Below, in pieces: positions 1-64,000 of a stretch of 64,000 nt of DNA (position 1 is its first letter; every line of letters begins with the position of its first letter). The position numbers and the translations under genes were made by a program. Below the pieces are notes generated by a model. The model was not told the DNA's origin. It did not search any database and saw only the letters and a list, made by a program, of their open reading frames with translations. The DNA is taken from the NCBI RefSeq assembly GCF_964036635.1, contig NZ_OZ038524.1:2175001-2239000 (forward strand), in the 5' to 3' direction. This stretch comes from Tenacibaculum dicentrarchi (GTDB lineage: Bacteria > Bacteroidota > Bacteroidia > Flavobacteriales > Flavobacteriaceae).

Positions 1-813
1 TTTAGCACGTTCTTCAAAAGCTAAACCTGCATGATATGCTTTTGCATTAATATTTTGTTGCTTTAATTTACTTGCTAATTGTTCGGTCGCTTTTCTACTT
101 AAACAATAAATAATTCCAGCATCATTTGGTTTTTTATTAATAAATTTAATAATCTGCTGTACTCTATCATTTGCCGAACGCACCTCTAAACTAATATTTT
201 CTCTATTAAAAGAACTTACATATTTTGTAGCATTAGGCACTGCTAATTGTGTTAAAATATCTTCTTGAGTTGCTTTATCTGCCGTTGCAGTTAGGGCTAC
301 AATAGGTACTTCTGGCAACGTTTTTTTAAGAAAAGATAACTGTTTATACGATGGTCTAAAATCATGACCCCAAGAAGAAATACAATGTGCTTCATCAATA
401 GCAACACAACTAATATATTGCTGATTTAATACATTTTGAAGCAAGGCTAAACTCTCAGGAGCTACATATACTAATTTTACTGTTTTATTAATAATGGCAT
501 CAAAAACCTTTTCTTGTTCTTCAGATGATTGACTACTATTATAATACGTTGCAGGTATTCCGTTTGCTTTTAAGCTATCAACTTGGTCTTTCATCAATGC
601 AATTAATGGCGATATTACCAATGTAATTCCATCAAAAAATAATGCAGGCAACTGAAAACAAATAGATTTCCCTCCTCCTGTTGGCATTATTACTAAGGTA
701 TCTTTTTTAGCTAAAACATTTTCAATAATTGCTTTTTGCTGTAACCGAAAACTGTCGTATCCAAAATTAGTTTTTAATTTTACTAATAAATCTTTTTCTG
801 TTAGCTGTATCAT
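1..813 (-). CDS. recQ: ATP-dependent DNA helicase RecQ (N-terminal part, cut by window edge)
   Basis: The minus-strand frame opens at ATG 811-813 and stays open to base 1, giving 271 codons of a superfamily 2 helicase. Visible motifs are the Walker A motif PTGGGKS near residue 45, the DEAH box IDEAHCISSWGHDFRPSY around residues 135-155, the motif III TATA and the start of the second RecA domain (IIYCLSRKATE). RecQ unwinds DNA 3'-5' in recombination repair. The zinc and RQC/HRDC parts lie outside the window. A second RecQ paralogue or a shorter RecQ variant cannot be excluded. Confidence 0.93.
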   Translation of the reverse strand, partial: MIQLTEKDLLVKLKTNFGYDSFRLQQKAIIENVLAKKDTLVIMPTGGGKSICFQLPALFFDGITLVISPLIALMKDQVDSLKANGIPATYYNSSQSSEEQEKVFDAIINKTVKLVYVAPESLALLQNVLNQQYISCVAIDEAHCISSWGHDFRPSYKQLSFLKKTLPEVPIVALTATADKATQEDILTQLAVPNATKYVSSFNRENISLEVRSANDRVQQIIKFINKKPNDAGIIYCLSRKATEQLASKLKQQNINAKAYHAGLAFEERAK

Positions 814-884
814 TTCACAAAAATAATCATAAAAAAAAACGTAGAAATTAAATTCTACGTTTCTTTTAAGTACTTATTAAAATA

Positions 885-972
885 TTTTGAAGCTATTTCC
901 CGCTTTCCGCACTCGCTTTTTTTGTTTGAAAAAAACAAAAAAGAGCTCAAACAATTGCTTCAATCGGGGCTA
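885..972. repeat. Dispersed 88-bp palindromic intergenic repeat, copy 1
   Basis: This stretch lies between recQ and trpA and reappears in inverted orientation at about 33395-33481. The two copies share the blocks TAGCCCCGATTGAAGC, TGTTTGAGCTCTTTTTT, GCGAGTGCGGAAAGCGGGAAA and GCTTCAAAA. The ends carry the inverted pair TTGAAGC/GCTTCAA, and the A/T-rich centre can fold on itself. It looks like a REP/MITE-type element. The remainder of the 813-1028 gap shows no gene. Confidence 0.7.
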
Positions 973-1027
973 AACATTTTTACTATATTATTTACAACTA
1001 TTAAAACAGATTGCATCTTTATAAAAA

Positions 1028-1795
1028 TTAAGAATTGATAACAGTACTAACAAAATTAGAAATACCTGCTACGCCATTTTTATCTAAATCTTTAATAAAA
1101 GCCGAACCAATAATTGCACCATCGGCATAATTACAAGCTGTTGTAAATGTTTTGTTGTCTGATATACCAAAACCAACCACTAATTTACTTTTTAAATTCA
1201 TTGCCTCAATTCGTTTAAAGTAATCAATTTGCTCTGTTGATATTTCTCCTTTTGCTCCTGTAATAGATGCCGAAGCAACTACATAAATAAAAGCATCTGT
1301 AAGTGCATCAATTTTTCGAATACGTTCTTCTGATGTATGAGGCGTAATTAAAAATACGTTAGTAATTCCGTATTTTTCGAATAACGCTTTATAATGATTT
1401 TCATATTCAATCATTGGCAAATCAGGAAAAATAACAGTTTTCATACCGCAATCTTTTACTGCTTGACAAAACTTATCCTCACCATATTTAATAAGCTGAT
1501 TCAAATATCCCATTAAAACTAATGGTGTTTTATTAGTGTCTTTTACTGATTTTAGTTGCTCAAAAACAACATCTAAATTCATTCCATTTTGCAAAGCTCT
1601 ATGACTACTATCTTGTATAGTAGTTCCATCTGCTAAAGGGTCAGAATAAGGTAAACCAACTTCAATAAAATCAACACCATTTTCACTTAAATCGTGTATA
1701 ATTTTAGTTGTATCATTTAAATTTGGAAAACCTGCTGTAAAAAATATAGAAAGTAAATTCTTCTTTTCTTGAAATATTTCTTTTAATAATTTCAT
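1028..1795 (-). CDS. trpA: Tryptophan synthase alpha chain
   Basis: At 255 aa it has the usual TrpA length. It cleaves indole-3-glycerol phosphate to indole and glyceraldehyde 3-phosphate and passes indole to TrpB. The signature FIEVGLPYSDPLADG holds the two catalytic acids, Glu45 and Asp56, corresponding to Glu49 and Asp60 of the Salmonella enzyme. The phosphate-binding loops follow (VVGFGIS and AIIGSAFIK). It is the last gene of the trp operon and starts 7 nt after the trpB stop. Confidence 0.97.
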   Translation of the reverse strand: MKLLKEIFQEKKNLLSIFFTAGFPNLNDTTKIIHDLSENGVDFIEVGLPYSDPLADGTTIQDSSHRALQNGMNLDVVFEQLKSVKDTNKTPLVLMGYLNQLIKYGEDKFCQAVKDCGMKTVIFPDLPMIEYENHYKALFEKYGITNVFLITPHTSEERIRKIDALTDAFIYVVASASITGAKGEISTEQIDYFKRIEAMNLKSKLVVGFGISDNKTFTTACNYADGAIIGSAFIKDLDKNGVAGISNFVSTVINS

Positions 1796-1802
1796 CTACT
1801 TA

Positions 1803-3002
1803 TTATTTTAAATGCTTCATATACGTTTCTAAATCTTTATCGCCTCTTCCTGATAAATTCACTATAATTACTTGATCTTTTTTAAATTTTATTTTAGATA
1901 AAACTGCCAATGCGTGTGAACTTTCTAAAGCAGGAATAATTCCTTCTAATTTGGTTAATTCAAAAGCAGCTTCTAAAGCTTCATTATCTGTTGCGTTTAA
2001 AAACTGTGCACGCTTAGTTTCGTGTAAAAATGCATGTAAAGGACCAACTCCTGGATAATCTAATCCTGCAGAAATAGAATATGGCTCTGTAATTTGTCCG
2101 TATTCATCTTGCATTAAAATAGTTTTACTTCCGTGAATTACACCAACTTGCCCTAATTGAGATGTTGCTGCACTTTCACCAGAATCAACTCCTAAACCAC
2201 CAGCTTCAACAGCTATTAAACCAACTTCTTCATCTTCTAAGTAATGATAAAAAGCACCAGCCGCATTAGAACCTCCACCAACACAAGCAATAACTGTATC
2301 AGGGTTTTCTTTTCCTGTTTTTTCTTTTAGTTGCCATTTCATTTCTTCTGAAATAATAGCTTGTAAACGTGCTACCATATCAGGATACGGAGCAGGACCA
2401 ACAACAGAACCAATTAAATAATAACTATCTGGATGCTGAATCCAATAACGAATTGCTTCGTTTGTAGCATCTTTTAAGGTTTTACTTCCACTTAATGCAG
2501 GCACAACTGTTGCTCCTAACATTTTCATTCGAGCAACATTAGGCGCTTGCCTTGCAATGTCTTTTTCTCCCATAAAAACGATACACTCTAAACCCATTAA
2601 AGCACAAACTGTAGCCGTTGCAACACCATGTTGTCCTGCACCTGTTTCTGCTATAATTTTTGTTTTACCTAGCTTTTTTGCTATTAAAATCTGTCCAACA
2701 GTATTGTTTACTTTGTGTGCTCCTGTATGATTTAAATCTTCACGTTTTAAATAAATAGTAGCACCATATTTCTCTGATAATCTTTCTGCCAAATACAACG
2801 GAGTAGGACGTCCAACATAATCTTTTAATAAAGCTTTATATTCGTCTTGAAACTCTTTAGATTCGATAATTTTAATATAATTATCTTCTAATTCTAGTAC
2901 GTTTGGATGTAATAATTCAGGAATAAATGCACCACCGAATTGCCCGTAATATCCTTCTTTAGTTGGTTGAAATTTCATATTATAATTTTTAGTATTCTTC
3001 AC
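1803..3002 (-). CDS. trpB: Tryptophan synthase beta chain
   Basis: This 399-aa PLP enzyme condenses indole with serine in the alpha2-beta2 complex. The PLP lysine is Lys97 in HTGAHKVNN, the phosphate-binding motif is [10 protein letters not shown], and the C-terminal [10 protein letters not shown] is typical of TrpB. The ATG at 3002 lies 5 nt after the trpF stop. An alternative start at Met9 (2978) fits the family N-terminus about equally well. It sits between trpF and trpA in the operon. Confidence 0.97.
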
Positions 3003-3007
3003 GAATT

Positions 3008-3670
3008 TTAAAAAACATGAAGCTCTTTTTTAAACTTTTCTATCTTTTTCACTGATTTTAAACCAGCTTCTATTTCGAATTTACTATTTACATCTAAAGC
3101 ATAAATAGGTAAATTCAAGGCTTTTAATTTATTGATTTCTGCTACTTCTTCTAACCCAATTCCTCCACTTAAAAAAAATGGTTTCGTTAAATTATATTTC
3201 TGAAGAACAGCCCAATCAAAAGTAATTCCGTTTCCTCCTCGCTCTTTTCCTTTAGTATCGAACAAAAAGAAATCAACTAATGATTCGTAGGGTTTTAAAA
3301 CTTCAAAATCGAAACTATCTTTAATTCCAAAAACTTTTACAATTTCGGGCATTTTATATTTTAAATGCGGCTTTTTATCAGCAATACTTTCTTCAAAAAT
3401 AGTTCTTAAACGCTGTAGATACTCTGGAGATTCATCGCCATGTAATTGCAGCATATTTAAACCATATTCTTCGGTTAATGAAACTACAATTTCAGGGATT
3501 TCATTCACAAAAACACCTGCTTTTTTTATCTCCTTAGGTAAATCGGGAATAATTCCCTCAAAATTTCTTTTTGATTTTTCATAGAAAATAAATCCTAAAT
3601 AATCAGGTTGCAATTGGGCAACTTGTTGGATATTTTCTACATATTTCATTCCACAAACTTTCAGTTTCAT
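3008..3670 (-). CDS. trpF: Phosphoribosylanthranilate isomerase
   Basis: This 220-aa TIM-barrel enzyme carries out the Amadori rearrangement of phosphoribosylanthranilate to CdRP. The N-terminal KVCGMKY carries the catalytic Cys, and [18 protein letters not shown] carries the catalytic Asp and the phosphate-binding region. [11 protein letters not shown] and LDVNSKFE complete the signature. Its start is 2 nt from the trpC stop, so translation is probably coupled. It is a separate gene rather than a fusion with trpC as in enterobacteria. Confidence 0.95.
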
Positions 3671-3672
3671 AT

Positions 3673-4461
3673 TTATCTTATTTGAGCGATAAAATCTTTA
3701 CAAGCTTCTCCAGGATTTTTTGTTTTCATAAAATTTTCTCCTATTAAAAACCCTTGAAAACCATGTTCTTTTAATCCTGTAATAATTCTTGGGTCTGAAA
3801 TTCCACTTTCTGAAACCTTAATTGCGGTATCAGGAATTTGCCCTGCCAAGTTGATAGAATGTTCTAAATCAACTTCAAAAGTTTTTAAATTTCTATTATT
3901 AATTCCGATAATTTTATTATCTAAATCACTAATTTTATCTAAATCCTCTTGTGTGTGTATTTCGTATAAAACTTCTAAACCTAAATCGTTAGCTAATTGT
4001 CCGTAATTTTTAAGTTCTTGTTTTGTTAAACAAGCAGCTATTAATAATATAACGTCTGCTCCTATTGCTTTTGCTTCAACAATTTGAAAACCATCAACAA
4101 TAAAATCTTTTCTTAAAATTGGTATTTGCTGATTTACAGTTCTAGCCTCTAACAAATCGGCCATAGTTCCACCAAAAAAATTCGTATCAGTTAAAATAGA
4201 TTGTGCTGCTACATTCGCATCTAAATAACCTTCTGTTACTTCTAATATTGATGATGTATCGTTAATAATTCCTTTTGATGGAGATTTACGTTTATACTCT
4301 GCAATAATACCTGTTGAACCTACGGTTAATAATGACTTTTTTAATGAAAAAGGAGCATTTTTAAAGTTAGGACTTTCCACTAATTTACTAACAGGAACTT
4401 CTGCTTTAATTTTAGCAACTTCTGTTTTTTTAAAGGCTATTATTTTATCTAATATTGTCAT
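3673..4461 (-). CDS. trpC: Indole-3-glycerol phosphate synthase
   Basis: This 262-aa TIM-barrel enzyme closes the indole ring on CdRP. Family motifs include AEYKRKSPSKG, ILRKDFIVDGFQI with the catalytic Lys, IGINNRNLKTFEVD, KVSESGI and FLIGENFMK. It lies between the frameshifted small gene and trpF and is read in the same direction as the other trp genes. Confidence 0.96.
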   Translation of the reverse strand: MTILDKIIAFKKTEVAKIKAEVPVSKLVESPNFKNAPFSLKKSLLTVGSTGIIAEYKRKSPSKGIINDTSSILEVTEGYLDANVAAQSILTDTNFFGGTMADLLEARTVNQQIPILRKDFIVDGFQIVEAKAIGADVILLIAACLTKQELKNYGQLANDLGLEVLYEIHTQEDLDKISDLDNKIIGINNRNLKTFEVDLEHSINLAGQIPDTAIKVSESGISDPRIITGLKEHGFQGFLIGENFMKTKNPGEACKDFIAQIR

Positions 4462-4490
4462 ATAAATAATTATGAATTCAAAATTATGAA

Positions 4491-4851
4491 TTACGATTTA
4501 GTGTTTCTAATGGTTTTTTGAATACTTCCGATAATCTTTAATATTTCTTCAATATCCTTTAATAATGATTCTGATTCTTTATCAGATAAAAAATCAGTAT
4601 CTTTTAATAAACGAATCCAATAATGAGATTCTCTTGCTTCTTTATAAGCTATTGTTAATTTAGCAAAAAAATCTTTTCTGCTTTGACCTCCAATTGCTTC
4701 TTCTACATTCGCTCCTATTGAAGTTCCTGAACGTAATAATTGTTTACTTAATACAAATTCTTTCTTTTCTTGAGATAAATGCTTATATAAATTTGACCAT
4801 CCTCACAGCAAAATTATAGCTCTTTGTTTGAATTACATTATCTTTTTTCAT
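4491..4851 (-). pseudogene. Frameshifted four-helix-bundle protein (23S rRNA IVS / Avd-like family)
   Basis: Two minus-strand frames together encode one small helical protein. From ATG 4849-4851 the first frame reads MKKDNVIQTKSYNFAVRMVKF and then stops. The rest, LYKHLSQEKKEFVLSKQ to RNTKS, continues in the next frame and ends at 4491. The span is 361 nt, and one extra T around 4786-4793 (TTT for TT) accounts for the shift. The motif LLRSGTSIGANVEEA is characteristic of the four-helix-bundle S23/IVS family. It sits inside the trp operon between trpD and trpC and has no known role in tryptophan synthesis. A sequencing error is possible. Confidence 0.75.
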
Positions 4852-4877
4852 CACAAGAAATTTATAATTCGTAATTG

Positions 4878-5867
4878 CTAATTCGTAATTAACTTTTTTA
4901 AACATTCTTTTGCTTTCAATCCTAATAAAGAATCTTTTGCTTCTTGATATGCTTGTTCAAAACTCTTTTGATTATCAACAATTTTTAAAGCAAATGCAGC
5001 ATTTGTAAGCACAACACTGTTTTGTGCTTCTGTACCATTTCCTTCAATAATATTTTTGAATATTTTAGCTGCATCAGCAACGGATTTACCGCCAAAAATA
5101 GCTGATTGTTGTACTCTTTTTTGCCCTAAATCTTCTGGATTAATTAATTGTTCGCCGTTTTTAGTGAATAACTTAAATCCGCTTGTTAATGAAATTTCAT
5201 CATAACCATCAAGCGCATGTACAATTCCGTAATTAGTACCTTCTTCTTGCAAAATATAATTATACAAACGAGCAACTTCTAAATTAAACGTTCCTAATAA
5301 TTGATTTTTAGGTGAACTCGGATTTACCAAAGGACCCAACATATTAAAAAACGTTTTTAACGCTAATTCTTTTCTTGTTGCGCTTACCGCTTTCATTGCT
5401 GGATGAAATTTTGGTGCGTGTAAAAAACAAATATTTGCTTTTTCTAAGTGCGATTTTAAAATAGCTTCATCATTTGTAAATTGATATCCGAAACTTTCTA
5501 ACATATCAGAAGAACCTGATTGAGAAGATACGGAATAATTTCCATGTTTTGCTACTTTTTGTCCTGTTCCTGCAACAATAAAAGAGGTTAATGTTGAAAT
5601 ATTGAACGTATCTTTTCCATCGCCACCAGTTCCTACAATATCGATAGTATTATATTCTGATAAATCAACTTTTATAGCCAACTCTATTAAAGCATTTCTA
5701 AAACCCGCAAGCTCATCAACAGAAATTGGACGCATCATAAAAACAGTCATAAAAGACGCTAAATGTGCTTCATTAAATTTTCCTGAGGCAATATCAATTA
5801 AAACCTGTTTTGCTTCAAGTTTTGTTAATCTTTTATGTTGATATAAATTATTTAAAATTTCTTTCAT
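4878..5867 (-). CDS. trpD: Anthranilate phosphoribosyltransferase
   Basis: This 329-aa enzyme transfers the phosphoribosyl group of PRPP to anthranilate. The PRPP-binding glycine-rich loop DIVGTGGDGKDTFNIST is at about residues 79-95. KHGNYSVSSQSGSSDMLE and the NMLGPLVNP motif are also intact. It begins 13 nt after the trpG stop. The usual KHGNR/GN-SSx-GSAD motif has small substitutions here, but the catalytic core appears complete. Confidence 0.96.
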   Translation of the reverse strand: MKEILNNLYQHKRLTKLEAKQVLIDIASGKFNEAHLASFMTVFMMRPISVDELAGFRNALIELAIKVDLSEYNTIDIVGTGGDGKDTFNISTLTSFIVAGTGQKVAKHGNYSVSSQSGSSDMLESFGYQFTNDEAILKSHLEKANICFLHAPKFHPAMKAVSATRKELALKTFFNMLGPLVNPSSPKNQLLGTFNLEVARLYNYILQEEGTNYGIVHALDGYDEISLTSGFKLFTKNGEQLINPEDLGQKRVQQSAIFGGKSVADAAKIFKNIIEGNGTEAQNSVVLTNAAFALKIVDNQKSFEQAYQEAKDSLLGLKAKECLKKLITN

Positions 5868-5880
5868 GTTCTAAAAGATT

Positions 5881-6459
5881 TTATTTTTTAACGTTATTTA
5901 AAAAATTTCTAACAAGTTGTTCACCTACATCTGTTAATATTGATTCTGGGTGAAATTGAACTGCCGATAAATTAAATTCTTTATGCTGAATTGCTTGGAT
6001 TCCTCCTTGCTCGTCTTTTGCAGTAATTATTAATTCTGATGGAAAATTATTGTGAGATGCTATCCATGAATGATATCTTGCTGCTTTAAATTTAGTTGAA
6101 ACATCTTTAAATATTACAGCATCTTTTTTGATGATTTCCATTTCAGTAGCAACACCATGAAATACTTCTCCCATGTTTTCGATTGCTCCACCAAAAACTT
6201 CGGTAATTGCTTGTAAACCTAAACAAACACCAAAAATAGGTTTTTTACCTGCGTATTGTTTTATAACATCTTTTAAAATACCTGCTTCATCAGGAATTCC
6301 TGGGCCTGGTGATAAAATAATAACGTCATACCTATCAATCTCTGTAACAGAAATTTCATCGTTTCTATATACGTCTGGCAAATTACCTGTAATATCTTCT
6401 ACCATGTGTACCAAATTATAGGTAAACGAATCGTAATTATCTAGTATTAATATTTTCAT
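5881..6459 (-). CDS. trpG: Anthranilate synthase component II (glutamine amidotransferase)
   Basis: This 192-aa class I glutamine amidotransferase supplies ammonia to TrpE. The nucleophile is Cys79 in GVCLGLQAI, and the His-Glu pair is in VQFHPESI near the C-terminus. The oxyanion region SPGPGIPDEAG is present. The sequence could also serve PabA, but its place directly after trpE supports TrpG. A palindromic repeat separates it from trpE. Confidence 0.95.
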   Translation of the reverse strand: MKILILDNYDSFTYNLVHMVEDITGNLPDVYRNDEISVTEIDRYDVIILSPGPGIPDEAGILKDVIKQYAGKKPIFGVCLGLQAITEVFGGAIENMGEVFHGVATEMEIIKKDAVIFKDVSTKFKAARYHSWIASHNNFPSELIITAKDEQGGIQAIQHKEFNLSAVQFHPESILTDVGEQLVRNFLNNVKK

Positions 6460-6570
6460 TTTTTTCTAATTGTAATTGCCTAATAAATGTTGTTATTTAT
6501 AAGTCAATTTGTTTGTTTATTTTTTAAGATATTAATGAATAATCTAAATAATATCTTAAAACTCAATTTT

Positions 6571-6646
6571 GCGTTAGGGATTGAAACGGCATCCTTTTTA
6601 TTTTTTTTCTAAATAAAAAGATATAGTGGAAAGCCCGCCCGAACGC
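6571..6646. repeat. REP-like palindromic element between trpE and trpG
   Basis: Imperfect inverted arms GCGTTAGGG (6571-6579) and CCCGAACGC (6638-6646) enclose an A/T-rich centre containing ATCCTTTTT and AAAAAGAT. It abuts the trpE stop codon. Elements of this appearance are common between genes in flavobacteria (from memory, not searched). In the trp transcript it could act as a stem-loop affecting the trpE:trpG ratio. Confidence 0.5.
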
Positions 6647-6647
6647 C

Positions 6648-8039
6648 CTAAATATTTTCTGCCAAAATTAACGCTTTTTTCAGAGCTGCTAATTTATTAT
6701 TCACCTCTTGTAACTCTTTTTCTTCATCAGAATGAATTACAATTCCTGCTCCTGCCTGATAATATAACACATTGTTTTTACTAACAAACGAGCGAATGGC
6801 AATGGCTAAATTTACAGAACCGTCTAAACCAATAATTCCGACTGCACCTCCGTAAAAACCTCTCGATTGATTTTCGTAGGTGTCAATTAATTGCATTGCC
6901 TTGTATTTTGGCGCACCACTCAAAGTTCCTGCAGGGAAAGTATCTCCAACTATTTCAATCGGATTTCCTTTTATTTTTCCTTGCACAGTCGATACCAAGT
7001 GAATTACGTGACTAAAATATTGAACTTCTTTAAATACCTCAACATTTACCTTTTCGGCATGTTTACTTAAATCGTTTCGAGCTAAATCAACTAGCATTAC
7101 GTGTTCGGCAGTTTCTTTTTTATCTTCGGATAATTTTTTACCAAGCTTTATATCTTCCGCCATATCGCCAGTTCTTCTGAAAGTTCCTGCAATTGGATTT
7201 ATAGTTGCTTTTCCTTCGTTAATTTTAATTTGTGCTTCTGGTGAAGAACCCATTAATTTAAACGAACCGTAATCGAAATAAAATAAATAAGGTGATGGAT
7301 TTATTGAACGTAATGCTCTGTATACATTAAATTCATCTCCTTTAAATTTTTGTTGAAATTGACGAGATAATACTAATTGAAAAACATCTCCTCTTTTACA
7401 GTGCGATTTTGCTTTTACAACATATTCTTTAAAATCTTCATTGGTACAATTTGAAGTTTCTTCTCCATCGATTTCAAATTTTTGAGTATTGAAAGCTTGT
7501 GCTTCAATGATGGTTTCTACTTCTGAAATTCTTGATTCAGTTCCTGCTTCTACATTTTCAATAATGGTCATTTCATCATTAAAATGATTGATGGCTATTA
7601 TAAATCTGTAAAAACTATACTGCATTAAAGGTATTTTAGACGGAGCGTCTTTTACATTTAATTGTATATTTTCAAAATACTGAACACTATCGTATGTTGA
7701 GTAACCGTACAATCCATTAAATGATTTTAAGGCAGGATCACAATCTAAATCCACCGATTTTGAAAAACTATCAAATAAGGTATAAAAATTCTTATCAATA
7801 GTATTTTTTTCAATAATTTTCCCTTGTTTAGAAACAACAAAATCATGATTTTCTACTTTCATTGTTACCACAGGCTCAATAGCTATAAAAGAAAAACTTT
7901 CTTCTTTACTATGGTAATCTGAACTCTCTAACAATAAGGTATTAGCATATTTATCTCTAAATCGTAAATACAAACCTACTGGAGTAATTGTATCTGCAAT
8001 TCGTTTTTTACTAACTGTTTTAAATGCTATTTTATTCAT
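6648..8039 (-). CDS. trpE: Anthranilate synthase component I
   Basis: This chorismate-using enzyme makes anthranilate, the first committed step to tryptophan. With the ATG at 8037-8039 it is 463 aa. An upstream TTG at 8060 would add seven residues but lies in the attenuator U-tract, so it was rejected. The C-terminal chorismate-binding domain shows NPSPYLFYF, GTFRRTG, LVDLARND, TFPAGTLSGAPK and GGAVG. The N-terminal LLESSD motif is the usual site of Trp feedback inhibition. First gene of the operon, about 25 nt after the attenuator stem. Confidence 0.96.
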   Translation of the reverse strand: MNKIAFKTVSKKRIADTITPVGLYLRFRDKYANTLLLESSDYHSKEESFSFIAIEPVVTMKVENHDFVVSKQGKIIEKNTIDKNFYTLFDSFSKSVDLDCDPALKSFNGLYGYSTYDSVQYFENIQLNVKDAPSKIPLMQYSFYRFIIAINHFNDEMTIIENVEAGTESRISEVETIIEAQAFNTQKFEIDGEETSNCTNEDFKEYVVKAKSHCKRGDVFQLVLSRQFQQKFKGDEFNVYRALRSINPSPYLFYFDYGSFKLMGSSPEAQIKINEGKATINPIAGTFRRTGDMAEDIKLGKKLSEDKKETAEHVMLVDLARNDLSKHAEKVNVEVFKEVQYFSHVIHLVSTVQGKIKGNPIEIVGDTFPAGTLSGAPKYKAMQLIDTYENQSRGFYGGAVGIIGLDGSVNLAIAIRSFVSKNNVLYYQAGAGIVIHSDEEKELQEVNNKLAALKKALILAENI

Positions 8040-8063
8040 TTTATTTATTATTAAAAACAAAAA

Positions 8064-8085
8064 AGGCCTATCGTGAGATAAGCCT
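8064..8085 (-). terminator. trp attenuator terminator hairpin
   Basis: On the transcribed (minus) strand AGGCTTATC pairs with GATAGGCCT around the loop TCAC, a 9-bp stem with one G-U, preceded by AAAA and followed by TTTTTT. It lies between the leader peptide stop (8124) and the trpE start (8039). An alternative pairing of GTGAGA (just after the leader stop) with TCTCAC of this stem would act as antiterminator. A third pairing, CTC-T-CTTA with TAAG-T-GAG across the leader stop, would block the antiterminator. Confidence 0.85.
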
Positions 8086-8123
8086 TTTCTTTATATAATA
8101 TATACATACAGGTTTCTTCTCAC

Positions 8124-8171
8124 TTATTTTCTAAGAGAGTTCCACCACCATATGTTGTTTTGTTTCATCAT
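8124..8171 (-). CDS. trpL: trp operon leader peptide
   Basis: A 15-codon minus-strand ORF, MMKQNNIWWWNSLRK, ends at TAA 8124-8126 and carries three adjacent Trp codons (8142-8150). It sits directly upstream of the attenuator hairpin and trpE. Ribosome stalling at the Trp codons when charged tRNA-Trp is scarce would favour the antiterminator and allow transcription into trpE. Start may be either of two adjacent ATGs (8171 or 8168). No Shine-Dalgarno is visible, and the -7 promoter box is only 7 nt upstream. Confidence 0.88.
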   Translation of the reverse strand: MMKQNNIWWWNSLRK

Positions 8172-8178
8172 TATGAGA

Positions 8179-8186
8179 CAAATATA
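8179..8186 (-). promoter_or_regulatory. Candidate trp operon promoter (-7 box)
   Basis: The minus strand reads TATATTTG, an exact match to the Bacteroidota -7 consensus TAnnTTTG. No TTG is found 19 bp upstream. A start site 4-8 nt downstream would fall at or within a few bases of the leader peptide ATG, implying a nearly leaderless trpL. Confidence 0.55.
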
Positions 8187-8410
8187 AGAAAGTTATTTTA
8201 ATAATTTATTTTCTTCTTTTAAATTTTAAGTAATTTATTATCAAACAACATTAGAACTACTTAAAAGCAAGCTTTAAAATTTCATTTAACAACAAAAAAC
8301 ATATTTAAAGTTAAAGTATGTAACCATATTATACATTGTAGTTTATAAAAACAAACATATATCTAATATTTGCAACGTAATTAGAACAAGAAAATTAAAA
8401 ATATAAAATT

Positions 8411-10075
8411 ATGTGTGGAATTGTATGTGCGTTTGATTTAAAGCAACCTTCGGATAGTTTAAGACCTCAAGTTTTAGAAATGGCTAAAAAAATCAGACAT
8501 CGTGGACCCGATTGGAGCGGAATTTATAGCGATGATAAAGTAATTATGGCACACGAAAGATTGGCAATTGTAGATCCTGCTTCAGGACAACAGCCTTTAT
8601 TTAGTGCCGATAAAAAACTAATTTTAGCAGCAAACGGCGAAATATACAACCACAGAGAATTAGCTAAAAACCTTACAAACCCTTATGAATTTCAAACAGC
8701 TTCTGACTGTGAAGTAATTTTAGCACTTTACAAAGAAAAAGGTGTTGATTTTGTAGATGATTTAAACGGAATTTTTGGTTTCGCTTTATATGATGCTGAA
8801 AAAGATGAGTACTTTGTTGCTCGTGACCACATGGGAATTATTCCTTTATATATTGGTTGGGACCAAAACGGAACTTTTTATGTTGCTTCGGAATTAAAAG
8901 CCTTAGAAGGTGTTTGTGCGAAAATCGAATTATTTCCTCCAGGACATTATATGTCTAGTAAAGATGGAAAATTCGTACAATGGTACAAAAGAGATTGGAG
9001 AGATTACGATGCTGTAAAAGATAACGAAACAAGTATTGCAGAAGTTAAAGAAGCTTTAGAAGCGGCTGTACACAGACAATTAATGAGTGATGTTCCTTAC
9101 GGTGTGTTACTTTCTGGAGGATTAGATTCTTCAGTAATATCGGCAATTGCAAAGAAATATTCCCAAAAAAGAATTGAATCTGATGATACATCAACTGCTT
9201 GGTATCCGCAATTACATTCTTTTTCTGTAGGATTAGAAGGTTCGCCTGATTTAGCTGCAGCTCAAAAAGTTGCAGATCATATTGGAACTGTTCATCATGA
9301 AATAAAATTCACTATTCAAGAAGGTTTAGATGCTATTAAAGATGTTATCTACAACATAGAAACATACGATATTACAACAATCCGTTCTTCTACTCCAATG
9401 TATTTAATGGCACGTGTTATTAAATCAATGGGTGTTAAAATGGTATTATCTGGTGAAGGTGCTGATGAAATTTTTGGAGGATATTTATATTTCCATAAAG
9501 CTCCAAACGCAAAAGAATTCCATGAAGAAACTGTTCGTAAATTAGACAAACTACATATGTATGATTGTTTAAGAGCCAACAAAAGTTTAATGGCTTGGGG
9601 AATTGAAGGTCGTGTACCATTTTTAGACAAAGAGTTTATGGATGTTGCAATGCGTATCAATCCACAGGATAAAATGATTAACGGTGAACGCATGGAAAAA
9701 TGGGTTATCCGTAAAGCTTTTGAAGATATGTTACCTGAAAGTGTTGCTTGGAGACAAAAAGAACAATTTTCTGATGGTGTAGGTTATAGTTGGATTGATA
9801 CTTTAAAAGAAGTTGTTGATAAAGAAGTTACCGATGAACAATTAGCAAACGCTAAATTCAGATTCCCAATTCAAACTCCAACGAACAAAGAAGAGTTTTA
9901 CTATAGAACTATTTTTGAAGACCACTTCCCTAGCGATACCGCTGCTTTAAGTGTTCCTCAAGAAGCAAGTGTAGCTTGTAGTACCGCTATTGCTTTAGAA
10001 TGGGATGAAGCATTTAAAAATATGAACGAACCATCTGGTAGAGCAATTATGAGTGTTCATGATGATGCTTATTAA
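8411..10075 (+). CDS. asnB: Asparagine synthase (glutamine-hydrolysing)
   Basis: This 554-aa enzyme makes asparagine from aspartate, glutamine and ATP. The class II amidotransferase nucleophile is Cys2 (MCGIVCAFD), with RHRGPDWSG and ANGEIYNH following. The synthetase domain has the PPi loop LLSGGLDSSV near residue 235 and LSGEGADEIFGGY near 345. Length matches E. coli AsnB. It is transcribed divergently from the trp operon and closed by a strong hairpin at 10119-10148. Confidence 0.96.
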   Translation: MCGIVCAFDLKQPSDSLRPQVLEMAKKIRHRGPDWSGIYSDDKVIMAHERLAIVDPASGQQPLFSADKKLILAANGEIYNHRELAKNLTNPYEFQTASDCEVILALYKEKGVDFVDDLNGIFGFALYDAEKDEYFVARDHMGIIPLYIGWDQNGTFYVASELKALEGVCAKIELFPPGHYMSSKDGKFVQWYKRDWRDYDAVKDNETSIAEVKEALEAAVHRQLMSDVPYGVLLSGGLDSSVISAIAKKYSQKRIESDDTSTAWYPQLHSFSVGLEGSPDLAAAQKVADHIGTVHHEIKFTIQEGLDAIKDVIYNIETYDITTIRSSTPMYLMARVIKSMGVKMVLSGEGADEIFGGYLYFHKAPNAKEFHEETVRKLDKLHMYDCLRANKSLMAWGIEGRVPFLDKEFMDVAMRINPQDKMINGERMEKWVIRKAFEDMLPESVAWRQKEQFSDGVGYSWIDTLKEVVDKEVTDEQLANAKFRFPIQTPTNKEEFYYRTIFEDHFPSDTAALSVPQEASVACSTAIALEWDEAFKNMNEPSGRAIMSVHDDAY

Positions 10076-10118
10076 ACTTAATATTAAGTATCAAAATAAA
10101 TTATAATCCCCCATTAAA

Positions 10119-10148
10119 AAGCGTAAGTTTATCTACAAACTTACGCTT
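10119..10148 (+). terminator. Terminator after asnB
   Basis: AAGCGTAAGTTT and AAACTTACGCTT form a perfect 12-bp stem with loop ATCTAC, flanked by AAAA and a short T-rich tail. It is 43 nt after the asnB stop. Confidence 0.85.
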
Positions 10149-10296
10149 CTTTCATTAAAAAACACTACTAAAAAAATAAATAAAACACAACATAGCAACA
10201 CTTTAAGTTATTTTTAATTTTATATATATATTAGCAGGAGTAAAAAGCGGTAACCGAAAAGCTTATTAAAAATAGAGTAGGTAAAAAAAAAATATT

Positions 10297-10461
10297 ATGC
10301 AAAAATTAAATTTAGAAAAATTTACAGACAACAAGTTAGAAAACTTAAACGCTATAAGCGGTGGTGGTGTTCAATGTGAGAAAACAACCTATACCAATGA
10401 AAGCGCTGGCTGTAGTGGAAAGGACATACGAAGTTGTGATGGAACATATACAGAGTATTAA
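10297..10461 (+). CDS. RiPP precursor peptide with GG leader (grasp-with-spasm/rSAM-modified type)
   Basis: A 54-aa ORF begins MQKLNLEKFTDNKLENLNAI and continues SGGG, followed by a short Cys/Ser/Thr-rich core, VQCEKTTYTNESAGCSGKD and then IRSCDGTYTEY. The amphipathic leader ending in a double-glycine cleavage site is typical of Bacteroidota natural product precursors. The core has three Cys and several Thr, Ser, Asp and Glu residues that could be cyclised. An ATP-grasp maturase domain lies two genes downstream. No export or radical SAM gene remains nearby. The exact family is inferred from pattern only. Confidence 0.75.
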   Translation: MQKLNLEKFTDNKLENLNAISGGGVQCEKTTYTNESAGCSGKDIRSCDGTYTEY

Positions 10462-10480
10462 ATCTTAATCATAGTATTTA

Positions 10481-10511
10481 GAAGAAGGCTAATTAGCCTT
10501 CTTCTTTTTTT
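10481..10511 (+). terminator. Hairpin after the precursor gene
   Basis: GAAGAAGGCTAATTAGCCTTCTTC is a 24-nt uninterrupted palindrome (10481-10504; centre TAATTA) followed by T-rich sequence. It can end the abundant precursor transcript while letting a fraction read into the downstream genes, a usual arrangement in RiPP loci. Confidence 0.75.
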
Positions 10512-10524
10512 TAAAAATAAAGAA

Positions 10525-11106
10525 ATGAATAAAGTAATTGGTATTATAATTTTATTTTGCTGTTTAAGTAGTTGTTCAAAAGATAAAAAAAATAAACTAT
10601 GTGTTGACTTAAAAGAAATGCAATATAAAGATCAGCTGTTAAGGGGGGTAATGACAGACAATCCTTATATAGAAATATTAGATTCTATTTTAAAAACGAA
10701 AAATTACACTCATAAAGATTATAAAACACTTCCTTCCGAAGAAAGAAAAAAATATAGTTTAAAGACTATTGAAATAATGAAGTTAAGACCACCTCTTACT
10801 GTTAAAGAAAAAATCAAGAATGATTCTTTAATGCAAGAGCAAATTAAATTAGACAATATTAATACTCCATTACTTATTAGTCTTATTAAAAAAAGAGGGT
10901 ATCCTAACAAAGATAATTGTAATTGTGAATTAATTAAAAATCAAATGGGTGACCTTTTTCCTGCTACTATTTTTAGACATTCACAACCACAATATTGGGA
11001 TGAAATTAGAACGCTTGTTAACATAGAGAAAAAGAAAAATAGACTAAGTAATAATGCCTATAAATTTGTTATCACTCATATAAATGGTCGTAATAACAAT
11101 AATTAA
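10525..11106 (+). CDS. Putative lipoprotein of the RiPP locus
   Basis: This 193-aa protein starts with MNKVIGIIILFCCLSSCSKDK, a lipoprotein signal peptide with lipobox LSSC and Cys17 as the acylation site. The body is charged, and the C-terminal part (LISLIKKRGYPNKDN through FRHSQPQYWDEI) resembles small DUF6624-like domains that carry a GYP and an H-S motif. That resemblance is from memory and weak. Its stop codon overlaps the next ATG by one base (11106), indicating a coupled operon with the ATP-grasp gene. No function is claimed. Confidence 0.65.
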   Translation: MNKVIGIIILFCCLSSCSKDKKNKLCVDLKEMQYKDQLLRGVMTDNPYIEILDSILKTKNYTHKDYKTLPSEERKKYSLKTIEIMKLRPPLTVKEKIKNDSLMQEQIKLDNINTPLLISLIKKRGYPNKDNCNCELIKNQMGDLFPATIFRHSQPQYWDEIRTLVNIEKKKNRLSNNAYKFVITHINGRNNNN

Positions 11107-13643
11107 TGGTTTTACTAATAAGTGAAGAAAAAGACCTAACAACTAATTATGTTATTGATTGGCTACATAGTTATTCTTTTTATAATTTCAAAATATTTAA
11201 TTCTAATAAATTCAATATAATAAATAGTTTTGAAATAGGTAATAGTACAAATATCTCTTTTGATGATGTAAATTCATTAGATATAAAAAAAGTTTGGCAT
11301 AGAAGAGCAAAAATAAATTTCAGATTTACTACAACATATAACAATTTAGATGAAAAGTTGAAAATAGATGAACAAGTTTTACTTTATTTTTTTGAAAACT
11401 TTTTAAATACCCAAGTTGAATATATTGGGTCTTATAAAAAAGAAGTTGAAAACAATAAACTAGATGTTTTAGTTAAGGCCAAAAAAAATGGATTGAACAT
11501 TCCAAATACACTCATTACTTCTAGTAAAAAAAAATTACAAGAATTTTATTGCAAATCTAAAAAAATAATAACTAAAGATTTATATCATCCAGTATGGTTT
11601 AAAATTGAAAATACCCAATACAGTTCTGTTGGTACAATTTTAATTACACAAAAAATGATAAATCAATGTAGTGATTTTTTTATACCTATGTTTTTACAAG
11701 AAATGATTGAGAAAAAATATGAAATACGGGTTTTTATGTATAAAAAAACACTGTATCCTATGGCAATATTTTCTCAAAATGATAAACAAACAAAGGTCGA
11801 TTATAGAAACTACAACAATACAAAACCTAATAGGAATGTGCCAATAGAAATCACAAAAGAATTAGAAAACAAGATTTTTTGTTTAACAAAAGATTTGAAT
11901 TTAAATACTTGTTCAATAGATTTTATTGTTACAAAAAGCAATGAATATGTTTTTTTGGAAGTAAACCCTTGGGAACGCTTGCGTTTATTACGAAAAGCGA
12001 TGCCCAATATATTATTGCAAATGTTAATTAGAGGTTCAAATGGCGTAGGTTACACAGCATATTCTGATAATTTAATTGAACGATTTGTAGCAGAATCATG
12101 GGAAAATGGTGTCGATATTTTTAGAATTTTTGACTCCTTAAACTGGATGAAATCAATTGCCCCTTGTATTGAGCACGTTCGCACAAAAACAAATGGTTTA
12201 GCCGAAGGATCAATTTGTTATACTGGCGATATTCTAAACCCTGAAAACACCAAATACAACCTTAAATACTATACGCAATTAGCCAAAGATATTGAAAATG
12301 CTGGAGCGCACATTCTTGCCATTAAAGACATGGCTGGTTTGCTAAAACCGTATGCCGCTTTCGAATTAGTTTCGGCATTAAAACAAAAAATTAACATTCC
12401 AATTCATTTACATACCCACGATACTTCTTCCATTCAATCGGCTACTTATTTGAAAGCTATTGAGGCTGGCGTTGATGTGGTTGATGTAGCGCTTGGTGGT
12501 TTATCGGGCTTAACATCGCAGCCTAATTTCAATTCGATTGTCGAAATGATGAAATTCAACGAGCGTGAAAGTGATTTAAATATTGATTCTTTAAACAAAT
12601 ATTCTAATTATTGGGAAACCGTTAGAGAATATTACTATCCTTTTGAATCTGGTTTAAAAGCAGGTTCTGGAGAGGTTTTTAAACATGAAATTCCTGGGGG
12701 GCAATATTCAAATTTAAAACCACAAGCACAGGCTTTAGGTTTGGAAGATCGTTTTTATGAAATTACCAAAATGTATGGCGATGTAAATCATCTTTTTGGC
12801 GATATCGTAAAAGTTACCCCAAGTTCAAAAGTTGTGGGCGATATGGCACAATATCTAGTAAGTAATAACTTAACGGTACAAGATGTGTTAGAACGTGGCG
12901 ATACTATTTCGTTTCCGCAGTCGGTAGTGAGTTTTTTTAGAGGAGATTTAGGGCAGCCTGTTGGCGGATTTCCAAAAGAGCTTCAAAAACTTATTTTAAA
13001 AGATGAAAAACCCTATACCGACAGACCAAACGCACATATTAAAACTTTAGATTTTGATAAAGAATACAAGGATTTTAAGAAAATATTCGAAAAAGATTTA
13101 AGCAGACCTATTGATATTACTGATTTTTTATCCTATAAATTATATCCAAAAGTTTTTACCGATGCTTACAATAAGCGTTTAAAATATGATAGTTTAATCA
13201 ATTTACCAACCAAAAATTTCTTTTATGGAATGGAAATTGACGAAGAAATTAATGTTGAAATAGACAAAGGAAAAACATTGTTAATTACCTTAGATTCTGT
13301 CGGTAAGGCTAACCAAGACGGAATGGTTACTGTTTATTTTAAAGTAAATGGTCAAGGTAGATCGGTTCAAATAAAAGATACTTCTATTAAAATAGATAAA
13401 GTAATTCACGCTAAAGCGGATAAAAATAACAGTAAAGAAATTGGCGCGCCCTTACAAGGAATGCTTTCTACTATTTTAGTGAAAAAAGGAGATAAAATAA
13501 CCAAAAATCAACCCTTATTTATCATTGAAGCCATGAAAATGGAAACCACCATTACGGCTACCGAAAATACAAGTATCGATGAAATTATTCTAAAAGCAGG
13601 AAACATGGTATATGCTGATGATTTAATTATTAAATTAAAATAA
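11106..13643 (+). CDS. Chimera: RiPP ATP-grasp maturase fused to C-terminal pyruvate carboxylase
   Basis: One 845-codon frame joins two unrelated proteins. Residues 1 to about 288 match ATP-grasp peptide maturases of the GwsG/MvdD type: N-terminal TTNYVIDWL, VWHRRAKINFRF and the Mg-binding end CSIDFIVTKSNEYVFLEVNP. From about residue 288 (nt 11964-11972) it reads PWERLRLLRKAMPNILLQML, which is pyruvate carboxylase, and continues to its end. The HLHTHD metal ligands, IKDMAGLLKP lysine and biotinyl site EAMKMETT are present. The whole biotin carboxylase half and the first carboxyltransferase strand (RDAHQS-type metal ligand) are missing, as is the maturase C-terminus. Neither activity of pyruvate carboxylase should be complete. 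The ATP-grasp catalytic core could still fold. A deletion or a misassembly is the likeliest origin. Confidence 0.85.
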   Translation: MVLLISEEKDLTTNYVIDWLHSYSFYNFKIFNSNKFNIINSFEIGNSTNISFDDVNSLDIKKVWHRRAKINFRFTTTYNNLDEKLKIDEQVLLYFFENFLNTQVEYIGSYKKEVENNKLDVLVKAKKNGLNIPNTLITSSKKKLQEFYCKSKKIITKDLYHPVWFKIENTQYSSVGTILITQKMINQCSDFFIPMFLQEMIEKKYEIRVFMYKKTLYPMAIFSQNDKQTKVDYRNYNNTKPNRNVPIEITKELENKIFCLTKDLNLNTCSIDFIVTKSNEYVFLEVNPWERLRLLRKAMPNILLQMLIRGSNGVGYTAYSDNLIERFVAESWENGVDIFRIFDSLNWMKSIAPCIEHVRTKTNGLAEGSICYTGDILNPENTKYNLKYYTQLAKDIENAGAHILAIKDMAGLLKPYAAFELVSALKQKINIPIHLHTHDTSSIQSATYLKAIEAGVDVVDVALGGLSGLTSQPNFNSIVEMMKFNERESDLNIDSLNKYSNYWETVREYYYPFESGLKAGSGEVFKHEIPGGQYSNLKPQAQALGLEDRFYEITKMYGDVNHLFGDIVKVTPSSKVVGDMAQYLVSNNLTVQDVLERGDTISFPQSVVSFFRGDLGQPVGGFPKELQKLILKDEKPYTDRPNAHIKTLDFDKEYKDFKKIFEKDLSRPIDITDFLSYKLYPKVFTDAYNKRLKYDSLINLPTKNFFYGMEIDEEINVEIDKGKTLLITLDSVGKANQDGMVTVYFKVNGQGRSVQIKDTSIKIDKVIHAKADKNNSKEIGAPLQGMLSTILVKKGDKITKNQPLFIIEAMKMETTITATENTSIDEIILKAGNMVYADDLIIKLK

Positions 13644-13662
13644 ATAAGATATTTTAACAACT

Positions 13663-13688
13663 AAAAATGGCGCTTTTGCGCCATTTTT
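13663..13688 (+). terminator. Terminator after the chimeric gene
   Basis: AAAAATGGCGC and GCGCCATTTTT form an 11-bp stem around TTTT, 20 nt after the stop codon. The poly-T is part of the right arm. Confidence 0.85.
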
Positions 13689-13820
13689 ATATTAATTTAT
13701 TTTATACGCTTTTGAAAAACAACAAACACCCCTTCTAAGTCTTTTTAAGCCGTTTTAAAGCATTATAATAAAAAATACAAATTACTTTAAATGAACATAT
13801 CAATCGCTAAAAAGCTTTTA

Positions 13821-13948
13821 AATCAGCTTGGTTTTTCGTATTTTTGTATACTAGGTTTTATAGATAGATTCAACTTTATATTTTATAAAACAAGCTGATT
13901 TTTTTATCCGAAGAAAAATATTTTAATATTTATTTTCGGATAAAAAAA
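13821..13948 (+). promoter_or_regulatory. gyrB promoter and structured leader
   Basis: A -7 box TATTTTTG lies at 13839-13846. AATCAGCTTG (13821-13830) is repeated inverted as CAAGCTGATT (13891-13900), bracketing the promoter. A second inverted repeat, TTTTTTATCCGAA (about 13900-13912) and TTCGGATAAAAAA (13935-13947), lies in the about 140-nt 5' leader, 45 nt before gyrB. The rest of the 13644-13993 gap holds only the upstream terminator. The inverted pairs could be involved in supercoiling-responsive control, which is inference. Confidence 0.45.
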
Positions 13949-13981
13949 GGAAGAAACAAAACTTAATTAACTCTTTTTTAG

Positions 13982-15931
<1,950 letters not shown>

Positions 15932-15969
15932 TAATATTTAATATTACATGAAAATTTATAAATAAAAAC

Positions 15970-16005
15970 AAACCCTATTGAAAACTTCAATAGGGTTTTG
16001 TTTTT
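15970..16005 (+). terminator. Terminator after gyrB
   Basis: AAACCCTATTGAA pairs perfectly with TTCAATAGGGTTT around AAC, followed by TGTTTTTATTT. It is about 40 nt after the gyrB stop. Confidence 0.85.
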
Positions 16006-16024
16006 ATTTCGGTGTTCAAATCGT

Positions 16025-16032
16025 TATTTTTG
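16025..16032 (+). promoter_or_regulatory. Candidate mdh promoter (-7 box)
   Basis: TATTTTTG matches TAnnTTTG and lies 39 nt before the mdh ATG. The nearest upstream TTG (15998-16000) is 24 bp away rather than the preferred 19, and lies in the gyrB terminator. Confidence 0.45.
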
Positions 16033-16070
16033 TACAACTAAATTAATCATCACAATTAAAATATAAAAAT

Positions 16071-16997
16071 ATGAAAGTAACAGTTGTAGGAGCAGGTGCT
16101 GTAGGTGCAAGTTGTGCAGAGTACATTGCAATTAAAAATTTCGCATCAGAAGTTGTACTAGTTGATATTAAAGAGGGTTTTGCGGAAGGTAAAGCCATGG
16201 ATTTAATGCAAACAGCCTCTTTAAATGGTTTTGATACTAAAATTACTGGTACCACTGGTGATTATAGTAAAACTGCGGGTTCTGATGTTTGTGTGATTAC
16301 CTCTGGTATTGCTCGTAAACCAGGAATGTCTCGTGATGAATTATTAGGAATTAATGCTGGTATCGTAAAAATGGTAGCCTCTAGTTTAGTTGAGCAATCA
16401 CCAAACACGATTATTATTGTAGTATCTAACCCAATGGATACTATGACTTATTTAGTACACAAAGCTACTGGTTTACCTAAAAATAGAATTATCGGAATGG
16501 GTGGAGCGTTAGATTCTGCACGTTTTAAATACCGTTTAGCAGAAGCTTTAGGTGCGCCTATTTCTGATGTTGATGGAATGGTTATTGGTGGTCATTCTGA
16601 TAAAGGAATGCTTCCTTTAACACGTTTAGCTACTCGTAATTCTGTGCCTGTTTCTGAGTTTTTATCAGAAGAAAGATTAGAAAAAGTATTGCAAGACACC
16701 AAAGTTGGAGGTGCTACTTTAACTGGTTTATTAGGTACTTCTGCTTGGTATGCACCAGGAGCAGCAGTTTCAGGAATGGTTCAGGCGATTGCTTGTGATA
16801 CTAAAAAAATATTTCCTTGTTCAGCATTATTAGATGGTGAATTTGGTTTATCTGATTTATGTATCGGAGTTCCTGTTGTTTTAGGAAAAGACGGGATTGA
16901 AAAAATCGTTGAAATTAATTTATCTGACGATGAAAAAACAAAATTAGCTTCTTCTGCTGAAGCTGTTAAAAATAATAATGCTGCATTAAACTTATAA
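16071..16997 (+). CDS. mdh: Malate dehydrogenase
   Basis: This 308-aa NAD-dependent enzyme of the LDH-like MDH group interconverts malate and oxaloacetate. The Rossmann loop is VVGAGAVGASCAEY with acidic Asp after beta-2 (VLVDIKEG), indicating NAD rather than NADP. SGIARKPGMSRDELLGIN is the active-site loop with Arg residues, and VIGGHSDKGMLPL holds the catalytic His. Monocistronic, between two terminators. Confidence 0.96.
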   Translation: MKVTVVGAGAVGASCAEYIAIKNFASEVVLVDIKEGFAEGKAMDLMQTASLNGFDTKITGTTGDYSKTAGSDVCVITSGIARKPGMSRDELLGINAGIVKMVASSLVEQSPNTIIIVVSNPMDTMTYLVHKATGLPKNRIIGMGGALDSARFKYRLAEALGAPISDVDGMVIGGHSDKGMLPLTRLATRNSVPVSEFLSEERLEKVLQDTKVGGATLTGLLGTSAWYAPGAAVSGMVQAIACDTKKIFPCSALLDGEFGLSDLCIGVPVVLGKDGIEKIVEINLSDDEKTKLASSAEAVKNNNAALNL

Positions 16998-17016
16998 AAA
17001 AGTTTCTTATGTCGAT

Positions 17017-17050
17017 AAAAAACCCGTATAATTTGAATTATACGGGTTTT
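17017..17050. terminator. Bidirectional terminator between mdh and the ftsE-like gene
   Basis: AAAACCCGTATAATT and AATTATACGGGTTTT form a 15-bp stem with a TTGA-type short loop. A- and T-tracts on both sides suit the convergent genes. Confidence 0.85.
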
Positions 17051-17096
17051 TATTTTTGATACTATTTTAATCTAAAATTACTCGAATTAATAAAGG

Positions 17097-17780
17097 TTAA
17101 ACAGATTGTTGTATTACTTCAAAAAGTTCTCCCCCCTCACATTTTAATGTCTTTTGCTTAAACTTTACTATTAACTGATAATCGTGAGTTGCCATTAAAA
17201 TAGTTTTTCCACTTTTATGAATTTCATTTAACAACTCCATTACTTCTAACGATGTTTTAGGGTCTAAATTTCCTGTTGGTTCATCTGCTAAAATTAATTC
17301 AGGGTCATTTAATAAAGCTCTTGCAATTGCAACTCGTTGTTGCTCTCCTCCTGAAAGTTCAAAGGTGTTTTTATGCTGTTTTTGCTTCATCCCTACTTTA
17401 TCTAAAACCTCATAGATTTTATTTTCTATATCCATTTTATTTTTCCAACCAGTGGCTTTTAGCACAAATTCTAAATTTTTAAAAACATTTCTATCGTTTA
17501 AAAGTTTAAAGTCCTGAAAAACAACACCTAGATTTCGCCTCAAAAAAGGAATATCTTTTTCCTTAATTTTATTTAAATCAAAACCTACTATTTCGCCAAT
17601 ACCTTCTTGTAGTTGCAAATCAGCGTATAAGGTTTTTAACAGGCTACTTTTTCCACTTCCTGTTTTTCCTATCAAATAATAAAAATCTCCTTTATTTAAT
17701 GTGAAATTTACTTTTGATAATACCAAATTTTCTTGCTGATAAATAGCCGCATTTTCAAGATGTAAAACAGGTTTTTCCAT
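17097..17780 (-). CDS. ftsE: FtsE-like ABC transporter ATP-binding protein
   Basis: This 227-aa ABC ATPase has Walker [14 protein letters not shown] near residue 40, Q-loop VFQDFKLL, signature [15 protein letters not shown] and Walker [14 protein letters not shown] followed by the H-loop THD. The pattern [22 protein letters not shown] is strongly FtsE-like. FtsE works with FtsX at the septum to control peptidoglycan hydrolases. No ftsX is adjacent, so the symbol rests on sequence alone. LolD-type exporters are the main alternative. Confidence 0.8.
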
Positions 17781-17835
17781 AATTAATTGATTTTTACAAA
17801 TCTAAAATTTTATTACTTAATTATATAACATTTCT

Positions 17836-17843
17836 TACTTTTG
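17836..17843 (+). promoter_or_regulatory. Candidate promoter of the TPR/outer-membrane pair
   Basis: TACTTTTG matches the TAnnTTTG -7 box, 74 nt before the ATG of the TPR gene, in the gap from the divergent ftsE-like gene. No -33 TTG at the expected distance. Confidence 0.4.
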
Positions 17844-17916
17844 ATGCGTATTTTAACACATCGTTTTCCAACAAAAATAAAAAAAGAACGTTATACTTCT
17901 TAGATACTTGAAAAAT

Positions 17917-20900
17917 ATGAAATTTAGTTATTATAAAAAGAGCTGTTATCTATTGTTATTTATGGCTTTTCCAAGCATTATTATAGCACAAGAGTCTGCT
18001 ATTAATTCAGCGAATACCGCCACCTATTACAAGGCTGTAAAGCTATACAATAACAAGGCGTATTCAGCTGCACAAGAATTATTTAAAGAAGTTTCTGAAA
18101 ATGCAAAAACACACCGAAATAGCAAAGCTGATGCTGATTACTACGATGCTATGTGCGCCATAAAATTAACACAAAGTAACGCTAATAATAAAGTGCTGGC
18201 TTTTGTACGAAACTACCCATATCATAGCAAAAAAGAAAAAGCTTTTTTAAAAGTTGGTAACTATTATTTTGCCAATAGAAAAGCTGCACATGCCTTAAAA
18301 TGGTATCAAAAAGTAAATGAAGACCTTTTAAGTAGTCCTGAAAGAGACGAATTAAATTATAAAATGGGCTATGCCCTATTAGTTTCTAATTATTTAAAAG
18401 ATGCAAAAGAGCATTTTAAAGGCTTATTAGGGAATCCTATTTATGGTAATGATGCACGATATTACTTCGGATATATTGCCTACAAACAAGAAAATTTTGG
18501 CGAAGCAGAAAATAATTTAAGTAAATTAGCTAATGATGCTACCTACCAAGCAAAAGCAAATTATTATATTTTAGATATTAGTTTTAAGGCAGGGCGTTTT
18601 GATAAATCAGTAAAAATTGGAGAAGAACTTTTAACGAAATCAAAAGATAAAAAAGAAATTTCTCAAGTATCTAAAATTATTGGAGAAAGTTATTTCAACT
18701 TAAAAAAATACGATGCTGCAATTCCATATTTAAAAGCCTACAAAGGAACTAAAGGAAAATGGACAAATACCGATTATTATTATTTAGGATACGCCTATTA
18801 TCAGCAAAAAAACTATAAAGAAGCTATCGGTAATTTCAATAAAATTATTGATGGAAATAATAAAGTAGCACAAAATGCCTATTATCATTTAGGCGAATGT
18901 TATTTAGAATTACTAAAAAAAATGGAAGCTTTAAATGCGTTTAAAAATGCTAGCGAAATGGATTTTGATGCAAAAATAACTCAAAGTGCCTCGTTAAATT
19001 ATGCTAAATTAAGTTATGAATTAGGAAATCCTTACCAAAGCGTCCCTGAGGTTTTAAAAGGGTTTTTAGCTAAATACCCAAACAATGAAAGCGCTAATGA
19101 AATTAGTGATTTATTAATTACCTCGTATTTACATCAGCAAGATTATCAAGGAGCTTTAACCTATTTAGCAACCACAAAATCAGCCAAAAACAAAGAACTT
19201 GCCAAAGAGGTTTCTTTATATAGAGGAATTCAATTATTTAATGAAAACACCTTAAAAATAGCAAAACCTTATTTTGAAAAAGCAAGTTTATCGCAAAATG
19301 AAACCGTTCATAGCAAAGGGCTTTTTTGGTTAGCAGAAACCGATTATTTATTAGGAAATTATCAAAATTCTTTGACTAATTTCTTACAAATTACTAGTAC
19401 TAATTTTGACGAATCTAAAAAACTAACCTACCATATTGCCTACACCTACTTTAAATTAAAAGACTATCAAAATTCGGCTATTTATTTTCAGGCTTTTCTA
19501 GATAAAAAAACAGAAAACACCGATTTAAACGATGATGCTTCGAACCGACTAGGCGATTCTTTTTATGCTTCCAAAGGGTTTTTAAAAGCGATCCGCTCGT
19601 ATAAAAAAGTAATTAATCAGGCTGGTGTTGGCGCTGATTATTCGCAATATCAAACCGCTATGAGTTACGGGTTTATGGGTAAGAATAATCAGAAAATTAA
19701 AGCCTTACAAACCCTTATTAATACTTATCAAGATTCGCAATTACAAGATGATGCCTTGTTTCAATTAGCAACAACCTACACCACGATTAATAACCCGACA
19801 AAAGCACAAGAAAGCTATAATAACTTGTTATCAAAACATAAAAATAGCCATTATATACCTAGTGTTCTTTTACGTCAAGGATTGTTATATAATAATGAAA
19901 ATCAAAATGAAAAAGCCTTGGTAAAATACAAGGAAATTGTAGCAAAACACCCTAATTCAAAAGAGGCATCCCAGGCAGTTAGCAATGTTAAAAACATATA
20001 TATTGACCTTGGTAAGGTAGATCAATATGCCACATGGGCTAAAGATATCAGCTTTATAAATATTACCGATGCAGAGCTTGACAACGCCACGTATCAGGCG
20101 GCTGAAAATAAATTCTTAGAGAATAATAACAACAAAGCAATTGCAGGTTTTAACAAATACCTTCGCACTTTTCCTTCAGGAATACACACTTTAAAAGCCC
20201 ATTTTTACTTAGCTCAATCGTACAATAACACCAAAAAACATCAAAATAGCATACCTCATTATAACTATGTAATTGGTAAAGATAAAAACGCCTTTACAGA
20301 AGAATCTTTAATTAAGCTTGCTAAAATATACTTAGAAAAAGAGGATTGGAAAAATGGGATACCTATTTTAGAAAAACTAGAAAAAGCAGCAAATTACCCT
20401 CAGAATATTGTTTTTTCTCAAAGTAATTTAATGAAGGGTTATTATAAAAAACAAGCCTATTCAAAAGCAATTTCTTATGCCGAAAAAGTATTGGCAACTT
20501 CAAAAATAGACGCCAATATTTCTAATGATGCAAAAATAATTATTGCCCGTTCGGCTTTTAAAACAAATGATTTTACCACTGCTCAAGAATATTTTAATGA
20601 GGTAAGTAAAAATGCTACTGGCGAATTAAAAGCAGAAAGTTTATATTATAAAGCCTTCTTTTTAAACGAACATAAAGATTTTGAAAACTCTAATAAAGCA
20701 GTACAAAATTTAATTGCCAATTATTCCTCTTATAAATATTGGGGGGTTAAAAGTTATGTTATTATGGCGAAAAATTACAATGCCTTAAATGATGCTTATC
20801 AGGCAACCTATATTTTAGAAAATATTATTAAAAATTTCACCCAATATAAAGACATTACAGAGCAGGCTAGTAATGAGCTTCGAGCAATTAAAAATAAAGA

Positions 20901-20940
20901 AGCTAAAACTAACGAATCAATTAACAATAGCCAACAGTAA
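17917..20940 (+). CDS. Large periplasmic tetratricopeptide-repeat protein
   Basis: With the ATG at 17917 this is 1007 aa. A TTG nine bases upstream is unlikely as start. An N-terminal signal peptide (SCYLLLFMAFPSIIIAQ) precedes many TPR/Sel1-like units, for example YYDAMCAIKL, ALKWYQKVNED, YFGYIAYKQENFGEAENNL, YYLGYAYYQQKNYKEAIGNF and GLLYNNENQNEKALVKYKEI. The whole length is repeat solenoid with no enzymatic domain. The next gene starts within 30 nt and encodes a beta-barrel, so it probably acts as a periplasmic scaffold for that outer-membrane protein. Function unknown. Confidence 0.85.
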   Translation: MKFSYYKKSCYLLLFMAFPSIIIAQESAINSANTATYYKAVKLYNNKAYSAAQELFKEVSENAKTHRNSKADADYYDAMCAIKLTQSNANNKVLAFVRNYPYHSKKEKAFLKVGNYYFANRKAAHALKWYQKVNEDLLSSPERDELNYKMGYALLVSNYLKDAKEHFKGLLGNPIYGNDARYYFGYIAYKQENFGEAENNLSKLANDATYQAKANYYILDISFKAGRFDKSVKIGEELLTKSKDKKEISQVSKIIGESYFNLKKYDAAIPYLKAYKGTKGKWTNTDYYYLGYAYYQQKNYKEAIGNFNKIIDGNNKVAQNAYYHLGECYLELLKKMEALNAFKNASEMDFDAKITQSASLNYAKLSYELGNPYQSVPEVLKGFLAKYPNNESANEISDLLITSYLHQQDYQGALTYLATTKSAKNKELAKEVSLYRGIQLFNENTLKIAKPYFEKASLSQNETVHSKGLFWLAETDYLLGNYQNSLTNFLQITSTNFDESKKLTYHIAYTYFKLKDYQNSAIYFQAFLDKKTENTDLNDDASNRLGDSFYASKGFLKAIRSYKKVINQAGVGADYSQYQTAMSYGFMGKNNQKIKALQTLINTYQDSQLQDDALFQLATTYTTINNPTKAQESYNNLLSKHKNSHYIPSVLLRQGLLYNNENQNEKALVKYKEIVAKHPNSKEASQAVSNVKNIYIDLGKVDQYATWAKDISFINITDAELDNATYQAAENKFLENNNNKAIAGFNKYLRTFPSGIHTLKAHFYLAQSYNNTKKHQNSIPHYNYVIGKDKNAFTEESLIKLAKIYLEKEDWKNGIPILEKLEKAANYPQNIVFSQSNLMKGYYKKQAYSKAISYAEKVLATSKIDANISNDAKIIIARSAFKTNDFTTAQEYFNEVSKNATGELKAESLYYKAFFLNEHKDFENSNKAVQNLIANYSSYKYWGVKSYVIMAKNYNALNDAYQATYILENIIKNFTQYKDITEQASNELRAIKNKEAKTNESINNSQQ

Positions 20941-20967
20941 AAGTTGTTAAAAACAAAAAATAGTTCA

Positions 20968-22767
20968 ATGATTAAATTAATAAAAAAACACCTTGTTTTA
21001 CTTGTTTTATTTGTAACAACGATTGCTAATTCACAAGAAAAAACACCAACCGAAAAACCAGTAGTTGTAAAAGATAGTATTATAAAAACAGAGGTTGTAA
21101 ATGTTGTTACTTCCTATGTTCCTAAAATTACAGATGCTTTTAAAATACAACAAAAACCATTTATAAAACACACCAAAGAAACTCAGAGAAAAGCCCTAGA
21201 ATACACTATCTTTTCAGTACCTGTTGCCTCTACTTTTATTCCTAAAAGTGGCGTTATGAAAAAAGTTGATTTAGGTAAAAAAGAAGAATTATATCCTAAT
21301 TATTTTTCGCTTGGTTTTGGTACAAAAATGACGCCTTTTGCAGAAGCCTATATCAAAAATAATGATGGATATGGTGGTGAATTTGGTGCCTATTTAAAAT
21401 TTTTACTTTCCGCTAATCCTGTTGTAGAAAAACCACTTAGCAGCACTTATTACTCTATGGGATTGAAATTATTTTACGTACAAGACGAACGATATTACAA
21501 TTGGAAAGCTGGTATTGATGCAAATCGAAATAAACATAATTGGTATGGTTTACCAAAAAACATAACCTTTACAGATGCTACAACTAGCCGTATAGAACCC
21601 GAACAAGCTTACAACTTTTTTAATCTTTTCGGAGAAATTAACATAGAAGATTCTTCTTTAGAGCACGCAAAAATTTCAGGATCATTTTTTTCTGATATTT
21701 TAAGCAGTAGTGAATTTTTAGTTGATGGAAATGCCCTTTTAAAATTCCCTTTAGATAACATACATCGCGAATTAAATGACCTATATATCAATACAACTTT
21801 AAGTTATTTAGGTACTAATTTCAATAATAATTACCAAACACAAGACCAATTAAAACATGGTTTTTTTACCGCAGGAATACATCCTAGTTATAATTTTTTA
21901 GCACATAATTTTTCGGTTAGAATAGGGGCAAAAAGTTATTTTTCTATGGATATAGAAAAAAGTACCAATCAATTTTTAATCTATCCTGATATTCAAATTT
22001 CCTACCCTATTATAACAAATACACTAGATATGTATATAGGTGCTTCTGGTAATTTAAAAACCAATAATTATCATGATTTAGCCACTAAAAACCCTTATAT
22101 TTCTCCTACGCAAAAATTATTACAAACTAGTAAATATGAAGCTTTCGCAGGTTTTAGAGGGAAGTTAAAGCATCAATTTAGTTATCATTTAAAAGCAAGC
22201 TATGCTGATATTGAAAACAAGGCTTTTTTATCTTTAAACCAATCAAAATCTAACGGAAAAAACAATGCAGGAAGCAATGCTTTTTCTTTCTTTGGATATG
22301 AATACGGAAACTCTTTTAATACCAATTACGATAATGTTAGCGTTATTTCGGGCTTTGGTGAACTTGCTTTTGATGGTATTAAAAACTTAAGCATTGGTTT
22401 AAACGGGCAATACAATCAATTTACTTTAACTACCCAACTAGAAGCTTGGAATACACCTAATATAAAAGGAGAATTATTTGGAACTTATAAAACTGATAAA
22501 TGGTTTGCGGGTACAAACTTATTTTTTGTAGGACAACGAAAAGAAAAATTACACACTATACTACCCCAAAAAACGTTTACAACGGTAAATTTAGACAGTT
22601 ATTTTGACATCAACTTTAATGGTGGTTATCATTTTAGCGATTCATTTTCGGTGTTTTTAAACCTGAATAATGTGTTAAACAACGAATATCAGCGCTTCCA
22701 TAATTTTAACGTACAAGGCTTTCAAGCTATGGCAGGATTAACATGGAAATTTGATACTATTTTATAA
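20968..22767 (+). CDS. TonB-dependent-receptor-like outer-membrane beta-barrel protein
   Basis: It is 599 aa from the ATG at 20968, with signal peptide IKKHLVLLVLFVTTIANSQ. The ATG is preferred over a TTG 24 nt upstream. The mature part alternates aromatic-rich beta strands (TYYSMGLKLFYVQDERYYNW, YGLPKNITFTD) and ends with a strand in which NLNNVLNNEYQRFHNFNVQG precedes AMAGLTWKF, the usual C-terminal TonB-receptor signature. It lacks the plug domain and carboxypeptidase-like N-domain, so it may be a porin-like partner rather than a full receptor. Operon with the TPR gene. Confidence 0.75.
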   Translation: MIKLIKKHLVLLVLFVTTIANSQEKTPTEKPVVVKDSIIKTEVVNVVTSYVPKITDAFKIQQKPFIKHTKETQRKALEYTIFSVPVASTFIPKSGVMKKVDLGKKEELYPNYFSLGFGTKMTPFAEAYIKNNDGYGGEFGAYLKFLLSANPVVEKPLSSTYYSMGLKLFYVQDERYYNWKAGIDANRNKHNWYGLPKNITFTDATTSRIEPEQAYNFFNLFGEINIEDSSLEHAKISGSFFSDILSSSEFLVDGNALLKFPLDNIHRELNDLYINTTLSYLGTNFNNNYQTQDQLKHGFFTAGIHPSYNFLAHNFSVRIGAKSYFSMDIEKSTNQFLIYPDIQISYPIITNTLDMYIGASGNLKTNNYHDLATKNPYISPTQKLLQTSKYEAFAGFRGKLKHQFSYHLKASYADIENKAFLSLNQSKSNGKNNAGSNAFSFFGYEYGNSFNTNYDNVSVISGFGELAFDGIKNLSIGLNGQYNQFTLTTQLEAWNTPNIKGELFGTYKTDKWFAGTNLFFVGQRKEKLHTILPQKTFTTVNLDSYFDINFNGGYHFSDSFSVFLNLNNVLNNEYQRFHNFNVQGFQAMAGLTWKFDTIL

Positions 22768-22804
22768 GCAAAATAGCTAGCTCTAAAAAAAAACTAAATT
22801 CTAC

Positions 22805-24418
22805 ATGAAAAAAACACTATTTTACGGGCTTATTTTTAGCCTTTTACTGTCTTGTAAAACCCATAAAAAAGCCGATTTAATTGTTATTAATGCAACCATA
22901 TACACTGTTAATAAAAACTTTGATAAAGCCCAAAGTTTTGCTATTAAAGACGGTAAATTTATCGATATAGGAAGCAATAATGATATTCAAAAAAAGTACA
23001 GCGCACCCCAAATTATAGATGCTAAAAACAAGCCTATATACCCTGGTTTTATCGATGGGCATTGTCATTTTTATGGCTTAGGATTACAACAGCAAAAAGT
23101 AAATTTAGTCGGCACAAAAAGTTATGATGAAGTACTTGAAAAATTGGTAGCATTTCAAAAAGAAAAAAATACCGATTTTATAACAGGTCGTGGATGGGAT
23201 CAAAACGACTGGGAAGTAAAAGAATTTCCTACCAAAGAAAAATTAGATAAATTATTCCCTACAATTCCTGTGGCTATCCGTCGAATTGACGGACATGCAA
23301 TGTTGGTAAATCAGGTGGCTATTGATATGGCTAAAATTAACATTGATTCAAAAATTGAAGGTGGTGAATTTCTTCAGAAAAAAGGAAAACTCACTGGCGT
23401 ATTAATTGACAATGCTATGAACTTTATCAATGTTCCTAAACCTAGTAAAAAAGCACAAATTCAAGCGTTAAAAGATGCTGAAAAAATTTGTTTTAAAGTT
23501 GGGTTAACTACCGTTGACGATGCTGGTTTAGACAAACAAGTTATTGAATTAATTGATAGTTTACAGCAAGTAGGCGCTTTAAAAATGCGTGTTTATGCCA
23601 TGATTTCTAATAATAAAACCAACTTAGATTATTATCTAAATAAAGGAGTTGTAAAAACCGACAGACTCCATGTACGTTCTGTAAAAGTATATGCTGATGG
23701 AGCTTTAGGTTCTCGTGGTGCGGCTTTAAAAAGTGAATATACTGATAAAAAAGGGCATTTTGGAGCGTTGGTTAATTCGTATGAAAACTTACAGAATTTA
23801 GCTCAAAAAATTGCCGATTCAGACTACCAAATGAACACCCACGCTATTGGCGATTCTGCCAATTATGTAATGTTAAAAACTTATAACAAAGCGTTAAAAA
23901 ACAAAAAAGACCGTCGTTGGAGAATTGAACACGCTCAAATTGTCGCTCCGCAAGATTTTCATCATTTTAAAAACATTTTACCTTCTATTCAGCCAACACA
24001 CGCTACAAGCGATATGTATTGGGCAGAAAACCGTGTGGGCGCTCAAAGAATAAAAGGTGCTTACGCCTATAACGATTTATTAAATCAATATGGTAAAGTT
24101 GCCTTAGGAACTGATTTTCCGATTGAAAATGTAAGCCCACTTTATACCTATTACGCCGCTACTATCAGAAAAGATTTAAAAGGGTTTCCTAAAGATGGAT
24201 ATCAAATAAAAAATGCCTTATCTAGAGAAAATGCCTTAAAAGGAATGACTATTTGGAATGCCTACGCTAACTTTGAAGAAACCGAAAAAGGAAGTATTGA
24301 AATTGGTAAAATTGCCGATTTTATCATCCTTGAAAATGATATTATGACTGTCACAGCCGATAAAATTCCCAATACAAAAGTTATGGCAACGTATGTAAAT
24401 GGTCAAAAAGTACACTAA
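22805..24418 (+). CDS. Amidohydrolase family 3 lipoprotein (YtcJ-like)
   Basis: This 537-aa protein starts with a lipoprotein signal (MKKTLFYGLIFSLLLSC), so it is likely membrane anchored. The metal-binding motif GFIDGHCHFYG is near residue 83. MNTHAIGDSANYVMLKTYNKA and RRWRIEHAQIV supply further ligands, and LGTDFPIENVSPL holds the last Asp. The family hydrolyses C-N bonds in diverse substrates, and the substrate here cannot be told. It follows the barrel gene by 37 nt. Confidence 0.9.
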   Translation: MKKTLFYGLIFSLLLSCKTHKKADLIVINATIYTVNKNFDKAQSFAIKDGKFIDIGSNNDIQKKYSAPQIIDAKNKPIYPGFIDGHCHFYGLGLQQQKVNLVGTKSYDEVLEKLVAFQKEKNTDFITGRGWDQNDWEVKEFPTKEKLDKLFPTIPVAIRRIDGHAMLVNQVAIDMAKINIDSKIEGGEFLQKKGKLTGVLIDNAMNFINVPKPSKKAQIQALKDAEKICFKVGLTTVDDAGLDKQVIELIDSLQQVGALKMRVYAMISNNKTNLDYYLNKGVVKTDRLHVRSVKVYADGALGSRGAALKSEYTDKKGHFGALVNSYENLQNLAQKIADSDYQMNTHAIGDSANYVMLKTYNKALKNKKDRRWRIEHAQIVAPQDFHHFKNILPSIQPTHATSDMYWAENRVGAQRIKGAYAYNDLLNQYGKVALGTDFPIENVSPLYTYYAATIRKDLKGFPKDGYQIKNALSRENALKGMTIWNAYANFEETEKGSIEIGKIADFIILENDIMTVTADKIPNTKVMATYVNGQKVH

Positions 24419-24459
24419 TCTTAACCTTTAATATTTATAGTAATTTAAAACAATCAATA

Positions 24460-24918
24460 ATGAAAAAAATAGTATGTTTATTAACACTTATCGCTTCATT
24501 CTTTTCTTGTGGCTCATCATCATCAAATGATGTTCGTGATTTTGATGCGCAAAACCAAGCTGATATTATTAAATATATTGCCGATAATAATTTAAAAGCA
24601 ACAAAAACTGAGTCAGGTTTATACTATATTGTAAATAAGGAAGGCTCAGGAGCAAAACCTGTTAGCAACTCACAAGTAACCGTGGCATATAAAGGTTATT
24701 TTTTAAATGGTAACGTTTTCGATCAAAATAGCAATGGTATTTCATTTAACTTACAACAAGTTATTGCTGGTTGGACCGAAGGAATTACCTATTTTAAAGA
24801 AGGTGGCGAAGGAATGCTTTTAGTACCTTCTAAATTAGGGTATGGTAGTCAAAATAGGTCAAGAATTCCTGGTGGCTCTGTTTTAATTTTCGATATCAAA
24901 CTTTTAAAAGTAAAATAA
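24460..24918 (+). CDS. FKBP-type peptidyl-prolyl isomerase lipoprotein
   Basis: The protein is 152 aa with a lipobox (MKKIVCLLTLIASFFSC, Cys17). The FKBP fold occupies roughly residues 55-152: VTVAYKGYFLNGNVFDQN, VIAGWTEGITYFKEGGEGMLLVPS, LGYGSQNRSRIPGGSVLIFDIKLL. It would catalyse proline isomerisation in periplasmic or outer-membrane proteins. It is read in the same direction as the amidohydrolase and followed by a terminator. Confidence 0.93.
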   Translation: MKKIVCLLTLIASFFSCGSSSSNDVRDFDAQNQADIIKYIADNNLKATKTESGLYYIVNKEGSGAKPVSNSQVTVAYKGYFLNGNVFDQNSNGISFNLQQVIAGWTEGITYFKEGGEGMLLVPSKLGYGSQNRSRIPGGSVLIFDIKLLKVK

Positions 24919-24944
24919 TTTTAGCAAAAAGCATAACATCTACA

Positions 24945-24984
24945 AAAAAGACACTTTAAGACAATCGTTTTAAAGTGTCTTTTT
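24945..24984 (+). terminator. Terminator after the FKBP gene
   Basis: AAAAAGACACTTTAA (24945-24959) pairs perfectly with TTAAAGTGTCTTTTT (24970-24984) across a 10-nt loop. Confidence 0.85.
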
Positions 24985-25078
24985 ATTTTAATTTAAGGTT
25001 TAAAAAATATTTCATCAAAAAAGTGCATCTTTTTAAGCTTTTTAAAGTCTATTATATGAACTTTAAAAACAAATTACC

Positions 25079-25192
25079 ATGACCAACTATAAAAATCAAT
25101 GTAACTGTAACTGTAATTGTGACGGATGTAAAACAGGAAACTGTGCTAATTGTACCTGTGAAAACTGTACCTGCAATAATTGTAATTGCTAA
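25079..25192 (+). CDS. Cys-rich mini-protein, metallothionein-like
   Basis: A 37-codon ORF begins MTNYKNQCNCNCNCDGCKTG and continues NCANCTCENCTCNNCNC. Twelve of 37 residues are Cys, arranged as C-x-C and C-x-x-C pairs, with no His or aromatic residue apart from Tyr4. The spacing resembles small metallothioneins and would suit binding of soft metals such as Zn, Cu or Cd. It is 80 nt upstream of a sigma factor whose own tail is Cys-rich. Codon choice is mostly TGT/TGC with AAT/AAC. It has no recognised family. Translation is inferred. Confidence 0.65.
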   Translation: MTNYKNQCNCNCNCDGCKTGNCANCTCENCTCNNCNC

Positions 25193-25212
25193 ATAAACTA
25201 GGTATTAATTTT

Positions 25213-25254
25213 TGTCATTACAAAGTAGCAAGTACTGTTGACTTTGTAATGACA
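25213..25254. terminator. Perfect 14-bp inverted repeat between the Cys-rich ORF and the sigma factor
   Basis: TGTCATTACAAAGT (25213-25226) and ACTTTGTAATGACA (25241-25254) are exact complements around a 14-nt loop and followed by TTTTCG. It could terminate the Cys-rich transcript or serve as an operator for sigZ, whose ATG is 19 nt downstream. Confidence 0.55.
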
Positions 25255-25272
25255 TTTTCGTAAATTTAGAAG

Positions 25273-25824
25273 ATGACAACAAAGCAAGTTTGGGCAACAT
25301 ACGCAAGCGATGTAAAATATTTTATTTTAAGTAAGGTAAAAAATACTGCCGTTACCGATGATATTCTACAAGATACTTTTATTAAAATACACACAAAACT
25401 TCACAGCTTAAAAGATATTACCAAGTTAAAACCTTGGATTTTTACCATTGCTAGAAATACTATAATCGATTATTTTAAAAGCAATAATCAAACAGCTAAA
25501 TTAGCCAATGAATTGGCTAATTTAAAAACAGAAACACTCCAAAAATCAGACACACATACCGAAAAAGATTGTTTACAAGGGATTTTAAAAAACTTACCTA
25601 AAAAATATAGAGATCCGTTGTTTTTATCCGATATTAAAGGACTCAAGCAACAAGAAGTTGCCGATACCTTAAAACAAAGCTTACCCACCACAAAATCGCA
25701 AATTCAACGAGCTCGTAAACTCATAGCAAAAGGATTTATGGATTGTTGCGGATTTGTTTTAAATGAAAATGGTAAACTTGTTGGCGAAATACAAGACAAA
25801 GACGACTGCAAAGTTTGTGGGTAA
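25273..25824 (+). CDS. sigZ: RNA polymerase sigma factor, SigZ-like ECF
   Basis: This 183-aa ECF-type sigma factor has region 2 (TDDILQDTFIKIHTKL, LKPWIFTIARNTIIDYFK) and region 4 (LPKKYRDPLFLSDIKGLKQQEVADTL, followed by SLPTTKSQIQRARK). The C-terminus FMDCCGFVLNENG and DDCKVCG carries four Cys that could bind metal or sense redox. SigZ proteins characteristically have such a tail. No anti-sigma gene is adjacent. The upstream Cys-rich ORF is a plausible target or partner, which is inference. Confidence 0.85.
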   Translation: MTTKQVWATYASDVKYFILSKVKNTAVTDDILQDTFIKIHTKLHSLKDITKLKPWIFTIARNTIIDYFKSNNQTAKLANELANLKTETLQKSDTHTEKDCLQGILKNLPKKYRDPLFLSDIKGLKQQEVADTLKQSLPTTKSQIQRARKLIAKGFMDCCGFVLNENGKLVGEIQDKDDCKVCG

Positions 25825-25846
25825 AAATCAAAAAATAAGGCATAAA

Positions 25847-25879
25847 AAAACTTTCAGCTTTATAAAAGATGAAAGTTTT
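25847..25879 (-). terminator. Terminator after tRNA-Tyr
   Basis: AAAACTTTC (25847-25855) and GAAAGTTTT (25871-25879) form a stem whose minus-strand 3' side runs into T-rich sequence, directly after the tRNA-Tyr 3' end. Confidence 0.65.
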
Positions 25880-25880
25880 G

Positions 25881-25963
25881 TGGGGAGAGCAGGATTCGAA
25901 CCTGCGAAGTCGTAAGACAACGGAGTTACAGTCCGTCCCAGTTGGCCGCTTTGGTATCTCCCC
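25881..25963 (-). tRNA. tRNA-Tyr (anticodon GTA)
   Basis: Minus strand, 83 nt. The acceptor stem GGGGAGA pairs with TCTCCCC, the discriminator is A, and the long variable arm of bacterial tRNA-Tyr is present. The anticodon loop CTGTAAC gives GTA, and the T-arm has GGTTCGAATCC. CCA is not encoded. Confidence 0.97.
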
Positions 25964-25986
25964 AAAGCTTTTGCATAAAAAATAAA

Positions 25987-26015
25987 AAAGCTCCTCTTTT
26001 AACAAGAGAAGCTTT
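25987..26015 (-). terminator. Hairpin between tRNA-Lys and tRNA-Tyr
   Basis: AAAGCTcCTCTT and AAGAGaAGCTTT pair with one mismatch around TTAAC. On the minus strand the stem is followed by TTTTTA. It may be a terminator or a processing stem after tRNA-Lys. Confidence 0.5.
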
Positions 26016-26017
26016 AG

Positions 26018-26090
26018 TGACCGGGCTGGGGCTCGAACCCAGGACCCTCTCCTTAAAAGGGAGATGCTCTACCAACTGAGCTACCAGGTC
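26018..26090 (-). tRNA. tRNA-Lys (anticodon TTT)
   Basis: Minus strand, 73 nt, with acceptor GACCTGG pairing CCCGGTC (one T-C mismatch), D-arm GCTCAGTTGGTAGAGC, anticodon loop CTTTTAA giving TTT, and T-arm GGTTCGAGCC. The CCA end is not encoded. Confidence 0.96.
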
Positions 26091-26224
26091 ATTATATTGT
26101 TTTCTGCTTAGCGGTTGCAAATATACAAGCTTTTTAGAGTTCTACCAAACTTTTTAACAAAAAAAAATAAGTTTTTTTTAAGTTTTTTGATAGCTGTTTG
26201 TTTTTCAATTATTTATCTTTTAAA

Positions 26225-26989
26225 TTATTTTTCTAATAAATAGGCTTCCCGTACTTTTTTAAACAAATTAGACGAATATACAAAGTTTACTACAGCCTCG
26301 TTATCTGTTCTAAAAATTTCTTTATGCGATCCTTCCCACTCTTTGAAGCCATTTTTCAAGAAAACAATCTTCTCCCCTATTTCCATCACCGAGTTCATAT
26401 CGTGTGTATTGATAATGGTTGTTATTTGATATTCATCGGTAATTTCTTTAATTAAATTATCGATAACCGTTGCGGTTTGCGGGTCTAAACCTGAATTAGG
26501 CTCATCACAAAACAAATATTTAGGATTCATTACAATAGCTCTTGCAATTGCCACCCTTTTTTGCATTCCTCCTGATAATTCGGCAGGAAATTTTTTATTC
26601 GAATTTTCTAGGTTTACTCGTTTTAAAACAACGTTTACCCTGTCTAACATTTCACTTTCTATCTGCTTGGTGAACATTTTTAAAGGAAACATTACATTTT
26701 CTTCTACGGTTTGTGAGTCAAACAAGGCACTTCCTTGAAAAACCATGCCTATTTCTTTACGAAAATTTCGTTTTTCAGCTGCTGTCATTGCTGTATTTAC
26801 CAAACCATCATAAGTAACAGTTCCTGATTCGGGAATGTGTAATCCTATTAACGATTTTAAAAAAACTGTTTTTCCCGAACCACTTGTTCCTATAATTAAG
26901 CTGGTTTCTCCTGGTAAAAAAGTGGTGCTTATTCCTTTTAAAATTTCAACACCATTAAATCCTTTATGTAAGTTTTTTACTTCTATCAT
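26225..26989 (-). CDS. MlaF-like phospholipid ABC transporter ATP-binding protein
   Basis: This 254-aa ATPase has Walker A IGTSGSGKTVFLKSLIG, signature LSGGMQKRVAIARAI and Walker B YLFCDEPNSGLDPQTATVI. SGGMxKRV and FCDEPxSGLDP are distinctive for the MlaF/Ttg2A group that drives lipid movement between inner and outer membranes. It directly follows the MlaE-type permease gene (26990), so the two form one transporter. The MCE-domain (MlaD) partner is not in the window. Confidence 0.9.
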   Translation of the reverse strand: MIEVKNLHKGFNGVEILKGISTTFLPGETSLIIGTSGSGKTVFLKSLIGLHIPESGTVTYDGLVNTAMTAAEKRNFRKEIGMVFQGSALFDSQTVEENVMFPLKMFTKQIESEMLDRVNVVLKRVNLENSNKKFPAELSGGMQKRVAIARAIVMNPKYLFCDEPNSGLDPQTATVIDNLIKEITDEYQITTIINTHDMNSVMEIGEKIVFLKNGFKEWEGSHKEIFRTDNEAVVNFVYSSNLFKKVREAYLLEK

Positions 26990-27733
26990 TTACGTTAATA
27001 ACATTTGTGTTAATAAATAATTGGCAATTACAATAAGTACGGTTGTCCAAACTACCGATTGCGTACTTGCCTTACCCACCTCTAACGAGCCTCCTTTTAC
27101 ATAGTATCCGTGATATGCAGGCACAGTAGCTATTAAAAATGCAAAAATTAAGGTTTTTATCATCGCATAAGTTATTAAAAATGGGTCAAATTCCATTTGT
27201 AAGCCTATAATATAATCTACTCCTGAAAACAGCCCCGAAAGCATTCCGGTAAGCCATCCTCCAAAAATTCCTAAGAACATCGCTAATATTATCAGAAAAG
27301 GATAAAAACATACCGTGGCTATTATTTTAGGTAATACCAAGTAATTTAAAGAGTTAATTCCCATTACCTCTAAGGCATCAATTTGTTCGGTAACACGCAT
27401 AGATCCGATACTTGATGTAATATATGACCCTACTTTTCCTGCTAAAATAATAGAACAAAATGTGGGTGCAAATTCTAAAATCATCGAGCGTTTTGCGGCA
27501 AATCCGATTAATGAATCAGGTATAAAAGGACTGTCTAAACTCAGGGCGGTTTGCAAGGCAATTACACCACCTATAAAAAAGGAAATAAAGGAAATAATTC
27601 CTAATGATTTAAGCCCCAATTCATCAACTTCTCTAAACAATGCTTCTTTAAAAACACGTGCACGCTGTGGCTTTGTAAAAACTTGCTTTAGCATTAAAAT
27701 ATACGTACCTATATGCTCAATGTAGTTCTTCAT
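26990..27733 (-). CDS. MlaE-like ABC transporter permease
   Basis: This 247-aa inner-membrane protein has about five to six hydrophobic segments. Family motifs are GIISFISFFIGGVIALQTALS, KRSMILEFAPTFCSIILAGKVGSYITSSIGSMRVTEQIDAL (the ELGPVL/GRIGSSIAAELGTM region of MlaE) and the C-terminal YYVKGGSLEVGKASTQSVVW. It is the permease for the ATPase immediately downstream and probably handles phospholipid trafficking. Confidence 0.9.
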   Translation of the reverse strand: MKNYIEHIGTYILMLKQVFTKPQRARVFKEALFREVDELGLKSLGIISFISFFIGGVIALQTALSLDSPFIPDSLIGFAAKRSMILEFAPTFCSIILAGKVGSYITSSIGSMRVTEQIDALEVMGINSLNYLVLPKIIATVCFYPFLIILAMFLGIFGGWLTGMLSGLFSGVDYIIGLQMEFDPFLITYAMIKTLIFAFLIATVPAYHGYYVKGGSLEVGKASTQSVVWTTVLIVIANYLLTQMLLT

Positions 27734-27819
27734 TTAAACGAATCTATTTTTTCTTTTGGCTAAAGTATTAAAAAACCATTAACTCTTGGCTTTATTATTA
27801 GTTTTAGTGTGCATTTACC

Positions 27820-27827
27820 TACCTTTG
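27820..27827 (+). promoter_or_regulatory. Candidate pafA promoter (-7 box)
   Basis: TACCTTTG matches TAnnTTTG, 26 nt before the ATG of the phosphatase. No TTG is found at 19 bp upstream. Confidence 0.45.
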
Positions 27828-27852
27828 ATTTTATAACTTTTTAAATTTTATA

Positions 27853-29493
27853 ATGAAAAAATTCATACCCTTAGCTACTTTGGCTATCGTTTGCTTATGT
27901 AGTTTTACTTCTCCTAAAAAAAAGACTCCTAAAAAACCAAAATTAGTCGTAGGCGTTGTTATCGACCAAATGCGTTACGATTATCTTACCCGTTTTGCTA
28001 GTAAATATGGTACTGATGGTTTTAATCGCTTATTAAATGAAGGATTTTCGCTTGAAAATGCTCATTACAACTACATTCCTACTTATACCGCTGTTGGACA
28101 TACCTCTATTTACACAGGAACAACACCTATAAATCATGCTATTATCAGTAATAATTGGTATGATAAATACTTAAAAAAATCGGTGTATTGTGTTGACGAT
28201 AGCACTTATAAAACTGTTGGAAACAATGGCGATGGCGGAAAAAAATCGCCTAAAAGAATGCTAACAACCACCATTACCGACCAATTACGATTGGCACAAA
28301 ATATGAACGGAAAAACTATTGGTATTGCTATTAAAGACCGTTCGGCAATTTTACCTGCGGGGCATACTGCAAACGGTGCATATTGGTTTGATGGCGGTAG
28401 TAAAGGTGATTGGATTACCTCGTCATATTATACGGATAAATTGCCAAAATGGGTACAGAAATTTAATAAGGCGAAAATTGCAGATACTTATTTAAGCCAG
28501 CCATGGGAAACCTTATACAACATAAATACCTACACCGAAAGTATTGCTGATGACAACAATTTTGAACAAGCTTTTAAGGGTGAAAAAAAACCTGTATTTC
28601 CGCATAATATTCCTAAATTAAGAGCTAAAAACAATAATTACAGTATTATAAAAGGGCTTCCTGCAGGAAATTCTTTAACTACCGATTTTGCAAAAGCAGC
28701 CATTATTGGCGAAAACTTAGGGCAATCTGATTATACCGATTTCTTAACTGTTAGTTATTCATCTACCGATTATGTTGGGCATCAATTTGGTGTTGCATCT
28801 AAAGAAATTGAAGATACTTATTTACGCTTAGACAAAGATTTAGCCTCTTTATTTCAATTTTTAGATGCTAAAGTTGGTAAAGGAAATTACACCTTATTTT
28901 TAACAGCCGACCACGCAGCAGTTCAAGTGCCTGCTTATTTGCAGTCGGTTAAAATTCCTGCCAATTATTTTAGCTATAAAAAATTTACTGCTTTTGTAAA
29001 TAATATCACCAAAAAATATTTTAATTCAGATGCCTTGGTTGAAAATATTTCAAACTTTCAGATTTTTTTAGATAAAAATAAAATTGAAGCTTTAAAATTA
29101 AATAAAAATGAAGTAGCTCAAAAAATAGCCGATGAAGTAATTAATTACAAAGGAATTTACAAAACTGCAACCGCTAGAACTTTACAAACAACCTCGTTTA
29201 CTACGGGTATTTTAAACTCGTTACAAAACGGATATAATCAAAAATTTTCAGGTGATGTAATGCTTGTTCCTACCCCATCAACGGTTAGTTACCCTAAAAA
29301 AGGAACTACCCACGGCTCAGGATATTCATATGACACACATATTCCTGTAATTTTTTACGGAAACGGTATTAAAAAAGGGGCATCAAAAAAGAAATATGAA
29401 ATTGTTGATATTGCTCCTACACTTTCTAATTTACTTCAAATTGAGTTTCCTAATGGTAGCACAGGAAAAGTTATAGAAGAAGTTTTAAACTAA
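27853..29493 (+). CDS. pafA: PafA-type alkaline phosphatase
   Basis: This 546-aa secreted protein has a signal peptide (FIPLATLAIVCLCSFTSP). The alkaline phosphatase superfamily zinc site is seen in VVIDQMRYDYL (first Asp), SSTDYVGHQFG (Asp and His), LTADHAAVQ (Asp-His) and THGSGYSYDTHIP (His). The nucleophile is Thr rather than Ser, in YIPTYTAVGHTSIYTGTTP, which is the mark of PafA phosphate-insensitive phosphomonoesterases of Flavobacteria. Transcribed alone and followed by two hairpins. Confidence 0.92.
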   Translation: MKKFIPLATLAIVCLCSFTSPKKKTPKKPKLVVGVVIDQMRYDYLTRFASKYGTDGFNRLLNEGFSLENAHYNYIPTYTAVGHTSIYTGTTPINHAIISNNWYDKYLKKSVYCVDDSTYKTVGNNGDGGKKSPKRMLTTTITDQLRLAQNMNGKTIGIAIKDRSAILPAGHTANGAYWFDGGSKGDWITSSYYTDKLPKWVQKFNKAKIADTYLSQPWETLYNINTYTESIADDNNFEQAFKGEKKPVFPHNIPKLRAKNNNYSIIKGLPAGNSLTTDFAKAAIIGENLGQSDYTDFLTVSYSSTDYVGHQFGVASKEIEDTYLRLDKDLASLFQFLDAKVGKGNYTLFLTADHAAVQVPAYLQSVKIPANYFSYKKFTAFVNNITKKYFNSDALVENISNFQIFLDKNKIEALKLNKNEVAQKIADEVINYKGIYKTATARTLQTTSFTTGILNSLQNGYNQKFSGDVMLVPTPSTVSYPKKGTTHGSGYSYDTHIPVIFYGNGIKKGASKKKYEIVDIAPTLSNLLQIEFPNGSTGKVIEEVLN

Positions 29494-29501
29494 AAAATTA
29501 A

Positions 29502-29522
29502 GAGGCGCTCAATGAGCGCCTC
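29502..29522 (+). terminator. Terminator after pafA
   Basis: GAGGCGCTC and GAGCGCCTC form a GC-rich 9-bp stem around AAT, 8 nt after the stop, followed by A-rich sequence. The 180 nt up to the next hairpin hold nothing recognisable. Confidence 0.65.
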
Positions 29523-29700
29523 AAAAAAAACTACAATATAAGAGGGGGCATAATTATTTTTTTAATGTTTTGTTTACGCAATAACTTTTGCTAAGCATCT
29601 TTCTAAATTATTAGACACCTTTTTTTACAAAAAGTCACATTTTATACTTATTTAAAAGGATTCGCTCAATATATTATTTGTTGTAAGCCTTACCTTTAAA

Positions 29701-29735
29701 AACTTAAAAAGCTCCCATTAGGAGCTTTTTAAGTT
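29701..29735. terminator. Bidirectional terminator before the type IIG gene
   Basis: AACTTAAAAAGCTCC and GGAGCTTTTTAAGTT form a perfect 15-bp stem with loop CATTA. It is 20 nt beyond the stop codon of the minus-strand restriction gene and faces pafA. Confidence 0.85.
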
Positions 29736-29755
29736 TTATTGTTTAATGAAAATAT

Positions 29756-32700
29756 CTAACTATTTTCTACAATCGCAATTTCAGCATCGGTTAAATTGTA
29801 TAATTTATAAACCATTGCATCAATTTCTTTATCGGTTTGATTTATTTGAGTTTGTAAGGCTTGAGCTTCGGATTTTTTAACCGTAAAAACATCCATCCAA
29901 TCCATTTCATCTAGTTTTGTAAGTACGGGAATTATTGGCAGTTCGTTTTTTACAAGTTCTTTATTATTGCTTTTTATCGCCTTGTTGAGTTCTTTTATAA
30001 AATCGCCAAATTCTAAATCGTGCCAGTTTTGAAGCTTTTTTGATAACTTTTCTAATTGAAATTTTTGCTTTACATACTTTTGGAATTTGTTATTTACTTT
30101 TTGAATTTTCTCTGTTGATAAAAGAATTTCTTCTACTTTATTTATATATGGAACTTCATCCGAAGTTTTAGCAATTGGCAAATTAGATAAAAAATCTTTT
30201 TTAAATCTGATTCCTTTAGAACCTAAACCACCTCCAGAATAATAATTTGAAAAGATATAAAACGATACTTTTGAATTTAGCATTGCTAATAAATATTCTA
30301 AATTTTCGCCAGTTATAAATGTTATAGTATCATTTGTAAAATATTTTTTTGTATCTAAAACAAAAGGTGGTTTTGAAGACATTTCTTTCCAAATAATCTT
30401 TTTTTCTGAAAAAGAATCTATGTATGCACAATTTCTTAGATTATAAGGAGTATAACCTTTATCATATCTTTTAGATAATTTAGGTTCATACATTTTTAAA
30501 TGTTCTTTAACAGCTGGAAAATCATCAATTTCAACTTTAGGAATTTCTTTATAACCATTATGAACATTTAATAAATACAAATTTTGATATTCTATTTTAT
30601 ATCTATCAACATCTCTTCCTCTTAAAATAGGTTCTATAATTTTTTTTGAATTAATATCAGAACTTATCAATTCATTCTTTTTTTCTTCATCAATAATAAA
30701 CGCTTCATTTAATCCTGTCTTAATTCCGTATTTTACTCCAACATTCCAATCTTTTAATAAGATACCTTTCTTTAAAATTTTTGCTTTTAAATTTTGTTCT
30801 ACTTTTGATGAAATTGTCCATACATCATCATTTTTAGGACTAATATCAACAAAGAAACTATCAAAAGAAATTAAATCTTTTACATCTTTTTCTTTAGAAA
30901 TATCTATACTTGAAATTATAAAATTTTCAACTTTACTTTTTTCAAACATAATTATATTTGAATCTACAACAGCAGATTCAAAAATCCCAGCACCTAAATC
31001 TAATAATTTATATGGATTAGTATTATCAAATAAATACTTTCTTAAACTTTTACCATAATTTGCTCTCATCCATTTATTTGAAGTAATAAAACCTAAAAGA
31101 CCTTTTTCTTTTAATATTTCATTACCTTTTTCATAAAATAAACAATATAAATCTCCTGTACTTTCGTACGTTTTATATCCAATATTTTTAATTTTTAATG
31201 AAAGTTCTTTCATCTTCTGTAATTGAACATACGGCGGATTTCCAATAATTACATCAAAACCACCATTTTCAAATATTTCAGAAAACTCATTTTCCCAATT
31301 AAAAGCTTTATCACCAGCAACGGTTTTACTATCAATTAAAGAATTTCCACATTTAATATTGCTGTTTAAGTTGTTTAATTTACGTCTAGGTTGTGCGGTT
31401 CTTAGCCACAGCGAAAGTTTTGCAATTTCTACGGATTCTTCGTTTAAATCTACCCCAAAAATATTATTTTCAAGGATTTTATTTTCAATATCAGGAAATA
31501 CAAAACCACCTCCTAAAAGCCTGGTTTTTAGCTCATCAATATAGGTATGCTCTTTAATTAGAAAATCTAACGCTTGATTTAAAAATGCTCCCGAACCACA
31601 AGCGGGGTCGCAAATAGTCAGTTTTAACAGCCATTCTCTATAAACATCTAAGAACGAAACTAATTTAATAATCGTTGTTTTTGGTCTGTTTTTTCGTCCT
31701 TTAAAATAGTCATCTTCTTTGATACCAAGTTCAATTTTCTTTTCGGTACAAAGTTTACCAACGGTATTATCTACAATATATTTTGTGATGTATTTTGGCG
31801 TATAAAAAACACCATCTTTTTTACGTTTACTTGTTTGTTTATCAAAATTTGAACCTTGAATTTCGGCATTTACGCTTTCAATTTCATTTAACGAATTTTC
31901 AAAAATATGTCCTAAAATATTTACATCAACTTGGCTATCAAAATCATATTCCGATAATTTTTTAGTATGTTTATATAGTAATTTATCATCTAAAATAAGC
32001 GAATTTAAAACGGCATCAGGTTTAAAAAGTCCGCCATTATAAGCGAAAATTTCGGCTTTTTTATCTGTTCCTTCTCTACCAGTGTCTAAATATTTAAAAT
32101 ACAATTTAAAGCGATTATATAAAGGAACTTCAACATCTAAATCTTTTAATTTATCCCAATTTTCAAGGATTTGAAGTGTTGAATTTGGCGGTAATAAACC
32201 CCTATCTTCGGCAAAGAAAATAAACAGAAACCTATCAATTAATTTTTGCGATTTTTTAAACAGACTTAATTTGATATTTTTATTAATACTATCAATATTT
32301 TCTTTTTCCTGTTCGGTTCTAAAAATAGGATTCTTTAAATTCTGTTTTACTAAATCTCGATATAATTCTCTTTTAAAAAGCGAATAATCGTTATAAAAAT
32401 CTTTTGTAATTTGTTCTTCTTTAACTACGGATGCTTCTTTAATTTTTAAAGGAATATTATTTAAAATATTATCTTTATGCAAGCACAAATACAAGAGTTG
32501 AAACTGTTCTTTGGTAAGTTCAAAAAGATTAAATTCTTCAAATTCGGTGGCATCGTTTATATAGAATCGTAATTTTTCAAAATTGGAAGTAATCACATAA
32601 ACACAGCCTTTTTGATTTGCTTTATAATCAAACGCTTGTTTTCTGATGCTTTCTAAATCCTTAGTTTTTGTACCTTTTAATTCGATAACTGCAATAGCAA

Positions 32701-32986
32701 TGTTATCGTTTAAAATAGCACCATCGGCTTTTCGTGCGTTGGTTTGATTTTTATATTCGGCAACTAAGTTAAAATCGGCATTTGGTTTTAGGGTATAATT
32801 TAAAATATTCACAAATAATTCCGTTAAAAAAATACCTTGATATTCTTCTTCTTTTGAGCTTCTGATATTTTCTTGTATCGTCGGATTTAGAAAATATTTT
32901 GTATATTTTTTATAGGCTTTTTCTAGTACTTCTTTTTGCTGAAGTTTAAGATGTTTTTTTAATACGGATACTTGAAATAATGACAT
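29756..32986 (-). CDS. Type IIG restriction enzyme/N6-adenine DNA methyltransferase
   Basis: A single 1076-aa polypeptide combines nuclease and methylase. An N-terminal PD-(D/E)xK-type site is at KADGAILNDNIAIAVIELKGTK (near residue 90). The gamma-type methylase has the SAM-binding motif ICDPACGSGAFLNQALDFL and catalytic motif IV VIIGNPPYVQLQKM. A C-terminal target-recognition region follows, with HNGYKEIPKVEID and SGGGLGSKGIRFKKDFLSNLP. Organisation is that of Eco57I/COG1002 enzymes, which need no separate HsdS. The gene is outside the tRNA-Arg element, 550 bp from its left boundary. No partner gene is beside it. Confidence 0.88.
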   Translation of the reverse strand: MSLFQVSVLKKHLKLQQKEVLEKAYKKYTKYFLNPTIQENIRSSKEEEYQGIFLTELFVNILNYTLKPNADFNLVAEYKNQTNARKADGAILNDNIAIAVIELKGTKTKDLESIRKQAFDYKANQKGCVYVITSNFEKLRFYINDATEFEEFNLFELTKEQFQLLYLCLHKDNILNNIPLKIKEASVVKEEQITKDFYNDYSLFKRELYRDLVKQNLKNPIFRTEQEKENIDSINKNIKLSLFKKSQKLIDRFLFIFFAEDRGLLPPNSTLQILENWDKLKDLDVEVPLYNRFKLYFKYLDTGREGTDKKAEIFAYNGGLFKPDAVLNSLILDDKLLYKHTKKLSEYDFDSQVDVNILGHIFENSLNEIESVNAEIQGSNFDKQTSKRKKDGVFYTPKYITKYIVDNTVGKLCTEKKIELGIKEDDYFKGRKNRPKTTIIKLVSFLDVYREWLLKLTICDPACGSGAFLNQALDFLIKEHTYIDELKTRLLGGGFVFPDIENKILENNIFGVDLNEESVEIAKLSLWLRTAQPRRKLNNLNSNIKCGNSLIDSKTVAGDKAFNWENEFSEIFENGGFDVIIGNPPYVQLQKMKELSLKIKNIGYKTYESTGDLYCLFYEKGNEILKEKGLLGFITSNKWMRANYGKSLRKYLFDNTNPYKLLDLGAGIFESAVVDSNIIMFEKSKVENFIISSIDISKEKDVKDLISFDSFFVDISPKNDDVWTISSKVEQNLKAKILKKGILLKDWNVGVKYGIKTGLNEAFIIDEEKKNELISSDINSKKIIEPILRGRDVDRYKIEYQNLYLLNVHNGYKEIPKVEIDDFPAVKEHLKMYEPKLSKRYDKGYTPYNLRNCAYIDSFSEKKIIWKEMSSKPPFVLDTKKYFTNDTITFITGENLEYLLAMLNSKVSFYIFSNYYSGGGLGSKGIRFKKDFLSNLPIAKTSDEVPYINKVEEILLSTEKIQKVNNKFQKYVKQKFQLEKLSKKLQNWHDLEFGDFIKELNKAIKSNNKELVKNELPIIPVLTKLDEMDWMDVFTVKKSEAQALQTQINQTDKEIDAMVYKLYNLTDAEIAIVENS

Positions 32987-33254
32987 TTATAGCTTTTTTT
33001 TATTGCTGATAAAATTACTTTAAAAAAAATGATGTGCAATTATTATTTGTAATAAGTTATTCAGATAGTTTTAAAAAAAAAGCACTAATAAAACACTAAC
33101 AATCTTTAAAAATGCTTAGAAAATTTTTAAATTTCATCTAAAAAAAGTTTTATAACAGAAAAATAACAAATCGAATCTGTTAAAGGGATTTTATTTCAGG
33201 TTTGCATGCTGATTTACCGTATTTATTCCATTTTTTCTTGATGATTCTTGTCAA

Positions 33255-33328
33255 TTCGAGTAATTTTAATGATTAAAAGTAATTAAAACTGTATCGATAC
33301 AATTTTTTGAAAGAAAAAATCACTCGAA
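33255..33328. repeat. Imperfect inverted repeat, flavobacterial intergenic type
   Basis: TTCGAGTAATTTT (33255-33267) is mirrored by AAAAATCACTCGAA (33315-33328), with GTATCGATAC in the centre. It belongs to the gap between the type IIG start and attL (32987-33535), which otherwise shows no gene. Confidence 0.45.
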
Positions 33329-33394
33329 CTTCCTCGGTAGAGTTTGGTATAATTATAGTTTATTTATGGATTTATCAAAATTAGCACAAATGCC

Positions 33395-33481
33395 TAGCCC
33401 CGATTGAAGCTTTGTTTGAGCTCTTTTTTTGATTTTTCTTCAAAAAAAAGCGAGTGCGGAAAGCGGGAAATTGCTTCAAAA
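33395..33481. repeat. Dispersed palindromic intergenic repeat, copy 2
   Basis: This is the inverted counterpart of 885-972. It starts TAGCCCCGATTGAAGC and ends GCGGGAAATTGCTTCAAA, with the centre diverged by a few bases. It lies 55 bp outside the left end of the tRNA-Arg element. Confidence 0.7.
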
Positions 33482-33514
33482 AAAATACAGATACAGAAAC
33501 TAATAAACAACAAA

Positions 33515-33540
33515 AAACCTTACTATTTCTAGTAAGGTTT
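33515..33540 (-). terminator. Hairpin at left element end (ancestral tRNA-Arg terminator)
   Basis: AAACCTTACT and AGTAAGGTTT flank ATTTCT. On the minus strand the stem runs into TTTTTTG. It overlaps the first bases of attL and would have followed tRNA-Arg directly before the element inserted. Confidence 0.6.
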
Positions 33541-33558
33541 AAGTGAGCCCTGGAGGAT
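33536..33558. repeat. attL (23-bp direct repeat, left)
   Basis: Starts GGTTTAAGTGAGCCC and ends TGGAGGAT, identical to 46590-46612. Bases 33544-33558 are a copy of the tRNA-Arg 3' end. Beyond 33558 the match stops (GC instead of TC). Confidence 0.88.
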
Positions 33559-33674
33559 GCAATACAAATATAACTAAACATAACTAAACCCTTTTAAACA
33601 CAAGCCTAAACACCTATTAAAACTACAAATAAAACACACTACAATACAGGCAGAATAAGATAAATGTATAAATT

Positions 33675-33698
33675 GCTGACACATTTGCTGACACATTT
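33675..33698. repeat. Tandem 12-bp repeats inside the left end (integrase arm-site candidates)
   Basis: GCTGACACATTT occurs twice back to back. The right end has the same two-unit arrangement at 46520-46543 (GCTGACACGTTT, ACTGACACATAA). Position inside both ends and next to the integrase suggests arm-type binding sites. Confidence 0.6.
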
Positions 33699-33737
33699 AA
33701 TAAAATAATGTACCTTTATATTATCAAAAAAAAGAGA

Positions 33738-35000
33738 ATGACTAAGATTAGTTTTTACATAAGAAATACTGATACAAAAAAAGAAACTCCTATTAATTTT
33801 CGTATCAATTTATCAAGAGATGAAAAATTAAGAGGAACTACAAAAATTAAAATAGCTCCCCTATTTTGGGATAAAGAAAAACAAAGAGTTAGAAACCGAG
33901 TTGAAGTTTCAAATATCAAAGATGTAATAAATAATAGATTAAGAGAATTTGAAAATTTTATTTTAAATAAAGTACTCTTATCTGATACTGAAAACCCTAT
34001 TGAAATTAAACAAAATCTAAAAAATGATATTAAAGAATTTTTTGGAAGAAAAGAAGAAAAAATAGTTCCTACACTTTACTCTCAAGCTGAACAATTTATT
34101 GAAGACTCTCAAAGAAGAACAATAAATGATAAACCAATATCTAAAACAACTATTTTAGCTTACAAAAGAACTATTAAAGTATTAAAAGAGTTTGAAGAAT
34201 GTAATAAATACCCTATTTCTTTTGAATCAATAACAATGGATTTTTATTATGATTTTATAACTTTTTTAAAGGAAAAAAATTTTACACCTAATACAATAGG
34301 AAATTATATTAAAACACTTAAAGTATTTTTAAGTGATGCCACTGAAAAAGGTATAAATACAAATTTAACGTACAAAAACAAAAATTTTATAAAACCTACT
34401 GGAGAATCATTTCAAATATATCTGAATGAAGAAGAACTTAGTAGTATGATAAACTTAGATTTATCAAATGATAAAAAACTAGATAACGCAAGAGATTTAT
34501 TTATTATTGGTGCATATACAGGATTAAGAGTTTCAGATTTTAATAATTTATCTAAAGATAATATCGAAGTTCAAAATGGCTATCAATTATTAAACCTTAT
34601 TGTTACTAAAACGAATAGACCTATTTCGATTCCTATTCATCCAAAAGTGGCAGATATTATAACTAAAAATAGCGGAAACTTTCCAAAAAAAATGTCTGAC
34701 CAACATATTAACAAATCATTAAAAGAAATAGGTAAATTAGCCAATATTAATACTAAAATAAGCTATAACACAAATAAAGGAGGTAATATTATTAAAGAAA
34801 CAAAATATAAATATGAAATGATTACAAATCATACAGGAAGACGCTCTTTTTGTACTAATGCCTATATTAATAATATGCCAACACTTGATATAATGGCAAT
34901 TAGCGGGCATACTACAGAAAAAGTATTTCTAACCTATATTAAAATTGGAGCAAAAGAAAGAGCTTTGAAAATTGCAGATAATAATTTTTTTAAGAAATAA
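33738..35000 (+). CDS. int: Tyrosine-type site-specific integrase
   Basis: It is 420 aa from the ATG at 33738. An ATG at 33708 would add ten Lys-rich residues. An N-terminal Arm-DNA-binding region (about residues 1-85) and SAM-like core-binding domain (about 110-205) precede the catalytic domain. The catalytic domain has Arg in GAYTGLRVSDF, the H-x-x-R motif in NHTGRRSFC, and GHTTEKVFLTYI with the nucleophilic Tyr. It should mediate integration and excision between the tRNA-Arg att sites. It is adjacent to attL, as expected. Confidence 0.93.
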   Translation: MTKISFYIRNTDTKKETPINFRINLSRDEKLRGTTKIKIAPLFWDKEKQRVRNRVEVSNIKDVINNRLREFENFILNKVLLSDTENPIEIKQNLKNDIKEFFGRKEEKIVPTLYSQAEQFIEDSQRRTINDKPISKTTILAYKRTIKVLKEFEECNKYPISFESITMDFYYDFITFLKEKNFTPNTIGNYIKTLKVFLSDATEKGINTNLTYKNKNFIKPTGESFQIYLNEEELSSMINLDLSNDKKLDNARDLFIIGAYTGLRVSDFNNLSKDNIEVQNGYQLLNLIVTKTNRPISIPIHPKVADIITKNSGNFPKKMSDQHINKSLKEIGKLANINTKISYNTNKGGNIIKETKYKYEMITNHTGRRSFCTNAYINNMPTLDIMAISGHTTEKVFLTYIKIGAKERALKIADNNFFKK

Positions 35001-35005
35001 ATATA

Positions 35006-35968
35006 ATGGGAAAATATAAAGGTTTTTTTATAGGGAAAGAGAAATATTTTAAAACTGAAAAGATTCACGAATTATTTATTGAGATGGATGTACTCGATAA
35101 TAATGTTAAAATGGATTTAGATAGTAATCAAACTCGTTTTCAGCCAGAAGTTTTCAAAAAAGAATTTAGAGAGGAAGTTTTTAATGAAATAATAGAAGTA
35201 TGTAAAAATATTGATGTCGAAAGAGAATGTTTCAATATAAAAGTTCAATTTGAAAATTGCATTGATTCTGAAACACAAAAAATATTTTTATCAAAAAAAA
35301 TGAGTGAATATTCTAAAGAACTTAGTGATTCAATAGCTTATTTTTATTACAAAAAATCAGAAAAAGAGTTCCGTTCTTATGCTATCAAAAATATCGGTAT
35401 TGATGAAATATATCAGTACGTTCACGATAAGTTGAAAGATAATAGAAGAGGATATTTTTATATATCTTACTATCGTTTTTTGAGTAATACTTTAATTTTA
35501 GAGTATTTAAGAAACAGAGATGAATTGAATTATATTAATAATGAAAATTTAAACAGTAAAAATAAAAGTGATTTAACAACAAGTCCTCAAATTAAATTAG
35601 AAGATAATCTTTCTAAAAAAGCATCTAAATATCCTTTAGTTTTTAAAAATTTAGAAACAGAAAAATTATTTGCCAATTTTTTAAAAGAACACTCAGCAGT
35701 AAATGAAAATAATGAACCTATTGATAGGAAGTTTAAACCTATTTGTCATGCTTTTTATACGGTATTAGCAGAAGAATACAAACCTAAATCACCTACAAAA
35801 AAGTACCCTATATTTATTGTTAGAGTTAATCTAAAAGATTTTATAGATATGTTAGTTAAAGAATATAAAATTAAACCTATAACAAAATTATCTAACGGAA
35901 ATTCTTATTCAAGTATAGCTGATGATTTTTATAAAAAGATAGAAATGAAGTGTTTAAGCATTAAGTAG
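35006..35968 (+). CDS. Hypothetical protein of the integrative element
   Basis: This 320-aa protein is charged, Lys- and Glu-rich, with no signal peptide or membrane segment and no family I recognise. It has two parts. The N-terminal 190 residues are helical (FKKEFREEVFNEIIEVCKN, SDSIAYFYYKKSEKEF), and after a Ser/Asn-rich linker the C-terminal part (KPICHAFYTVLAEEYK, FIVRVNLKDFIDMLVKEYKIK) is conserved-looking. It follows the integrase by 5 nt, so both are probably one transcript. Its stop codon is the first base triplet of the iteron array. Confidence 0.7.
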   Translation: MGKYKGFFIGKEKYFKTEKIHELFIEMDVLDNNVKMDLDSNQTRFQPEVFKKEFREEVFNEIIEVCKNIDVERECFNIKVQFENCIDSETQKIFLSKKMSEYSKELSDSIAYFYYKKSEKEFRSYAIKNIGIDEIYQYVHDKLKDNRRGYFYISYYRFLSNTLILEYLRNRDELNYINNENLNSKNKSDLTTSPQIKLEDNLSKKASKYPLVFKNLETEKLFANFLKEHSAVNENNEPIDRKFKPICHAFYTVLAEEYKPKSPTKKYPIFIVRVNLKDFIDMLVKEYKIKPITKLSNGNSYSSIADDFYKKIEMKCLSIK

Positions 35969-36070
35969 AATTTTGAGAGAATAAATTAGAATTTTAAGAG
36001 AACAGATTAGAATTTTGAGAGAACAAAGTAGAATTTTGAGAGAATAAATTAGAGTTTTGAGAGAATAACA
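35966..36070. repeat. Five 21-bp iterons
   Basis: Five directly repeated 21-bp units begin at 35966, 35987, 36008, 36029 and 36050. Each starts TAGAATTTTGAGAGAA (unit 2 has AAG for GAG, unit 5 TAGAG) and ends in a variable five bases (TAAAT, CAGAT, CAAAG, TAAAT, TAACA). The 21-bp period equals two helical turns, so a protein could bind each unit on one DNA face. They directly precede the HTH and DUF3987 genes, the layout of a replication origin or an autoregulated control region. Confidence 0.8.
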
Positions 36071-36119
36071 TTGCTTTTATTTTTTTTGAACTTTGCATCA
36101 TAATTAAAACCATAAAATT

Positions 36120-36407
36120 ATGATACAACAAAAAGCAACGCTAGTTTTACAGACAACAACACAAGATTTAACGCAATCAATTTTACAAGGTGTTGAAGAA
36201 AAATTAAATAATTTTAAAATACACTTTCAACCTAAAGAACCTACTATTTGGATTTCAAGGCAAGATGTAGCTGAAATTTTATCTATTTCTATTGTTACTG
36301 TTGATGACTGGACAAAAAAAGGAATTTTATCAGCCTACCGAATAGGAAATAAAAAAAGATTTAAACGCAATGAAGTAGAAAATTCTTTAACTAAAATCAG
36401 CAAGTAA
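36120..36407 (+). CDS. Helix-turn-helix protein (excisionase/MerR-like HTH_17)
   Basis: This 95-aa protein has a short helical N-terminus and, from about residue 43, the winged helix-turn-helix WISRQDVAEILSISIVTVDDWTKKGILSAYRIGNKKRFKRNEV. This is the pattern of DNA-binding HTH_17/excisionase domains found in Bacteroidota mobile elements. It starts 50 nt after the iterons and may bind them or act in excision. Next gene begins 2 nt after its stop. Confidence 0.82.
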   Translation: MIQQKATLVLQTTTQDLTQSILQGVEEKLNNFKIHFQPKEPTIWISRQDVAEILSISIVTVDDWTKKGILSAYRIGNKKRFKRNEVENSLTKISK

Positions 36408-36408
36408 A

Positions 36409-36726
36409 ATGGAAAATCAAAATATAACAAATACCCTATCCATTCTTGTTGATAAATTTGACGAAAACTTATACCGAAGATATAATTCTTTAACAGATTA
36501 TTTTTTAATAAGAGAAAACGAAGCTCTTATTAATCAATTTTCAAATATCAAAAGACTTTTAAATAAAGACCCTCGATTTCCTTGGCAAATAATTCAAAAT
36601 AATATTGATGAATTATACAAAAGAGACAATAGTCTTTTAGGAGTAAGAATAGAAATTCTTTTTGAAGATTTAAAAACTGATAAAAATCAATTTAATCCGA
36701 AAATGTATGGAATACCAAGAAATTAG
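36409..36726 (+). CDS. Hypothetical protein
   Basis: This 105-aa protein is soluble and helical, with no recognised family. Notable segments are VDKFDENLYRRYNSLTDYF and DPRFPWQIIQNNIDELYKR. It sits between the HTH gene and the DUF3987 gene and overlaps the latter by 20 nt, so it is probably translated together with them. A role in the replication module is inferred only from position. Confidence 0.65.
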   Translation: MENQNITNTLSILVDKFDENLYRRYNSLTDYFLIRENEALINQFSNIKRLLNKDPRFPWQIIQNNIDELYKRDNSLLGVRIEILFEDLKTDKNQFNPKMYGIPRN

Positions 36727-37990
36727 CGATTTTCCGTATGATATTTTTCCTGATAGAATTGTTAAATTAATTCAAGAAGCAAATGAACATCTTAATTATC
36801 CTGTTGAATATTTTGCAAGCGCAATTTTATGCGCAATATCAAACGCAATAGGAAATTCCCATATATTAAAGTTTAAAGAGGGATTTAATGTAAAATGCAA
36901 TCTATTTTTTGCGTTAGTTGGAAACGCAGGAGATGTAAAAACGCATCCTTTAAATTTAGCTTTTAAACCAATTTCAGAAAAAGAAAAACGAACATATAAA
37001 GAATATATATCTTTATTAAAAGAATACAATTCATTCGATTTAGACGAAAAAAAAACCAAAGAAAAACCGTTATATGTAAAATCATTATTAAATGATTTTA
37101 CACCTGAATCACTTATCAAAATTCATGCAACAAATGGAAAAGGTGTTACCATTGTTGCTGATGAATTATTCGGGTGGATTAATAGTTTCGGACGCTACAG
37201 TAAAAGCTCTGGAGAACAAGAAACTTATTTAAGTCTTTGGAGTGGTAATGCTATTTCAGTAGATAGAAAAGGGGATGAACCTGTTAGATTAGATAATTCT
37301 TTTGTAAATATTATTGGAGGTGTTCAAAAAAAGTTATTACCCGATTTAGCAAAAGATAATAGAAGTAATAACGGTTTTATAGAACGAATGTTATTTGCCA
37401 TAAATAAAAAACCAAAACCTATTATTTGGAGCGATAAAGATATTGATAAATCATTGATGGACGATTATACACATCTACTTAATAAATTAATGGATTTTTC
37501 GTGTATAAATGACCAACCCGAAGAAATGGTTTTAACATCAAAAGCAAAAGAATACTTAATTAAATGGCAAAATACAAAGAGAGTTGAGTATTTTGATTCA
37601 GAAGTTAAAACATCAATTCAAGCTAAATATGAAGTTTATGCTTTAAGATTTGCAATAATACTTCAATTAATATACTGGGGTAGTTTTGGAAGAATTAAAA
37701 ATGAAATAGATTTCTTTATTATTCAATGTTCCATCAGATTAACAGAATATTATTTTGATAACGCAATAAAAGTAAATTCTTTAATGAATAAAAAAGACCC
37801 TTTAACAAAATTAAACGAACAACAACAAAGAATTTATAAAGGTTTAAACACTAAATTTAGAACAGATGAAATTGTTGCATTAGCAAAATTAGAAGGTATT
37901 CCTGAAAGAACTATAAAAGATTTTTTAAGTAAAAATATTAATACTATTTTTAGTAAAATAGAAAGAGGTTTATATCGAAAAATCTATTAA
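36707..37990 (+). CDS. DUF3987 (YfjI-like) protein, putative replicative ATPase of the element
   Basis: This 427-aa protein resembles DUF3987 proteins of integrative elements: FPDRIVKLIQEANEHLNYPVEYFASAIL, followed by a P-loop-like FFALVGNAGDVKTHPLNLAF near residue 70, VTIVADELFGWINSFGRY and FVNIIGGVQKKLLPDLAKDNR-SNNGFIERMLFA. DUF3987 proteins often accompany primases. The loop reads GNAGDVKT, lacking the Gly before Lys of a canonical Walker A, so ATPase activity is uncertain. The C-terminus (EGIPERTIKDFLS) could be a small HTH. Confidence 0.8.
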   Translation: MEYQEISDFPYDIFPDRIVKLIQEANEHLNYPVEYFASAILCAISNAIGNSHILKFKEGFNVKCNLFFALVGNAGDVKTHPLNLAFKPISEKEKRTYKEYISLLKEYNSFDLDEKKTKEKPLYVKSLLNDFTPESLIKIHATNGKGVTIVADELFGWINSFGRYSKSSGEQETYLSLWSGNAISVDRKGDEPVRLDNSFVNIIGGVQKKLLPDLAKDNRSNNGFIERMLFAINKKPKPIIWSDKDIDKSLMDDYTHLLNKLMDFSCINDQPEEMVLTSKAKEYLIKWQNTKRVEYFDSEVKTSIQAKYEVYALRFAIILQLIYWGSFGRIKNEIDFFIIQCSIRLTEYYFDNAIKVNSLMNKKDPLTKLNEQQQRIYKGLNTKFRTDEIVALAKLEGIPERTIKDFLSKNINTIFSKIERGLYRKIY

Positions 37991-37996
37991 TTACCG

Positions 37997-38058
37997 TTGC
38001 ATTACTTGCATTATCTGCACAACCTAAATTTGAAGTGCAACTAATGCAAGTAATGCAA
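37997..38058. repeat. Perfect 17-bp inverted repeat between convergent genes
   Basis: TTGCATTACTTGCATTA (37997-38013) and TAATGCAAGTAATGCAA (38042-38058) are exact complements. GCAC/GTGC extends the stem inward. Each arm also contains the tandem TGCATTACT-type half repeat. No T-tract follows, so it may be a terminator, an origin structure or a resolution site. It sits 7 nt after the DUF3987 stop and 10 nt before the metallopeptidase stop. Confidence 0.65.
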
Positions 38059-38067
38059 TAGGTAAAA

Positions 38068-38775
38068 TTAAGATAAAAGCTTCTCTAATTTTTCTTTTGA
38101 TTTTTTCCAATTAGGTAATTTCTCACCTAATAATTCATAAAAAAATGTACTATGATTATGATATTTAAGATGACAAATTTCATGTATCAAGACGTAATCA
38201 ATACATTCTTTAGGTGCTTTTATAAGTTCTATATTAAGATAAATAGTTCCATCACTAAAACAACTTCCCCATCTATTATTAAACCATTTGTATTTAAGTG
38301 AGGTTTCTTTTTCTGATAATTCTTTAATCAATCCTAATCGACTATTATAAATAGTATTAAAATGAAGAATAGCTTTTGACTTATACCATTCGTTAAGCTG
38401 TTCTTTTATTTTATTTGTTTGGGTTTTATCCTTAGTTTCAATACAGATATAGCCTCTTTTTAATTTTATAGATTTATTATTTGACTCCGTTACTTTTAAT
38501 CGATACATTTTCCCTAAATAAAGATGTCCTTCTCCACTCTGATATGTTTTTTCTGATGTTCGTGGCTGATAATTCAAAAAGAACCTTTTTTGCATAAAAA
38601 TCCATTGTGCTTTCTTCTTTACTTTTTCTATTATCTTTTCTAAAGTAGCATCTAACGGAGCAGAAACAATTACCTCTCCATCAGGATGTACTTTTATTCC
38701 AAGTGTTTTTCGATTCCTATAAATTAATTGAAAATCAATTGTAGAATTACCATATATAATGCGATTAAACTCCAA
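38068..38775 (-). CDS. M48/YgjP-type metallopeptidase of the type I restriction operon
   Basis: This 235-aa DUF45/YgjP-like protein has the zinc motif HEICHLKYHNHS near residue 203 (HExxH plus a downstream His) and SYNNRWGSCF-like KWFNNRWGSCFSDGTIYLN. An N-terminal beta-rich half precedes it. Such genes are frequently found next to hsdR in type I systems, where the role is unknown. Start 38775 lies 4 nt from the hsdR stop, so it is the last gene of the hsd operon. Confidence 0.88.
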   Translation of the reverse strand: MEFNRIIYGNSTIDFQLIYRNRKTLGIKVHPDGEVIVSAPLDATLEKIIEKVKKKAQWIFMQKRFFLNYQPRTSEKTYQSGEGHLYLGKMYRLKVTESNNKSIKLKRGYICIETKDKTQTNKIKEQLNEWYKSKAILHFNTIYNSRLGLIKELSEKETSLKYKWFNNRWGSCFSDGTIYLNIELIKAPKECIDYVLIHEICHLKYHNHSTFFYELLGEKLPNWKKSKEKLEKLLS

Positions 38776-38779
38776 AGTT

Positions 38780-41700
38780 TTATTTATATTTAAAAATTGC
38801 TACTTTCAAACATTCTTCTATTAAATTATCTATTTTATCCCAATCGGCATCTATATCAAATTTCTGATGTAAATCATAAATTACATCACCAAGCTCTATG
38901 TTAATTTTACCTGTTATATCCTCATTTTTATGCCAATCTATTATTTTTTTCTGATTCAAGTAAATGTATTGTTTTACTGTTTTATCAATAGTTAAACTTA
39001 CTTCGATATGAAATGATGTTTTTAACAATGCTATATCATCAAAAATACTTGTACTAAAGTTATAAAATGCTATAGCTACTGTGTTGTTTACTAATTCATC
39101 TGGTACATTTTTTGAATGTCCATTAAAAACTTCGTACTCTTGCTCTTTAGCTCTTTTTAAATATTCTGCTTCGTCTATTCTCTTTTGATGATATGCGGCA
39201 ATAGTTTCTTTAATTAGGTCTGCAAGTTTTCTATAATAAATAGGGTCTTCTTGCATTTTAATATTAATAGCTTTTACAGTTCTACTAGCAATATGGTCTG
39301 CCTGAGCAGCTTTCCCTTTTATTTTTTCAACCTCAGCATCTCTATCTTCTTTATTAAAAATATCAACAAGCTCCGTAATTTTCATTACTTCACCATCTGT
39401 AGTAATGTGTTTATTTATAAGTTTCTGAATCTGTGGTTCAAATTCTTTATAAGCTATATCATCATTATAACGCCTAGTTACATCAACACGTAATTTTAAA
39501 AAGAATTTAGCATCGTGCTTATACATATCAATTTTATTACTGGCTGTTTTTGTAACAAAATCAACAGAAGATAACCCTAATTTTAATAATCTTGCAAACT
39601 GTGAAACCTTTGTATAAAATGTATTTCTTACATCTTCTGGCGATAAATGTTCTTCGTATGCTGTAGGTTCTAAATTTTTACCTTTTAGCGTTTTAAAAAT
39701 ATCCCATAACTCCGAATGTGCTTGTGGTAATTTATCTATTTCATCTTTTATATTCGTTATTGCACCATCTAAATCTTCTTCTTCAAAATTATTAAGGTTA
39801 GAATATGTGCTTAAAGCTGTATCAAGGTTTTCTAAATTACCATAATAATCAACAACATAACCATATTCTTTTCCTGGATATACTCTATTTACACGTGCAA
39901 TTGCTTGTAATAATGTATGCTCTTTAAGTGAACGACATAAATATAAAACAGTATTATTTGGTGCATCAAAACCTGTTAAAAGTTTTGCTACTACAATTAA
40001 TATTTCTGGTATATCACGGCTTTTAAAATCATTTATAATATTTTTTTCATAGGTTTTTAAATCACCATGTTTATCAATCATTGCGTTTAAATACTTATCT
40101 TCTCTACGCTTATCTTCATTTTCATTAAAATAACCATCTTCTGTTCCCTCTCGCTGGTCAGATTGTGTTACCACAACGGCTGAATTTACCATTCCTATAT
40201 CATCAAGATACTCTTTATATAATAAAGCTGTTTTAATGGTGGGTGCTACTAATTGTGCTTTTGGTTTATAATTGTCGTTATGTGTTTGAAAAAAAGTAGT
40301 GTAATGTTCGCTAATATCTAAGGCTCTGGCATAAATTACTTGGTCTGTTTTATTTAACTCATTTACTGTGTTAAATTTTTGTTTCAGTTTTGCTCGTCCT
40401 CTTTTTGTAAGATTATTGCGTTCTGCTAATTTTTCAAAATAAATATTTAAAGGCGCTTCATTTAGCATAATTTGAGTGTGTCTTCCTTCATATAATAAAG
40501 GAACTACAGCACCATCTTCAACAGCATCTTTTACCGTATATGGTTTACCAATATAGCCACCAAATTTAGTAGCAGTACTTTTTTCTTTTTTCATTAAAGG
40601 CGTACCTGTAAATGCTAAAAAACAAGCATTCGGAAATACACGTTGCATACTTACATTAAACGTACCATATTGCGTTCTGTGACCTTCATCAATTAACACA
40701 AAAATATCAGCAGATGTAAATGGCTTTTTGTTATTCTTTACAGTAGCTTCAAATTTATTTATAATAGTAGTTATAATAGCATCATCACTATCTTCTAAAA
40801 GTTCTGCAAGATGCTTTCCTGTTTTAGCCTGACGAACTTCCTTTTTACACTTTTTAAACGTATCTGATATTTGGTCATCAAGGTCAATACGGTCTGTAAC
40901 TAAAATAATTTTCGGATTTAAAATAGTAGCATTTGAAGCCAACATTTGGGCAAGCATCACCATAGTAAGCGACTTACCGCTTCCTTGTGTATGCCATATA
41001 ACACCTCCTTTACGTTTTCCTGTAGTATCTAATTTTGTAACACGATTTATCGTATTATTAACACCAAAATACTGCTGATACCTTGCTACTTTTTTTGTAC
41101 CGTTATCATACAAGGTAAAATTTAGTATCAAATCTAGCAATCGTGCTGGACGACATAAATTATAAATTAACTTGTCTTGTTCGGTTAGCAAGCGTTCTTC
41201 TGTATCAATAGCATCAAAACTTTTGCGTACATACTCCGTTCGTTCTTCAAAAAGCAGATTTTTTTGAGCTTCTTCCAACGATTTATTTTTAAGCGCTTTA
41301 AGTTTTAACCAATAGGCTTTTTCTGTTTCACTTGATGTAAATTGCTCTTTCCATTTTGCCCAAAATTCTTTACTTGTACCTGTTGTAGCATAACTACCAT
41401 CATTAGTAGCAATACTCATTAAAATACTTGAATATACATATAAAGACCTTATTCCATCTTTGGTAAAATTTCTTATATGTTGTTCTATTGCTAATGATAC
41501 GGGAGCTTTTACGCCTGATAACGAAGGGCTTTTACATTCAATTATTACCGTAGGAATACCATTAATAAACAACACTAAATCGGGTCTATAAGTATCTGTT
41601 CTTCCTGTTCTTAATACTGAAAATTCTTCTGTAACATGAAAAATATTATTTGCAGGATTTACCCAATCTATAAAATTTATGGTATGACTTTTTTTATCGC

Positions 41701-42034
41701 CATCAATACTTTGTTCAAAGGCTTTACCTAAGGTAATAAGGTCATAAAAGGTTTTATTTGCATTGATAAAACCATCTTGAATAGGTAAATCTTTTACCGC
41801 TAATACTGCTGAATTAATATTCGCATCTGAAAAAGCATATTCTTTACCTTTACGATTGATAACATTAATTTTTTTTAACTGCTTACGCAATACCTCAGTA
41901 AACAATACTTTCGATTTTCCGCCACGCCATTGCTCTGCTTGTTTTGGGCTTACATATTGGTAACCCATATTTATAAGCAACTGTAATGCGGGTATTTGCG
42001 ATACATTATCTTCTATATACGATGGTGTACTCAT
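38780..42034 (-). CDS. hsdR: Type I restriction enzyme R subunit
   Basis: This 1084-aa protein starts with an HSDR_N nuclease domain, catalytic residues in RPDLVLFINGIPTVIIECKSPS near residue 165. It is followed by a superfamily 2 translocase: Walker A HTQGSGKSLTMVML, LVTDRIDLDDQI, DEAH-like VLIDEGHRTQYG, LAFTGTPLM and LIVVAKLLTGFDAPNNTVLYL. A helical C-terminal domain of about 300 residues binds HsdM. ATP hydrolysis drives DNA translocation until cleavage. It begins 150 nt after the hsdS stop. Confidence 0.95.
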   Translation of the reverse strand: MSTPSYIEDNVSQIPALQLLINMGYQYVSPKQAEQWRGGKSKVLFTEVLRKQLKKINVINRKGKEYAFSDANINSAVLAVKDLPIQDGFINANKTFYDLITLGKAFEQSIDGDKKSHTINFIDWVNPANNIFHVTEEFSVLRTGRTDTYRPDLVLFINGIPTVIIECKSPSLSGVKAPVSLAIEQHIRNFTKDGIRSLYVYSSILMSIATNDGSYATTGTSKEFWAKWKEQFTSSETEKAYWLKLKALKNKSLEEAQKNLLFEERTEYVRKSFDAIDTEERLLTEQDKLIYNLCRPARLLDLILNFTLYDNGTKKVARYQQYFGVNNTINRVTKLDTTGKRKGGVIWHTQGSGKSLTMVMLAQMLASNATILNPKIILVTDRIDLDDQISDTFKKCKKEVRQAKTGKHLAELLEDSDDAIITTIINKFEATVKNNKKPFTSADIFVLIDEGHRTQYGTFNVSMQRVFPNACFLAFTGTPLMKKEKSTATKFGGYIGKPYTVKDAVEDGAVVPLLYEGRHTQIMLNEAPLNIYFEKLAERNNLTKRGRAKLKQKFNTVNELNKTDQVIYARALDISEHYTTFFQTHNDNYKPKAQLVAPTIKTALLYKEYLDDIGMVNSAVVVTQSDQREGTEDGYFNENEDKRREDKYLNAMIDKHGDLKTYEKNIINDFKSRDIPEILIVVAKLLTGFDAPNNTVLYLCRSLKEHTLLQAIARVNRVYPGKEYGYVVDYYGNLENLDTALSTYSNLNNFEEEDLDGAITNIKDEIDKLPQAHSELWDIFKTLKGKNLEPTAYEEHLSPEDVRNTFYTKVSQFARLLKLGLSSVDFVTKTASNKIDMYKHDAKFFLKLRVDVTRRYNDDIAYKEFEPQIQKLINKHITTDGEVMKITELVDIFNKEDRDAEVEKIKGKAAQADHIASRTVKAINIKMQEDPIYYRKLADLIKETIAAYHQKRIDEAEYLKRAKEQEYEVFNGHSKNVPDELVNNTVAIAFYNFSTSIFDDIALLKTSFHIEVSLTIDKTVKQYIYLNQKKIIDWHKNEDITGKINIELGDVIYDLHQKFDIDADWDKIDNLIEECLKVAIFKYK

Positions 42035-42102
42035 AAATTTGGTGTCGTTTTATTTTTTTTCTTTTTCATAGCTTTTGGTAATATTTTTTTGCTTTTTAGG
42101 CA

Positions 42103-42173
42103 TTTATATCGTTTTCCCGACATCGGCAAAATGATTTTATGCATACCATTTTCCCGACAGCGGGAAAATGGTA
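42103..42173. repeat. Two related palindromes between hsdS and hsdR
   Basis: TACCATTTTCCCG (42144-42156) pairs with CGGGAAAATGGTA (42161-42173) around ACAG. A degenerate copy, CGTTTTCCCGACATCGGCAAAATG, precedes it at about 42110-42133. They sit in the 150-nt hsdS-hsdR gap and could form stable mRNA stems limiting hsdR expression, or be REP elements. Confidence 0.55.
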
Positions 42174-42185
42174 GCTATTATAATT

Positions 42186-43433
42186 TTAAAATTTTACACG
42201 TTTTTTTCCTGTTAATAATTGTTGCATTAAGCCTTTTTTCTGATTTTTCAATTGTAATAAATAGGCTTTCTTTTCTGATATTTCAATATCTGATAAATCT
42301 ATTATTTTTGATATTGCTTTTTGTTCGGATAAAGAAGGAACAGTAAGTTTTAAAGCGAAAAACTCATTTATCCCAATATTTAATAATCCGTGAGCTCGTC
42401 CACCTTCTTGTGCTATTTTTGTTAAATTTTTGGTTATCATCCCACCTTCAAAATAGTTTAATAAAAAGTCTGAATCTATATTTTCGTTTGCTTCAAAACA
42501 AATATATAAAGTCGTTACAACAGCTTTTTCTAATGTGTCTAATCGTTTAAAAGCTCCCATAGGATAACCTTTTGAATAACTCTTATTATAAGCAAAATGA
42601 CCTTTCTCAATTAAATAATAACCTGATAAAGTTTTACTCGCAACACGCTTTTTAAAATAATCTTCTTGCCTTACAAATCCACGTTGAGCAGAAATAGTTA
42701 TAACTGTGTCATTTAATTCAGTATTCTTTTTTGTAATTCGATTAGTTACCTCTCCTAATCTCATTTCCTCCCATTCTTCACTAAACCCTGCCAATCGTTT
42801 TTTACCCGATAACAATTCTTGCATAAGCCCTTTTTTACGAAATTGTAATTTTTCTATAAGACTTTGCGTGGTTTCGATAGCTTCATCCCATGTCGATAAG
42901 ATTTTAGCTATTTCTTGTTGCTCTTTTAATGGGGGGATTAAAAGCTTAACTTCAGATAATACAGTTCCATTAGTTAAAGCCCTTGTTGTATATGTACTTT
43001 TTCTAATTATCTCCTTACGAGCATCAAAACCACTAAAACAATATCGTTTAAAATTATTATCAAGTTTTTCACTAAAATCTCTAGCTCTAAGTACAAAACC
43101 ACTAAAAACAGCATTAGGAATCTCTTCAATAACCACAGCAGAGAAAGCAATTTCTTCTACACTCTCTGATGTTCTAGTAAAAAAAACATCACCTTTTTTA
43201 ACACTATATCTTTCTAATTCATTATTATCAACTGTTACTTTACCTTTAACATTTGATAGATTTAAAGCTGTTTCTTTATAAACATCTTTGTAATTGATAA
43301 TTGGTGTACCTTCTCCAAAAAATTTTTTCTCCTTATTTAATCCATTTTTAAATTCAAATATTTCTCCGATTGAAACAATTTTCCATCCGTAAGGTAATTT
43401 TTTTTCTAGCTCCATCTTAATATCCCATTTCAT
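42186..43433 (-). CDS. hsdS: Type I restriction enzyme S subunit
   Basis: This 415-aa specificity subunit has two target-recognition domains (about residues 10-165 and 215-380). Each is followed by a conserved helical region: IPPLKEQQEIAKILSTWDEAIE...QFRKKGLMQELLSGKKRL and PSLSEQKAISKIIDLSDIEI...NQKKGLMQQLLTGKKRV. Each TRD would read one half of a bipartite DNA site. Its start overlaps the hsdM end by 17 nt, indicating coupled translation. It forms M2S1 methylase with HsdM. Confidence 0.93.
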   Translation of the reverse strand: MKWDIKMELEKKLPYGWKIVSIGEIFEFKNGLNKEKKFFGEGTPIINYKDVYKETALNLSNVKGKVTVDNNELERYSVKKGDVFFTRTSESVEEIAFSAVVIEEIPNAVFSGFVLRARDFSEKLDNNFKRYCFSGFDARKEIIRKSTYTTRALTNGTVLSEVKLLIPPLKEQQEIAKILSTWDEAIETTQSLIEKLQFRKKGLMQELLSGKKRLAGFSEEWEEMRLGEVTNRITKKNTELNDTVITISAQRGFVRQEDYFKKRVASKTLSGYYLIEKGHFAYNKSYSKGYPMGAFKRLDTLEKAVVTTLYICFEANENIDSDFLLNYFEGGMITKNLTKIAQEGGRAHGLLNIGINEFFALKLTVPSLSEQKAISKIIDLSDIEISEKKAYLLQLKNQKKGLMQQLLTGKKRVKF

Positions 43434-44931
43434 TAAGATAAACCTCCATTTGAGATTCTACTTGGTTTAATTTTTCTTTTAATGCAACTATTTCTTTTTG
43501 GGTTTCTGCAATATTTACAGGTTCTTCTTCTACAAAAGTATCAACGTATCTTGGTATGTTTAAGTTGTAATCGTTTTCTTTTATTTCTTCTAGCGTTGCA
43601 ACGTAGCTGTATTTGTCAACGGTTTTCCATTCAGAAAAGGTGTTGTAAATTTTGTTTACATCTTCTTCTCTAAGTTTATTTTGGTTTTTTCCATTTTCAA
43701 AACCGTTACTAGCATCAATAAATAAGATGTCTGTATTAGTTCCTTTATTTTTATCAAAAATTAAAATAGATGCAGGAATCCCCGTACCAAAAAATAAGTT
43801 TGCTGGTAAACCTATAACGGCTTTTAAAAGATTTTCGTCAATCAGTTGTTTTCTTATTTTCCCTTCACTACTTCCACGGAATAACACACCATGAGGCAAT
43901 ATAACTCCCGCTTTTCCATGCTGGTTTAGGGTTTCTATCATGTGCGTAATAAAGGCGTAATCACCTTTACTTTTTGGCGGTACACCTCTATGAAAACGCC
44001 CATACCTGTCTGATGAAGCGTCTTCTGCTCCCCATTTGTCTAAAGAAAATGGCGGATTTGCTACAACGACATCAAATTTCATTAAGGTATCATTTTCCAC
44101 TAATTTAGGCGAATTAATCGTGTCACCCCATTGGATATTTGCATTATCCATTTCATGCAAAAACATATTCATACGAGCCAGCGCATAAGTAGAACCGTTT
44201 ACTTCTTGTCCGTTTAAAGATACGTTTGTATTTCCAACTTCTTTGGCAACTTTAAGCAATAATGAACCAGAACCACAAGTTGGGTCAGCAATACGGTCTC
44301 CCGCCTTTGGTTCTACTAATTTTGCTAATAATACTGATACTTCTGATGCTGTATAAAATTCTCCTGCTTTTTTTCCTGCACCAGCGGCAAAGTTTGAAAT
44401 TAAATATTCGTACGCATCACCAATAACATCATTTCCCTCAAGATTTGAAGGTCTTAAATCTAGGTCTTGAAAATCTTTTAAAAGATGCTGTAAACGTCTA
44501 TTTCTGTCTGTTACTTGCCCTAAATTGGCTTCACTATTATAATCAATATTACGGAATACCTTTTCTAGTTTGGTTCTATTTGCTTCTTCTAAAGCTTCTA
44601 AACCTATATTTATAATATCTCCAAGATTATTTTCATTACGTTGAGAATACAAATAGTCAAAAGATGCTTTTTCAGGCAATGCAAAACGTTCATGTTTAAG
44701 AGCTCTATCAATTCTATCCTGATTTCCTTTGTATTTAATTTCGTAGGCTTCTTTTTTCTCTTTATTTACATCTGAAATGTATTTAATAAAAAGCATTGTA
44801 AGTATGTAGTCTTTGTATTGTCCTGCATCTATTGTTCCTCTAAAGGTGTCGCAGGCTTTCCAAACTTTATTATTTATATCTTGTTTTGATAATTTAACTT
44901 TACTTGTGTGTGACTCTATTAATTTACTCAT
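43417..44931 (-). CDS. hsdM: Type I restriction enzyme M subunit (N6-adenine methyltransferase)
   Basis: This 504-aa protein has an N-terminal HsdM_N helical domain (VWKACDTFRGTIDAGQYKDYIL) followed by the N6-adenine methylase domain: SAM motif IADPTCGSGSLLLKVAKEV and catalytic DVVVANPPFSLDKWG. It methylates the sequence chosen by HsdS to protect host DNA. It is the first gene of the hsdM-hsdS-hsdR-peptidase operon, preceded by a hairpin and a small RNA candidate. Confidence 0.95.
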   Translation of the reverse strand: MSKLIESHTSKVKLSKQDINNKVWKACDTFRGTIDAGQYKDYILTMLFIKYISDVNKEKKEAYEIKYKGNQDRIDRALKHERFALPEKASFDYLYSQRNENNLGDIINIGLEALEEANRTKLEKVFRNIDYNSEANLGQVTDRNRRLQHLLKDFQDLDLRPSNLEGNDVIGDAYEYLISNFAAGAGKKAGEFYTASEVSVLLAKLVEPKAGDRIADPTCGSGSLLLKVAKEVGNTNVSLNGQEVNGSTYALARMNMFLHEMDNANIQWGDTINSPKLVENDTLMKFDVVVANPPFSLDKWGAEDASSDRYGRFHRGVPPKSKGDYAFITHMIETLNQHGKAGVILPHGVLFRGSSEGKIRKQLIDENLLKAVIGLPANLFFGTGIPASILIFDKNKGTNTDILFIDASNGFENGKNQNKLREEDVNKIYNTFSEWKTVDKYSYVATLEEIKENDYNLNIPRYVDTFVEEEPVNIAETQKEIVALKEKLNQVESQMEVYLNEMGY

Positions 44932-44946
44932 TTTGTTTTCTTTTTA

Positions 44947-44973
44947 AAAGAGCGGTAAATAATACCGCTCTTT
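44947..44973 (-). terminator. Terminator after the half hsdS
   Basis: AAAGAGCGGTA and TACCGCTCTTT form an 11-bp stem with loop AATAA. On the minus strand it is followed by TTTTAAAAAG. It lies 220 nt past the half-hsdS stop and only 16 nt before the hsdM ATG, so it could also sit in an hsdM leader. Confidence 0.6.
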
Positions 44974-45087
44974 ATTTGATGTATTAAATATTTAAAAATA
45001 CACGCTATATTTTCGGAATAGCCTGTGTAAGTCCGAGTCTAAATATCCTTATTTTGATATGTGATAAGATTGGTATATTTTTGTTTT

Positions 45088-45186
45088 TCCACAAACATTG
45101 TTTTTATCAGTTCGGTGACAAGCCACTGAGTGTAAACAATACCAACTTAAAGTCTTTAATTCGACCAGTTTTAAAGACTTTTTTTT
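45088..45186 (+). ncRNA. Candidate small RNA between hsdM and the half hsdS
   Basis: A plus-strand -7 box TATTTTTG (45076-45083) precedes a roughly 100-nt stretch without an ORF. It ends in a classical intrinsic terminator: 11-bp stem AAAGTCTTTAA/TTAAAGACTTT (45149-45159, 45171-45181) and a run of eight T (45179-45186). No plus-strand gene precedes this terminator. An internal stem ATTGTTT/AAACAAT (45097-45103, 45134-45140) encloses CAGT-GG/CC-ACTG around TGACAAG. A longer alternative pairs TTGGTAT (45070-45076) with ATACCAA (45139-45145). It is antisense to the spacer of the minus-strand hsd genes. Confidence 0.4.
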
Positions 45187-45193
45187 ATGTCTT

Positions 45194-45781
45194 TTATATT
45201 TTTGATTTATTCGTTAATAACTGATTTAAAATCCCTTTTTTAAGTGCTCTTTTTTTTTCAAGTATCTGGTTTACGATACTTATTTCCTTATCTAATAATT
45301 TTTCAATATTTACAATTTTATTTTGTGCTTCTAATGTTGGCAATGGTATTTCTAAATCTAGCAACTCTTTTTTTGTTATAGATATTATTGATGAACCAGA
45401 ACCCAGTAAAGTTAATTCGTATTGTTTTTGACTAGAATTAAGTATAGAAGCCAAATAATGACCATTTACTTTAGTTGCATCTGTTCTTATAATATAAAAT
45501 AATGATGATGGCATTACCGCTCCAAAACTTTCTTCATATGCCCAAGCAAATATTCGTTGCCCTTTACCTGCTAATATAACATCGTTCGGTTTCAATAAAA
45601 ATTTACTATCTTTATCTTTCAACTCAACAAAACTATTTTTAAACAAAGTTGGATTAAGATACTTATCAAAATGGCTAGAAGTCAAGTACTTTACATCGCC
45701 TTTCATTTCTTTCTTTTGATAAAGACCAAATTGCACCTCTGTAATATCACCAAGTTTTGTTGTTAAAATATCTTTATACAT
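45194..45781 (-). CDS. Half-length type I specificity subunit (single TRD HsdS)
   Basis: This 195-aa protein has one target-recognition domain (MYKDILTTKLGDITEVQFGLYQKKE to SIISITKKELLDLEIPLP) and one conserved helical region ending EKKRALKKGILNQLLTNKSKI, similar to each half of the main HsdS. Half HsdS proteins can dimerise and give M2S2 complexes recognising a symmetric site. It has its own promoter and is separated from hsdM by 262 nt, so it is an alternative or remnant specificity unit. Length suggests completeness rather than a random fragment. Confidence 0.82.
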   Translation of the reverse strand: MYKDILTTKLGDITEVQFGLYQKKEMKGDVKYLTSSHFDKYLNPTLFKNSFVELKDKDSKFLLKPNDVILAGKGQRIFAWAYEESFGAVMPSSLFYIIRTDATKVNGHYLASILNSSQKQYELTLLGSGSSIISITKKELLDLEIPLPTLEAQNKIVNIEKLLDKEISIVNQILEKKRALKKGILNQLLTNKSKI

Positions 45782-45797
45782 CGTTTCTAATTTAAAG

Positions 45798-45827
45798 CAA
45801 ATGTAAAAATATTTTTCAGAAAACCAA
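45798..45827 (-). promoter_or_regulatory. Promoter of the half hsdS
   Basis: On the minus strand TTG (45827-45825) is followed after exactly 19 bp by TACATTTG (45805-45798), matching the Bacteroidota consensus -33/-7 spacing. The ATG is 17 nt past the -7 box, so the 5' UTR is very short. The upstream sequence to 45961 shows nothing else. Confidence 0.65.
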
Positions 45828-45961
45828 CTTAAAATTTGATTTTATTTTATTGTAGCGGTTTTCAAATTTAAAAACATCTTGATTTTATTGAGTTATACTT
45901 GGAGTATTTACAGGATAAATATTTTTAAATTATATACTCTTAAAAATAATCTGTATTGAAT

Positions 45962-46376
45962 TATAGCTTTTAAGTACTATTGTTTTAGGTTTTCGGTAAA
46001 TTCGGTAAATTCTGTTTTCGTGAAATTCTGTTTTTTATATAAGACGAAACTATAGAATATAGCTTTTAAGTGCTATCGTGTTACATTTTCGGTAAATTCG
46101 GTAAATTCTGTTTTCGTGAAATTCTGTTTTTTCTATAAGACGAAACTATAGAATATAGCTTTTAAGTGCTATCGTGTTACATTTTCGGTAAATTCGGTAA
46201 ATTCTGTTTTCGTGAAATTCTGTTTTTTCTATAAGACGAAACTATAGAATATAGCTTTTAAGTACTATCGTGTTACGTTTTCGGTAAATTCGGTAAATTC
46301 TGTTTTCGTGAAATTCTGTTTTTTATATGGGATGAAGTATAAATCTAGCTTTTAAGTGCTATTTTTTTACGTTTTC
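45962..46376. repeat. Tandem array of a 96-bp unit, about four copies
   Basis: Units begin with TATAGCTTTTAAGT at 45962, 46058, 46154 and 46250, with a diverged fifth start at 46344 that ends near 46376. Units 2 and 3 are nearly identical. Each unit has ATAGC/GCTAT inverted arms, a short direct repeat TTCGGTAAA x2, the repeat AAATTCTGTTTT x2, and TTCTATA/TATAGAA inverted arms around AGACGAAAC. There is no ORF. The array is within the element, 140 bp from the right arm sites. The 46377-46519 remainder shows nothing. Confidence 0.85.
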
Positions 46377-46519
46377 TAAAAACTACGATTAGTTCTTTTC
46401 CTATTTTTCAAACACTTATTAAAACACGTATCGAGTGAATCAATTTTTATTTAATTGACTATAAAATGACTTTTATAAAATTATAATACATCTTTTTCTG
46501 CCATAAAAACGACAAAATT

Positions 46520-46543
46520 GCTGACACGTTTACTGACACATAA
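46520..46543. repeat. Tandem 12-bp repeats inside the right end (arm-site candidates)
   Basis: GCTGACACGTTT (46520-46531) and ACTGACACATAA (46532-46543) match the perfect pair at 33675-33698 in spacing and orientation, 47 bp inside attR. Confidence 0.55.
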
Positions 46544-46560
46544 AATTTAAAAACAACAAA

Positions 46561-46594
46561 AAACCCTTGATAATCAAACGATTAACAAGGGTTT
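46561..46594 (-). terminator. tRNA-Arg terminator supplied by the element
   Basis: AAACCCTTGATAATC (46561-46575) and GATTAACAAGGGTTT (46580-46594) pair with one mismatch. The minus strand runs on into TTTTTTG. It replaces the ancestral hairpin now at 33515-33540, and both share AACAACAAAAAACC outside the stem. Confidence 0.65.
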
Positions 46595-46612
46595 AAGTGA
46601 GCCCTGGAGGAT
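46590..46612. repeat. attR (23-bp direct repeat, right)
   Basis: Identical to 33536-33558. Its last 15 bases (46598-46612) are the discriminator, acceptor 3' strand and part of the T-arm of tRNA-Arg. Confidence 0.88.
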
Positions 46613-46671
46613 TCGAACCTCCGACCGCCTCCTTAGAAGGGAGGTGCTCTATCCAGCTGAGCTAAGAGCCC
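46598..46671 (-). tRNA. tRNA-Arg (anticodon TCT)
   Basis: Minus strand, 74 nt, acceptor GGGCTCT/AGGGCTC, D-arm GCTCAGCTGGATAGAGC, anticodon loop CTTCTAA giving TCT, T-arm GGAGGTTCGAATCCTCC. The gene is intact despite element insertion at its 3' end. Last of the Ser-Pro-Arg array. Confidence 0.97.
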
Positions 46672-46701
46672 GTAGTTTTAAAGTTGCTACGTACAACTGT
46701 G

Positions 46702-46776
46702 TCGGGGTGGCAGGATTCGAACCTGCGACCTCCTCGTCCCAAACGAGGCGCGATGACCGGGCTACGCTACACCCCG
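46702..46776 (-). tRNA. tRNA-Pro (anticodon TGG)
   Basis: Minus strand, 75 nt, acceptor CGGGGTG/CACCCCG, anticodon loop TTTGGGA giving TGG, T-arm GCAGGTTCGAATCCTGC. It lies 30 nt upstream of tRNA-Arg in one transcript. Confidence 0.97.
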
Positions 46777-46793
46777 ATTAGTCATCTTAATTG

Positions 46794-46877
46794 CGGAGAG
46801 ACAGGGACTCGAACCCTGGAACCAGTTACCCGGTTACAGATTAGCAATCTGCTGCATTACCACTCTGCCATCTCTCC
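46794..46877 (-). tRNA. tRNA-Ser (anticodon GCT)
   Basis: Minus strand, 84 nt, with acceptor GGAGAGA/TCTCTCC, discriminator G, anticodon stem-loop CAGATTGCTAATCTG giving GCT, long variable arm and T-arm AGGGTTCGAGTCCCT. First of the array. Confidence 0.96.
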
Positions 46878-46977
46878 TGAGTGATTCAAAACTTATTAAA
46901 ATTAATAGTCTCGAATTGCGAGTGCAAATATATAACGAATTAAAAGATCTCACAAGTTTTTTTTAAAAAAAAATTAA

Positions 46978-49026
46978 TCATTCTGGATACTCTACACGTA
47001 AATGATAGATACTCATTAACTTACTCTTAATAATTTTTTTTATTTTTTCTATCTCTCTAAAGGTAATATTCGAATTTACGAACTGATTATCGTTTTTTTG
47101 CTTTTCAATAATTTTATCGATTAAATTATCTATAGATTGTGCTGTTGGTTCTTTTAAACTTTTTGAAGCCGCTTCGGCAGCATCACACATCATTAAAATA
47201 GCCGTTTCTTTTGAAAAAGGAATTGGTCCTTGGTATTGAAACTTTTTAATATCAACAAATCCTTCAGGATTATTTTCTAATTCTTGCTTGTAAAAATAAT
47301 AGGTAACTGTTGTTCCGTGATGTGTTCTAATAAAATCAATAATTCTGTCTGGTAATTTATGCTTCTTTGCAATTTCAATTCCTTTAATAACGTGTTCTAA
47401 AATTATTTGGGCGCTATCTTTTGGTGATAAATCATGATGGGGGTTTACGCCTGTTGCTTGATTTTCGGCAAAATACAAGGGATTTGCCATTTTACCAATA
47501 TCATGATATAATGCACCTGTTCTTACCAACATAGAGTTTGCCCCTATTTCATTAGCGGCAGCTTCGGCTAAATTTGCCACTTGCATAGAATGTTGAAAAG
47601 TTCCTGGTGCTTTTTCGTTTAAATCTCTCAACAATGTTGAATTGGTATTTGACAATTCTAACAGAGCAACATCAGAAACTAATCCGAATAATTTTTCATA
47701 AAAATAAATAAAGAAAACTGCTAAAAAAGATAGCAATCCATTGGCAGCAAATAAACCAAAATAACTCCAATTTATTTTATCGGCACTTCCTTCTTTTATA
47801 ATGGAAAAAGCAAAATAAGTAATCATATAAATTAAGGTAATTCGCCCAATCGATATAAATAAACTAGCCCGTTTATAAAGTTCTGAAATCGTTAATATGG
47901 TTACAATCCCTGCAATAATATGAAGATATATAAATTCAAAGCTATTTGGCACTATAAAACCCAATAACAATACTGTTAGCACATGAGTAAAAAAGCCTAA
48001 GCGAGCATCAAAAAAAGTTTTTAATATTATTGGCAAAATACTCAACGGAACTACATATAAAAAATCTGAATTGTACTTAACCACTAGTGTTTGGGCTAAA
48101 ATTATAAAAAAAACATTAAAAAAGATAAAGGTTACTTTATTATTATCATTAAAAATTTCTAAACGGTATTTTTCTAAAAACAACAATAACATTAACAATG
48201 CCAATGCTACTAAAATGGTATATCCGAAAACAATCCAATTATAGTTTGATTTTGTTAAAAGTTGTGAGCTCGATGCTTTTTCATACGATTTCAAAATTGT
48301 TAATTTTCTACCTGCTACAATATCTCCCTTTAAAAGTATTAATTCTCCTTTTGAAATCTTTCCTTTAGCAGACGAAATTTTCTTTAAAGCCTCGTTTAGC
48401 TCCTTGTCACTATATTTAGTATCAAATACTACATTTGACTTTATAACGGCTGATAAATGACTTAAAAGAATGTTTTGATTAACACTGTTAACTTCAGATG
48501 TGTTTTGTGAAATAAACTTCAATACGTCTTTTGATTGTAGTAATTTTGAAAAAGGAATATCTACAATTAAATTTCCTTTTCGTAAAAAAACAAACTCTTC
48601 TTTGGTTGCTTTTGTAATACTTGAATCATCTAAAAATCCGTAGTTATAAATTTTATGAATAATAGTCTTCCCTATTTTTTTTAGAAGTACAATGTCATTA
48701 ACAGGTAATGAATCTGCAAGCATAATTTTATTATTATAAGCTTCTAATACTTGTTTAGCTACTTTTTGATTGCACACAAAATATTTTTTAACACTCGCTT
48801 TAATTTCATTCGTTTCTTGAGTAATTTCAAGGCTTGTTTTTTGAATAGCAAAATCAAAAGGAGCATATAAATTATCATATTGCCAAGGTTTACCTTGAGT
48901 ATATTCATATTTAAACTGACCTTGTTTAGGGAATAAATATACAATTGCCACTACCGAAATTAAAAACAATAATATTTTGTAAATAATCGTATTGTTCTTG
49001 TATAATTTATTTATAAAATTGTTCAT
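46978..49026 (-). CDS. Membrane HD-domain phosphohydrolase (PgpH/7TMR-HDED type)
   Basis: This 682-aa protein has one N-terminal membrane helix, a periplasmic 7TMR-HDED domain (about residues 50-265), seven hydrophobic segments (about 270-470) and a cytoplasmic HD domain with ALYHDIGKMANPLYFAENQ, HHDLSPKDSAQIILEHVIKG and IIDFIRTHHGTTVTYYFY. Homologues of this architecture (PgpH) hydrolyse c-di-AMP. That substrate is inferred from the family. The gene starts 5 bp from the oppositely oriented thiolase frame, but the thiolase start chosen here is 95 bp away. Confidence 0.9.
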   Translation of the reverse strand: MNNFINKLYKNNTIIYKILLFLISVVAIVYLFPKQGQFKYEYTQGKPWQYDNLYAPFDFAIQKTSLEITQETNEIKASVKKYFVCNQKVAKQVLEAYNNKIMLADSLPVNDIVLLKKIGKTIIHKIYNYGFLDDSSITKATKEEFVFLRKGNLIVDIPFSKLLQSKDVLKFISQNTSEVNSVNQNILLSHLSAVIKSNVVFDTKYSDKELNEALKKISSAKGKISKGELILLKGDIVAGRKLTILKSYEKASSSQLLTKSNYNWIVFGYTILVALALLMLLLFLEKYRLEIFNDNNKVTFIFFNVFFIILAQTLVVKYNSDFLYVVPLSILPIILKTFFDARLGFFTHVLTVLLLGFIVPNSFEFIYLHIIAGIVTILTISELYKRASLFISIGRITLIYMITYFAFSIIKEGSADKINWSYFGLFAANGLLSFLAVFFIYFYEKLFGLVSDVALLELSNTNSTLLRDLNEKAPGTFQHSMQVANLAEAAANEIGANSMLVRTGALYHDIGKMANPLYFAENQATGVNPHHDLSPKDSAQIILEHVIKGIEIAKKHKLPDRIIDFIRTHHGTTVTYYFYKQELENNPEGFVDIKKFQYQGPIPFSKETAILMMCDAAEAASKSLKEPTAQSIDNLIDKIIEKQKNDNQFVNSNITFREIEKIKKIIKSKLMSIYHLRVEYPE

Positions 49027-49121
49027 TTTGTATGTTTAGATTTGTAAATATAACCTTTCTCTATTATTTGAGTACTTGTTATAAAATGGTTATTTTAGCA
49101 GAAGAAATTATACGCAAACAT

Positions 49122-50297
49122 ATGAAAGAAGTAGTTATTGTATCAGTAGCAAGAACACCAATAGGTAGTTTTTTAGGCAGTTTATCAACCATACCTGCAC
49201 CAAAATTAGGAGCAGTGGCAATTAAAGGTGCACTGGAAAAAATAAACTTAAATCCTACAATGATAGATGAAGTTTTTATGGGGAATGTAGTTTCCGCAGG
49301 TACAGGGCAAGCACCCGCACGTCAAGCAGCTATTTTTGCAGGAATACCTAATACCGTTCCTTGCACTACGATTAACAAAGTCTGTTCATCAGGAATGAAA
49401 GCCATTATGTTAGCCGCACAAACAATTGCTCTAGGCGATGCTCAAATTGTGGTTGCTGGAGGAATGGAAAATATGAGTATGATTCCACATTATCAACACG
49501 CTCGAACAGGTTCAAAATTTGGTTCGATTACCATGGAAGATGGTTTGCAAAAAGATGGTTTAGTTGATGCCTATCAAAAAGTAGCCATGGGTGTTTGTGC
49601 CGATGATTGCGCTACAAAATATGGTTTTTCAAGAGAAGAACAAGATGCTTTTGCTATAGAATCGTACAGCCGTTCTGCAAATGCCTGGAAAGAAGGAAAA
49701 TATGCCGATGAAATTGTGTCGGTTGAAATACCTCAACGCCGTGGCGAACCAATTATTTTTTCTGAAGATGAAGAGTATAAAAATGTAAAAATAGATAAAA
49801 TTCCTGCTTTACGTGCTGCTTTTACCAAAGAAGGAACGGTTACTGCTGCAAACGCCTCAACAATTAATGATGGTGCTGCTGCATTGGTTTTAATGTCTGC
49901 TGATAAAGCCCTAGCATTAGGTTTAACTCCTTTAGCTAAAATAAAAGGATATGCCGATGCTGCTCACGAGCCAGAATGGTTTACAACAGCGCCTGCAAAA
50001 GCCTTACCAAAAGCATTATCAAAAGCAAATATTTCAATTGATGATGTTGATTATTTTGAATTAAACGAAGCTTTTTCAGTAGTTGGCTTAGCTAATATGA
50101 AAATTTTAAATTTATCTGCCGATAAAGTAAATGTAAACGGAGGAGCGGTTTCTTTAGGACATCCTTTAGGTGTTTCAGGAGCAAGAATTGTTATAGCCTT
50201 AACATCAATATTAAAACAGAAAAATGCCAAAATTGGTGCAGCCGCTATTTGCAATGGTGGTGGTGGCGCTAGTGCAATCGTTATTGAAAGAATATAA
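49122..50297 (+). CDS. Acetyl-CoA acetyltransferase (thiolase)
   Basis: It has 391 aa from ATG 49122. Upstream in-frame Met codons (49032, 49086) would add a hydrophobic non-homologous extension and are rejected, as the family starts MKEVVIVSVARTPIGSF. Active-site Cys is in NKVCSSGMKAIMLAA near residue 88. The His and second Cys motifs are GGAVSLGHPLGVSGAR and AAICNGGGGASAIV. It condenses or cleaves acetoacetyl-CoA and similar. A -7-like TAGATTTG is at 49037-49044. Confidence 0.94.
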   Translation: MKEVVIVSVARTPIGSFLGSLSTIPAPKLGAVAIKGALEKINLNPTMIDEVFMGNVVSAGTGQAPARQAAIFAGIPNTVPCTTINKVCSSGMKAIMLAAQTIALGDAQIVVAGGMENMSMIPHYQHARTGSKFGSITMEDGLQKDGLVDAYQKVAMGVCADDCATKYGFSREEQDAFAIESYSRSANAWKEGKYADEIVSVEIPQRRGEPIIFSEDEEYKNVKIDKIPALRAAFTKEGTVTAANASTINDGAAALVLMSADKALALGLTPLAKIKGYADAAHEPEWFTTAPAKALPKALSKANISIDDVDYFELNEAFSVVGLANMKILNLSADKVNVNGGAVSLGHPLGVSGARIVIALTSILKQKNAKIGAAAICNGGGGASAIVIERI

Positions 50298-50327
50298 TAT
50301 TTTTCAACCTTAAAAATTCGTAATATT

Positions 50328-51140
50328 ATGTTTTTTGGAATTTGTAATTTAAGTATTATTCCCATGCGTTTTGAAGCTAGTGATACTTCAGAAATGGTAA
50401 ATCAAGTGCTTTTTGGTGAAGCTTTTAAAATACTAGAAAAAAAAGATAATTGGACTAAAATTGAATTAGCTTTTGATAAATATCAAGGATTTATTGATAC
50501 TAAACAATATCAAGAAATTAGCCAAGAAATGTATAATACTTTAGCATCCGAAGAACATAAAAACTATTCAGGTAACTTTATAAACCTTGTTAATTTTAAG
50601 AATTTTGATAAAGATTCTAAAAAACAACAACAAATAATGATTCCTTTAGGTGCAAGACTGCCTTTTTTAAAGGATGAAACATTTAATATCGACCAAAAAA
50701 AATATTCTTATCAAGGTGAAATTTACAATAAAAAGCAAACCATTATTAAAACGGCACTGTTATTTTTAAACGTACCGTATTTATGGGGTGGGAAATCTGT
50801 TTTTGGAATTGATTGTTCGGGATTTACACAAATGGTTTATAAATTAGCTGGCTACAATTTATTACGCGATGCTAAAGACCAAGTAACCCAAGGCGAAACG
50901 TTAAATTTTATTGAAGAGAGCCAAGCAGGAAATCTTGCTTTTTTTGATACCTGTTTTAATGTTTCTACTGATGAAAATCCTATAAAAATAACGCATGTAG
51001 GAATTATTTTAGGAAACAACACCATTATTCATGCACACGGAAAAGTTCGGATTGACACGCTAGATCATCGTGGTATTTACAATGTAGATTCTAAAAAATA
51101 TACGCATCGATTAAGAATTATAAAACATTTTTTTGAATAG
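50328..51140 (+). CDS. NlpC/P60 (C40) peptidase with SH3 domains
   Basis: This 270-aa protein has two bacterial SH3-like regions (about residues 10-75 and 80-130) followed by an NlpC/P60 domain with catalytic Cys in VFGIDCSGFTQMVY near residue 168, His in ITHVGIILGNN and second His in IIHAHGKVR. It would cut cell-wall peptides. No N-terminal signal peptide is clear (MFFGICNLSIIPMRFE), which is usual for this group. It begins 30 nt after the thiolase stop. Confidence 0.92.
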   Translation: MFFGICNLSIIPMRFEASDTSEMVNQVLFGEAFKILEKKDNWTKIELAFDKYQGFIDTKQYQEISQEMYNTLASEEHKNYSGNFINLVNFKNFDKDSKKQQQIMIPLGARLPFLKDETFNIDQKKYSYQGEIYNKKQTIIKTALLFLNVPYLWGGKSVFGIDCSGFTQMVYKLAGYNLLRDAKDQVTQGETLNFIEESQAGNLAFFDTCFNVSTDENPIKITHVGIILGNNTIIHAHGKVRIDTLDHRGIYNVDSKKYTHRLRIIKHFFE

Positions 51141-51151
51141 AAAAAAAGCAT

Positions 51152-51186
51152 AAAAAAACCGAAACTTTAAAAGTTTCGGTTTTTTT
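51152..51186. terminator. Bidirectional terminator between the C40 peptidase and TPR genes
   Basis: AAAAAAACCGAAACTT (51152-51167) is complementary to AAGTTTCGGTTTTTTT (51171-51186). It serves two convergent genes. Confidence 0.9.
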
Positions 51187-51223
51187 TTAGTAAAATAGAT
51201 ATTCATTAACTTTCGTTTAAATA

Positions 51224-52459
51224 CTATCTCATTGCTTTGTATAAAGTTCTATATTCTGTTGCTTTGGCTTCCATTTCTAAAACCTCATATAAGTTCATTA
51301 ATGTTTTAACAGTATCAACACTTCTTTTAATTGTATCTGCTTTTTCTAAAAATGGCAATGCCTCTTTATAAACTTCTTTTTGTTCTAATGCTAAAGCATC
51401 ATACTTTTTAAAGTTGTTTAAATTTTTATTCATTTCATCGACAATTGCTTTATCTTTATTTAATACAACAACGGCTAAATTCATATAAGCATCTCCGTAA
51501 TTAGGATTTAATTCAATTGCTTTTTTGTAATATTTTTTAGCATTATCAATCATACCTTCATTGAAGTTAACTACTCCTAAGTTATAGTATAATGTTGGGT
51601 TTTCAGGATCTAAAGCAATAGCTTCTTTCATTAACTCTCCAAATTTATCCATTTGCTTAAGCTTAATATACATATCAGCTTCGTTTAACAATAAATTTAA
51701 ATCTTTTGGATTTTCTTTTCTTGCCTCTGCTAATGCCTGAATAGCTTCATCGGTTTTTCCTTGTTCTTTTAACAATAATGCTACGTTTTTAACAATAGTA
51801 GCCGATTTAGATGCTGTTGATTTATTTTCAGGTTTAATATATTGCTTAGACCTAACCATTAAATCTCTTTGCTTCTTACTTCCCAAGTTTTCAACTTTAC
51901 CAGTTAATTTATTGGTAGCTAAATATTGATTTTCAATACCTGTATAACCAATTTTACGTAACTCTTTGTAATATTTAATCGCTGTATCATATTCGTTTGC
52001 TTGTGTTGCCGATATTGCTGCATTATAAGCAAACGAAGTATCTTTAGGACTTAATAAATACGTTAAATAAAAGTTTTCAGCAGCGTTTTTATAATCTTTT
52101 TTATTGTTATATAAATCAACTGCTTTCCCTGAAACCTCTTGAATCATGGTATTCAAAATAGGCTTTGCTTTTTCTGAATACTTGGTTTTACCCATTGCTA
52201 ATAAACTATTTAATGCTGTTGCTGCATTTTGATAGTCTTTTGTCGCTGCTAATGCTTTTCCTTTTAAAAAGTAAAACTTAGAGGTGTATTTACTTTCCCC
52301 TTTATCCATTACTAATTTTTCAGCAGCATTTAAGGTAGTAATTGCTGTTTTATAATCTGATTTTTTTATAGCTTTCTCTGCGGTTTTTAACTCTGATTTT
52401 TGAGCTAATAACCCTAATGATACTAATCCTAAAGAAAGTGTTATTAATTGTTTTTTCAT
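51224..52459 (-). CDS. Secreted tetratricopeptide-repeat protein
   Basis: This 411-aa protein has a signal peptide (MKKQLITLSLGLVSLGLLAQ) and TPR motifs, clearest at PTLYYNLGVVNFNEGMIDNAKKYYKKAIELNPNYGDAYMNLAVV (about residues 288-332). Others include SKFYFLKGKALAATKDYQNAATAL near residue 63. It lies 18 nt downstream of gyrA on the same strand and is probably cotranscribed. Function unknown, likely periplasmic. Confidence 0.85.
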   Translation of the reverse strand: MKKQLITLSLGLVSLGLLAQKSELKTAEKAIKKSDYKTAITTLNAAEKLVMDKGESKYTSKFYFLKGKALAATKDYQNAATALNSLLAMGKTKYSEKAKPILNTMIQEVSGKAVDLYNNKKDYKNAAENFYLTYLLSPKDTSFAYNAAISATQANEYDTAIKYYKELRKIGYTGIENQYLATNKLTGKVENLGSKKQRDLMVRSKQYIKPENKSTASKSATIVKNVALLLKEQGKTDEAIQALAEARKENPKDLNLLLNEADMYIKLKQMDKFGELMKEAIALDPENPTLYYNLGVVNFNEGMIDNAKKYYKKAIELNPNYGDAYMNLAVVVLNKDKAIVDEMNKNLNNFKKYDALALEQKEVYKEALPFLEKADTIKRSVDTVKTLMNLYEVLEMEAKATEYRTLYKAMR

Positions 52460-52477
52460 TGTCGTTCTTATTAATTG

Positions 52478-54988
52478 TTATTCTTGATCTTCGTTTGTAT
52501 TATTTTCAATTTCCGTGCCAATTTCAGACTCAGACTCCTGAACTTCTTCTTCTTCACGCATTACTTTTGCAACTGCGGCAATGCTATCATTTTCTTTGAT
52601 ATTAATTAAACGAACTCCTTGTGTTGCACGTCCCATTACACGTAAATCTTCCACAGCCATACGAATAGTAAGCCCCGATTTATTAATAATCATTAAATCA
52701 TTTGAATCATCTACATTTTTAATAGCTACTAATTCTCCTGTTTTTTCTGATATATTTAAGGTCTTTACTCCTTTTCCACCACGATTTGTTACACGATAAT
52801 CTTCTAATTTCGAGCGTTTACCGTATCCTTTTTCAGAAACCACCAATATATTGCTTTCCATATCATTTACAGCAATCATTCCTATTACCTCATCGTTATC
52901 ATGCTGTAAACTTATTCCACGAACTCCTGAGGCAGTTCTTCCCATTGGTCGGGTTTTAGCTTCTTCAAAACGAATCGATTTTCCTGATTTTAACGCAAGC
53001 ATTACTTGGCTATCGCCCGTAGTTAATTTTGCTTCTAAAAGTTCATCGCCTTCTTTGATGGTTATTGCGTTAATTCCGTTGATTCTTGGACGAGAATATT
53101 GTTCTAAAGAAGTCTTTTTAACCTGACCTTTTTTAGTTGCCATAATTACGTAACGACTATTGATGTATTCTTCATCTTTTAAATCTTCGGTAACTAAAAA
53201 TGCTTTTACTTTATCGTCAGATTCGATATTGATTAAATTTTGAAGTGCTCTACCTTTGGTATTTTTTCCTCCTTCGGGGATTTCATACACACGCATCCAG
53301 AACACTTTTCCTTTTTGAGTAAAGAACATCATGTATTGATGATTTGTTCCTACAAATAAGTGTTCTAAGAAATCTTCATTACGAGTCGTTGCTCCTTTTT
53401 GCCCACGTCCTCCTCTATTCTGAACTTTATATTCATCAAGATTTGTGCGTTTTACATATCCTGCATGCGAAATAGTAACGACTACTTTAGAGTTTGGTAT
53501 CATATCTTCGATACGCATATCTCCACCTGCGTAATGAATTTCAGAACGACGCTCATCTCCATACTTATCTCTAACATGAATTAATTCATCGGTAATTATT
53601 TGATAACGTCTTGGTTCATTGGCTAAAATATCTTTTAAATCGGTTATTGTTAGCATAATTTCATCAAACTCACCACGCAACTTATCTTGCTCTAAACCTG
53701 TTAATTGACGCAAACGCATTTCAACAATTGCTTTTGCCTGAATTTCAGTTAATTCAAAACGCTCAATTAAGCGTTCACGAGCTTCATCACCATTTTTAGA
53801 ACTACGAATAATTGAAATTACCTCATCAATATTATCTGAAGCAATAATTAATCCTTCTAAAATATGTGCTCTTGCTTGTGCTTTCTTTAATTCAAATTCT
53901 GTTCTACGAACAATTACTTCGTGTCTATGTTCAACAAAATAATGGATTAATTCTTTTAAGTTTAATTGCTCAGGGCGACCATTTACAAGTGCAATATTAT
54001 TCACACTAAATGATGTTTGTAACTGAGTATATTTAAACAATTTATTTAAAACGATATTCGGAATTGCATCACGTTTTAAAACGTACACAATACGCATTCC
54101 GTTTCTGTCAGATTCATCACGAATATTAGCAATTCCTTCTAATTTTTTATCATTAACAAGTTCAGCAGTTTTTTTAATCATTTCTGCTTTGTTAACCTGA
54201 TACGGAATTTCAGTAACAACGATACATTCTCTTGCTTTTACTTCTTCAAAAGAAGTTTTGGCACGCATTACAATACGCCCTCTACCCGTATGAAAAGCAT
54301 CTTTAACACCTTCATACCCATAAATTGTTCCTCCTGTAGGAAAATCTGGTGCTTTGATGTGTTCCATTAACTCATCAATTTCAATATCTCTATTTTTGAT
54401 ATAAGCAATAGTACCGTTAACCACTTCAGTTAAATTATGTGGCGCCATATTTGTTGCCATACCTACTGCAATACCTGATGCTCCGTTTACTAATAAATTA
54501 GGAATACGAGTTGGTAAAACGGTTGGCTCTTGTAGAGTATCATCAAAATTTAAGCGATGATCAACAGTATCTTTTTCAATATCCGCTAACATATCTTCGG
54601 ATATTTTTTGCATTCTTACCTCGGTATAACGCATTGCTGCTGGAGAATCTCCATCAACAGAACCGAAGTTTCCTTGCCCATCAACCATCATGTAACGTAC
54701 ACTCCAGTTTTGTGCCATACGAACCATTGAATCATATACAGATGTATCACCGTGTGGGTGATACTTACCTAGTACTTCCCCTACAATTCTTGCAGATTTT
54801 TTATATGAACCTGTTGCCTTAATACCTAGTTCGTGCATACCGAATAAAACTCTTCGATGAACTGGTTTTAATCCATCTCTTACATCTGGTAATGCTCTTG
54901 ATACAATAACCGACATCGAATAATCGATATACGCTGATTTCATTTGCTCTTCAATGTTGATCGGAATCAACTTTTCGCCATCTGCCAT
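52478..54988 (-). CDS. gyrA: DNA gyrase subunit A
   Basis: This 836-aa subunit breaks and rejoins DNA. The active-site Tyr is in [11 protein letters not shown] near residue 121. The quinolone-resistance region reads [17 protein letters not shown], with Thr and Asp at the places of E. coli Ser83 and Asp87, which I take to be the unmutated flavobacterial state. The C-terminal beta-pinwheel has repeated GRG/GKG motifs ([13 protein letters not shown] as the GyrA box), followed by an acidic tail ([19 protein letters not shown]). gyrB is about 39 kb away. Confidence 0.97.
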
Positions 54989-55288
54989 ATATATTTCTTT
55001 AAAATATTAGTTATCATTTTTATAAAGAAAATGAACTTTACACTTATAAAACTCATTTACAAAATACGCTAAAATCAGCTGTATTTCTTAAAACATTGCA
55101 AGATACTACAAAGCCTTCTTTTATACAAAAATTATACTTATTGTTTTAAGTATAGATATTAATGGTTTTTAAACATTAACAACGTATATTTAACACCAAA
55201 GAATCGCTAATAAATATACACTAAAAAGTAGTGGCATATTTTTTGTTATTTTTAAGAAAAAAACAGACTAACTATACAAATTAATTTT
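54989..55288. other. Intergenic region between divergent gyrA and clpC
   Basis: A 300-bp A/T-rich gap that must hold two divergent promoters. I find no exact TAnnTTTG on the minus strand. On the plus strand ATATTTTTTG (55237-55246 region) is a near match with spacing off by one. No ORF, tRNA or hairpin is evident. Confidence 0.5.
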
Positions 55289-57841
55289 ATGGAAGATAAT
55301 TTTTCACCACAAGTTAGAGATGTAATTACTTTCAGTAAAGAAGAAGCCTTACGTTTAGGTCATGATTTTATTGGAACAGAACATTTACTACTAGGTTTAA
55401 TTAGAAAAGGAAATGGTAAAGCTATCGAAATTTTAACTACTTTTGATGTAGATTTAGAATTGATGCGTAGTAAATTAGAAAAGCTAAATCCAACTACGTT
55501 ATCAACAGAAAACCTAGAGAAAAAGAGTTTACACCTTACAAGACAAGCTGAAAAAGCTATAAAAACAACTTTTTTAGAAGCTAAACTATATCAAAGTAAT
55601 TCAATAGATACAGCACATTTATTGTTATGTATTTTACGTAATGAAAATGACCCTGCTACAAAATTACTTCAAAAACAAGATGTAAGTTATGAAATTACAA
55701 AAGCCCTTTATAAAGAACTTCATATAGAAGATAGTTTTTCTGCACCAACTGCCGAAACACCTTCCGAAGATACTCCTTCTAACCAAAATCCTAATCCTTT
55801 TGGAAAACAAGGTTCTAAGTCAAAACAAGCAAAGGTATCTAAAACCCCTGTTTTAGATAATTTTGGTCGTGATTTAACTGCCTTTGCTGTTGCAGGAAAA
55901 TTAGATCCTGTTGTTGGGCGTTTAAAAGAGATTGAACGAGTATCCCAAATTTTAAGTAGAAGAAAAAAGAATAATCCAATGTTAATTGGTGAACCTGGTG
56001 TTGGTAAATCAGCAATTGCAGAAGGGTTAGCCTTACGAATTGTAGAACGAAAAGTATCTAGAATTTTATTTGATAAAAGAGTTGTTTCTTTAGATTTGGC
56101 TAGCTTAGTTGCTGGTACAAAATACCGTGGACAGTTTGAAGAGCGCATGAAAGCGCTGATGAATGAATTAGAAAAAAATGATGACATCATTTTATTTATT
56201 GATGAAATTCACACCATTGTTGGTGCAGGAGGCGCTACTGGTTCTTTAGATGCTTCAAATATGTTAAAACCTGCCTTAGCACGTGGCGAAATTCAATGTA
56301 TTGGAGCTACAACTTTAGATGAATACAGAACAAATATTGAAAAAGATGGCGCCTTAGAACGTCGTTTTCAAAAAATAATTGTTGAGCCTACAACAGTTGA
56401 AGAAACTATCCAAATTTTACACAATATTAAAGGTAAATACGAAACTCATCATCAAGTGTCATTTACCGATGAAGCTATCGAATCTTGTGTAAAATTAACC
56501 AATCGCTATATGACCGATCGTTTTTTACCTGACAAAGCTATTGATGCTTTAGATGAAGCTGGTTCTAGAATTCATATAACAAATATTGTTGTACCTCAAC
56601 AAATTTTAGAACTAGAAGCTAAACTTGAAGAAATTCGAAAACATAAAACAACCGCAGTAAACGGACAAAAATACGAAGAAGCAGCAAAACTTCGTGATGA
56701 TGAAAAAAACATTGAAACAGCTTTAGTATCTGCTGAAAATCAATGGGAAGAAGACTCTAAACTAAACCGTGAAATTGTTACTGAAGACAATGTTGCTGAG
56801 GTAGTTTCTATGATGACAGGAATTCCTGTAAACAGAGTTGCCGAAGCTGAAAGTCATCGTTTATCCGATTTACCAAACATGATTAAAGGTAAAGTTATTG
56901 GTCAAGATGAAGCAGTTACCAAAGTAGTAAAAGCAATTCAACGTAATCGTGTTGGTTTAAAAGACCCTAATAAACCTATTGGTTCATTTATTTTCTTAGG
57001 TTCTACAGGAGTCGGAAAAACACAACTAGCCAAAGTATTAGCGCGTGAATTATTTGATTCTGCCGATTCTTTAATTAGAATTGATATGAGTGAATACATG
57101 GAGAAATTTGCTATTTCTCGTTTAATAGGAGCACCTCCTGGATATGTAGGTTACGAAGAAGGGGGGCAATTAACTGAAAAAGTTCGTAGAAAACCCTATT
57201 CTGTAATTCTTTTAGATGAAATTGAAAAAGCACATCCTGATGTTTTTAACATGCTTTTACAGGTTTTAGATGACGGACATATTACCGATAGTTTAGGTCG
57301 TAAAATTGATTTTAGAAATACTATTATCATTATGACATCTAATATTGGTGCTCGTAAAGTAAAAGAATTTGGTAGCGGTGTTGGTTTTGGTACAGCATCT
57401 AAAAAAGACCAAGAAGATGCCCACGTAAAAAGCATTATTGAAGGAGCTTTAAAAAAATCGTTTGCTCCTGAATTTTTAAACAGAATTGATGATGTAATTA
57501 TTTTTAACGCCCTAGAACGTGAAGATATTCATAAAATTATTGATATCGAATTAGAAAAATTATTAGCTCGTATTGCCGATTTAGGTTATAAATTAGTTTT
57601 AAGTGAAAAAGCAAAAGATTATATTGCTGATAAAGGTTTTGATAAAAAATACGGTGCACGTCCTTTAAAAAGAGCTATTCAGAAATACATTGAAGACGCT
57701 TTAGCAGAAGAAATTGTAAATTCTAAACTAGACGAAGGCGATACTATTTCGATGGATTTAGATGATGAAACTAATAAACTAATTATCTCTATTGATAAAG
57801 GCAAAAAACCTACAGAGTCGCGTACAGAAATATCTGAATAA
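55289..57841 (+). CDS. clpC: ATP-dependent Clp protease ATP-binding subunit ClpC
   Basis: This 850-aa AAA+ unfoldase feeds ClpP. It has an N-terminal Clp_N repeat domain (residues 1-145, with GTEHLLLGLIRKG and DTAHLLLCILRN), D1 Walker A GEPGVGKSAIAEG, a UVR-type coiled segment (KYEEAAKLRDDEKNIE) in the middle, and D2 Walker A GSTGVGKTQLAKV. The ClpP-binding loop and C-terminal sensor (GARPLKRAIQKYIED) follow. The UVR region identifies ClpC rather than ClpA or ClpB. Confidence 0.95.
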   Translation: MEDNFSPQVRDVITFSKEEALRLGHDFIGTEHLLLGLIRKGNGKAIEILTTFDVDLELMRSKLEKLNPTTLSTENLEKKSLHLTRQAEKAIKTTFLEAKLYQSNSIDTAHLLLCILRNENDPATKLLQKQDVSYEITKALYKELHIEDSFSAPTAETPSEDTPSNQNPNPFGKQGSKSKQAKVSKTPVLDNFGRDLTAFAVAGKLDPVVGRLKEIERVSQILSRRKKNNPMLIGEPGVGKSAIAEGLALRIVERKVSRILFDKRVVSLDLASLVAGTKYRGQFEERMKALMNELEKNDDIILFIDEIHTIVGAGGATGSLDASNMLKPALARGEIQCIGATTLDEYRTNIEKDGALERRFQKIIVEPTTVEETIQILHNIKGKYETHHQVSFTDEAIESCVKLTNRYMTDRFLPDKAIDALDEAGSRIHITNIVVPQQILELEAKLEEIRKHKTTAVNGQKYEEAAKLRDDEKNIETALVSAENQWEEDSKLNREIVTEDNVAEVVSMMTGIPVNRVAEAESHRLSDLPNMIKGKVIGQDEAVTKVVKAIQRNRVGLKDPNKPIGSFIFLGSTGVGKTQLAKVLARELFDSADSLIRIDMSEYMEKFAISRLIGAPPGYVGYEEGGQLTEKVRRKPYSVILLDEIEKAHPDVFNMLLQVLDDGHITDSLGRKIDFRNTIIIMTSNIGARKVKEFGSGVGFGTASKKDQEDAHVKSIIEGALKKSFAPEFLNRIDDVIIFNALEREDIHKIIDIELEKLLARIADLGYKLVLSEKAKDYIADKGFDKKYGARPLKRAIQKYIEDALAEEIVNSKLDEGDTISMDLDDETNKLIISIDKGKKPTESRTEISE

Positions 57842-57855
57842 TAACAATTAAAATA

Positions 57856-57885
57856 AAAACTCCTAAGTATTTACTTGGGAGTTTT
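57856..57885 (+). terminator. Terminator after clpC
   Basis: AAAACTCCTAAGTA pairs with TACTTGGGAGTTTT (one G-U), followed by ATTTTTT. It lies 15 nt past the clpC stop. Confidence 0.85.
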
Positions 57886-58000
57886 ATTTTTTAAAACTAT
57901 ATTGAAGCCAATTTTATTTTTTCTTTGTATCTTTTGGTAAAATACTAAAAAAAAGTAACTTTGAAGCTTTAAAAACCCCAATTCATATAAACAGTAAACG

Positions 58001-59398
58001 ATGAAAAAAATACTACTTTTAGCACTAATAGGAGTTAGCATTATTTCTTGTAAAGAAGAAAAACCTAAACCAGTAAAAGATTATCTTATTTTATCTGGAA
58101 AAATTGAAAATTTCAAAAAAAGAGAAATTACTTTAACAGGGTTTAACTTTGAACAAAAGATAAAAGTTAATAAAAAAACAGGAGCTTTTTCTGATACTGT
58201 AAGAATTGATAGAGATAACTACTATACACTTATACTTAAAGCTAAAAGAGCTAGTTTAAATTTATACCTTAACGACACTGTAGATGCAAATATAATTGCT
58301 GATTACAAAAATATTAACGATGTTAAATTTAAAGGAACAACAGCTAATATTAATAAATATTTAGCCGAAAAAAAGGTCAAATTTTCTGAAATTTTAGTAA
58401 ACGCAAACCAGCTATTCTCCTTAGAAGAAACTGATTTCTTAAATAAAATGGATCAATATAAAGAAGCTCTAATTACACTTTCAATAGCAAATAATTTACC
58501 AACTAAATTTCTAAAAAAAGAAGTTAAGAATATTAATTATGAATATTTAAGAAATCTAAGTAATTATCAAAGTTATTATGGAATGTTATCTGAAAATGAA
58601 GAGTTTGTAGTTTCTCCTAATTTTCCCGATCCTCTTAAAAATTTTAACTACAGTAGCGATGAAGACTATCTTAGCTCTTATTCATATCGTAAAATGTTAG
58701 AAACTCAGTTAAAACTTTTAGCAAAAGAAAAAAATGAAGAAGGTAAATGTTATTATTTAACATATTTAAAAACCACACAAAAAGAAGTTAATAGTGCTGT
58801 TGCTAAAAATGATTTATTATATAAAAATGCCAAAAATGGAATTACTTTTACACCTCATTTAAAAGAATTTCATGATAAATTTATGTTGTACTCAACAAAT
58901 GAAAAACATAAAAAAGAAATTTCTGATACTTATAATATATTAAAAGCGACTGCTAAAGGACAACCTGCTCCTAAATTTGTGAATTTTGAAAATTATAAAG
59001 GAGGAACAACTTCTTTAGATGATTTATTAAATAAAGGAAACTATTTATACATTGATGTTTGGGCTACTTGGTGTGCATATTGTAAAAGAGAAATTCCTTT
59101 ATTAAAGAATTTAGAAGAAGAATATCACGGAAAAAAATTAACGTTTGTAAGTATTAGTGTTGATGATAAAAAACAACATGAAAAATGGAAGCAAACAATA
59201 ATTGACAGAGAAATGACAGGTATTCAACTGTTTAGTGGTAAAAAACAAAACGAACTAGAATGGGCTCAAAAATTCTTAATTAAAGGGTTACCTAAGTTTA
59301 TAATCATTGCACCTGATGGAACAATTGTAAGTCCAAATGCACCTGCACCTTCTCAAGGAGAAAAATTAACAAGTATATTTGATGAATTAGGAATATAG
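58001..59398 (+). CDS. TlpA-like thioredoxin-fold lipoprotein
   Basis: This 465-aa protein has the lipobox MKKILLLALIGVSIISC (Cys17). An N-terminal DUF4369-like beta domain (about residues 28-125, DYLILSGKIENFKKREITLTGF) and a helical middle precede a C-terminal thioredoxin fold (about 325-460) with active site DVWATWCAYCKREIPLL. The cis-Pro region is KGLPKFIIIAPDG. It is likely an outer-membrane-anchored periplasmic thiol:disulfide oxidoreductase. Transcribed alone. Confidence 0.9.
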   Translation: MKKILLLALIGVSIISCKEEKPKPVKDYLILSGKIENFKKREITLTGFNFEQKIKVNKKTGAFSDTVRIDRDNYYTLILKAKRASLNLYLNDTVDANIIADYKNINDVKFKGTTANINKYLAEKKVKFSEILVNANQLFSLEETDFLNKMDQYKEALITLSIANNLPTKFLKKEVKNINYEYLRNLSNYQSYYGMLSENEEFVVSPNFPDPLKNFNYSSDEDYLSSYSYRKMLETQLKLLAKEKNEEGKCYYLTYLKTTQKEVNSAVAKNDLLYKNAKNGITFTPHLKEFHDKFMLYSTNEKHKKEISDTYNILKATAKGQPAPKFVNFENYKGGTTSLDDLLNKGNYLYIDVWATWCAYCKREIPLLKNLEEEYHGKKLTFVSISVDDKKQHEKWKQTIIDREMTGIQLFSGKKQNELEWAQKFLIKGLPKFIIIAPDGTIVSPNAPAPSQGEKLTSIFDELGI

Positions 59399-59418
59399 TC
59401 TAGTGTTTCAAAAACTCA

Positions 59419-59448
59419 AAAAAAACCGCAATTAGTTGCGGTTTTTTT
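59419..59448. terminator. Terminator after the TlpA-like gene
   Basis: AAAAAACCGCAA and TTGCGGTTTTTT flank TTAG. It suits both this gene and the convergent DUF4442 gene. Confidence 0.85.
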
Positions 59449-59472
59449 TGATTAAAATTACAATATATATAA

Positions 59473-59937
59473 TTAAATAACTTTTGATTTTACTTTTAAA
59501 CTCCATTCAAATTCAAATTTTGACACCGAAATACCTTCATTATTAACCCCCTCTGAAGTTACTAAAACTGTTTGTCCTTCGCCTGTTTCAATCGATTTTT
59601 GAATCCCTTGTTTTATTAATAATCCATCATTACATGAAAACTGTATTTTTCCAGTTGCTTTTTTGGTAAAAGTTGCATTCATGTTAGTAACCAACATAGA
59701 TACTTTTTCATTTGATGCCTCAATAGCTTGTATAACCAAAATACCTGTAGATAATTCTGCCGCCATTCCTTGAACTGCCCAAAACATACTGTTAAATGGA
59801 TTCTGATTTATCCAACGATGTTTTACTACTACTGTTGATTTTTCTTCAAAAATCGACTTTACTCTAATTCCACAAATATATGCCGATGGTAATTTTAATA
59901 ACGTAAATAGATTTATTTTTCTGGGTGTAAACTTCAT
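59473..59937 (-). CDS. DUF4442 hotdog-fold protein (thioesterase-like)
   Basis: This 154-aa protein has the DUF4442 pattern: KLPSAYICGIRVKSIFEEKSTVVVKHRWINQNPFNSMFWAVQGMAAELSTGILV. A hotdog fold with Asn and Glu positions used by acyl-CoA thioesterases is expected. The substrate is unknown. It follows the pentapeptide-repeat gene by 28 nt on the same strand. Confidence 0.82.
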   Translation of the reverse strand: MKFTPRKINLFTLLKLPSAYICGIRVKSIFEEKSTVVVKHRWINQNPFNSMFWAVQGMAAELSTGILVIQAIEASNEKVSMLVTNMNATFTKKATGKIQFSCNDGLLIKQGIQKSIETGEGQTVLVTSEGVNNEGISVSKFEFEWSLKVKSKVI

Positions 59938-59965
59938 TTTTTATGTTTTATATTTTTACTTATTT

Positions 59966-61315
59966 TTATTGTCTAAATCGTTTTCTTAAAGCCAAAATAA
60001 AAAATATTAAAAGAATCGATGAACTTATTTTTTGAAAATAATTCCATTTTAAATGTTGTGAGTTTTTATCCGATTTAAAAAAAGGAAAACTAGCGTCTAT
60101 GGCTTCTTTCCAAGGTTTAAAATTACATTCACAATATTCTTGGAAAAAACAATAATCTGAATAGACCAACAAAAAAACAGTAAATAATAGTGAAAGCCAT
60201 AAGAACGGTAGAATGTAATTTTGTGTATAACCTCCAAAAACTTTGTAAAAAATAAATAAAAACCAATTTATTAATCCTATAAATGCTTTTATCGGATGAA
60301 AACTCTTAATATTTATCAAAAATTCATTTTGATAAATTTTTCTACGCATTTCCATTTCACTAACGTAAGCTTTTCCTGATAACTCCCAATTTTTTGAGTT
60401 ATCAAAATTTACCTTAAGTTGACGATATAAATCTTCTAGTTCTTTATAATTTGAATCATCTTCAAAACCGAGTCCTTTTTCATAATTTAAAATAATTCTA
60501 CTACTATTTTCATTCCATATACAGTTTTTAAATTTTACCTCTGTAATATCTGATTGACCAAAAATTGCATTTTTTAAATTTACGCCTCTAAAAATAGTTT
60601 TATTCGTAAAATTAATACCCCAAAAACTACACTTTTCTAAAAAATTCGTACTAATGAAAGAAATATTTTCTAAGAAAAATGTAAATTGAAAATTAGTTGG
60701 AGCTAAAAATTTAGTTTTATTAAATTCAGCTTCTCCAGAAAATGTAACCTCACAAATATCAGTCTCACTTAAAAATTTAGAATAACTAAAAATACTTTTT
60801 CCTGAAAATTTAGAAAAAGAAAAATTAGCCTCCTTTGAAAATTTTGCTTCTTTAAAATTAGCCTTTTCAAAAAAGACAGCATTAAAACCTACTTTTTTTT
60901 TAAATAAAGTTCCACTAAAATCAGCTTCTCCTAAAAATTTAGTAGATGAAAACTCTACATCTTCTGAAAATTCTTTTGATTCTCCTCTATTCCAAAAATT
61001 TTTAGTAAATCTTGATGTACCATCTTTATTTTCTTTATAATCTGACTTTTCAAAATCAGGAAAAACAAATTTACTAAAATCAAATTTTTTATTTTCAATG
61101 CCAAATTTCATCGCATGTTCACGTATCAACATCCAAAATCTTGCAACTTTTGTTTTATCCCAAATCTTTTCTTTTCTGCCATTAATATCTTTTTCTTCAT
61201 ACCAATCATCTTTTGGTTGAGTAAAATAATTGTCTAAAAGAAATTGATATTGTTCAGCTCCAACATCTTCATATTTTGTTGTTAAAAAATATTTTAACAT
61301 TTTTTCAGATAACAT
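59966..61315 (-). CDS. Pentapeptide-repeat membrane protein
   Basis: This 449-aa protein has a soluble N-terminal 110 residues, then a run of pentapeptide repeats (about residues 118-285; for example FSSTKFLGEADFSGTLF, ANFKEAKFSKEANFSFSKF) that should form a right-handed quadrilateral beta-helix. A linker (DLYRQLKVNFDNSKNWELSGKAYVSEMEMRR) and two or three hydrophobic segments (LPFLWLSLLFTVFLLVYS, ISSSILLIFFILAL) follow. It resembles pentapeptide/ion-channel-like proteins but no pore motif is visible. The tail after the helices is short. Confidence 0.78.
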   Translation of the reverse strand: MLSEKMLKYFLTTKYEDVGAEQYQFLLDNYFTQPKDDWYEEKDINGRKEKIWDKTKVARFWMLIREHAMKFGIENKKFDFSKFVFPDFEKSDYKENKDGTSRFTKNFWNRGESKEFSEDVEFSSTKFLGEADFSGTLFKKKVGFNAVFFEKANFKEAKFSKEANFSFSKFSGKSIFSYSKFLSETDICEVTFSGEAEFNKTKFLAPTNFQFTFFLENISFISTNFLEKCSFWGINFTNKTIFRGVNLKNAIFGQSDITEVKFKNCIWNENSSRIILNYEKGLGFEDDSNYKELEDLYRQLKVNFDNSKNWELSGKAYVSEMEMRRKIYQNEFLINIKSFHPIKAFIGLINWFLFIFYKVFGGYTQNYILPFLWLSLLFTVFLLVYSDYCFFQEYCECNFKPWKEAIDASFPFFKSDKNSQHLKWNYFQKISSSILLIFFILALRKRFRQ

Positions 61316-61463
61316 TCGCTATTTTATTTTTTTATCAATTTACAAATAATATTCGAACTGAATACCTTTTAAAGTGAACGAGACCAACAACTTCAGCTAT
61401 TTTATACAGCTTCTATAAAAAATATTCATATAAGCTTTAAATGTTAATAAAACGTTAAATATA

Positions 61464-61505
61464 GTACTATGTAATACAAAGTACCTTTTAAAAGACATAT
61501 ATTTG
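61464..61505 (+). promoter_or_regulatory. PadR-type operator and -7 box of the DUF4870/padR operon
   Basis: A 21-bp interrupted palindrome starts GTACTATGTA at 61464 and ends TACAAAGTAC at 61484, with one mismatch pair between arms. A -7 box TATATTTG follows at 61498-61505, 31 nt before the DUF4870 ATG. The palindrome occupies the -33 position, so binding would block polymerase. The GTACTxTGTA arms are like known PadR operators, and padR is the second gene downstream. Confidence 0.6.
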
Positions 61506-61535
61506 TATTATCAAGTAGTATATAAAAATATAGCC

Positions 61536-61985
61536 ATGCAAAACAACAACGAAAATACCAATGCATTTTTAATACACATTTGCGCATTTATAGGATATTT
61601 ATTTCCTTTAGGAAGCATTATAACACCTTTAATATTGTGGCAAACTTTAAAAGATAGAAGTTTATTTTTAGATAAACATGGAAAAGAAGCTGTAAACTTT
61701 AATATCAGTTTTGGCTTGTATATTATAATTACAATCACACTGTTTTGCTTTCTTTTATTCGGTTTTTTATTCGGAGGTTTTTTTTACAATTATAATCAAC
61801 CAACCTTTGATTTTGAAACTGATTTTATTTTTCAAAATAGTAGTACAATTATCGGTTTAGTTATTACAAGTATATTCTTTTGTTTGATTTCGATAAGTAA
61901 AATAGCGTTGATTATTATCGCTTCAATAAAAGCAAATAAAGGAGAAGAATACCACTACCCTTTTACAATTAATTTTATAAAATAA
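61536..61985 (+). CDS. DUF4870 membrane protein
   Basis: From ATG 61536 it is 149 aa (an earlier in-frame Met at 61503 lies inside the promoter). Typical features are NAFLIHICAFIGYLFPLGSIITPLILW, DKHGKEAVNFNISFGLYI and a last helix pair ending KANKGEEYHYPFTINFIK, giving about three to four membrane segments. Function unknown. It is usually found in stress-linked operons with PadR/PspC, as here. Confidence 0.88.
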   Translation: MQNNNENTNAFLIHICAFIGYLFPLGSIITPLILWQTLKDRSLFLDKHGKEAVNFNISFGLYIIITITLFCFLLFGFLFGGFFYNYNQPTFDFETDFIFQNSSTIIGLVITSIFFCLISISKIALIIIASIKANKGEEYHYPFTINFIK

Positions 61986-62003
61986 CCTTATAAATCGCGG
62001 TAT

Positions 62004-62348
62004 ATGAAGATTGAAAATACAAAAGCACAAATGCGAAAAGGGGTTTTAGAATATTGCATTTTATCGATTTTACAAAATGGTGATGCTTATACCTCTGAAA
62101 TACTATCAACATTAAAAAGTGCAGAAATGATTGTCGTTGAAGGAACAATTTATCCACTATTAACTCGCTTAAAAAATGCAGGTTTATTAAGCTACAGATG
62201 GGAAGAATCAACCTCTGGACCTCCAAGAAAATATTATGTTTTAACAGAAAATGGAGACTTATTTTTAAAAGAATTAAACAACACTTGGAGTAATTTAGTC
62301 AACGCAGTAAACCTAGTAACTACTAAAAAATCAACTAATAATGAATAA
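62004..62348 (+). CDS. PadR-family transcriptional regulator
   Basis: This 114-aa protein has a winged helix with RKGVLEYCILSILQNGDAYTSEI and the wing VVEGTIYPLLTRLKNAGLLSYRWEESTSGPPRKYYVLTENG, the PadR signature (EGTIYPLLxRLxxxGL). It likely represses its own operon through the palindrome at 61464. Its stop overlaps the start of the next gene by 8 nt, implying coupled translation. Confidence 0.93.
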   Translation: MKIENTKAQMRKGVLEYCILSILQNGDAYTSEILSTLKSAEMIVVEGTIYPLLTRLKNAGLLSYRWEESTSGPPRKYYVLTENGDLFLKELNNTWSNLVNAVNLVTTKKSTNNE

Positions 62349-64000
62349 GACAATAAACATAAACTTAGGCGGGTTCTTCTTCCATATAGATGAAATTGCT
62401 TATCAGAAATTAAAACGTTATTTAGAAGCAATTGGGCGTTCTTTAAGCGATGACCCACAAGGAAAAGAGGAAATAATTTCAGATATTGAAGCGCGTATTA
62501 GTGAGCTTTTATCTGAAAAAATAACAGATGTACGTCAGGTTATTAATGAAAATGATATTGAAGAAATCATTACAATTATGGGACAACCTGAAGATTATTC
62601 CGACACACAAGACGATTATACCGATAATTATTCACCTAATTATAAAACAAAAAAAGGAACCGTTAAAAAATTATTTAGAGATGGTGATGACAAATTTTTA
62701 GGTGGAGTTTGTTCAGGTATTGCTCATTATTTTAATATTGATGTTATTTGGATTAGAATTACTTTTATCATTTTAGTTGCCTCTGGGTTTTCGCCTTTAG
62801 CCTATATTATTTTATGGGTTTTATTACCAGAAGCAAAAACAACTTCTGAAAAATTACAGATGCAAGGCGAACCAGTAAACATTGATAATATTGAAAAAAA
62901 AATTAGAGACGAATTTGAATCTTTATCTGAAAAATTAAAAGACGGAGCTAATGATATTACCGATAAAATTTCAAGTGCCGATTATGAAAAAATACGCTCA
63001 CAAACAAACTCAAAATTACAAGATTTCATAGGTATTATAGGCGAAATTTTACGTACATTATTTAAAATATTTGGTAAATTTATAGGCGTATTTTTAATTT
63101 TCATTGCTGGTATTACTATTCTTTCGTTATTATTTGGAGCATTTTCAATCGGTAGTTTTGAAATTTTAAATGTTGACAATAACTTTGTACAATATCCTCC
63201 ATTTTTTTATGATGCTATGCTACCTAAATGGTTATTGACTATTTCATTATTTTTATTAATTGGAATTCCAATGATGGTATTATTTATCTTAGGATTAAGA
63301 ATACTTTCTCCTTCAATTAAAAAATTAAACACAACAACTGTTTTTACATTACTAGGAGTTTGGTTAATTTCATTGTTTACTATTAGTTTTTCAGGTATCG
63401 AATATGCTACGACTCATGCTTATAACGGTGTTAATGTGAGTAAACATAATATTACTTATACTAAAGAACAACCTTTAAAAATTCGAGTTGTTAATAATGA
63501 TAATATTTATTATAATCACAATTTAAGCAATAGAAATAACGCTGAAGACGTAGTTATTAATGATGTTAAAATGAAATATTCTAACGATGTAAATATCGAT
63601 GTTCGTAAAAGTGAAACAGGTAATGCTTATATCGAAATTAAAAGAACATCCGAAGGAAAAAAACGAAATAAAGCAAATGATAACGCCAAAGAAATTAACT
63701 ACAATTTTAACATAACAAACAATACAATTATTTTTGATGCCTTCTTTTTAAGTGCCTATAAAAATATTTGGAAAGACGAAGAAATTAAAGCAACTGTTTA
63801 TATTGCTGAAGGTACAACTATTTATTTTGAAAATTCTTCTCGTAAATTTATTGATGATATTAAAAATACTCAAGATATTTATGACCGTGATATGGCAAAT
63901 CATCATTTTAAAATGACCTCAAAAGGTTTTGAATGTACAGATTGTAAATCTCCTAATAACTATAATAATGATAATAATAATTACGATAATGATAATGATG
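62341..64000 (+). CDS. PspC-domain membrane protein (5' part, cut by window edge)
   Basis: The frame opens at ATG 62341, overlaps padR and stays open to the window end (553 codons). The N-terminus MNKTININLGGFFFHIDE is the usual head of this flavobacterial family. A PspC domain (about residues 116-178, KKLFRDGDDKFLGGVCSGIAHYFNIDVIWIRITFIIL) is followed by four membrane segments (about 235-365) and a periplasmic or cytoplasmic Asn/Asp-rich tail (CTDCKSPNNYNNDNNN). PspC proteins respond to envelope stress. Confidence 0.9.
   Translation, partial: MNKTININLGGFFFHIDEIAYQKLKRYLEAIGRSLSDDPQGKEEIISDIEARISELLSEKITDVRQVINENDIEEIITIMGQPEDYSDTQDDYTDNYSPNYKTKKGTVKKLFRDGDDKFLGGVCSGIAHYFNIDVIWIRITFIILVASGFSPLAYIILWVLLPEAKTTSEKLQMQGEPVNIDNIEKKIRDEFESLSEKLKDGANDITDKISSADYEKIRSQTNSKLQDFIGIIGEILRTLFKIFGKFIGVFLIFIAGITILSLLFGAFSIGSFEILNVDNNFVQYPPFFYDAMLPKWLLTISLFLLIGIPMMVLFILGLRILSPSIKKLNTTTVFTLLGVWLISLFTISFSGIEYATTHAYNGVNVSKHNITYTKEQPLKIRVVNNDNIYYNHNLSNRNNAEDVVINDVKMKYSNDVNIDVRKSETGNAYIEIKRTSEGKKRNKANDNAKEINYNFNITNNTIIFDAFFLSAYKNIWKDEEIKATVYIAEGTTIYFENSSRKFIDDIKNTQDIYDRDMANHHFKMTSKGFECTDCKSPNNYNNDNNNYDNDND

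Follow-up and report, generated by a model that had tools for sequence, protein, structure and literature searches.

How did an ATP-grasp peptide maturase and pyruvate carboxylase (PC) come to share one reading frame in Tenacibaculum dicentrarchi, and could the product still work? The window, i.e. the stretch of 64,000 nucleotides analysed here, contains on its forward strand a frame of 845 codons without a stop (11106–13643 by translation), which a preliminary description had read as an in-frame fusion of the two. The NCBIfam matches bear this out: residues 2–288 match TIGR04192 (GRASP_w_spasm) with 195 bits (195.3) over profile positions 1–295 of 318, followed by residues 281–844 matching TIGR01235 (pyruv_carbox) with 765 bits over positions 584–1142 of 1143. 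Each score falls under the curated cut-off of its family, 230 bits for TIGR04192 (198 bits in the genome search) and 1114 bits for TIGR01235. The coordinates of the locus are collected in Table 1.

Table 1. Features of the fusion locus in window coordinates
Feature	Position	Strand	Remarks
asnB (asparagine synthase B), intact left neighbour	8411..10075	+	colinear with G367 (L085 10374-12038) and G018 (L032 10139-11803)
Terminator-like hairpin 3' of asnB	10119..10148	+	12 pairs
Left join, final bases common with the G367 asnB–pyc intergenic region	10226..10233		about 50 bases before the G367 pyc start
DUF805b RNA (RF02914), operon leader motif within the acquired DNA	10244..10283	+	42.6 bits, gathering threshold 35.6 (Rfam)
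Precursor-like ORF, 54 aa	10297..10461	+	GGG leader boundary, then three Cys
Terminator-like hairpin 3' of precursor-like ORF	10480..10505	+	11 pairs, T run
Lipoprotein-like ORF, 193 aa	10525..11106	+	related to lipoprotein-like ORFs of intact gws loci
gwsG-derived part, fusion residues 1-288	11106..11969	+	TIGR04192 match, conservation alignment
Right join, AAACCCT found in phase in both window and intact pyc	11963..11969		comparison with G367
Divergent pyc tract adjoining the join	11970..12098	+	comparison with G367
PC-derived part, residues 289-845	11970..13643	+	most of carboxyltransferase, PYC_OADA and biotinyl domains
Terminator-like hairpin 3' of fusion gene	13662..13689	+	12 pairs
gyrB (DNA gyrase subunit B), intact right neighbour	13994..15931	+	colinear with G367 and G018

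The fusion occurs in one of the genomes searched

The genome of this window (G000) is one contig of 2,808,268 bases, in which the fusion protein and TIGR04192 are each matched once. Across the genus, 28 gwsG matches were found in 18 of 166 genomes, and 27 of them lie in frames of 312–349 aa, the only longer one being that of G000. A sample of 299 genomes from the family gave 19 other gwsG matches in frames of at most 354 aa, with the exception of one distant match at 26% identity, whose frame has 451 aa. The fusion is absent from every other genome searched in these two sets, and all 18 records from the plasmid collection are <60% identical. That ATP-grasp maturases joined to biotin-dependent carboxylases form a conserved, unrecognised family is thus scarcely conceivable, and nothing but this one frame speaks for it. 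The supposition that the fusion arose by accident and is not conserved agrees with these searches.

A foreign segment replaces the 5' half of pyc

Relatives have the two halves as separate genes. The conspecific genome G367 has an intact pyc of 1149 aa between asnB and gyrB, the closely related species G018 has the same gene order with pyc intact, and pyc is also intact in another close species (G369). Compared with G367, ∼1.74 kb (1738 nt) stand in place of ∼1.82 kb (1820 nt), the replaced stretch comprising the first ∼590 codons of pyc and the bases immediately preceding them. A gwsG search of G367 at E ≤ 1e-10 gave no match, and the GC content of the insert is 24.5%, compared to 34.9% in asnB, 33.4% in the pyc remnant, and 34.7% in gyrB. 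As asnB directly precedes intact pyc in both G367 and G018, the sequence evidence indicates that the gws segment is foreign, horizontally acquired DNA. The origin proposed at first, a simple deletion between resident neighbours at a single join, therefore needs modification: the segment is foreign, and a second join, missing from that account, lies at its left end, where only ∼5 bases are in common.

No close gws donor was found in the 166 genus genomes, the 299-genome family sample, the plasmid collection, or one genome-contig scan, although the latter two collections may leave out records very near the genome of the window. The closest gwsG relative is 48% identical, and the genome-contig scan gave one locus matching residues 283–315 alone, mostly in the PC part.

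Misassembly had been raised as the alternative to a real fusion, and it is true that the sole conspecific genome compared (G367) is without the fusion and that the analysis rests on the assembled sequence. We consider an assembly or contamination artefact very unlikely, because a coherent operon fragment is bounded by two joins rather than one, and searches of the genome turned up no further copy of either fused half or of the part of pyc that was lost, and no GwsS. The assembly in one contig, with 99.91% completeness and 0.04% contamination, also argues against it.

The insert follows the order of a graspetide operon

From left to right the insert carries a DUF805b RNA, a precursor-like ORF, a lipoprotein-like ORF, and gwsG, which begins with an ATG overlapping the lipoprotein-like ORF at its stop codon. 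This is the order of the grasp-with-spasm graspetide operons ('Branch 5' of PMC8939145) at loci L086–L088, which likewise combine a double-Gly leader and cysteines in the precursor. Judging by this arrangement, the insert is the 5' end of such an operon, with gwsG cut after the EVNP motif. The precursor-like ORF gives weak matches to TIGR04149 (E 0.003, 17.4 bits) and PF14406 (E 0.098, 13.4 bits), each with a cut-off of 25. The lipoprotein-like ORF is 35% identical over 177 aa to its counterpart in L087 (12168-12740) and 32% identical over 190 aa to that in L088 (6889-7485), gives no hit to Pfam or NCBIfam at E ≤ 0.001, and perhaps belongs to the 'cluster 23' family of PMC8939145.

What follows gwsG in the L087 operon, i.e. 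gwsS, an LPL-type ORF, a peptidase/ABC exporter, and an HlyD-type gene, is missing here. The search for the radical-SAM partner GwsS gave no TIGR04193 match in G000; this model is matched in all three of the nearest intact gws loci.

DUF805b RNA precedes many grasp-with-spasm operons: 16 of the 40 gws loci scanned have it upstream in the same orientation (of 46, leaving out L050, L052, L054, L055, L081, and L082). A literature search by the name DUF805b gave no match. The interval 10231–10269 had been considered as the tail of an upstream protein of the donor, a reading dropped since Rfam places the DUF805b RNA there.

The maturase half lacks conserved residues of its C-terminal end

Conservation was tabulated from 46 gwsG loci besides that of G000; leaving out the remote L054 and L055 gave 44, and as L050 yielded no ORF and the protein of L040 is incomplete at 215 aa, 42 relatives were counted, which are not 42 independent observations given close pairs such as L051/L052, L059/L060, and L063/L064. 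Before the join, R66, K157, E206, R208, D272, E285, and N287, which we take to be ATP and metal residues, are all identical in the window; E285 occurs in 40 of the 42 relatives and the other six in every one. Of the columns conserved at 85% or more before the join, 33 of 36 are retained. Past the join the picture changes, with the last ∼30 residues of complete GwsG proteins lost, as had been described: the G and Q after NPx, present in 42/42 relatives, are E and R in the fusion (NPWER), and the Cys of the CNY-type C-terminal end (37/42 relatives) is gone.

Because an alignment of the whole fusion set the GwsG relatives at 12–19% identity and was discarded, residues 1–330 alone were modelled with AlphaFold. 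The top structural match of the modelled N-terminal part is 5ig9_A (Foldseek E 8.7e-21, TM 0.69), and MdnB/MdnC-type ATP-grasp macrocyclases (5ig8, 5ig9, 7mgv, and 7m4s), which unlike the fusion are complete stand-alone enzymes, are its best matches in structure and were also found by sequence. Confidence falls past residue 290 from 84 to 55, 58, 41, and 32, compared to 89–97 up to the end of an intact GwsG control, a fall that is partly expected because the alignment had no PC relatives.

The carboxylase half retains biotinyl but not biotin carboxylase sequence

The PC part begins at the 592nd residue of PC. Lost, as had been stated, are the biotin carboxylase half and the beginning of the carboxyltransferase, including TDTTMRDAHQ, both of which are present in PC (TIGR01235, G367, G018, and 2qf7); the TIGR01235 match starts only at profile position 584. 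From PWERL onward, 558 residues are 99% identical to G367 and 97% to G018. This stretch has the C-terminal part of the carboxyltransferase, and HMGL-like, PYC_OADA, and biotinyl domains are recognisable by Pfam, the last (PF00364) at residues 778–844 with EAMKM of the EAMKME motif at residue 808. In the alignment to 2qf7 the join lies 51 residues past the Asp of the lost TTMRD segment, and the counterparts of R632 and K729 of that chain are retained. These three positions presumably correspond to D549, R621, and K718 of the carboxyltransferase active site. A search for another pyc found none in the genome, nor is there a second copy of the lost PC half, the best match being 43% identical in a separate frame of 461 aa.

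Taken together with the loss, in the maturase half, of residues present in every relative compared, these features suggest that the product is most likely inactive both as a peptide ligase and as a pyruvate carboxylase, but it may be biotinylated. Of the novel biotinyl and ATP-grasp protein envisaged in the preliminary description, possible biotinylation is therefore the part that stands, whereas working functions are not supported. A chimera kept for its function, e.g. a biotinylated ATP-grasp ligase oligomerising like PC or a dominant modulator, would be consistent with the uninterrupted frame whose start overlaps the upstream stop, the 33 of 36 GwsG columns retained, and the recognisable PC domains. 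Against this reading, which we regard as quite improbable, stand the loss of the G and Q after NPx, the lack of a GwsS match, the missing biotin carboxylase half and TTMRD segment, and the absence of the fusion elsewhere. An expressed, biotinylated two-module protein, oligomeric through its PC part and with residual or altered ATP-grasp activity towards the neighbouring precursor or some other substrate, would be a newborn enzyme at a stage when it still varies within the species, and this is a long shot. Decay is not visible either, because the frame is without lesion and most of the conserved GwsG columns before the join are kept. In an attempted dN/dS comparison, three codons past 12098 differ from G367, too few substitutions between the alleles to speak for constraint and leaving selection undecidable for the remnant; G020 (L035) was left out of the codon comparison and its counts, as the exact search word is missing in its protein.

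The right join and the route to the fusion

The switch from GwsG to PC, placed near residue 288 just after EVNP in the preliminary description, was located at N287–P288. Beginning at 11963, the sequence AAACCCTTGGGA occurs both in the window and in the intact G367 pyc. The frame would have stayed open by luck, because AAACCCT is common to both in the same phase. The suggestion that both parents share ACCCT at the join holds for window and pyc; at the homologous spot in 43 relatives, AACCC occurs in 19 and AAACCCT in 6. Microhomology is plausible but unproven. Next to the join, 17 differences from G367 lie within 11975–12098 and none within 12099–12300, placing a recombination boundary at 12098/12099, close to the right join. 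The divergent pyc tract up to this point shows an allele shaped by recombination.

We consider it probable that the fusion is accidental and non-functional, whichever of two routes produced it. A horizontally acquired fragment of a graspetide operon has taken the place of the first ∼590 codons of pyc and the bases ahead of them, with an illegitimate join of gwsG after EVNP to about codon 592 of pyc. In what we infer to be the simplest order, a complete operon would first have settled between asnB and pyc and later lost its 3' end along with the 5' half of pyc; homologous recombination would then have reshuffled, or made, the allele, leaving the short divergent tract. The intermediate, a complete gws operon beside pyc, was not found in the genomes searched.

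The second route, also within the accidental reading, is a one-step swap in which a gws fragment displaced the 5' half of pyc, without a complete gws operon ever having stood beside pyc. In homology-facilitated illegitimate recombination, homology anchors one end of a linear DNA and few bases join the other. Such an event could leave the divergent tract that ends at 12098, beyond which the sequence is nearly identical to G367, as one patch with an illegitimate end, and the replaced and replacing lengths are alike. It would, however, need a donor molecule with both gws and pyc sequence, and the start of the insert lies close to where a gws operon naturally begins, as expected if an entire operon was inserted and then lost its 3' end; we therefore hold the one-step swap to be a possible but less probable route.

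Loss of pyc in a genus where the gene is patchy

Across the genus, pyc gave 64 matches in 62/166 genomes (54/128 of good quality), 58 of them full length without a stop, and the other 104 genomes have no match at E ≤ 1e-150. The match in G000 alone begins at residue 587, in frame with other coding sequence. Other breaks of this patchy gene, in which sequencing error is possible, are a split pyc in G368 and a TAA in that of G383; these are a split frame or a stop, in contrast to the fusion to foreign coding sequence in G000. The allele is best read as a loss of pyc that is variable within the species. PEP carboxylase was not found in G000, and PEPCK is present in all six genomes tested, G000 included. 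We infer that the cell tolerates the loss by obtaining oxaloacetate through PEPCK or another route.

The locus is a clear case of the birth of a chimeric gene: the empty site can be seen in a conspecific, each join is placed to within a few bases, and the chimera, though its frame is open, is almost certainly useless. Annotation pipelines may call the protein pyruvate carboxylase or GwsG and thereby assign to the strain an anaplerotic enzyme or a peptide product whose loss is probable. For T. dicentrarchi, the finding means a within-species loss of pyc in a genus in which pyc is already patchy.

The fusion and the resident locus

The in-frame gwsG–pyc fusion put forward in the preliminary description is present in the sequence: one uninterrupted frame of 845 codons holds both family matches, with residues 2–288 matching the grasp-with-spasm ATP-grasp maturase family TIGR04192 of NCBIfam (195 bits, profile 1–295 of 318) and residues 281–844 matching pyruvate carboxylase (PC) TIGR01235 (765 bits, profile 584–1142 of 1143). 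Neither score reaches its family cut-off, which is what truncation would produce. The sole other genome of the species examined, the draft G367, lacks the fusion; its pyc is intact (1149 codons) between asnB and gyrB (both named by NCBIfam), and it has no gwsG match at E ≤ 1e-10. The asnB–pyc–gyrB order is identical in the close species G018, again with an intact pyc, and in a second close species, G369, the comparison covered the gene itself, which is intact. An assembly artefact appears very unlikely to us; G000, the genome of the window, is a single contig of 2,808,268 bases in which the fusion protein and TIGR04192 are each matched once.

The window can be aligned to the G367 locus (L085) over 1–10229 and 11951–17857, bar an indel at 6472–6647, and the stretch between these blocks has no alignment to that locus. 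Resident DNA of ~1820 nt (L085 12187–14006) is swapped for ~1738 nt, and the first 589–590 pyc codons are replaced. At the right join the reading phase is equal in both parents, and the N-P codons of the GwsG motif EVNP are those of the PC motif QENP. The event had been read as a microhomology deletion between neighbouring genes with loss of PC; the accidental, non-homologous origin and the loss of PC hold in outline, while the deletion among residents gives way to replacement of resident DNA by a fragment of a foreign operon.

Features of the locus and of related loci (window positions unless a locus is named)
Feature	Position	Remarks
Left join	10226–10233	intergenic, ~50 bases before G367 pyc start
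DUF805b RNA (RF02914)	10244–10283	42.6 bits, gathering 35.6; ends 13 nt before precursor ATG
Precursor-like ORF	after DUF805b RNA	54 aa; GGG leader boundary
Hairpin terminator	between precursor-like and lipoprotein-like ORFs	
Lipoprotein-like ORF		35% and 32% identity to lipoprotein-like ORFs in intact gws loci
gwsG part	after lipoprotein-like ORF	ATG overlaps preceding ORF's stop
Fusion frame	11106–13643	
Right join	11963–11969	inside AAACCCT
Palindrome, near-perfect	13899–13948	upstream of gyrB; 24-base arms, 92% complementary, 2 bases between
Flavo-1 RNA (RF01705)	6566–6644	in ~176-base stretch (6472–6647) missing from G367 (L085 8586–8600)
Flavo-1 RNA, further copies	892–975; 33392–33474	
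Flavo-1 RNA, G018	L032 8283–8362	between same genes
Flavo-1 RNA, G369	L122 8178–8256	
Stretch of ~290 bases	4583–4873	found in G367, absent at same place in G018
DUF805b RNA, three nearest gws loci	L086 11463–11499; L087 8668–8703; L088 10952–10986	

The incoming segment

In content, the insert resembles the beginning (5′ end) of a grasp-with-spasm (gws) operon. Its GC content is 24.5%, compared to 34.9% in asnB, 33.4% in the pyc remnant and 34.7% in gyrB, and its precursor-like ORF has a weak match to TIGR04149 (E 0.003, below cut-off). The three nearest loci (L086–L088) run in the order RNA, precursors, lipoprotein-like ORF, gwsG, short ORF and gwsS, the radical-SAM/SPASM partner gene, which exceeds the TIGR04193 cut-off in all three. 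Passages of PMC8939145 describe 'Branch 5' loci of Bacteroidetes with a SPASM enzyme and, in almost all, an LPL protein directly preceding it and a 'cluster 23' protein, which in many carries a lipoprotein signal; we infer that the lipoprotein-like ORF of the window may be a 'cluster 23' member. No close donor was found, the nearest gwsG (G452) being 48% identical.

Among 40 gws loci scanned, 16 carry the DUF805b RNA 258–1424 nt upstream of gwsG, always on the same strand. Most of the loci had just ~1.5 kb of upstream sequence, some are closely related, and L037, L056 and L057 coincide with L088, L086 and L087. It is absent from 20 pyc loci (133.7 kb), and from L085, L032 and L122. This RNA may serve grasp-with-spasm operons as a leader or regulator; our literature search found no published account of the two together.

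Recombination at the locus

Compared with G367, the window has 17 differing sites in 11975–12098, none in 12099–12300, and 99.3–100% identity per 300 bases over 12301–14100. Over the 147 bases next to the join, identity is 93% to both G018 and G369 but 88% to G367; this join-bearing piece of pyc thus differs in ancestry from the rest of the remnant. The fusion could have formed on the DNA of another lineage and then been imported by homologous recombination; alternatively, the join itself would be one end of a recombination patch. We give a one-step replacement a sizeable minority share of the overall probability.

The left flank is likewise mosaic against G367 (87–100% per 300 bases), so recombination here extends beyond the fusion. 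Over window 1–17857, identity to L085 swings from 87% to 100% between neighbouring 300-base bins, which is a sign of frequent recombination in the region.

Within the first 150 nt of the remnant, 7 synonymous changes and 1 nonsynonymous change are assigned to G000 and 6 synonymous ones to G367, with 1 further nonsynonymous codon assigned to neither. Beyond the mosaic point the remnant and G367 differ in just 3 codons (2 nonsynonymous, 1 synonymous), too few to decide a selection test.

Function of the two halves

Conservation was counted in 42 full-length GwsG relatives, from 44 loci of which L050 and L040 were set aside. Before the join, the window retains 33 of the 36 columns with 85% or higher conservation among the relatives, including R66, K157, E206, R208, D272 and N287. 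After NPx, G-Q follows in 42/42 and a later Cys is present in 37/42; the fusion reads NPWER. AlphaFold modelling of fusion residues 1–330 with 27 relatives gave a mean pLDDT of 79.5, with 84 at residues 281–290 and then 55, 58, 41 and 32, a fall in the PC tail that is partly built in because the alignment holds no PC relatives. Intact GwsG (L056), with the same sequence set, reached 91.2 overall and 89–97 up to the end; two stretches of the N-terminal part, at residues 31–50, scored 85 and 84 there but a weaker 59 and 68 in the fusion. The best solved-structure matches of the model are graspetide macrocyclases (5ig9, TM 0.69). The ATP-grasp core can probably still fold, with its closing segment missing.

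On the PC side, the join aligns to P611 of 2qf7_A; the Asp of TTMRD (residue 560) is absent from the fusion, and R632 and K729 fall within the retained part. With an 11-residue offset, 560, R632 and K729 would correspond to the active-site residues D549, R621 and K718 of the Rhizobium etli enzyme. The PC part thus lacks the ATP-dependent half and one active-site segment. A working chimera, for which the open frame and the retained GwsG residues could be cited, is very improbable in our view, given these missing segments and the lack of a TIGR04193 (GwsS) match in G000. We consider an accidental, functionally dead fusion, by either route, to be the likely reading.

Consequences for the genome and the genus

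A genome search found no second copy of the lost pyc 5′ part in G000; its matches are a separate 461-aa frame (43%), which appears to be acetyl-CoA carboxylase-like, and two weak stretches (22–23%) of a 967-aa frame. Across the genus, pyc is matched at E ≤ 1e-150 in 62 of 166 genomes, and 58 of the 64 matches span the full length with no stop. The remaining six comprise that of G000, two rows from G368, whose split pyc forms two overlapping frames (G368:C13:1599251-1602699), one with a single in-frame TAA (G383:C2:5632-9078), and partial ones from G430 and G410. The breaks in G368 and G383 are possible cases of further pyc decay in the genus.

PEP carboxylase (PF00311) has no match in the single contig of G000 (99.91% complete), the control being positive in 7 of 14 genomes, and ATP-PEPCK was found in 6/6 genomes tested, including G000. 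With pyc broken and PEP carboxylase unmatched, oxaloacetate must come from PEPCK or another route in this organism.
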